In this document: one piece after another, positions 1 to 24,808 of the stretch
How the letters are laid out: each line of letters begins with the position of its first letter
How positions within the stretch are numbered: position 1 is the stretch's first letter
Notes under the pieces: generated by a model
The model's database searches: none
What the model saw: only the letters and a program-made list of their open reading frames with translations
Told to the model about the DNA's origin: nothing
Translations under genes and position numbers: made by a program
Origin: a virus
Strand: one strand, 5' to 3'
DNA length: 24,808 nt
Virus record (IMG/VR): IMGVR_UViG_3300027704_003277
Coordinates: 1 to 24,808 of that record

Positions 1-5
1 AAAAT

Positions 6-13
6 AATAAATA
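6..13 (+). promoter_or_regulatory. T4-like late-promoter motif (candidate)
   Basis: Bases 6-13 read AATAAATA, which fits the NATAAATA late-promoter element of T4-like phages. It lies about 30 bases ahead of the first CDS at 43, a sensible distance for a short leader. The tract is AT-rich and a chance match is possible, so this is tentative. Confidence 0.35.
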
Positions 14-20
14 AATTCCG

Positions 21-42
21 GAATCGCAGAATTCCGCGATTC
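21..42 (+). repeat. Inverted repeat (hairpin) abutting the first start codon
   Basis: GAATCGC at 21-27 is perfectly complementary to GCGATTC at 36-42, giving a 7-bp stem with an 8-base loop that ends directly before the ATG at 43. AATTCCG also occurs twice as a direct repeat (14-20 and 30-36). No Shine-Dalgarno sequence is visible here. The hairpin could influence initiation at 43, or the true start could be the ATG at 85 or 88. Confidence 0.4.
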
Positions 43-1113
43 ATGAGCGTTGACCGGAACACGGATATATGCGATACTTATATAATGATGAGAGCAAAAG
101 CAAATACGCATATGGAACATTTCGAAGATTTGCTCTTCGAGAATTCCGATCTCCTCGTCCGTGTCATGCACGGTGAGGTTGAATTCACCCGGAAATGGGA
201 TGGTGCGCCATCGATTTTCTTTGGAGTTGACACCGACGGAGCATGGATTGCTCGGAAAGGTCTGTTCAACATAGATGCTAAGAAGTATTACAAGCGTTCC
301 GATTTCGATGATGATCCCAAATTCCCCGAGGATTTGAAGACACCTCTGTGGAACACACTCGTGTATCTCGGAAATGCATATGCAGGACCTGAGGCAGATG
401 ATGTGTTCATGCAGGGTGATCTGATGTTCACAGATGGAACAGATCAAGGTCATTTCCATCCTAACACGATTCAGTACTTCTCATTCAAGATTCCTGAGAA
501 GGCTCGGGTTGGTATCGTTTGGCATACAGCGTATTTCAAGGGTAAAATCAAGTATGGTGCTCAGATCAAGGAGCATTTTAAGATCACTAATGAGCTTTGG
601 ATGATCAATGCTCATGATGAGATCGAAGATTTTATTCCTAATGGGATTGGTCTGGTTCCCACCGTGGGAAATTATGCTCATCTGTCTGACAAGACAAAGT
701 ACATGTTCAAGATGTATCAGAATGCTGTGGTTAAAGGCAATGCTGATAATCTGTTGGATTTCCTCTTTGATTATATGGCCAAGTCTGTCGATTCTGTCAA
801 GAGGGATGAGACGAAGACTCGTAAGATCTTCGAGTACAAGATCATATTTAAGGAGCTTGCTGCTAATCCTAATCTCGTTTCTGATTATGCTAAGATGCAG
901 GATTACAAGATGTTCTTGCTCAAGCAATTCAATGATCTGGATACTGATTATGTTCCTCAGTTGGTCACGGACTTCGGAAGCAACTCCACTGAAACAGATC
1001 ACGAAGGCTATGCAGTCTTTGATAAACATGGTAATGCTGCTAAGATCGTTGATCGTGAGAAGTTTTCAGCAGCCAACTTCTCTGATAAATATGTGAAAGG
1101 ATGGTCTAAGTAA
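43..1113 (+). CDS. DUF6267-like phage protein with ligase/nucleotidyltransferase-like motifs
   Basis: The 356-residue protein resembles DUF6267 proteins of marine T4-like phages, recognised from the NTHMxHxEDL start (residues 21-30) and the KWDGAP block. Seen: K51-W-D-G54, which fits ligase motif I (KxDG, the nucleotidyl-lysine site); RKG at 71-73; QGDLMF at 124-129 (motif III-like); GIVW at 157-160; EGYAVF at 321-326; and K334-I-V-D337. The last two fit motifs IV and V of nucleic acid ligases. From this I infer a covalent nucleotidyltransferase fold; the reaction and substrate are unknown. The start is uncertain, because ATGs at 85 and 88 would still keep the conserved region and no ribosome-binding site is clear. 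Composition is odd: bases 181-240 are about 52% G+C by hand count, and 8 of 10 Arg codons are CGN, unlike the genes after 5 kb. Confidence 0.75.
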   Translation: MSVDRNTDICDTYIMMRAKANTHMEHFEDLLFENSDLLVRVMHGEVEFTRKWDGAPSIFFGVDTDGAWIARKGLFNIDAKKYYKRSDFDDDPKFPEDLKTPLWNTLVYLGNAYAGPEADDVFMQGDLMFTDGTDQGHFHPNTIQYFSFKIPEKARVGIVWHTAYFKGKIKYGAQIKEHFKITNELWMINAHDEIEDFIPNGIGLVPTVGNYAHLSDKTKYMFKMYQNAVVKGNADNLLDFLFDYMAKSVDSVKRDETKTRKIFEYKIIFKELAANPNLVSDYAKMQDYKMFLLKQFNDLDTDYVPQLVTDFGSNSTETDHEGYAVFDKHGNAAKIVDREKFSAANFSDKYVKGWSK

Positions 1114-1126
1114 TTATAATTACTTA
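1107..1126 (+). repeat. Perfect 20-bp palindrome over the stop codon
   Basis: Bases 1107-1126 form a perfect self-complementary sequence that includes the TAA stop of the preceding gene and ends 17 bases before the sufB start. It is all A/T except for one C and one G. There is no following T-run, so it is not a standard intrinsic terminator. It could be a weak mRNA hairpin, a protein-binding dyad or chance. Confidence 0.45.
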
Positions 1127-1143
1127 ACTCAGAAGGGTCGAAT

Positions 1144-2610
1144 GTGGTAAATCAATTAATATCTGCTGACACTGTAAAAACAGTCGACGATATTCAAAAC
1201 GTCTACAAATATGGTTTCCATACTGAGATTGAATCTGAGTATGCTCCTAAGGGACTAAATGAAGAAATTGTTCGATTTATATCAGCAAAAAAGGATGAGC
1301 CAAAATGGTTGCTAGATTGGCGGTTGAAAGCATTTGAACTTTGGCTGAATTCTGAAGCAGAGGAACCTCAATGGGCAAATATTAATTTTAAACCAATTGA
1401 TTTTCAAGATGCATATTACTATGCTGCACCTAAGGATAGTGAAAATATTAAAAGCCTTGATGATGTTGATCCGGAGCTGCTCAAGACTTATGAGAAACTC
1501 GGAATTCCATTAAAGGAACAAGAGTTTCTTGCTGGTGTTGCTGTTGATGCTGTGTTTGATAGCGTGTCAGTAGCAACGACGTTCAAGAGCCAGCTAGGAG
1601 AATTAGGAATAATCTTTTGCCCAATATCAGAAGCAGTGAAAACTCACCCTGAATTAGTGCGAAAATATCTTGGAAGTGTCGTCCCAGCAGGTGATAATTT
1701 TTATGCCACTCTTAATTCAGCTGTATTCAGCGATGGATCTTTCGTATATATTCCAAAGGGTGTTCGATGCCCAATGGAGCTGTCAACATATTTTCGAATT
1801 AATGCTGCAGAAACAGGTCAGTTTGAGCGTACGCTAATCATCGCAGATACTGACTCTCATGTAAGTTATCTCGAGGGATGTACAGCACCAATGAGAAGTG
1901 AGCATCAACTTCATGCTGCTATCGTCGAGCTTGTTGCGTTAGATAATGCAGAAATCAAATATTCAACTGTACAGAATTGGTATCCAGGCAACAAAGAAGG
2001 TGTCGGTGGTATCTATAATTTTGTAACAAAACGTGGTGCATGTCGTGGTTCGAATTCAAAAATTTCTTGGACACAGGTTGAGACTGGCTCAGCAATTACC
2101 TGGAAATACCCGAGTGTGATTTTGCAAGGAGATCATTCGACAGGTGAATTTTATTCAGTGGCGATAACAAACAATCATCAACAGGCCGACACTGGAACGA
2201 AGATGATCCACATAGGTCGCAATACCTCGAGCACAATAATTTCTAAGGGTATATCGGCTGGACATGGACAACAAACGTATCGTGGATTGGTTAGAGTATT
2301 AGGGAAAGCGGACAACTCACGGAATCACACTCAATGTGATTCCCTTTTAATTGGAGACGAATGCGCAGGGCACACAGTACCATATATTGAGGTGAAGAAC
2401 CGAACTGCTACAATTGAACATGAAGCTACTACGTCAAAAATTAGTGATGAACAATTGTTTTATTGTCGTCAACGTGGGCTGACCAGCGAAGATGCAGTCT
2501 CGCTAATTGTTAATGGATTTTGCAAGGAGATATTGCAGAAGCTTCCAATGGAATTTGCTGTTGAAGCACAGAAGCTACTCGGTATCAGTTTAGAAGGAGC
2601 AGTCGGCTAA
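1144..2610 (+). CDS. sufB: Fe-S cluster assembly scaffold protein SufB
   Basis: Full-length SufB (488 residues; E. coli SufB is 495). In the cytosolic SUF pathway, SufB with SufC and SufD receives persulfide sulfur and builds Fe-S clusters for transfer to apoproteins. Seen: the [14 protein letters not shown]-terminal block (52-64); LEGCTAP with C246, matching E. coli C254; STVQNW (274-279); [17 protein letters not shown] (308-324); TQCDS with C398, matching the catalytic C405; HEATTS (426-431); and the family C-terminus [14 protein letters not shown]. All key residues are present, so it should be functional. The start is GTG 1144 with AGAAGG at 1131-1136; the ATG at 1142 is out of frame and stops after two codons. 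No sufC, sufD, sufS or sufE is in the window, so it would depend on host partners. Arg codons are 14 CGN and 2 AGA. By eye the N-terminus looks proteobacterial. Confidence 0.97.
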
Positions 2611-2612
2611 TA

Positions 2613-2864
2613 ATGAAAGATAATGGTTATACTTACTTTGTTCGGTTGATCAAAGAAAAGAGTGATGTGCGGGCACGTGATAATTTGTTCCGGCAGTTCA
2701 ATAGTGCACGCCAAGCAGAAGATTGGATATTAGATAATGATGTGCAAGGTGATATTTTGACTTGCGCAGTGGTTGCAACGGATAGATGGCCGGCAGCATT
2801 CGGGTATACCAATACGACGTGGGAAAAATATGATCGGTGGGCTGGAATAACAAATGAAAATTAA
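2613..2864 (+). CDS. Small hypothetical protein
   Basis: An 83-residue protein I do not recognise. It starts two bases after the sufB stop and runs 11 bases into the next gene, so it is part of a translationally coupled string. The N-terminal half is charged (KEKSDVRARDNLFRQF, residues 14-29), followed by a predicted helix with acidic residues and an aromatic C-terminal part (RWPAAFGYTNTTWEKYDRW). There is no signal peptide, membrane segment or cysteine motif (one Cys). A GGAG lies at about 2597-2600, some 12 bases upstream, which is rather far, so termination-reinitiation from sufB is likely. Function unknown. Confidence 0.7.
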   Translation: MKDNGYTYFVRLIKEKSDVRARDNLFRQFNSARQAEDWILDNDVQGDILTCAVVATDRWPAAFGYTNTTWEKYDRWAGITNEN

Positions 2865-3624
2865 CTTTATTAGCGATCTGCATCTAGAATTTGGTCCGTT
2901 GAATAGCTTCGATGGGACGCTAGTGGATGGGGATATTCTCGTTTTGGCGGGTGATATTGATGTTAAAGGTCGGGTTGATTGGATTAATAGTATGGCAGCT
3001 AAGTATAATCATGTGATATATGTTCTTGGTAATCACGAATTTTATCGTGGCGCAATGGACAGCATCTATAAGAAAACAAGGGAAACCCTTGTTGATAATG
3101 TTCATCTGCTGGAGAATGAGAGCATAACAATCAAAGCACCATCTGTAACATCTACAATGTATGATGATGTTACTTTTCATGGAGCAACGCTATGGTCGGA
3201 TTTTCTCAATGGCGATCCGATATCATATTTGCAATGTGAGCGGGCAATGAACGATTATCGTTTAATTCGAGCTGGTGATGGCACCCATAGATTTAAGCCA
3301 CAAATTGCCCATAGCTTGCACAACATTTCGAAAGTGTTTTTGCAAGAGAATGTAAAGGAGGGTGATATCGTTGTTACGCACATGGCACCTTCCTTTCTTA
3401 GTGTTCATGAAAAATATAAGCATGATATGTATATTAATGGAGCATATGCATCTGATCTATCTGAGCTAATTCTTGATACGAAGCCCAAGCTTTGGTTTCA
3501 TGGACATATGCATGACTCATATGACTATAATGTTGGCGATACTCGTATTTTATGTAATCCTCGAGGATACATAGGGGAAGAGTTGAATTCTGAATTCGAT
3601 CTTAACGCTGTAACATATGTGTAG
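2854..3624 (+). CDS. Calcineurin-like metallophosphoesterase
   Basis: 256 residues with the full set of metallophosphoesterase motifs: SDLH (7-10; D8, H10), GDID (33-36; D34), GNHE (59-62; N60, H61), THMAPS (175-180; H176) and HGHMH (216-220). These residues bind the two metal ions that activate water for phosphoester hydrolysis. The family includes protein phosphatases, cyclic-nucleotide and other phosphodiesterases, and nucleases; the sequence does not say which. Length and motif spacing are typical of a single-domain cytosolic enzyme. The ATG at 2854 lies inside the end of the previous gene (11-base overlap). Arg codons are still mostly CGN (7 of 9). A perfect 8-bp stem with a 3-base loop lies inside the gene at 3075-3093. 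Confidence 0.9.
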   Translation: MKINFISDLHLEFGPLNSFDGTLVDGDILVLAGDIDVKGRVDWINSMAAKYNHVIYVLGNHEFYRGAMDSIYKKTRETLVDNVHLLENESITIKAPSVTSTMYDDVTFHGATLWSDFLNGDPISYLQCERAMNDYRLIRAGDGTHRFKPQIAHSLHNISKVFLQENVKEGDIVVTHMAPSFLSVHEKYKHDMYINGAYASDLSELILDTKPKLWFHGHMHDSYDYNVGDTRILCNPRGYIGEELNSEFDLNAVTYV

Positions 3625-3638
3625 AGGAAGAAAATGAA

Positions 3639-3863
3639 ATGAGCATCTATAACGAATGTGTGCCCAGCAAAAAGAAGCCAGCGCCATTTAAGACTGTAAC
3701 CATAGAATACTTTGAAGAGTTTGACAAAGATACTACAAAGGTATCGCCGAAGTGGCAAGGGCCAGGGGTGCGCCGAATACGAATTGTTACAACGACTCGT
3801 AGATATGATTTGGGGCCTGGCAAACCCATTCCTGTTGCTTCTGTAACTTATGAATATCTATAG
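3639..3863 (+). CDS. Small basic hypothetical protein
   Basis: 74 residues, not recognised. It is rich in Lys/Arg and Thr, with a likely beta-strand pattern (FKTVTIEYFEEF, then VRRIRIVTTTRRYDLG and a short VASVTYEYL end). It has one cysteine and no signal peptide or membrane segment. The start ATG 3639 is preceded by GAGGAA (about 3624-3629). An out-of-frame ATG at 3633 gives a two-codon ORF only. It sits between the metallophosphoesterase and the coiled-coil protein, ten bases before the start of the latter. Function unknown. Confidence 0.65.
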   Translation: MSIYNECVPSKKKPAPFKTVTIEYFEEFDKDTTKVSPKWQGPGVRRIRIVTTTRRYDLGPGKPIPVASVTYEYL

Positions 3864-3867
3864 GGGG
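3862..3867 (+). promoter_or_regulatory. Strong ribosome-binding site deciding the start at 3874
   Basis: AGGGGG at 3862-3867 lies six bases before ATG 3874. The in-frame ATG at 3850 has no such site and would overlap the previous gene, so the shorter form is preferred. Confidence 0.65.
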
Positions 3868-3873
3868 ATAATA

Positions 3874-4113
3874 ATGCCAAACAGACTATTATGTACTGTT
3901 TTTGATGAAATGCGAGAGTGTGTTAAGACTTTAAACTTCTCTTATTTGTTAGGATTAATTGAAGAATCGCAATCTCTCGGGAATCGAATGGAATCACAGT
4001 TATACGATATAAAGGATTATAAAATTCTTCGCGAGGACATAGGGGTCTTGAAAACGAAGAAAAAGAAGTTAGAAAAAGAAATAGCCGAATTAGAAGCACA
4101 AAAGCCGGATTAG
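3874..4113 (+). CDS. Small coiled-coil phage-type protein, end embedded in tRNA-Thr
   Basis: 79 residues from ATG 3874 (an upstream in-frame ATG at 3850 lacks a ribosome-binding site). The N-terminal half is a likely helical domain (NRLLCTVFDEMRECVKTLNF, then LLGLIEESQSLGNRMESQLYD). The C-terminal third is a strongly charged helix (LKTKKKKLEKEIAELEAQK, residues 59-77) that should form a coiled coil. Small proteins of this pattern (DEMRxC, GLIEE, NRMES) occur in marine T4-like phages as I recall; no function is known to me. The last 10 bases of the gene are also the first 10 bases of tRNA-Thr, and its TAG stop is tRNA positions 8-10. Confidence 0.75.
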   Translation: MPNRLLCTVFDEMRECVKTLNFSYLLGLIEESQSLGNRMESQLYDIKDYKILREDIGVLKTKKKKLEKEIAELEAQKPD

Positions 4114-4177
4114 CTGAGTGGTTTAGCACCGCTTTTGTAAGGCGGCAACGGCAGTTCGATTCTGTCATCCGGCACCA
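4104..4177 (+). tRNA. tRNA-Thr (anticodon UGU)
   Basis: A full cloverleaf can be folded. The acceptor stem is GCCGGAT with ATCCGGC. The anticodon stem CCGCT/GGCGG closes loop TTTGTAA, giving anticodon TGT. The T-arm GGCAG/CTGTC closes TTCGATT. The 3' CCA is encoded (4175-4177). It reads ACA, a Thr codon favoured by AT-rich genes such as those downstream. Its first ten bases overlap the upstream CDS, so processing of this tRNA from a polycistronic transcript would cut that mRNA at its stop codon. Confidence 0.95.
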
Positions 4178-4198
4178 CATTTAATGGAGTAAAAATTT

Positions 4199-4375
4199 AT
4201 GGCAGCAACAAAAAGACACAATACCAAAACTACAGGAAATCAAAGCCAGGTCGATAGTGCAGGGAAAGGTTATAAGTTCAAACACAGAACATCAATTGGC
4301 CGCAGTGTGTTTTCTCGGCCTACTAATAAACACAAGAGGCGGTCTTGGAAGAAATATAGAGGACAGGGTAGATAA
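4199..4375 (+). CDS. Very basic 58-residue peptide
   Basis: A 58-codon ORF with a good ribosome-binding site (TGGAGT, 4185-4190). The product is extremely basic: many Lys, Arg and His residues, few acidic ones, and no cysteine. It starts MAATKRHNTKTTG and ends RRSWKKYRGQGR. Short basic proteins ending in a YRGQGR-like tail are familiar to me from T4-like marine phages, but no function is known to me; nucleic acid binding is a reasonable guess. It sits between tRNA-Thr and the exported protein, one base before the next ATG. This frame is preferred over the overlapping ORF that could begin at 4257, because that ORF has its own better start at 4377. Confidence 0.7.
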   Translation: MAATKRHNTKTTGNQSQVDSAGKGYKFKHRTSIGRSVFSRPTNKHKRRSWKKYRGQGR

Positions 4376-4376
4376 A

Positions 4377-4673
4377 ATGAAAGCCACTATGCTAATAATA
4401 ATTGCGAGTTTAGCTGGTCCACAAACAGCTGAATTCGATTCCATGGAGGCTTGTTTGAAACAAGCACCCATCATTGAACTGCAGCCGGCTATTAAAGAGG
4501 TAGCGTGCATCCCTTCTAATAATTCTAATAATGGGAGTTGGATTAATATTAATGATTATAATGATATGCTAGCCGGCTTTCTAAAAATGATTGATACTAT
4601 TAATGAGCGTCAAGAGACGTGGGGGGAGCCTCGTTTGAATCGATATGGCCATTGGGAACCTTATAGTGAGTGA
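4377..4673 (+). CDS. Small exported protein with two cysteines
   Basis: 98 residues from ATG 4377, one base after the previous stop. The frame is open upstream to 4257, but that part overlaps the basic peptide gene. The start KATMLIIIASLAGPQTAEF looks like a signal peptide (K2, hydrophobic core, likely cleavage after the TAE region). After it comes a short domain with two Cys (about C28 and C45, the latter in EVACIPS), which could form a disulfide in the periplasm. The middle is Asn/Ser-rich (SNNSNN) and the C-terminus is polar. Small secreted proteins with a Cys...VxCIP pattern occur in marine phages. Function unknown. Confidence 0.65.
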   Translation: MKATMLIIIASLAGPQTAEFDSMEACLKQAPIIELQPAIKEVACIPSNNSNNGSWININDYNDMLAGFLKMIDTINERQETWGEPRLNRYGHWEPYSE

Positions 4674-5061
4674 GTGGGTTGATCTAGATCCGGATCTGAT
4701 AACCTCAGACGTCTGCACAGATTGTGGGCGGTGTTGCAAAACATCATGGATTCAAGACAGACGTAGCAGCAATGGTTCGGACAGACTTCCGTATCTCCAA
4801 GCTATGTTTGGTAGAAGCCCTAGGACGTTTGTTGAACAAAGGGGTGAAAAGGTTGCATGTGTCAATTGGTGTTCTCAGTTGATGCCGGATTTGAAGTGTA
4901 AAATATATGAGAACAGACCTCAGATGTGCGTAGACTTCAATTGCTTTAAGGAAGCAAATGGACAAAAGCGATTACCAGAGGCTTGGGATCATGTCAAAAA
5001 ATTAGTGGAGAGGGTGCATGGCATTGATCTTGATCAGCGGTGGAACAAAGAGGAAGCGTGA
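4645..5061 (+). CDS. YkgJ-like CxxCxxCC metal-binding protein
   Basis: 138 residues with the CxxCxxCC motif (C24, C27, C30, C31) and further cysteines C72, C76, C85, C95 and C100, including the block CKIYENRPQMC (85-95). This is the pattern of the YkgJ / UPF0153 family, described as putative zinc- or iron-chelating; some relatives are thought to bind Fe-S clusters. No enzyme activity is known for this group. The start is ambiguous: ATG 4645 overlaps the previous gene by 29 bases, while GTG 4666 has GGGA at 4654-4657, overlaps by 8 bases and keeps all the cysteines. The gene overlaps the next one by 44 bases. It could help with iron or zinc handling beside the Fe-S-dependent enzymes further on, but that is only inference. 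Confidence 0.85.
   Translation: MAIGNLIVSEWVDLDPDLITSDVCTDCGRCCKTSWIQDRRSSNGSDRLPYLQAMFGRSPRTFVEQRGEKVACVNWCSQLMPDLKCKIYENRPQMCVDFNCFKEANGQKRLPEAWDHVKKLVERVHGIDLDQRWNKEEA
5007..5014 (+). promoter_or_regulatory. Ribosome-binding site supporting the overlapping start at 5018
   Basis: GGAGAGGG at 5007-5014 sits just before ATG 5018. It supports initiation there although the start lies 44 bases inside the preceding gene. Confidence 0.6.
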
Positions 5062-5446
5062 ACGGGTATATGCTCTAGCTCAGTGGTCAGCGTATGAGCT
5101 CATGCATTGGAAGATGGCTGATAATGTCTGGTTGAATATCAATATTTGTAAACTTAATGTGTACGGGTATTGCATTTGGGAAGATGATAATGTTAAACCA
5201 CGTGAATTTAATATTGAAATAAATAATACTATAACAGGAGCTGATCTAGATACGACTGTGTTCCACGAGATGGTTCATGTTAAGCAATATGCTAAAGATG
5301 AGCTACGTGAAAGATTTCGGTTAGGATATAGGAAGAATTGGAAGCGTTCCAAGAAAAATTGGGGTGATGTTGAATATATAGATACACCTTGGGAAAGGGA
5401 AGCATACAGAATGCAAGAGGAATTGTATGAGCGGTGGATTGGATGA
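5018..5446 (+). CDS. Small HExxH putative zinc metallopeptidase
   Basis: 142 residues with H83-E-M-V-H87 in the context VFHEMVHVKQY, the usual zinc-binding/catalytic HExxH of metallopeptidases. E126 or E128 (in WEREAY) is a candidate third ligand. The domain is compact, has no signal peptide or membrane segment, and resembles small SprT-like or minimal HExxH proteins found in phages. The substrate is unknown. It starts at ATG 5018 behind a good ribosome-binding site and overlaps the YkgJ-like gene by 44 bases. It ends in an ATGA overlap with the next gene. Arg codons are mixed CGN and AGR, so this gene lies at the transition between the CGN-using and AGA-using parts of the window. Confidence 0.8.
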   Translation: MALILISGGTKRKRERVYALAQWSAYELMHWKMADNVWLNINICKLNVYGYCIWEDDNVKPREFNIEINNTITGADLDTTVFHEMVHVKQYAKDELRERFRLGYRKNWKRSKKNWGDVEYIDTPWEREAYRMQEELYERWIG

Positions 5447-6084
5447 GCAGTCGAGATCTATTTACGCATTTCAAGAATAGAACTAGCGTATTGAAAAAAG
5501 CTCAGGAATTCGTCAGGGATGTGAAAGACTGGGAGCCAACCTCTAAATATTCTTTCCATCACGTACCCTTCCCTATGGATTTGGTGAATGAAGATCCTAG
5601 GCTAAAATGGTTGTTCGAAACTTTTGGTGAGATTCAACCGTGGGTGTTGATGGTTCCGCCTAATGTGATGTTTGATTTTCATGTTGATCAATCAAAAGGT
5701 GCAGCTGTTAACTTTGCTGTGTTTCCTAGGGTAGGTGGAATAACATTATTTAAACACAGCAAATATAAAAAGAGATTTCAAGATATTGTGTATGGGTGTG
5801 AGTATGGACCAGAAGGCTCACTTACATTGCTAAATAATATGAAGCAGCACTCTGTAATTAATCATAGCAGCGAGCCATATTATACACTCACAATACCACT
5901 CAAGCTCAACAAACCAGACTTTATTGATATATTTAACGAGCTCGAATCACCTGAATATACATACAGGGAAGATTCTGGTTTGAAATTACCTTCAATAAAT
6001 CAGTTGACTCCACAGCACTTAGAGGTTATAATATATAATAAGTGCTTAAAAATGATGCTAGAAAAGGGATTTGAACTCCAGTGA
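5443..6084 (+). CDS. 2-oxoglutarate/Fe(II) oxygenase-like protein
   Basis: 213 residues from ATG 5443, which forms ATGA with the previous stop (an in-frame GTG at 5434 is less likely). Seen: a likely double-stranded beta-helix core with H80-V-D82 (FDFHVD) and a distal H136 (MKQHSVINH), giving the HxD...H iron triad expected of Fe(II)/2OG oxygenases or aspartyl/asparaginyl beta-hydroxylase-like proteins. The strand TLTIPLK follows. The usual Arg that holds 2-oxoglutarate after the distal His is not where I expect it; in its place is HSSEPYYTLTIP. The co-substrate could therefore differ, or the protein may be non-catalytic. The C-terminal 60 residues are an extra helical part. Confidence 0.65.
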   Translation: MSSRDLFTHFKNRTSVLKKAQEFVRDVKDWEPTSKYSFHHVPFPMDLVNEDPRLKWLFETFGEIQPWVLMVPPNVMFDFHVDQSKGAAVNFAVFPRVGGITLFKHSKYKKRFQDIVYGCEYGPEGSLTLLNNMKQHSVINHSSEPYYTLTIPLKLNKPDFIDIFNELESPEYTYREDSGLKLPSINQLTPQHLEVIIYNKCLKMMLEKGFELQ

Positions 6085-6254
6085 CAACACCGATGTGTCC
6101 CATTAATGGATGCACTCGTAAAATAATCATTGCGACTCCATCAGTCCTAGCCAGGCACGCAACGGTACATTGTGGAGGATGCCATGAAGCAATATTATGT
6201 GATATCGTTACTTGTGAACAATTTAAAATAGATAAACCTGATGATTTGGGATAA
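6081..6254 (+). CDS. Cys-rich 57-residue zinc-ribbon-like protein
   Basis: Short ORF starting with GTG 6081, in a GTGA overlap with the previous stop and with AAGGGA about 11 bases upstream; ATG 6093 is an alternative. Six cysteines are arranged as C6, C11, C31, C34, C40, C45, with HCGGCHE (30-36) resembling a zinc-ribbon knuckle. It should bind a metal, probably Zn. It ends 13 bases before the purS start. Function unknown. The position, coupling and cysteine pattern argue that it is a real gene despite its size. Confidence 0.6.
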   Translation: MTTPMCPINGCTRKIIIATPSVLARHATVHCGGCHEAILCDIVTCEQFKIDKPDDLG

Positions 6255-6257
6255 ATT

Positions 6258-6261
6258 GAGG
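6258..6261 (+). promoter_or_regulatory. Ribosome-binding site choosing the GTG start of purS
   Basis: GAGG at 6258-6261 is six bases before GTG 6268. The longer start at ATG 6241 has no ribosome-binding site and overlaps the upstream gene. Confidence 0.65.
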
Positions 6262-6267
6262 TACGAC

Positions 6268-6510
6268 GTGAGAGTAAGGATAGAAGTTAAGTTGAGGGAT
6301 GGTGTAAAAGATCCTCAAGCAGAAACAATAAAGAAGGTGTGTAACAGCAGTGAGGATCTTGGTGCTAATATGATTCGGACGTTGATCATGGGTAAGTACT
6401 TTGAAATTGAAGCTGATGAAGGTTTTAACATTGTACAATTATGTGATCGGATATTAGCAAATCCAGTAATAGAACAATATACAATCACAGATATAGATAA
6501 GGCCTCGTAG
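6268..6510 (+). CDS. purS: Phosphoribosylformylglycinamidine synthase subunit PurS
   Basis: 80 residues from GTG 6268, the normal PurS length. Seen: RVRIEVKLRDGVKDPQAETIKK (2-23), the conserved N-terminal strand and DPQ block; GKYFEIE (42-48), matching the GKxxEIE motif; and CDRILANPVIEQYTI (59-73), matching the C(D/E)xxLANPVIExY signature. PurS bridges PurL and PurQ in the FGAM synthase complex of purine synthesis, channelling ammonia for conversion of FGAR to FGAM. No purL or purQ is present here, so it would act with host enzymes or with phage genes elsewhere. Purine genes, including purS, are known auxiliary genes of marine myophages, thought to raise nucleotide supply. Its TAG stop is supplied by positions 8-10 of tRNA-Arg. 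Confidence 0.93.
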   Translation: MRVRIEVKLRDGVKDPQAETIKKVCNSSEDLGANMIRTLIMGKYFEIEADEGFNIVQLCDRILANPVIEQYTITDIDKAS

Positions 6511-6577
6511 CTCAGCTGGATAGAGCAACAGCCTTCTAAGCTGTGGGTCGCAGGTTCGAATCCTGCCGAGGTCGCCA
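6501..6577 (+). tRNA. tRNA-Arg (anticodon UCU)
   Basis: A clean cloverleaf: acceptor GGCCTCG/CGAGGTC, D-stem GCTC/GAGC, anticodon stem ACAGC/GCTGT with loop CTTCTAA (anticodon TCT), T-arm GCAGG/CCTGC with TTCGAAT, discriminator G and encoded CCA. It reads AGA, which dominates Arg codons in the radical SAM genes downstream but is rare in the first genes of the window. Its first ten bases overlap purS, and tRNA positions 8-10 form the purS stop. Confidence 0.97.
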
Positions 6578-6591
6578 ATTTAGGGAATTGT

Positions 6592-7311
6592 ATGACAAAA
6601 ATAGACGAAGATTATGAAGCATGGGAAGCGTTCCCACAACATAGATGGATATTTAATAAATTAGAGTTATCCTTGAAGTTGGGGTATATGTGTGGCCCTG
6701 CTTGTGTGCCAGTTCCTAAAACAGGCTTTTATATAGTCAGACCAATATATAATTTGTATGGTATGGGAGTGGGTGCCCAAAAATTGTATCTGCGTTATTG
6801 GGATGACAAAAATGCAATAACCGAACATATGTTTATACCACCTGGTTATTTTTGGTGTGAATTGTTTACCGGTAATCATTATAGCATTGATTACCAATGG
6901 ACTGATGGTGGTAGAGGTGGTATTCATTCTCACTGGAGCCCTACGTGTACTACAATAGGACAGGTAGGCAGTAATATACAACAATTTTCTCGTTGGGAAA
7001 AGATAGAGAATAAATATCATGAGTTGCCTAATTGGTTAGACTCATTTTACGATTGTAAAGAACTTAATATAGAATATAAAGATGATAGGATATTAGAAGT
7101 TCATCTTAGGACTGGTAATGATATTTTACATGAAGATCCAATTGGGACTGAAATAATTCCTAATTGGTTATCAGATAAACGTAAATATATTCGGGATTTA
7201 TTAGATGATGGTTGGGAGTATTATGAAAACTATAATAATGGTAAGGCGTATGACGCTTCTGGATATATCGAAGATCCCAGAATAGGGTATTTGAAGAGAT
7301 GCAAATTGTAA
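6592..7311 (+). CDS. Conserved phage-type protein of unknown function
   Basis: 239 residues. I recognise the pattern (DYEAWxxxPxHRWxFNKLEL; GPACVPVP; VRPIYNLYGMG; PPGYFWCE; EVHLRTGND) from marine myophage proteins of unknown function. The blocks VRPIYNLYGMGVGA (49-62) and LNIEYKDDRILEVHLRTGND (157-176) loosely recall the glycine-rich loop and the metal-binding strand of ATP-grasp enzymes, but I cannot show this. It has no signal peptide and no membrane segment. It begins 14 bases after tRNA-Arg with a GGGAA upstream, and overlaps the radical SAM gene by 13 bases. Confidence 0.75.
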   Translation: MTKIDEDYEAWEAFPQHRWIFNKLELSLKLGYMCGPACVPVPKTGFYIVRPIYNLYGMGVGAQKLYLRYWDDKNAITEHMFIPPGYFWCELFTGNHYSIDYQWTDGGRGGIHSHWSPTCTTIGQVGSNIQQFSRWEKIENKYHELPNWLDSFYDCKELNIEYKDDRILEVHLRTGNDILHEDPIGTEIIPNWLSDKRKYIRDLLDDGWEYYENYNNGKAYDASGYIEDPRIGYLKRCKL

Positions 7312-8804
7312 TCTTTACTGAAGTTTGTTATGGTGGGTTTGGAAGATATGCTGGCACATATAGAGTAGCTACTGAATTAAGAGATGCTGGTTATTCAGTA
7401 CAGGTTGTTGAGTTCTTTACACTATGGGACCAAGATCACATCTGTGACATTATCGATAAGTTTATTACAAAAGAAACCATGTTAGTTGGTTTCTCGTGCA
7501 CGTTCTTTTTGCCCAAGATTGCGGGGTTGTGGGGAGGTGGGTTAAGAATTAGGAATTCGATCGGTCAAAACGGCGATCGCCCCCAAGGGTCTGGTAATCC
7601 TAGTAATGCAAGTATGTTGTTCGGCCGCGATGATATATTTGATCTTCTTGATTACATAAAACAACGAGCTCCAAGCAGTAAGATAATGGTGGGTGGTGCA
7701 AGATCTTATCTTGCTGAAGATGAGCCTTATAACAATAAGGTGGATTATGTATTCTCTGGTCAATCAGATGTGTCTATTTTAGCTTTGGCTGATCACGTGT
7801 TCTATAAAGCTAGCCTTAAAGTGGGTTATAAAAAGAATGCGTGTCATGTTATTAAAGAACAGGACTACCCTGTAGAAAATTATACTACGTCAAGAATCCT
7901 TTATCAAGATAATGATCTAATATTTGATAAAGAAATCTTACCTATTGAATTAGCTCGTGGGTGTATATTTAAGTGTTCATTCTGTTCTTATAGTCTTATA
8001 GGTAAAAAGGTGTGGGAGTTTAACAGAGCACCTGATTTAGTAGCAGCTGATCTTGTTGATGCTTATAATAAATTTGGTTCAACTGGGTTTATGTTTTGTG
8101 ATGATACATATAATGATAGTGTAGATAAAGTTGAAAGGCTACATAAAGAGTTTGTTAAGTTACCGTTTGAATTATCATTCAGCACATATGCTAGAGCTGA
8201 TATGCTGGTAAGCAAGCCTCATACAGCTTCGTTATTGTATGAAAGTGGAATGAGAAGTGTGTTCTTTGGTATAGAGACCTTAAACCATGAATCGGGAAAG
8301 TCAATTGGTAAGGGTATGGACCCAGAACGATTAAAAAATGGTCTATATGAAATTAAAGATCTACCTGGATGGAAAGACATCGTTACTTCATCAGGGATCA
8401 TTGTCGGCCTTCCATTTGAAACAGAAGATAGCATAAGAGCTACTTTTGATTGGTTACTCCAAGATGATTGTCCTCTTGATAGCTTTAGTCCTACTGCTCT
8501 TCATATTGGCCCCAACTCTGCTATCGGAAAGAACATGGAGAGGTATGGTTATAGGTATGATGAGAATGGTGAGTGGTATAGTGAGTGGATGACAGAAGCG
8601 AAAGCCAAAGAATTAGCAATGGAGTATGCTGGTTATGCAATAGTCCGGCCTAGATCTTTTTTTCAATTTACATTCTTTGGACGTATGCAGAATATTGGTT
8701 GGACTCTTGATGATTTTGATAAAGGAAGGTATACGGTTGAGGAAAGCAATATAAGGAAGGTTGCACTACAAGATAAATACTTTGAAAGATTAATGCACCT
8801 GTGA
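7299..8804 (+). CDS. Radical SAM protein with B12-binding-like N-terminal domain
   Basis: 501 residues. The radical SAM core is marked by GCIFKCSFCSY with C222, C226 and C229, the CxxxCxxC that binds the [4Fe-4S] cluster cleaving S-adenosylmethionine. GIIVGLPFET is a later core motif. The first 200 residues look like the Rossmann fold that binds cobalamin in related enzymes (VQVVEF, MLVGFSCTFF, KIMVGGARS), but the DxHxxG ligand motif is absent, so B12 binding is doubtful. A Gly/Asn/Ser-rich stretch at about 78-104 looks like a linker insertion and carries a GCGATCGC octamer at 7573-7580. The reaction is unknown; relatives do methylation, methylthiolation and ring chemistry. It overlaps the upstream gene by 13 bases; the PP-loop gene follows after 7 bases. 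Confidence 0.88.
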   Translation: MQIVIFTEVCYGGFGRYAGTYRVATELRDAGYSVQVVEFFTLWDQDHICDIIDKFITKETMLVGFSCTFFLPKIAGLWGGGLRIRNSIGQNGDRPQGSGNPSNASMLFGRDDIFDLLDYIKQRAPSSKIMVGGARSYLAEDEPYNNKVDYVFSGQSDVSILALADHVFYKASLKVGYKKNACHVIKEQDYPVENYTTSRILYQDNDLIFDKEILPIELARGCIFKCSFCSYSLIGKKVWEFNRAPDLVAADLVDAYNKFGSTGFMFCDDTYNDSVDKVERLHKEFVKLPFELSFSTYARADMLVSKPHTASLLYESGMRSVFFGIETLNHESGKSIGKGMDPERLKNGLYEIKDLPGWKDIVTSSGIIVGLPFETEDSIRATFDWLLQDDCPLDSFSPTALHIGPNSAIGKNMERYGYRYDENGEWYSEWMTEAKAKELAMEYAGYAIVRPRSFFQFTFFGRMQNIGWTLDDFDKGRYTVEESNIRKVALQDKYFERLMHL

Positions 8805-8811
8805 GGTTGAT

Positions 8812-9849
8812 ATGGATTATATAAAAGATTCCACAGTGATAGATACAGATATTGGGGGGCTTAATACAACATTCTCTAATGAAGGGATTGAGGTTGATTT
8901 TAGGTTTATTGAAAATGAGCTTAGCTTCAGAGATGCGTATCTACAAACATTACAAAACATAAGGAAGAAGACTGATAAAGATATCGTCGTACTCTTCAGT
9001 GGCGGAGCTGACTCTCAGCTTTGCGAATGGGGATTCAATTACCTAGGAATTAAACACAGGGTAATACACCAAAGGTATCTGTACAATGGTGCTTATCTCA
9101 ACTGGCAAGAAGCTAGTTTTGCGCCTATGCCAGAAGAAACAGAGTATCAGAATATAGATGTATTAGAATTTCAAAAGTCCAGTCTCTTCCAAGATACATT
9201 TGTTAAAGAGTTTCCGACTAGTGTTCATGCGGCTATACAATGTGACGTAAGGAAGGTGAGACCTGAGACAGACTTTCTTATTAGTTGTGCGTCGCCATAT
9301 ACGACATTTAATTGGGACTTTGGACATCGAAAGAGACCAGACTTGTTGGCCAAGTGCGATAAGTGGGTCTTCAGTCCTTCTAATATGTGGAAAAAATATG
9401 GATGGAAGGATTTTGATTGGGGTGGTATATTTTATGATAATGGGTATATTACTTACTCGTTGATTGACGACTTATATAAGGAACTAGCAAGAGGGATGAG
9501 TAGTGGTTTTATGGGCAACCCTCGGAAGTGGGAAACTGAATGTAAGACTCCTTTCTTTGAACACCATTTTCCTGATGTGGACCCGCGATTATTTCCTAAG
9601 AAATACCAACAGACACAATTTCCTTACTTTAATAAATTAGTGCTTGATAGAGTAGGGGCTTTGTATCAATATGAGATTGATGGTGAAATGTATACGAATG
9701 ACTGTTGGGCTCAACGCGCCTACCTAAGCCTGGAGATCGAAGAATTCTTTGAGTTAATCAAAGGTGGAGCAGTATTTAAACTTGGCCGCCCCTGGACAAA
9801 GCATGGCGATGATTTAATTATCGATACCCAACCTTATTCGGTTAAATGA
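8812..9849 (+). CDS. N-type PP-loop ATP pyrophosphatase-like protein
   Basis: 345 residues. The PP-loop SGGADS lies at 63-68 after a strand (IVVLFSGG), the ATP-pyrophosphate-binding signature of adenine-nucleotide alpha-hydrolase-like enzymes (asparagine synthase, GMP synthase, PAPS reductase, QueC and others). These activate a substrate by adenylation. The rest gives no family I can name: there is no QueC-type zinc cluster at the C-terminus and no glutaminase domain. It has scattered aromatic residues (NWDFGHRKRP; WKKYGWKDFDWGG). GAGG at 8803-8806 is the ribosome-binding site. It lies between a radical SAM gene and a 310-residue unknown, and a second PP-loop gene follows, so the two may act on one pathway. 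Confidence 0.8.
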   Translation: MDYIKDSTVIDTDIGGLNTTFSNEGIEVDFRFIENELSFRDAYLQTLQNIRKKTDKDIVVLFSGGADSQLCEWGFNYLGIKHRVIHQRYLYNGAYLNWQEASFAPMPEETEYQNIDVLEFQKSSLFQDTFVKEFPTSVHAAIQCDVRKVRPETDFLISCASPYTTFNWDFGHRKRPDLLAKCDKWVFSPSNMWKKYGWKDFDWGGIFYDNGYITYSLIDDLYKELARGMSSGFMGNPRKWETECKTPFFEHHFPDVDPRLFPKKYQQTQFPYFNKLVLDRVGALYQYEIDGEMYTNDCWAQRAYLSLEIEEFFELIKGGAVFKLGRPWTKHGDDLIIDTQPYSVK

Positions 9850-9866
9850 AATAGCGGACTTCTAAG

Positions 9867-10799
9867 ATGAAAATACCAATTTATAATAATGAAGGTATAG
9901 CTTATAAGTCTTTTATTGTTAATGATGATATAGAATACATTGATGGCCGAGTTTACAAAGGTAAAAATTGTTATTATAAAGGTATAGGTGTTCCTTATAA
10001 ATCACATCATGTTCTTGATGTTACAGATGAATATGAATATATCAATGATCCTGATATTTTTTATTTGGGGCTCAGGGTAAGAAAAAAATGTTTTATTGGG
10101 AAAACTGGTGTATTTGAAGAACTTTACCAACCATTTTTCCCAGATTATATAGGTTCTTGTAGCTATAAAGAAGGGCCGATAGTTTTAAATTCTATGATGT
10201 TTGATTTGTCCTCTGTTGAAATACTTAATTGCATACCAATCGATGAAGAGATAGACCAATATTATTACGTATGCGATTACAAATGTAAAAGAAAGACATA
10301 TTTAGATGAGGGTGATCCTTATGAACTAAGAACTTTAATAGATTATATGTTATGCAATGATTGGAATTCTCTCTGGGATAAAAATGCCATTGGTGATGTT
10401 ACAGCAGATGGTAGAATTTCTGATGTAGCAGATTTATTTAGATCTTCTGAGCTTAAACATAAATTAGGTACTGTTTATTCACATTTGTATAGTTTAAGTA
10501 ATAATAACAAACGGAAATATAAAGAATTTTTAGATATAAATGGATTACAACATCCTGATCAATATGGAGATTTTTGGTATATATACAATTCGCTTCATAT
10601 TTTACATGAGAATGGAATAGATATTAATGAAGTATCTCCATATACAAATATGTTTGATAATTATAAACACGCAATTCTTAATTATTTAATACTTGGCAGA
10701 AATACAGCCTATTGTGCATGTAATGCTTATATAGATCAGGGCGATGAAGTCATGGAAGAGTATAAAAAAATTGTACAAATAAAATTAGATGAACAATAG
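9867..10799 (+). CDS. AT-rich 310-residue protein of unknown function
   Basis: Not recognised. The N-terminal third is rich in Tyr, Gly and Asp in short repeat-like strands (IVNDDIEYIDGRVYKGKNCYY). A segment GDVTADGRISDVADLF (176-191) resembles the calcium-binding loop of dockerin or EF-hand modules (DxxxDGxxxxxD). The C-terminal part is helical, with a small Cys pair CAC near residue 285. There is no signal peptide or membrane span. The DNA is much more AT-rich than its neighbours: two hand-counted 60-base samples (10441-10500 and 10501-10560) are about 27% and 23% G+C, against about 42% in a sample of the 13-14 kb gene. This suggests separate acquisition. It is placed between two PP-loop genes. 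Confidence 0.7.
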   Translation: MKIPIYNNEGIAYKSFIVNDDIEYIDGRVYKGKNCYYKGIGVPYKSHHVLDVTDEYEYINDPDIFYLGLRVRKKCFIGKTGVFEELYQPFFPDYIGSCSYKEGPIVLNSMMFDLSSVEILNCIPIDEEIDQYYYVCDYKCKRKTYLDEGDPYELRTLIDYMLCNDWNSLWDKNAIGDVTADGRISDVADLFRSSELKHKLGTVYSHLYSLSNNNKRKYKEFLDINGLQHPDQYGDFWYIYNSLHILHENGIDINEVSPYTNMFDNYKHAILNYLILGRNTAYCACNAYIDQGDEVMEEYKKIVQIKLDEQ

Positions 10800-10807
10800 A
10801 GGATTAC

Positions 10808-11446
10808 ATGGAGTTCAATCTTAATGATGGTCAACACGCTTCTTTAGTTGGTTGTGAAGATAATGTAGGTATAATGTTATCTGGGGGACTAGATAGTTGT
10901 TTGTTACTTACAATGATGTGTGAGAACTTTGATAAACAAACATACATATTATTCACAATGGACAAGCCTGATGGTAGTTCTAGGTGGGTAGAGAAGATTC
11001 TAGATTTTGTTTCTGAACGATACCCTACAAATGATTATTATCAACAAATAATACAGGGTGGAAAGGAAGATGAAACTAAAGAGCTTGGGATTACCGGAAA
11101 AGTTGGGTTTACTGATATTCTTGATAACTATTACAGTAATCTGGGTGTACTTTATAGCGGCAATACTAAAAATCCACCTATTGAGTTAGACCATAATACA
11201 GCTGTACCAGATCGTAGCGCAGCTTTAAGAGCTCAAGAGAAGTGGGATAAATTTGCCATGCCTTTTGCTCACTTAAATAAATCACACACAGTTGAATTGG
11301 CTCATGGGTTTAGATTTGATCATGTGTTTACTATGACACACACTTGTACAGAGAGGGCTAGAGGGAGGTGTGGTGTTTGTTGGCAATGTCGAGAAAGACA
11401 ATGGGGATTCAAAGAAAATAATTTAAAGGATCCAGGTAAAAACTAG
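10808..11446 (+). CDS. QueC-like PP-loop ATPase
   Basis: 212 residues. SGGLDS at 25-30 is the PP-loop. The C-terminus has four cysteines, C180, C188, C191 and C194 (CxxxxxxxCxxCxxC, then RER), like the zinc site of QueC, 7-cyano-7-deazaguanine synthase. QueC turns 7-carboxy-7-deazaguanine into preQ0 using ATP and ammonia. The length is close to QueC (about 220-230). But the middle is divergent, with LDHNTAVPDRSAALRAQEKW in place of familiar QueC sequence, and no queD, queE, queF or DNA-insertion gene is nearby. It may therefore be a QueC-fold enzyme with another substrate. AGAGGA is the ribosome-binding site. The stop abuts a promoter, so this is the last gene of its transcription unit or is read through. 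Confidence 0.8.
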   Translation: MEFNLNDGQHASLVGCEDNVGIMLSGGLDSCLLLTMMCENFDKQTYILFTMDKPDGSSRWVEKILDFVSERYPTNDYYQQIIQGGKEDETKELGITGKVGFTDILDNYYSNLGVLYSGNTKNPPIELDHNTAVPDRSAALRAQEKWDKFAMPFAHLNKSHTVELAHGFRFDHVFTMTHTCTERARGRCGVCWQCRERQWGFKENNLKDPGKN

Positions 11447-11475
11447 TTGACTAAATAATAATGTTAAGGTATACT
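11447..11475 (+). promoter_or_regulatory. Sigma70-type promoter for the radical SAM operon
   Basis: TTGACT (11447-11452), a 17-base spacer and TATACT (11470-11475) give a good sigma70 promoter in the largest intergenic gap of the window (11447-11511). CTAAATA at 11451-11457 also approaches the T4-like late motif NATAAATA, and TATAAT occurs at 11476-11481. The start of transcription would be near 11482-11485, about 27-30 bases ahead of the first start codon. It is the most convincing promoter in the window and would drive the operon that follows. Confidence 0.65.
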
Positions 11476-11499
11476 TATAATATTAATATTGCTTGAATT

Positions 11500-11505
11500 A
11501 AGGAG
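11500..11505 (+). promoter_or_regulatory. Strong ribosome-binding site of the operon's first gene
   Basis: AAGGAG at 11500-11505, six bases before ATG 11512, is the best Shine-Dalgarno sequence in the window. It suggests the 82-residue protein is made in larger amounts than the coupled genes after it. Confidence 0.7.
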
Positions 11506-11511
11506 CTTAAA

Positions 11512-11760
11512 ATGGCAAACGAAGCAGATATGGCACACCTCGACCAGCGTGTCTTTAAAATGGCAGCAATGCTAGATACTACTATTCGATATCATGCTGA
11601 TAGTATTGAAACAGATGAGATGGAAAATAACTATCTCGATATTTGGTTGAAAAAGGAACGCGATCCGCTCCTTGTTGTAATCCTAGCTACTATTACTGGT
11701 GCCCGCGATCCTGAAAACGTTGAAGGCGCTGAGGGGGAATCAGCAGCAAATACCGGATGA
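11512..11760 (+). CDS. Acidic 82-residue protein leading the radical SAM operon
   Basis: Unrecognised. It has a helical N-terminal region with many Met, Asp and Glu residues (ADMAHLDQRVFKMAAMLDTTIRYH), then DIWLKKERDPLLVVILATITGA, and an acidic, Gly/Ala/Ser-rich tail (RDPENVEGAEGESAANTG). No cysteines and no signal peptide. It is first after the promoter, with a near-consensus ribosome-binding site, and its stop overlaps the start of the carbamoyltransferase (ATGA). A small, well-translated protein at the head of a string of modifying enzymes could be their substrate, a carrier or a regulator, but nothing in the sequence proves this. Confidence 0.75.
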   Translation: MANEADMAHLDQRVFKMAAMLDTTIRYHADSIETDEMENNYLDIWLKKERDPLLVVILATITGARDPENVEGAEGESAANTG

Positions 11761-13196
11761 GGGTTCTTGGATTCTCTGAGGGGTTCCACGATGCAGCCGT
11801 AGCTGTCATACATAATGATGGAATACTCTTTGCTGGACATAGCGAAAGATTTTCTAAGATAAAGAATGACAAAAAGATTTGTCAGGAATTGAAACAACAT
11901 GCGCGAAGATACACCACGGGACTCAGAACTCCTAAAATTGCTTTTTATGAACGGTCATTTATCAAGAGGACGCGTCAGATCAGGGCGGGGCAATGGAAAG
12001 ATGCTCTACGCCCTCGTCATCTTGCTTATAGGTATGATCATTGCTTTGCTCATCATTTGTCCCATGCAGCTGCAGCCTTCCAGTGTTCTCCATTCACTGA
12101 CGCAGTTGCACTTATAGTTGATGCTATAGGTGAATGGGACACTGTTAGTTCATGGCGATGTAGTTATGACGAAGATGGTAATGCTGAATACAAGAAGTTA
12201 GACTCAATACAGTATCCCACTTCCGTAGGTTTATTTTATTCTGCCGTAACAGATAGAATAGGATTAAAACCTATGGAAGAGGAATATATTACTATGGGTA
12301 TGGCTGCGTTTGGTCATTCTAACGAAAAACTATACAATGCTCTGAAAAAAATGTTAGCTCATTCGAATCTTCATAGAGGAATGCGTCGCGAGCTATTAAA
12401 TGAAACAAAAGAGGACATAGCTTATAATGCGCAAGCTCTGACTGAAGGAATATTAAGAGGATTCATTAATAAGTTATCAAAGAAAGGCTTACCAATAGTA
12501 TATGGAGGAGGAGTTGCATTGAATAGTGTAGCTAATGGTAAATTATTTAAAATGAAAAATCATTATATCTTTCCTAATCCAGGTGACGCCGGATCTGCAA
12601 TAGGGGCCGCGGCATTAGTTACTAAGAAGCAATTGAAATTAGATCATATGTTTCATGGCTATGAATTACCTCTGTTATCCGATAGTCATATAAAAGACGT
12701 AGTTGATATTCTTGAAACTGGAGAAGCTGTTGGGATAGCTGCTGGAAGGGCTGAGTTTGGGCCGAGAGCTCTTGGTAATAGAAGTCTACTATGTGACCCA
12801 AGAACAGGTGAAAATAAAGACAAAGTGAATCAGATAAAGAAGCGGCAAATGTATAGGCCATTTGCTCCTTCTATACTAGAAGAATATGTAAAAATTCATT
12901 TTAAGACAACATCTAAATGTGACTATAGCTATATGCAATATGTTGTTCCAACTAAAACACGTGATTTTATAGCTACTCAACATATTGATAAGAGTGCTAG
13001 AATTCATACCGTATCAAATAATCTCAATGACGTTTCTTCTTTAAGACGAATTTTAGAATGTTGGTATGATAGAACTGGTTGTCCTACGTTACTTAATACT
13101 AGCTTAAACATAAGAGGCAAACCAATGGTTAATGATCAAAAAGATGCTGTCGCGTTTGAGAAAGAGTATGGAGTAAAAGTATTTTGCAATGGATGA
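11757..13196 (+). CDS. NodU/TobZ-type O-carbamoyltransferase
   Basis: 479 residues, somewhat shorter than NodU/CmcH (about 550). These enzymes move a carbamoyl group from carbamoyl phosphate through carbamoyl-adenylate to a hydroxyl on a sugar or natural product. Seen: the N-terminal Kae1-like domain with HHLSHAAAAF (99-108; the His pair binds metal), D122-A-I-G125, VYGGGVALNSVANG (248-261) and GDAGSAIGAA (276-285); and the C-terminal YrdC-like part with GRAEFGPRALGNRS (330-343), RPFAPSI (367-373) and TSLNIRGKP. All the motifs I expect are present. Homologs are frequent in marine phages. It is coupled to the 82-residue gene by ATGA and overlaps the first twitch radical SAM gene by 8 bases, so carbamoylation is probably a step of the same pathway, possibly on a glycan. 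Confidence 0.92.
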   Translation: MRVLGFSEGFHDAAVAVIHNDGILFAGHSERFSKIKNDKKICQELKQHARRYTTGLRTPKIAFYERSFIKRTRQIRAGQWKDALRPRHLAYRYDHCFAHHLSHAAAAFQCSPFTDAVALIVDAIGEWDTVSSWRCSYDEDGNAEYKKLDSIQYPTSVGLFYSAVTDRIGLKPMEEEYITMGMAAFGHSNEKLYNALKKMLAHSNLHRGMRRELLNETKEDIAYNAQALTEGILRGFINKLSKKGLPIVYGGGVALNSVANGKLFKMKNHYIFPNPGDAGSAIGAAALVTKKQLKLDHMFHGYELPLLSDSHIKDVVDILETGEAVGIAAGRAEFGPRALGNRSLLCDPRTGENKDKVNQIKKRQMYRPFAPSILEEYVKIHFKTTSKCDYSYMQYVVPTKTRDFIATQHIDKSARIHTVSNNLNDVSSLRRILECWYDRTGCPTLLNTSLNIRGKPMVNDQKDAVAFEKEYGVKVFCNG

Positions 13197-14592
13197 TCGC
13201 ATTGCCCTTATCAAAAATAAACTAGAACAACAAATTAGCCCGACTTTTTGTTTGGCTAAATTTCATCACGTTACAATTTATTTGCAGACTGGTGAAACCC
13301 ATAGTTGCTATCACCCTCCTCCTCATAAGATCCCTCTAATAGAGTTGGAGCGTGATGCTTCTGCACTACACAATACTAAACAAAAGAAACTAGAACGAAA
13401 ACAAATGCTCGAAGGTAAGAAACCTAAGGGCTGTCAGTATTGTTGGAATGTAGAATCATTAGGGGAAGAATATATTAGTGATAGACACGAAAGAAACGCA
13501 TCTATCTATAGAGAAGATAGAGTTAAAGAAATTGTCGAGCAAGGATTTGATCATCATATCAATCCTGAATATATTGAAATAAGTTTTGGTAATGAATGTC
13601 AATTTAAGTGTGGCTATTGTCATCCAAAAGCTAGTAGTAGTTATTGGAATGAGATAGAAAAATTTGGTCCATATGATATGGTTCAAAACCATAGATTAGA
13701 TATTGACTGGATTGATTTATTTAAAAGAGAAGAAGAGAATCCGTATGTTGATGCTTGGTGGGAATGGTGGCCTGAGGTTAGACAAACTCTTAGCATCCTA
13801 AGAATAACTGGTGGTGAACCATTACTACAACAAAGTACTTGGAAGCTATTCGATAATATTTCTAAATATCCTCTACCAGAGCTTGAAATCAATACCAATA
13901 GTAATCTTGGTATGTCAAATAGGATAGTTAAAAAACTTGCAAGATATGTTAAAGAGTTCGAAGATGAGAAAAAGATTAAACGATTCAAACTATTCACTTC
14001 GTTAGATACATGGGGCCCAAAAGCGGAGTATATTAGAACTGGACTTGACCTTGACTTGTGGGAAGAGAATTTTCATACGTACCTCAAAGAAACAAATGCC
14101 AACATAACATTCATGATGACTTTTAATATTTTGACTGTGTCGAGTTTTAAGGAGTTGTTGAAGAAGATCTTAGAATGGAGAGAACAGTATCCAGAAGTGA
14201 TTAATGGTGCAGGTCAACTGCATCGTGTGCGTTTTGATACTCCTTATCTAAAGGAGCCACTACAATATGATATGAATTTATTACCGAAGAACGAGTTCAT
14301 GCCTTATATGAACGACACTCTATCATTCATTAGGGATAATGTTGATGAAGGGAACCCTATCAAATTTAGTGATCTAGAATATTGGAAATTTAAGCGCGTA
14401 GTAGATTATATGAACCAAACAAATTATTCTCCAGAAAGATTAGAGGAGGGCCGCGCCGACTTTTATGAGTGGTTTAAGGAATTAGATCGTCGACGTAACA
14501 CTAACTTTGAGCAAACTTTTCCGGAATACAAGGATTTTAGAGAACAATGTCAGTCGATTTCAAAAGTAAAGAAGGCAAAAAATATCTCTTAA
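13189..14592 (+). CDS. Radical SAM protein with N-terminal twitch-like cysteines (1 of 7)
   Basis: 467 residues. Radical SAM core: C137, C141 and C144 (CQFKCGYC) and the SAM-binding ITGGEP (206-211). In front of it are C21, C40, C82 and C85, spaced like the auxiliary [4Fe-4S] ligands of a SPASM/twitch domain. Characterised SPASM and twitch enzymes carry this domain after the core; here it precedes it. This protein is the most divergent of the six N-twitch members: the first block reads FCLAKFHH...TGETHSC instead of FCxLPW...PNGDxxPCC, and a long charged linker separates the pairs. The substrate is unknown. It starts 8 bases inside the carbamoyltransferase gene and overlaps the next gene by 46 bases. 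Confidence 0.88.
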   Translation: MDDRIALIKNKLEQQISPTFCLAKFHHVTIYLQTGETHSCYHPPPHKIPLIELERDASALHNTKQKKLERKQMLEGKKPKGCQYCWNVESLGEEYISDRHERNASIYREDRVKEIVEQGFDHHINPEYIEISFGNECQFKCGYCHPKASSSYWNEIEKFGPYDMVQNHRLDIDWIDLFKREEENPYVDAWWEWWPEVRQTLSILRITGGEPLLQQSTWKLFDNISKYPLPELEINTNSNLGMSNRIVKKLARYVKEFEDEKKIKRFKLFTSLDTWGPKAEYIRTGLDLDLWEENFHTYLKETNANITFMMTFNILTVSSFKELLKKILEWREQYPEVINGAGQLHRVRFDTPYLKEPLQYDMNLLPKNEFMPYMNDTLSFIRDNVDEGNPIKFSDLEYWKFKRVVDYMNQTNYSPERLEEGRADFYEWFKELDRRRNTNFEQTFPEYKDFREQCQSISKVKKAKNIS

Positions 14593-15830
14593 CAGAGAGT
14601 AAATCGTTTTGCCCATTGCCTTGGATGCATTTATATGCTGAACCAAATGGTGATGTGTTTCCTTGTTGTTGTGCAACTCCATTACAAGATCAAGAAGATG
14701 ATCCTACATTTGCTAGAGGTAGTTTAGTAAATAATACAATAGAAGAGGCTTTGAATACACCCACGTTTAATAAATTAAGACTAGATATGTTACATGGAAC
14801 TAAATTACCAAGTACATGTCAAAGGTGTGCAAGATTTGAAGAAGCTGGTCAATCCACTTATAGAAAATTTGCATTAGATCATTTTGGGAAACACATAGAC
14901 TATATTGATAATACAAACGAAGATGGTTCACTTTCAAAATTAGAATTAAAGTTTTTAAATGTTAGATTTAGTAACCACTGTAATCTTGCTTGTTTGACTT
15001 GTGGGCCTTCTTGGAGTACAGCATGGTATAAACATGCTTGGTGGTTACAGAGAGAGAATAAACCAAACCTAGTTCAACTTGCAGATAATACAAAAGGTAA
15101 TCTTTGGGAACAAATTAAACCACATTTACATAATATAGAGAGGATATATTTTACCGGTGGTGAGCCAGTTGTGATGCCAGACCATTGGAAAATTCTTGAC
15201 TATCTAATTAAGAATAATTTGCAAGATCAAGTTGAGCTCCATTATAATACTAATCTTACTAAATTAAAGTTTGGTAAGTATGATTTAATTGATATGTGGC
15301 GTAAGTTTAAATATGTTGATGTTGGCATTAGCTTAGATGGTGTAGAAAAAGATGTTGAAGTAATTAGACATGGTACAAAGTGGGAAGAAGTAAAACAAAA
15401 TATGTATTTGATAAAAGATCTTCCTAATGTTCGATATCAAATTGATTGTGTTGTTAGTGTTTTTAACATTTATCATTTACCCAAATTTGAAAGACATTTA
15501 TTGAACGAGAATTTAATAAATGACCGTACTTCTATTTCTTATAATATAGCTCATGAACCCTTGCCTTTGTCTATTACGTCTATACCACAAAGTCAAAAGA
15601 AAGGAATAGCAGACTATCTTATGCAAGAGTATGAATCCCTACCGACTATGATGAAAGTCAGACACCGCAACCATGGTTGGTACCAAATAATTAGTTTTAT
15701 GAATAATGCGCACACATATAGGAAAGGCGGCATATCTGAATACTTGGACATTTCTTTGAAGTTTGCTAAAGAGGATGTACTAAAAACTATTCCATTAGTG
15801 AAATTAATATATGATTCTGATTCTCAATGA
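14547..15830 (+). CDS. N-terminal-twitch radical SAM protein (2 of 7)
   Basis: 427 residues. N-terminal twitch block FCPLPW...PNGDVFPCCC (C22, C40-C42) followed by CQRC (C91, C94), then the radical SAM motif CNLACLTC (C145, C149, C152), TGGEP (203-207) and SLDG. It should bind the SAM-cleaving cluster plus one auxiliary cluster. It is clearly paralogous to the next gene: 18 of 21 residues match over the first Cys block (residues 21-41 against 5-25), and IYFTGGEPxxMPDHxKIxDYLI is shared. The reaction is unknown; twitch enzymes include carbohydrate and cofactor dehydrogenases and peptide-modifying maturases. The start at 14547 lies 46 bases inside the upstream gene. The gene ends in ATGA with the next. 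Confidence 0.92.
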   Translation: MSVDFKSKEGKKYLLTESKSFCPLPWMHLYAEPNGDVFPCCCATPLQDQEDDPTFARGSLVNNTIEEALNTPTFNKLRLDMLHGTKLPSTCQRCARFEEAGQSTYRKFALDHFGKHIDYIDNTNEDGSLSKLELKFLNVRFSNHCNLACLTCGPSWSTAWYKHAWWLQRENKPNLVQLADNTKGNLWEQIKPHLHNIERIYFTGGEPVVMPDHWKILDYLIKNNLQDQVELHYNTNLTKLKFGKYDLIDMWRKFKYVDVGISLDGVEKDVEVIRHGTKWEEVKQNMYLIKDLPNVRYQIDCVVSVFNIYHLPKFERHLLNENLINDRTSISYNIAHEPLPLSITSIPQSQKKGIADYLMQEYESLPTMMKVRHRNHGWYQIISFMNNAHTYRKGGISEYLDISLKFAKEDVLKTIPLVKLIYDSDSQ

Positions 15831-17017
15831 ATAAAAACTTTTGTATACTACCGTGGATACATTTGTATGCCGAACCCAATGGGGACGTATATCCTTGTTG
15901 TACTGCTTCACCTTTGCCAAATATAAAGCCTTGTGTTGAAAGTCTTAAAGAACATACATTTGAAGAGATATACCATTCTGACTCCTGGAATAAATTAAGA
16001 AAAGATATGTTAGAGGGTAATAGACCTTCTGTGTGTACTAGGTGTTGGAAGTTTGATGATGCTGGTGGTTCCAGTTATAGACAATACAATAATAGAGAGT
16101 TTGAAAGGTATTATCCTCTTGTAGAAGAAACAAAAGAAGATGGTAGCTTAGACAAATTTCATTTTAAGTTTCTTAATATTAGACATAGTATAGAATGCAA
16201 CTTTGCTTGTCTTACCTGTGGTCCAGAATGGAGTACTGGTTGGAACAAGTACACTAAAGGACCTGGTAAACATACAAAGCTAGATGATAACTCTAAAGTA
16301 CCAATATGGGACCAAATCAAACCTCATTTAGAAACAGCTGATGTTATATACTTCACCGGTGGTGAACCATTAATGATGCCTGACCATTATAAGATAGTTG
16401 ATTATCTTATACAACATGGACTAACTCATTTAGAGTTAAGATATAATACGAACATGAGTAACCTAAATCTACAAAAGTATAATATTGTAGATAAGTGGAA
16501 GATGTTTAGTAAAGTTGTCCTAGGAGCTAGCATCGATGCTGTAGGTGAAAGAGCAGAGCTAATTAGATATGGTACTAAGTGGGATCAATTAGAAGCTAAT
16601 CTTTTATCAGTTAGGGGATATGATAATATCCATTTAGGTATTGATAGTGTTATTAGTATATTGAATATAGATCACATACCCGAGATGCAAATGTATTTGG
16701 AGGACAAAGGAATCGTTGACATACGTACTATTATGTCGTATAATATAGCATTCGGTCCTAGTGAGTTTAGTATAACTTCTCTACCTGATTTTATTAAACA
16801 GAGATTGGCTGATCAGTTACATGATCATTTGGAGAAATATAAGGGTAGACTTACACATCCTCATTGGGGATATAAACAAATAATTAACTTTATGTTTCAA
16901 GAAAATACATGGCAACATGGATTATTCAAGAACCAAATTGATCACAGATTCAAGTTCGTTAAAGATAGACTGCTTGAGGAAGTACCTATTATAAAAGAAT
17001 TGTACTACTATGAATAA
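15827..17017 (+). CDS. N-terminal-twitch radical SAM protein (3 of 7)
   Basis: 396 residues. Twitch ligands C6, C24 (C25) and C70, C73; radical SAM motif C124, C128, C131 (CNFACLTC); TGGEP at 177-181. Closest relative in the window is the preceding gene, so the pair arose by tandem duplication. Compared with it, the N-terminal leader is shorter by 16 residues and part of the core differs (SIDAVGER against SLDGVEKD). Arg codon use is extreme: 12 AGA, 3 AGG and 1 CGT of 16, the reverse of sufB. It overlaps both neighbours (4 and 8 bases). Probably works on the same or a related substrate as its twin; the substrate itself is unknown. Confidence 0.92.
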   Translation: MNKNFCILPWIHLYAEPNGDVYPCCTASPLPNIKPCVESLKEHTFEEIYHSDSWNKLRKDMLEGNRPSVCTRCWKFDDAGGSSYRQYNNREFERYYPLVEETKEDGSLDKFHFKFLNIRHSIECNFACLTCGPEWSTGWNKYTKGPGKHTKLDDNSKVPIWDQIKPHLETADVIYFTGGEPLMMPDHYKIVDYLIQHGLTHLELRYNTNMSNLNLQKYNIVDKWKMFSKVVLGASIDAVGERAELIRYGTKWDQLEANLLSVRGYDNIHLGIDSVISILNIDHIPEMQMYLEDKGIVDIRTIMSYNIAFGPSEFSITSLPDFIKQRLADQLHDHLEKYKGRLTHPHWGYKQIINFMFQENTWQHGLFKNQIDHRFKFVKDRLLEEVPIIKELYYYE

Positions 17018-18263
17018 AAAGCAATACTTAAACAGCAAAACCTTCTGTATGTTACCTTGGACACACATGCATATGTGGCCGAATGGTGATACGTACCCTT
17101 GTTGTCTAGGTGATTCAAGAATGCCTGTTGGATCAGCTCATTTGCAAACGATGCAGGAGCTCTGGAATAGTCGGCCAATGCGCACACTAAGAAAAAACAT
17201 GCTTGAAGATAAGGAGAGTCCGGAATGTAGAAGATGTTATGAACAAGAAGAACATGGTATTAACACTTTAAGGATTTCAAGTAATAAAGAGTTTGCAGAT
17301 CATTGGAATAAAGTAGAAGAGACAGAAGAAGATGGTAGTGCTGGTCTTGTTAATATGGCTTATTTGGATATTAGGTTCTCAAACTTTTGCAACCTTAGAT
17401 GTAGAACCTGTGGTCCCAACTTTAGTACAAGTTGGTATAATGATCATGTTAAGTTATATGGTGACCCAGGTATACCACAACTACTGAAAGTCAATGATGA
17501 TAATGATAAGTTCTTTAAAGAATTAGAACCAATGCTTCTTGATGTTGAGAAGGTTTATTTTGCTGGTGGTGAAGCTATTATCACAGAAGAACATTATAGA
17601 GTCCTAGATTACTGGCTCCATCATAATATGAAAAATGTGAAGTTGGAGTATACTACTAACTTTACAAAAATGAAATTTAAGAAGAAAACAATATTTGAAT
17701 ATTGGAATGAGTTTGAACGTGTTAACGTAGCAGCTAGTTTAGATGCTAATTGGGCTCGCGGAGAATATCTAAGAAAGAATCTTAGTTGGGAAGAGATAGT
17801 ACAGAATAGAAAAGACTTGATGGTAGAATGTCCTCATGTTGAATTTTGGATTACACCAACAGTAAGTGCATACAATGCATTCAATCTACCAGATTTCCAC
17901 AAGGAATGGATAGAAGAAGAATTAGTAAAGCCTGAGAACTTCCGAGTTAATCCTCTGCTTGATCCAGAGTATATGAGAATGCAAATACTACCCCGCAGTT
18001 ATAAAAAGAGCGTGGCTACAAAATATGAAAAACACATTGAGTATCTTAAACAGTTTGATAATACTCAACAAGTACAAAGCGACTATGAAAGTCTTATTGA
18101 CTTTTTGATGTCAGACGATAAAGCAAGACTAATTGATCAATTCATGAAGCAAACAAAACTATTGGATGACCTAAGAGAAGAAAATTTTAGTGATGTGTTT
18201 CCTGAGCTTAGTGATATGAAAATAAAATACAACCAACTTGACTTCTGGGCTAACCGCGAATGA
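17010..18263 (+). CDS. N-terminal-twitch radical SAM protein (4 of 7), GGEA variant
   Basis: 417 residues. Twitch ligands C13, C31 (C32) and C73, C76 in FCMLPW...PNGDTYPCC and CRRC; radical SAM motif C127, C131, C134 (CNLRCRTC). The SAM-amino-group motif reads AGGEA (185-189) instead of GGEP; the GGE core is kept, so activity is plausible. The C-terminal 70 residues are an extra helical, charged part ending in FPELSDMKIKYNQLDFW. Weaker likeness to members 2 and 3 than they have to each other. ATGA overlap with the next gene, 8 bases with the previous. Function unknown beyond the enzyme class. Confidence 0.9.
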   Translation: MNKKQYLNSKTFCMLPWTHMHMWPNGDTYPCCLGDSRMPVGSAHLQTMQELWNSRPMRTLRKNMLEDKESPECRRCYEQEEHGINTLRISSNKEFADHWNKVEETEEDGSAGLVNMAYLDIRFSNFCNLRCRTCGPNFSTSWYNDHVKLYGDPGIPQLLKVNDDNDKFFKELEPMLLDVEKVYFAGGEAIITEEHYRVLDYWLHHNMKNVKLEYTTNFTKMKFKKKTIFEYWNEFERVNVAASLDANWARGEYLRKNLSWEEIVQNRKDLMVECPHVEFWITPTVSAYNAFNLPDFHKEWIEEELVKPENFRVNPLLDPEYMRMQILPRSYKKSVATKYEKHIEYLKQFDNTQQVQSDYESLIDFLMSDDKARLIDQFMKQTKLLDDLREENFSDVFPELSDMKIKYNQLDFWANRE

Positions 18264-19486
18264 ATACGTGGTGCGTATATCCTTGGATTAATTTACATAC
18301 AAATACCGATGGTAGATGTAAGTTGTGTTGCCATATCTATACTGAAGACTATATTCAACACGAAGGCCGTGATGCTATTCTAGGAAAAGATCCTTGGGAA
18401 GCAATATGGTATGGTGACCATATGAATAACGTCAGAAATAAAATGACTGCTGGTGAGAAGTTAAAAGAATGTAATCGTTGTTATGAACATGAAGAGAAGG
18501 GGTTAGAAAGTAGTAGACAATGGGCAAATAAAGAATTCGCAAATCGATGGGCGCCAACATCTGGTGGCAAAGAAATGGAGGTATATGACCCAGTTAATTT
18601 AGAACTAAGACTGGGTAATGTATGCAATCTAAAGTGTGTTGGATGTTGGAGTGTTAGTTCAGATCAACTATACAATGAAAGGAAACTAATTACTAGTCGA
18701 GAACAGCTACCCGAGTGGTTATCAACACAATGGAATCACGAGTTAGAAAGTGTAGAAAGGTTTGACTGGAATTGGTTTGAAACAGAAGAGTTTGAATATT
18801 TTATTGATTCGGTTGTTCCTGGTCTAAAGAGATTATATCTTACTGGAGGCGAACCAACTCTTATCAATATGAATAGAGTGATTCTTGATAAATTAATTGA
18901 AGCTGGTAACAACGAGTGTTATGTATGTTGGACAACTAATCTAACTAACTGGCCTCCGGAGTTTTATGATAAACTAGACTTCTTTGATGCATCAGAAGTA
19001 CAGATGAGTATTGATGGTTTTGAAATGTCTAATACTTATATGAGGTACCCTACTAATTGGAAAGCGGTAGAAAAGAACTTCGAGAAAGCACAACAACTAC
19101 CTGAGAAATGTATTCTAAAAGTATACTTTGTTTATCAGGCTTGGAACATATTTGATGTAAAGAAGGTTATAAAGTGGATTGAACAAAACCAAAGGCGGCG
19201 GGTTGATTTCGCTCCAATATACCTAGAGAGTCCTGATTGGATCCACAGTTGTATTTGGCCACTCCATGTTAAAGAAGAGGTGTGTGAAGAATTACAATTC
19301 GAGACTAATTACAAGAATGCTACACAGAGTATAATTAACTATACTATGAATACAGATAAATATTCTAAGGAAAGAATGAATAAAATGGCTTTCTATATTT
19401 CTATCCTAGACAAATATAGAAAGCATAAGTTCAAAGACATATTTCCCGAATTGGATTTTATTATACAGCATGAAACAACTCACTAA
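18260..19486 (+). CDS. N-terminal-twitch radical SAM protein (5 of 7)
   Basis: 408 residues. The twitch block starts almost at the N-terminus (WCVYPW...TDGRCKLCC: C5, C20, C23, C24), then CNRC (C71, C74). Radical SAM motif C122, C126, C129 (CNLKCVGC) and TGGEP (195-199); MSIDG later in the core. C20 is an extra cysteine in the first block relative to members 2-4. The C-terminus has the KFKDIFPEL-type helix also seen at the end of members 1 and 4, which suggests common descent of the whole set. ATGA start overlap with the preceding gene; 17-base overlap with the next. Confidence 0.9.
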   Translation: MNTWCVYPWINLHTNTDGRCKLCCHIYTEDYIQHEGRDAILGKDPWEAIWYGDHMNNVRNKMTAGEKLKECNRCYEHEEKGLESSRQWANKEFANRWAPTSGGKEMEVYDPVNLELRLGNVCNLKCVGCWSVSSDQLYNERKLITSREQLPEWLSTQWNHELESVERFDWNWFETEEFEYFIDSVVPGLKRLYLTGGEPTLINMNRVILDKLIEAGNNECYVCWTTNLTNWPPEFYDKLDFFDASEVQMSIDGFEMSNTYMRYPTNWKAVEKNFEKAQQLPEKCILKVYFVYQAWNIFDVKKVIKWIEQNQRRRVDFAPIYLESPDWIHSCIWPLHVKEEVCEELQFETNYKNATQSIINYTMNTDKYSKERMNKMAFYISILDKYRKHKFKDIFPELDFIIQHETTH

Positions 19487-20432
19487 AATAATTCCAGCAA
19501 AAGAGAAATGGTTAAGTATCGTTTGGCAAGTAAACGACTTCTGTAATTTCCGTTGTTCGTATTGCAATGAAGGAAATTGGGGTGGTCGACATAGACACGA
19601 AACCGATATCGATACTATTCTAACCACACTAGATTATATCATTGATTTGTACCAAAAGCGTGGTTACCGCTATTTTAAACTGTTTTTAAGCGGGGGAGAG
19701 CCGACTCTTTGGCCTGGTCTGGTACCAACTATAGAGTTATTTCGACAGAAAGTTGAGTACCCAGGAAGCTGTGTTGGTATTAATACTAATCTATCAAGAG
19801 GGCTAACTTGGTGGCAAGAGCATGTACATTTGTTCGATGATATTGTTGCAAGTTACCATGCAGAGTTCACAAGAGACGATCGATACTTTGAGAACTATAA
19901 TTGGTTATGTACTGAGATAGCATATTGTTGTGCAAGAGTAATGATGCATAAAGAGAAGTGGGATCAATGCATCGCGATGACAGAGAGACTTAAACAATGT
20001 ACAAATTATATTATTGACTATGTACCTGTGTTAGATGAACTAAGGCCCACTACTGAAGAGTATCATTATGATGAACAATGGCAGATTGATTTCTTTAAAT
20101 CTAATCCTGATATAAAGGTAGTTAATAAACCAGTAAAAAAAGATCCTAATTATGCATATGCTAGAATGATTGTAGATGGAGAGAATAAACCTATTGATAC
20201 AAACTGGATAATGCAATCAGGTGAGAATTTTTGGGAAGGCTGGGAATGTAATATTCAAGACAGCCTTCACATTTATCCTGATGGTAGAATTAGGCAAGCT
20301 AGTTGTGGCGTCGGTCCTATTGTTGGAAACATAAGTGGTGATTTCGATCCCACACACATCAAATCAGTAATATGTCCCAAACATCATTGTCATTGTGCAG
20401 CTGATTTTAATATTGCGAAGGGGCCAGTATAA
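19470..20432 (+). CDS. Radical SAM protein with C-terminal twitch-like cysteines (6 of 7)
   Basis: 320 residues and the odd one out. The radical SAM core comes first (C25, C29, C32 in CNFRCSYC; SGGEP at 74-78). A C-terminal cysteine set follows: C260, C279 (CNIQDSLHIYPDGRIRQASC), then C302, C307 and C309 (CPKHHCHC). The IYPDGRIRQASC pattern is that of a normal C-terminal SPASM/twitch domain. So it has the standard order, while its neighbours have the permuted one. It may catalyse a different step or act as a partner. The intervening region is rich in Trp and Cys. It overlaps the previous gene by 17 bases and shares one base with the next (TAATG). Confidence 0.9.
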   Translation: MKQLTKIIPAKEKWLSIVWQVNDFCNFRCSYCNEGNWGGRHRHETDIDTILTTLDYIIDLYQKRGYRYFKLFLSGGEPTLWPGLVPTIELFRQKVEYPGSCVGINTNLSRGLTWWQEHVHLFDDIVASYHAEFTRDDRYFENYNWLCTEIAYCCARVMMHKEKWDQCIAMTERLKQCTNYIIDYVPVLDELRPTTEEYHYDEQWQIDFFKSNPDIKVVNKPVKKDPNYAYARMIVDGENKPIDTNWIMQSGENFWEGWECNIQDSLHIYPDGRIRQASCGVGPIVGNISGDFDPTHIKSVICPKHHCHCAADFNIAKGPV

Positions 20433-21790
20433 TGTTTTGTTATTCCGCTATGAATGGATTGAGTATTAATAGTTTTGGTAGAGTAAGAGCTTGTTGTGTG
20501 ATGAAACATATGAGGACGATCACAGGTGTTCCAGGCGTTACAGAAACCTATGATCTTTCTGATGATTGGAATGTGGATGGGTATCCAGGAGCAGATTACC
20601 AACCAAGAATGCGAGAAGCTGAGCATATTCATGAGTTAATTAATGATGTTGTATTATGTGAATTGAGAAAACAACTCAAGAATAATGAGAAGCCTGATGT
20701 GTGTGATAGATGTTTTCTTGTTGAAGATCAAGGAGGGATTTCATTTAGAATGAACTATGCTATAGACCACGCTGATCTCATACAAGAAGATGCAATAGAT
20801 GATGATGGAGCTATTCAAGACCTTTCAAAAATAACATACTTGGATCTAACACTTGGAAATATTTGCAATCTGCAATGTAAGACTTGTAATCCTTGGAGTA
20901 GTCATAACTGGCTAAAAGAAGTTAAAGAATTGCCCCATCAAGATTTTGAAGATAATGGTGTTGTTGAGAGAGGAACAAAACACCCTTGGTTTGTAAAAGC
21001 ATTTACAGAACGTATGAAAGATGGTGATTATTTTTTTGATCCTATATTACCAACTGTTCGAACAATTAACTTCTTGGGTGGTGAACCTTTGGTTGTTAAA
21101 GAACATGATGCGTGGTTAAAGTATATTGTTGAGAGAGGGTGGGCCAGTAACAAGAAGTTACAATATACAACAAATGGTACAACTATACCAAATAGACTAA
21201 TTGATTTGTGGTCTAATTTTGAAAGAGTTAACTTAGGTATTAGTGTAGATGCTATTGGTGACTTAGCTTCTTATGTTAGATATCCAACTAAATGGTGGCT
21301 AATAGAACAGAATTTTGATAAGCTAAGACACAGATGTAAAGAAGTAAAACAGATATATGTTCAAATGCATACTACTATAAGTAGTTTAAATATACTAAGT
21401 ATCGGAGATGTTTATGACTTTGCGTACAAACAATTCAAGGCGTTCCACTATTGGGATGATGAAAAGAAACGGCAGCATGGATATATTAATATTCTGCCTC
21501 ATATTAACATCGTTGATTATCCTCGGTTTTATCACGTAAGGAACATGCCAGATGAATTAAAAGAACAGGCATGTGAACACATTGAAATAACTTATAATAA
21601 GTACAAAGGTATGATAGAGAATGATTGGGAACTAAGTAATTTAGAAAATCTAAATAACTTAAAGCACAGTGTAATGCAAGAACGTGATCCTGGTGAGTGG
21701 CAAAAATTTATAGATGTACAAAGAGCTTCAGACAAATTTAGAAATATAGATGGAAAGAAATTTATACCATGGATGAAAAACTATGTCTGA
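20432..21790 (+). CDS. N-terminal-twitch radical SAM protein (7 of 7)
   Basis: 452 residues. The first cysteine is residue 3 (FCYSAMNGLSINSFGRVRACC: C3, C21, C22), with CDRC (C91, C94) after a 68-residue insertion-like stretch; radical SAM motif C145, C149, C152 (CNLQCKTC); GGEP at 216-219. It lacks the LPW signature but keeps the G-x-V-x-x-CC pattern. A stretch at about 165-210 is longer than in members 2-4. It starts on the last base of the upstream stop and overlaps the SGNH-like gene by 8 bases, so it should be made only by reinitiation. Radical SAM class is certain; the substrate is unknown. Confidence 0.9.
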   Translation: MFCYSAMNGLSINSFGRVRACCVMKHMRTITGVPGVTETYDLSDDWNVDGYPGADYQPRMREAEHIHELINDVVLCELRKQLKNNEKPDVCDRCFLVEDQGGISFRMNYAIDHADLIQEDAIDDDGAIQDLSKITYLDLTLGNICNLQCKTCNPWSSHNWLKEVKELPHQDFEDNGVVERGTKHPWFVKAFTERMKDGDYFFDPILPTVRTINFLGGEPLVVKEHDAWLKYIVERGWASNKKLQYTTNGTTIPNRLIDLWSNFERVNLGISVDAIGDLASYVRYPTKWWLIEQNFDKLRHRCKEVKQIYVQMHTTISSLNILSIGDVYDFAYKQFKAFHYWDDEKKRQHGYINILPHINIVDYPRFYHVRNMPDELKEQACEHIEITYNKYKGMIENDWELSNLENLNNLKHSVMQERDPGEWQKFIDVQRASDKFRNIDGKKFIPWMKNYV

Positions 21791-22607
21791 TGGGACTGTA
21801 ATATCATTTGGTTGCAGTCATACTGCGGGCAGTGAGATTGATGGGATGGGCGATTCAGATTATAACAGACAACATTCGTATGGTGCACATTTAGCTAAAA
21901 AGTTTGGTTATGATCATATGAGTTTTGCTTTGTGTGGGGGGTCGAATCATCGAATTTTTGTGTTGACTACACAAGTGTTAAAGGAGATAATAGTTGGTAC
22001 ATGTAACCTTGTTCCGCATCTAAGAAAGAACCACAAGTATTTTTTTCTCATTGGTTGGACGAGTTTAAATAGGTTTGATCTAAGATATAGTAATGATGAG
22101 ATATACGAACAGTGTGGAGATGCTGGAGATAAGTTGGATAGTAAAATTATTCCAGCTTGTGTTGGTATGAATCCAAAAATTATTAATGACAAAGACCTAC
22201 GCAGAACAATTAAGTATATTCCATATGTAACTGATAACGTAGTAATGGCAGATCAATTAGCTAGTTATATATTTGCTCTGCAAACCATGCTTGAAACTAA
22301 TAACATAGATTATTATATGTTTAACGCTATTGAGAATCATTTTAAAACAGACTATTTTACTCAAGATCGATATGATGTACATGCAAAGCCCACTTGGCGG
22401 CCAGGTAATACTACTCTATACGATAACATAGATGAAACGAAGTATTATCATCCTAAAAGTTATACAGAAAATTATTATAGGTGGTGTTTGTCTAAAGGTC
22501 ATAAGAACCAAAGTAATAAATATTGGCATCTTGGTGAGCCGGCTCATATTGATTGGGCCAATCATATTTACCCGGAGATATTAAATGTTTACCCACATTT
22601 GGAATAA
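21783..22607 (+). CDS. SGNH/GDSL-hydrolase-like protein
   Basis: 274 residues. Seen: VISFGCSHTAGSE (6-18) with S12 in the place of the nucleophile of block I; LCGGSNHRI with N55 (block III-like); FLIGWTSLNRFD; and GEPAHIDWANHI near the end with H255 as the likely catalytic His. SGNH enzymes remove or move acyl groups on sugars, lipids or peptides; phage versions are common and mostly untested. The order of blocks and the length fit, but the GDSL motif itself is replaced by GCSHT, as in other phage members I know. It closes the coupled gene string after the last radical SAM gene, fitting a deacetylase or acetyl-esterase role on a glycan, which is inference. Confidence 0.75.
   Translation: MSDGTVISFGCSHTAGSEIDGMGDSDYNRQHSYGAHLAKKFGYDHMSFALCGGSNHRIFVLTTQVLKEIIVGTCNLVPHLRKNHKYFFLIGWTSLNRFDLRYSNDEIYEQCGDAGDKLDSKIIPACVGMNPKIINDKDLRRTIKYIPYVTDNVVMADQLASYIFALQTMLETNNIDYYMFNAIENHFKTDYFTQDRYDVHAKPTWRPGNTTLYDNIDETKYYHPKSYTENYYRWCLSKGHKNQSNKYWHLGEPAHIDWANHIYPEILNVYPHLE
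22574..22577 (+). promoter_or_regulatory. Ribosome-binding site of the 43-residue membrane peptide
   Basis: GGAG at 22574-22577, seven bases before ATG 22585, marks the start of a small gene that lies partly inside the end of the SGNH-like gene. Confidence 0.6.
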
Positions 22608-22716
22608 ATTCATTACGTGGATTACATACCCTTCGTTTTGGTTGCGTCGACGAAGGATGATTAGAGAAATACGCAAATCAGATCCATTCATATATGAAGG
22701 TAACAACGATGAATGA
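22585..22716 (+). CDS. 43-residue single-span membrane peptide
   Basis: Short ORF with GGAG seven bases upstream, overlapping the preceding gene by 23 bases and the glutaredoxin gene by 8. The product has a hydrophobic, aromatic N-terminal half (FTHIWNKFITWITYPSFWL), then a positive cluster RRRRMIREIRK and the tail SDPFIY. The positive residues after the span suggest a cytoplasmic C-terminus. A tiny membrane protein ending in a RKxDPFIY motif next to glutaredoxin is something I recall from T4-like cyanophages. Function unknown. Confidence 0.7.
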   Translation: MFTHIWNKFITWITYPSFWLRRRRMIREIRKSDPFIYEGNNDE

Positions 22717-22984
22717 AATAAGTGAAAGCTACACTAAAGGGTTATATAAGATTTATACAAGAGATAATTGTGTATATTGTGACGCAGCTAAAGTGTTAAT
22801 GAAAAAGTATGGATTACATATAACTGAATATAATTTAGAGTCACATCCCCACAACAAAGACGAATTGAAGAAGTTGGTGCCAGAAGCGACTACTGTGCCT
22901 CAAATCTTTGTAGGTAAAAAGCATATTGGTGGGTATGATGCCTTTAAAACATATGCTGAGGAGAGTCTCGAAAGCGGAAGATAA
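22709..22984 (+). CDS. Glutaredoxin
   Basis: 91 residues from ATG 22709 (an in-frame ATG at 22694 is possible, but AAGG at about 22697-22700 favours 22709). Seen: the active site C21-V-Y-C24 after the strand YKIYTRDN, T62-V-P64 (cis-Pro glutathione site) and GGYDA (74-78). It is a dithiol glutaredoxin that uses glutathione to reduce disulfides, for example in ribonucleotide reductase, and glutaredoxins can also carry Fe-S clusters. Phage glutaredoxins (nrdC-like) are common in T4-like viruses. It follows the small membrane peptide with 8 bases of overlap. Confidence 0.95.
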   Translation: MNEISESYTKGLYKIYTRDNCVYCDAAKVLMKKYGLHITEYNLESHPHNKDELKKLVPEATTVPQIFVGKKHIGGYDAFKTYAEESLESGR

Positions 22985-22988
22985 TATT

Positions 22989-23948
22989 ATGAAACTTACA
23001 ATATTAGATAGCGGGCCTGAAAAGAATGAACTAAACAAGAACTCTATGGGGGGAACAGAACTTATGCAGAATCGATTGTATAAGGAAATGCCTAAAGAGT
23101 TAATGGAACAATTCCAAATTATTTGTTCAAGAGCTCGGCGCATCAAAGATGACAAGAAAACTATTCTATGGTGTCATGATCTAGCGTTGGATCCTGAAGT
23201 TGAACATTTAAAGGATGGTGGCCATGAAAAATTCAACAAATTGGTATTTGTTTCTCATTGGCAGCAGCAAGAGTATGTTAATCATCTTGGTGTTCCTCAT
23301 TCTGCTGGATTTGTATTACAAAATGCAATTGATCCAATACCTGAACACGAGAAACCAGACGATGTTATTAATCTGGTCTACTTCTCGACGCCCCATAGAG
23401 GATTAGATATATTAGTTCCTGTGTTTAATGGATTGATGGCAGAACATTGGAAGAATATTGAGAAACCAATTAAGCTGCATGTATTTTCTAGCTTCAGTTT
23501 ATACGGCTGGCCTGAGAGAGACAAACAGCACGAGCAAACAATACAGCAATGTAAGGACCATCCGGATATTATTTACCACGGCGCAGTAAGCAATGACGAG
23601 ATGAGAAAGGCATTGGAAGACATGCACATCCTAGCTTACCCCTGTGTGTGGCCAGAAACGAGTTGTCTAGTTTTAATGGAATCGATGTCCGCCAGGCTAG
23701 CTTGTGTACATAGTTCGTTTGCAGGATTACCCGAGACAGCTGCTAATTGGACTTTAATGTATCCTGTACACGAAGACCCTAATGAGCATGCACAGATATT
23801 TGCACAGAACCTGCACAATGCAGTTATGATGTTAGACGACGATACATACCAGGCACGTTTAGATATGCAAAAGCAATATTGTGATGCATTTTATAATTGG
23901 GAGGTAAGAGCTATGCAGTGGAATTCATTCTTAGAAAGTAGGTTGTGA
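22989..23948 (+). CDS. GT4-type glycosyltransferase
   Basis: 319 residues. The start is ATG 22989 with GGAAG at 22976-22980; the frame is open further upstream, but that part overlaps glutaredoxin. Seen: the N-terminal M20-G-G-T-E-L (donor/acceptor loop), FVSHWQQ (87-93), YFSTPHRGLD (131-140), HGAVSNDEM (197-205) and E223-x7-E231 (PETSCLVLMESM), the EX7E that binds the nucleotide sugar in GT-B retaining enzymes of family GT4. The N-terminal Rossmann domain is short compared with cellular GT4 enzymes. It transfers a sugar to an unknown acceptor and fits a surface- or virion-glycan role beside the carbamoyltransferase and SGNH gene. Confidence 0.9.
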   Translation: MKLTILDSGPEKNELNKNSMGGTELMQNRLYKEMPKELMEQFQIICSRARRIKDDKKTILWCHDLALDPEVEHLKDGGHEKFNKLVFVSHWQQQEYVNHLGVPHSAGFVLQNAIDPIPEHEKPDDVINLVYFSTPHRGLDILVPVFNGLMAEHWKNIEKPIKLHVFSSFSLYGWPERDKQHEQTIQQCKDHPDIIYHGAVSNDEMRKALEDMHILAYPCVWPETSCLVLMESMSARLACVHSSFAGLPETAANWTLMYPVHEDPNEHAQIFAQNLHNAVMMLDDDTYQARLDMQKQYCDAFYNWEVRAMQWNSFLESRL

Positions 23949-24184
23949 TGTCCCCATCATTGAGTTCTTTATCAGAAGAGTCGGATAAGCAATTGGTTGA
24001 AAGGAATTCCATTAAGTTGGTGCATAATTTAAAACTCCAAGGATCCTACAATGTTTACCGTGCTGTTAAAGAGATACAAAAATTTCTCGAGGCGGTGGAT
24101 AAGGAATACCATCTAACTTTTCTCCAACGAGAACATTTAAATAAAACGAGATTGACATTTGACAAAGTATTTAAATATAAGTAG
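23948..24184 (+). CDS. Small helical hypothetical protein
   Basis: 78 residues from ATG 23948 (TGATG junction; GTG 23945 is also possible). The N-terminus is Ser/Glu-rich (SPSLSSLSEESDKQ); the rest is charged helix (RNSIKLVHNLKLQG, VYRAVKEIQKFLEAVDKEYHLTF). No cysteine, signal peptide or membrane span. It overlaps the next gene by 26 bases. Not recognised; its helices could form a small bundle or an adaptor. Confidence 0.65.
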   Translation: MSPSLSSLSEESDKQLVERNSIKLVHNLKLQGSYNVYRAVKEIQKFLEAVDKEYHLTFLQREHLNKTRLTFDKVFKYK

Positions 24185-24803
24185 CGAAATAGTTACAGCA
24201 GATAATCAAGATGCATTTGTTGACTTTTTAAAACAAGAAAGAAAAGCCAGCCGCCAAAGAGATCGTAATGCTGATTGGTTCAAGCATTTGCTAGATAAAG
24301 ATTTTTGGGAAATATATCCAATGTGGACTATGTCAAGAATCGATGGTGAAGTATGGACTATTGCTGCTGTACAAAAGCACAACTTTCCTAGTGGAACATA
24401 TCGAGTGATGTCCAGGTTATATGTTAAGGAAAATATGCGTAAACCGACTGACCAAATGCCCATGTATAGACATAAATGGCCAGCCAAGTCTACTTATTTA
24501 TTTCCACCAATGTTAGATATGATGAAATCAATTGAAGGCTCTACTATGATCATGACTATGGAGCATATCAAGAGAGCTAGAAATTTAAATGTTATTAGTA
24601 GGTATTTCAATGAACATTATGGAACAAATTTTGTCGTACAGCCACATATGTATCAAACATTTAATGATCGTGATAATTGGAAATCATGGCAAGTACTAAC
24701 TGCTGATGGTGACATTGATCTACCTTATTTAACAAAAGACGAATGGAAACTTAAATTTCCAAACGCTGGGCTTTCTATAAAGGCATCTCACCCTTCACCC
24801 TAG
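24159..24803 (+). CDS. Protein resembling phage acetyltransferase-like (GNAT-like) proteins
   Basis: 214 residues from TTG 24159, which gives a TKYLNIxxxxVTxDNQDAFVDFLKxER start that matches how I remember marine phage relatives; no in-frame ATG or GTG lies near it. Conserved-looking blocks: RNADWFKHLLDKDFWEIYPMWTMSRID (about 36-62), VWTIAAVQKHNFPSGTYRVMSRLYV, MDMMKSIEGSTMIMTMEHIKRARNL and a C-terminal WQVLTADGDIDLPYLTKDEWKLKFP. The strand-helix pattern is like a GNAT fold, but no clear acetyl-CoA loop (Q/RxxGxG/A) is present, so function is open. It ends 5 bases before the window end. Confidence 0.7.
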   Translation: MTKYLNISSEIVTADNQDAFVDFLKQERKASRQRDRNADWFKHLLDKDFWEIYPMWTMSRIDGEVWTIAAVQKHNFPSGTYRVMSRLYVKENMRKPTDQMPMYRHKWPAKSTYLFPPMLDMMKSIEGSTMIMTMEHIKRARNLNVISRYFNEHYGTNFVVQPHMYQTFNDRDNWKSWQVLTADGDIDLPYLTKDEWKLKFPNAGLSIKASHPSP

Positions 24804-24808
24804 GGATC

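Follow-up and report, generated by a model that had tools for sequence, protein, structure and literature searches.

What does a virus of marine bacteria do with seven radical SAM genes in a row? The window (here the whole stretch analysed, 24,808 nucleotides of viral DNA from IMG/VR record IMGVR_UViG_3300027704_003277) is filled between positions 13189 and 21790 by seven consecutive radical SAM open reading frames (ORFs), R1 to R7, whose neighbours overlap by 1-46 nt. An earlier note on this DNA had described seven overlapping genes with CxxxCxxC and GGEP/GGEA motifs, and this is borne out by the ORF coordinates and a motif scan: each of the seven proteins has one CxxxCxxC and one GGEP, the latter as the variant GGEA in R4. 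R1-R3 and R5-R7 are placed in the radical SAM superfamily by PF04055 (R6 slightly below the cut-off) and R4 by NF033640, the NCBIfam family of twitch domain-containing radical SAM proteins (N_Twi_rSAM; curated cut-off 170 bits). The array is laid out as follows.

13189..14592, plus strand: R1, N-twitch radical SAM protein, 467 aa; NF033640 311 bits; R1 orthologue clade support 1.0
13249-13443: R1 twitch cysteines C21/C40/C82/C85
14547..15830, plus strand: R2, N-twitch radical SAM protein, 427 aa; NF033640 342 bits; N-terminal SPASM PF13186 match; R3 is its sister in the tree
14610-14828: R2 twitch cysteines C22/C40/C91/C94
15827..17017, plus strand: R3, N-twitch radical SAM protein, 396 aa; NF033640 346 bits; PF13186 at residues 6-74
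15842-16045: R3 twitch cysteines C6/C24/C70/C73
17010..18263, plus strand: R4, N-twitch radical SAM protein, 417 aa; NF033640 398 bits; PF13186 at 13-77
17046-17237: R4 twitch cysteines C13/C31/C73/C76
18260..19486, plus strand: R5, N-twitch radical SAM protein, 408 aa; NF033640 294 bits; orthologue clade support 1.0
18272-18481: R5 twitch cysteines C5/C23/C71/C74
19470..20432, plus strand: R6, radical SAM protein, core first, with a C-terminal cysteine set at 20247-20396; PF04055 1e-6
20432..21790, plus strand: R7, N-twitch radical SAM protein, 452 aa; NF033640 278 bits; orthologue clade
20438-20713: R7 twitch cysteines C3/C21/C91/C94

In six of the seven proteins (R1-R5 and R7), the CxxxCxxC core is preceded by C-X13/14-G-X4-C and then CxxC. 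The first half of the SPASM motif is defined as CX9-15GX4C followed by CX2C (PMC6231123), and the CX13-14GX4C and CxxC of these six fall within that definition. None of these seven cysteines (four N-terminal, three in the core) varies among the six N-twitch proteins or in a 42-sequence alignment. All six exceed the NF033640 cut-off across the full model by a margin far beyond chance (278-398 bits against 170), and the SPASM Pfam family PF13186 matches residues 6-94, N-terminal to the core. The full seven-cysteine SPASM motif, which serves two auxiliary clusters, is absent from the N-twitch proteins, where only the four twitch cysteines and one adjacent cysteine are conserved. In characterised SPASM/twitch members the domain lies C-terminal to the core, whereas in these six proteins it sits before the core.

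Is this N-terminal domain a displaced twitch domain? When a profile of the N-twitch family was aligned with BtrN (2-deoxy-scyllo-inosamine dehydrogenase, PDB 4m7t), the cores aligned at residues 9-50 and profile residues 6-77 fell on BtrN 185-259. In this single alignment the four N-terminal cysteines of the profile fall on four BtrN cysteines, so that the first ~75 residues correspond to the C-terminal twitch of BtrN. We take these BtrN cysteines to be the cluster ligands. The twitch cluster of BtrN is ligated by four cysteines (PMC6231123). The predicted secondary structure of the N-terminal domain (Cys, a hairpin at 19-29, Cys-Cys, a helix at 55-65, CxxC) has the same order as the twitch layout of SkfB and BtrN (PMC6231123). 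Judged from these alignments, the six proteins carry a circularly permuted twitch domain, homologous to the C-terminal twitch of BtrN. The two differ in position, C-terminal in BtrN and N-terminal here, and in length, 270 residues as against 396-467. The earlier claim that six of the proteins have their auxiliary cysteines ahead of the core, the reverse of characterised SPASM/twitch enzymes, is confirmed by the cysteine positions and the BtrN alignment. To our knowledge, every structurally solved SPASM/twitch enzyme has its auxiliary cluster domain after the barrel. Relocation to the N-terminus would be structurally simple, because the twitch strand of SkfB packs on the first barrel strand (PMC6231123).

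R6 is the exception, and is the gene that the earlier note had left out of the N-terminal set. It has the usual domain order, core first, and lacks the N-terminal cysteines; C260, C279, C302, C307, and C309 in its C-terminal region are invariant in 9 diverse sequences. It falls outside NF033640 (18.7 bits, core region only), no Pfam family matched its C-terminal cysteines, and no relative was found in the collection of cultured phages. An earlier count of about fourteen Fe-S clusters per set stands as arithmetic if all sites are filled (7 core, 6 N-twitch, and 1 in R6).

An AlphaFold2 model of R4 (pLDDT 94.1, pTM 0.90) finds its closest solved folds, by Foldseek against the PDB, in SkfB, CteB, and anSME, with TM-scores of only ~0.37. 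The radical SAM barrel is shared with these SPASM-twitch peptide maturases, but here the domain order is reversed, a second auxiliary-cluster motif is absent, and no RRE family was found. Might the array then modify a peptide or protein, either a RiPP-like product or a virion or tail protein? The structural matches point this way, as do several weak NCBIfam matches to peptide maturases. However, the overlapping array holds no precursor-like ORF of at least 60 aa, and there is no room for a small precursor ORF inside it because the genes overlap. The additional N-terminal domain is a twitch, with no RRE family among the Pfam matches of the R proteins, and the small gene between R6 and R7 in a deep branch does not, by eye, resemble a precursor. 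We consider a peptide or protein substrate fairly unlikely, with a shorter or more distant precursor still conceivable.

Do the seven genes belong together, or do they travel independently, as would speak against a common pathway? The order R4-R5-R6-R7 recurs in ~40 viral loci. Among loci found with R4, R5 is followed by R6 in 36/38 and R6 by R7 in 35/37; among those found with R6, an N-twitch gene lies immediately upstream in 75 of 80. Searches from both genes thus show the shared gene order that the earlier note had asked for, and independent travel is ruled out by the R6-seeded search. These genes form a cassette conserved among phages, and their clustering is no local accident. Two related records (G001 and G016) encode a T4-type gp23. 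The sole match in a plasmid search was to 64 residues of an Azospirillum radical SAM/SPASM protein. In the deep branch, the small gene between R6 and R7 is SnoaL/NTF2-like by eye.

Have the paralogues arisen by recent duplication, or are they old? All six N-twitch proteins are paralogous and R2 and R3 form a recent pair, as would be expected of a single enzyme amplified in tandem, whose copies share much the same task and are retained to raise dosage or to sequester iron. In the tree, however, R2/R3 is the only recent duplicate pair, while R1, R4, R5, and R7 each group in a clade with their counterparts from divergent viruses. The N-twitch paralogues are 19-22% identical to R1, which together with the separate clades marks old, separate lineages, and none of the seven has lost its CxxxCxxC or GGE motif. 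Purifying selection is strong (dN 0.00-0.10, dS mostly 0.1-0.9). Tandem amplification was rejected on the cross-lineage clades of R1, R4, R5, and R7, and we consider it very improbable; positional orthologue clades and purifying selection fit distinct steps better. The paralogues are old and kept by position, which is compatible with a multi-step pathway.

What surrounds the cassette? The following genes flank it in the window.

7299..8804, plus strand: B12-binding-type radical SAM protein, part of the same run of genes, 5' of the cassette; PF04055 2e-13, weak PF02310; TIGR04479/TIGR04072-like
10808..11446, plus strand: QueC-like PP-loop protein; PF06508 2e-10 over 148-204; QueC match confined to the last ~57 residues
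11512..11760, plus strand: 82-aa ORF without cysteine, conserved in four other loci (L008-L011)
11757..13196, plus strand: O-carbamoyltransferase, TobZ/NodU type, accessory to the cassette; PF16861 1e-44, PF02543 6e-30; PDB match TobZ, GdmN
21783..22607, plus strand: SGNH-like protein (DUF6071), next after R7; GCSH and H...H motifs without variation among 11 relatives
22694..22984, plus strand: glutaredoxin; PF00462 3e-16; syntenic in the same four loci
22926..23948, plus strand: glycosyltransferase group 1, GT-B type; PF13692 2e-9, PF00534 9e-9

Two further ORFs (8812-9849 and 9867-10799) matched no Pfam family. The carbamoyltransferase shares both Pfam halves with TobZ/NodU and matches the TobZ and GdmN structures, but differs in being a cassette accessory. 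The earlier note had seen it at the head of the run and suggested a multi-step modification pathway. The pathway idea fits the old, positionally conserved paralogues; the carbamoyltransferase as a fixed head does not hold. A carbamoyltransferase is present in 6/18 records and 6/80 R6-seeded loci, and in loci found with the carbamoyltransferase itself it adjoins N-twitch genes in 10 of 12 but is located after the run. An essential head gene was rejected, since it is missing from most cassettes.

Although the earlier note named no substrate, the neighbourhoods indicate glycans. The group 1 glycosyltransferase is the sole PF13692 match above cut-off in each of four records (G000-G003), always just 3' of the cassette. 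Elsewhere, a GT-B-fold protein (family A7, fold assigned by structure) lies immediately upstream in all 28 loci possessing it, and a glycogenin-like GT8 protein lies upstream in other loci. The GT-like profiles behind such counts were themselves derived from neighbours of the cassette. PDB profile searches with A7 (GT-B-like), A9 (GT-like), A10 (SGNH), and g11 returned nothing significant, and g11 and the A9 family, read as GT-like, had no significant database match. Deep-branch loci carry genes for UDP-glucose dehydrogenase, a sugar C-methyltransferase, and a cytidylyltransferase/mannose-P-isomerase. In five Bacteroidota loci a relative lies beside polysaccharide genes (carbamoyltransferase in view in 4/5); many cellular relatives are single genes with no evident glycan neighbours. 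The neighbours that indicate sugars are glycosyltransferases (GT8-like and GT-B), genes for nucleotide sugars, the carbamoyltransferase, and the SGNH-like protein. The glycosyltransferase neighbourhood is weaker evidence than it appears, because such phages have many of these genes in their host-recognition regions in any case (PMC7029224).

Could the product instead be a hypermodified base, of the 5-carbamoyloxymethylcytosine or 7-deazaguanine type, made with the carbamoyltransferase and the QueC-like gene? PMC8670742 describes a phage carbamoyltransferase that produces 5-carbamoyloxymethylcytosine, the window has a QueC-like gene (10808-11446), and G001 and G005 carry QueD- and FolE-type genes. 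The 7-deazaguanine route would call for QueC, QueD, QueE, FolE, and a transglycosylase such as DpdA. QueD is found in 4/7 records and FolE in 2/7, with the QueC match in the window only fragmentary; in G001, QueD/FolE lie ~90 kb distant. A thymidylate-synthase-family partner was found only in modified contigs, and carbamoyltransferases of unmodified contigs are flanked by group 1 glycosyltransferases (PMC8670742). The window has the latter arrangement, and the thymidylate-synthase family (PF00303) occurs in 0/9 long records, all of them fragments, which weakens 5hmC-type DNA modification. Most cassettes, moreover, are without a carbamoyltransferase. We consider a modified base improbable.

Are there cultured phages with similar genes? 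In Vibrio phage K566, four N-twitch genes (VPHK566_0303/0305/0306/0308) have GT8/GT4 genes around them, with pagP and LpxC-type genes not far off; KVP40.0272, also N-twitch, adjoins a PF00534 gene. Two KVP40-type phages, QD01 and VH1_2019, are listed with Vibrio natriegens as their host. Both phages thus have N-twitch genes beside glycosyltransferases, as here, but at 21-25% identity, in ones to fours, and with no R6 relative found in the phage collection. The pagP and LpxC-type genes, and the B12-binding radical SAM relatives of lipid/hopanoid families within the cassette, would suit enzymes acting on a small molecule that has nothing to do with glycans, for example a lipid or the precursor of a cofactor. 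The recurrent neighbours are glycosyltransferases and not lipid synthases, and we hold such a substrate to be about as improbable as a modified base.

How much of this has been described? Large radical SAM sets in marine T4-like viruses have already been counted, with 12 genes in one 183-kb genome, TARA_ERS488813_N000010 (PMC5332604), and pelagimyophages have been noted to carry radical SAM "gene cassettes" within their host-recognition cluster (PMC7029224). As judged from these reports, they are very probably the same kind of gene set in the same kind of virus. The passages concerned give number or presence only, without gene order, domain order, positional orthology, or partners. Six R proteins are members of NF033640 and R6 is not, and the cassette is a gene arrangement, not a feature of that family; literature searches on the family name or on phage twitch arrays yielded nothing about function. 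The earlier judgement that the pathway was undescribed must yield on the gene sets; cassette order, permuted domain order, and glycan context are new relative to the searched literature.

The best explanation, to which we give a probability of about one half, is that the cassette encodes radical SAM enzymes with separate functions, which most likely act successively on a sugar. The same ordered set recurs in uncultured phages beside sugar-transferring enzymes and is therefore probably an unstudied multi-step sugar-modifying pathway. The substrate would be a nucleotide-linked sugar or a growing glycan built by phage glycosyltransferases. Six enzymes are of the permuted twitch type, with the auxiliary [4Fe-4S] domain before the barrel, where BtrN has it after. 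SAM would be cleaved at the core cluster of each, and the resulting 5'-deoxyadenosyl radical would abstract a hydrogen atom from the substrate, while the auxiliary cluster would bind the substrate or accept an electron (in a dehydrogenation of the BtrN type, or else in an epimerisation or an elimination). Where a lineage has them, the carbamoyltransferase, SGNH-like protein, and glycosyltransferases would cap, trim, or attach the sugar. The likeliest destination would be the host surface polysaccharide, altered against competing phages, and the second a virion glycan. More tentatively, and with the odds somewhat against it, the cassette may represent a widespread and so far undescribed viral radical-enzyme assembly line, in which a glycan or nucleotide sugar passes through distinct radical reactions catalysed in turn by five or six permuted twitch enzymes and one conventional enzyme. 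Individual lineages would add carbamoylation, B12-dependent radical methylation, or further tailoring, and the phages would obtain sugars beyond the capacity of their hosts.

A large family with the twitch domain in front is a circular permutation made by nature, through which the requirements of that domain can be tested cleanly. With each cassette position a separate orthologue, a many-step radical pathway in uncultured phages is open to testing, and a role in surface sugars could be examined in the cultured Vibrio phages. The cassette also bears on the abundance of Fe-S genes in marine T4-like viruses. If the substrate is a surface sugar, oxygen-sensitive and iron-costly radical chemistry would be tied to phage competition at the cell surface.

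The window, a complete IMG/VR virus record, is a linear fragment of 24,808 bases whose plus strand carries seven ORFs at 13189-21790, R1 to R7, each overlapping the next. The earlier note took all seven for radical SAM genes, six with cysteines ahead of the core, and both claims hold: CxxxCxxC and GGEP/GGEA are found in every ORF, and all except R6 score 278-398 bits against NCBIfam NF033640 ('twitch domain-containing radical SAM protein'; curated cut-off 170 bits). In these six N-twitch proteins, C-X13/14-G-X4-C...CxxC lies upstream of the core. Pfam places an N-terminal SPASM domain in R2-R5, with R5 under the cut-off. R6 has the ordinary order, a core followed by five invariant C-terminal cysteines, and its C-terminal end matches no Pfam family.

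How does the permuted order relate to characterized enzymes? The SPASM motif is CX9-15GX4C-gap-CX2CX5CX3C-gap-C (PMC6231123), and the N-twitch motif matches the first half of this definition. None of the N-terminal cysteines C13, C31, C32, C73, and C76 (R4 numbering) varies across 42 diverse sequences, and neither do those of the core. A profile of these sequences, searched against the PDB, aligns residues 6-77 with C-terminal residues 185-259 of the twitch dehydrogenase BtrN and the core with its N-terminal residues 9-50; the four N-terminal cysteines fall on BtrN C189, C207, C252, and C255 (chain numbering including the tag, from the alignment). The BtrN twitch holds a [4Fe-4S] cluster by four cysteines (PMC6231123). 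In BtrN the twitch is C-terminal of the barrel, whereas in the six R proteins the homologous cysteines are N-terminal. Since the twitch strand of SkfB comes back alongside the first strand of the barrel (PMC6231123), a shift of the domain to the N-terminus would be structurally straightforward. A confident AlphaFold2 model of R4 (pLDDT 94.1, pTM 0.90) predicts a twitch arrangement, with a hairpin at 19-29, a helix at 55-65, and the CxxC at 73-76. Foldseek gave only partial PDB matches to this model, headed by the peptide maturases SkfB, CteB, and anSME (TM ~0.37); full-length matches were exclusively other viral radical SAM proteins, one from KVP40. These nearest solved folds suggest, as a less likely alternative, that the cassette modifies a peptide, but no precursor-like ORF of 60 aa or more was found in the overlapping array, nor an RRE family in the R proteins.

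The gene order of the window recurs in other viral genomes. A search of IMG/VR seeded with R4 gave 44 loci, four of which (L008-L011) keep nearly the entire order, down to the carbamoyltransferase, glutaredoxin, and glycosyltransferase; R6 comes next after R5 in 36/38 cases and R7 after R6 in 35/37. R6 served as a second seed to remove the bias of R4 seeding, and an N-twitch gene lies directly upstream of R6 in 75 of the best 80 R6-seeded loci, which are not dereplicated, so that counts exceed the number of independent events. These loci show 39-83% identity and include a second large group with a shorter run (L189-L230). The 57.7-kb record G013 (L042/L136/L137) has 18 NF033640 matches, 13 above the cut-off, in two separate N-twitch cassettes; R6-like genes are also present in the second. 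T4-type gp23 occurs in G001 and G016, and the nearest counterparts of the G001 protein in cultured phages come from a Stenotrophomonas phage, from Methylophilales and Pelagibacter phages, and from cyanophages. Phage-like N-twitch cassettes also lie on contigs of Rhodobacteraceae and Flavobacterium MAG bins (L075, L056), probably viral contigs or prophages within the bins.

Has one enzyme simply been amplified? This is largely refuted by a tree of 103 sequences, in which R1, R4, R5, and R7 each cluster with their positional counterparts from divergent viruses, an ancient split, and R2 and R3 are the sole recent pair; some inner supports are low, making the deep branching order less certain. Among L008-L011, dN for R1-R7 is 0.00-0.10 and dS mostly 0.1-0.9. 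The positional clades and the low dN are both consistent with enzymes that have distinct roles and are kept by selection.

The upstream part of the window holds the following features between or among its protein genes:
4104-4177, tRNA-Thr(TGT), between protein genes
4645-5061, CxxCxxCC zinc/iron-chelating protein (PF03692) in the upstream run, also in G001
6501-6577, tRNA-Arg(TCT), between protein genes

A complete SufB-type gene (PF01458) at 1144-2610 was found in none of 17 related records searched; its nearest phage matches (66-67%) belong to Microcystis phage MaAM05 and to a phage from faeces. Compared with G001, ~1144-4177 (SufB, phosphoesterase, small ORFs, tRNA-Thr) is an apparent insertion that separates DUF6267 from the next gene common to both. 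The SufB-type protein could help to supply many Fe-S clusters. In many lineages (cluster 6, e.g., L021:6748-8916) a 722-aa B12-binding radical SAM protein is inserted between R4 and R5; the window lacks this insert and has a different B12-type radical SAM gene upstream, at 7299-8804. Two PP-loop-like proteins with SGGxDS motifs seen by eye follow (8812-9849, without a Pfam family match, and 10808-11446), and their genes are also adjacent in L008-L011. There, a PhyH-type dioxygenase gene (L008:1725-2600) separates the B12-type and PP-loop genes; it is missing at that position in the window, where an unrelated 310-aa ORF stands behind the first PP-loop gene. PhyH-like genes are seemingly nearby in the Bacteroidota relatives L072 and L083.

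A nucleic-acid modification pathway is another, less likely alternative, suggested by the known 5hmC carbamoyltransferase and by a QueC-like gene in the window, the match (10808-11446) being confined to the C-terminal end. However, no PF00303 gene was found in nine long, fragmentary records, QueD and FolE of G001 are ~90 kb distant, and group 1 glycosyltransferases flank the carbamoyltransferases of unmodified contigs (PMC8670742).

The neighbours point to glycans. A 395-residue protein stands directly ahead of the N-twitch run in all 28 loci that carry it; its sequence gives only a GT10 match below threshold, and its model (pLDDT 89.6) resembles GT-B glycosyltransferases, fucosyltransferases among them. 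Other lineages have a glycogenin-like GT8 gene upstream. Genes of the deep branch encode a UDP-glucose dehydrogenase, a protein of sugar C-methyltransferase type, and a cytidylyltransferase to which a mannose-phosphate-isomerase-like cupin is fused. The window and G001-G003 each have a sole above-cut-off PF13692 glycosyltransferase, which sits right behind the cassette. In Vibrio phage K566, GT8 and GT4-like genes are interspersed among four N-twitch genes; pagP and an LpxC-type gene lie close by (L148, 18733-19999), making phage-made lipid A changes possible. KVP40.0272 belongs to a three-gene set including a PF00534 gene. Cellular relatives are mainly single genes, and five Bacteroidota loci lie in polysaccharide regions, with a carbamoyltransferase in view in 4/5. 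On a virus contig of 7,955 bases, obtained from a sorted marine cell, an N-twitch gene comes after a carbamoyltransferase gene.

The earlier note called the proteins a database family with no known function and the suggested pathway undescribed. The family is indeed in NCBIfam, and the open-licence literature yielded no report of its function, permuted order, conserved gene positions, or partners. The second claim stands in part: singly the proteins are a named family, and the ordered multi-enzyme cassette and permuted architecture are undescribed in the literature searched; twelve radical SAM genes had been counted in one T4-like marine genome (PMC5332604) and radical-SAM cassettes noted (PMC7029224).

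Successive radical steps acting on a sugar are the likeliest role. The N-twitch enzymes would have both core and auxiliary clusters filled, and the R enzymes would carry out a series of radical reactions on a sugar substrate, whose product may reach the host surface. According to PMC7029224, pelagimyophage radical-SAM cassettes and glycosyltransferases lie in the host-recognition region, so glycosyltransferases are common there regardless of the cassette. Its authors proposed that these glycosyltransferases alter the host surface, which agrees with radical chemistry on a sugar.
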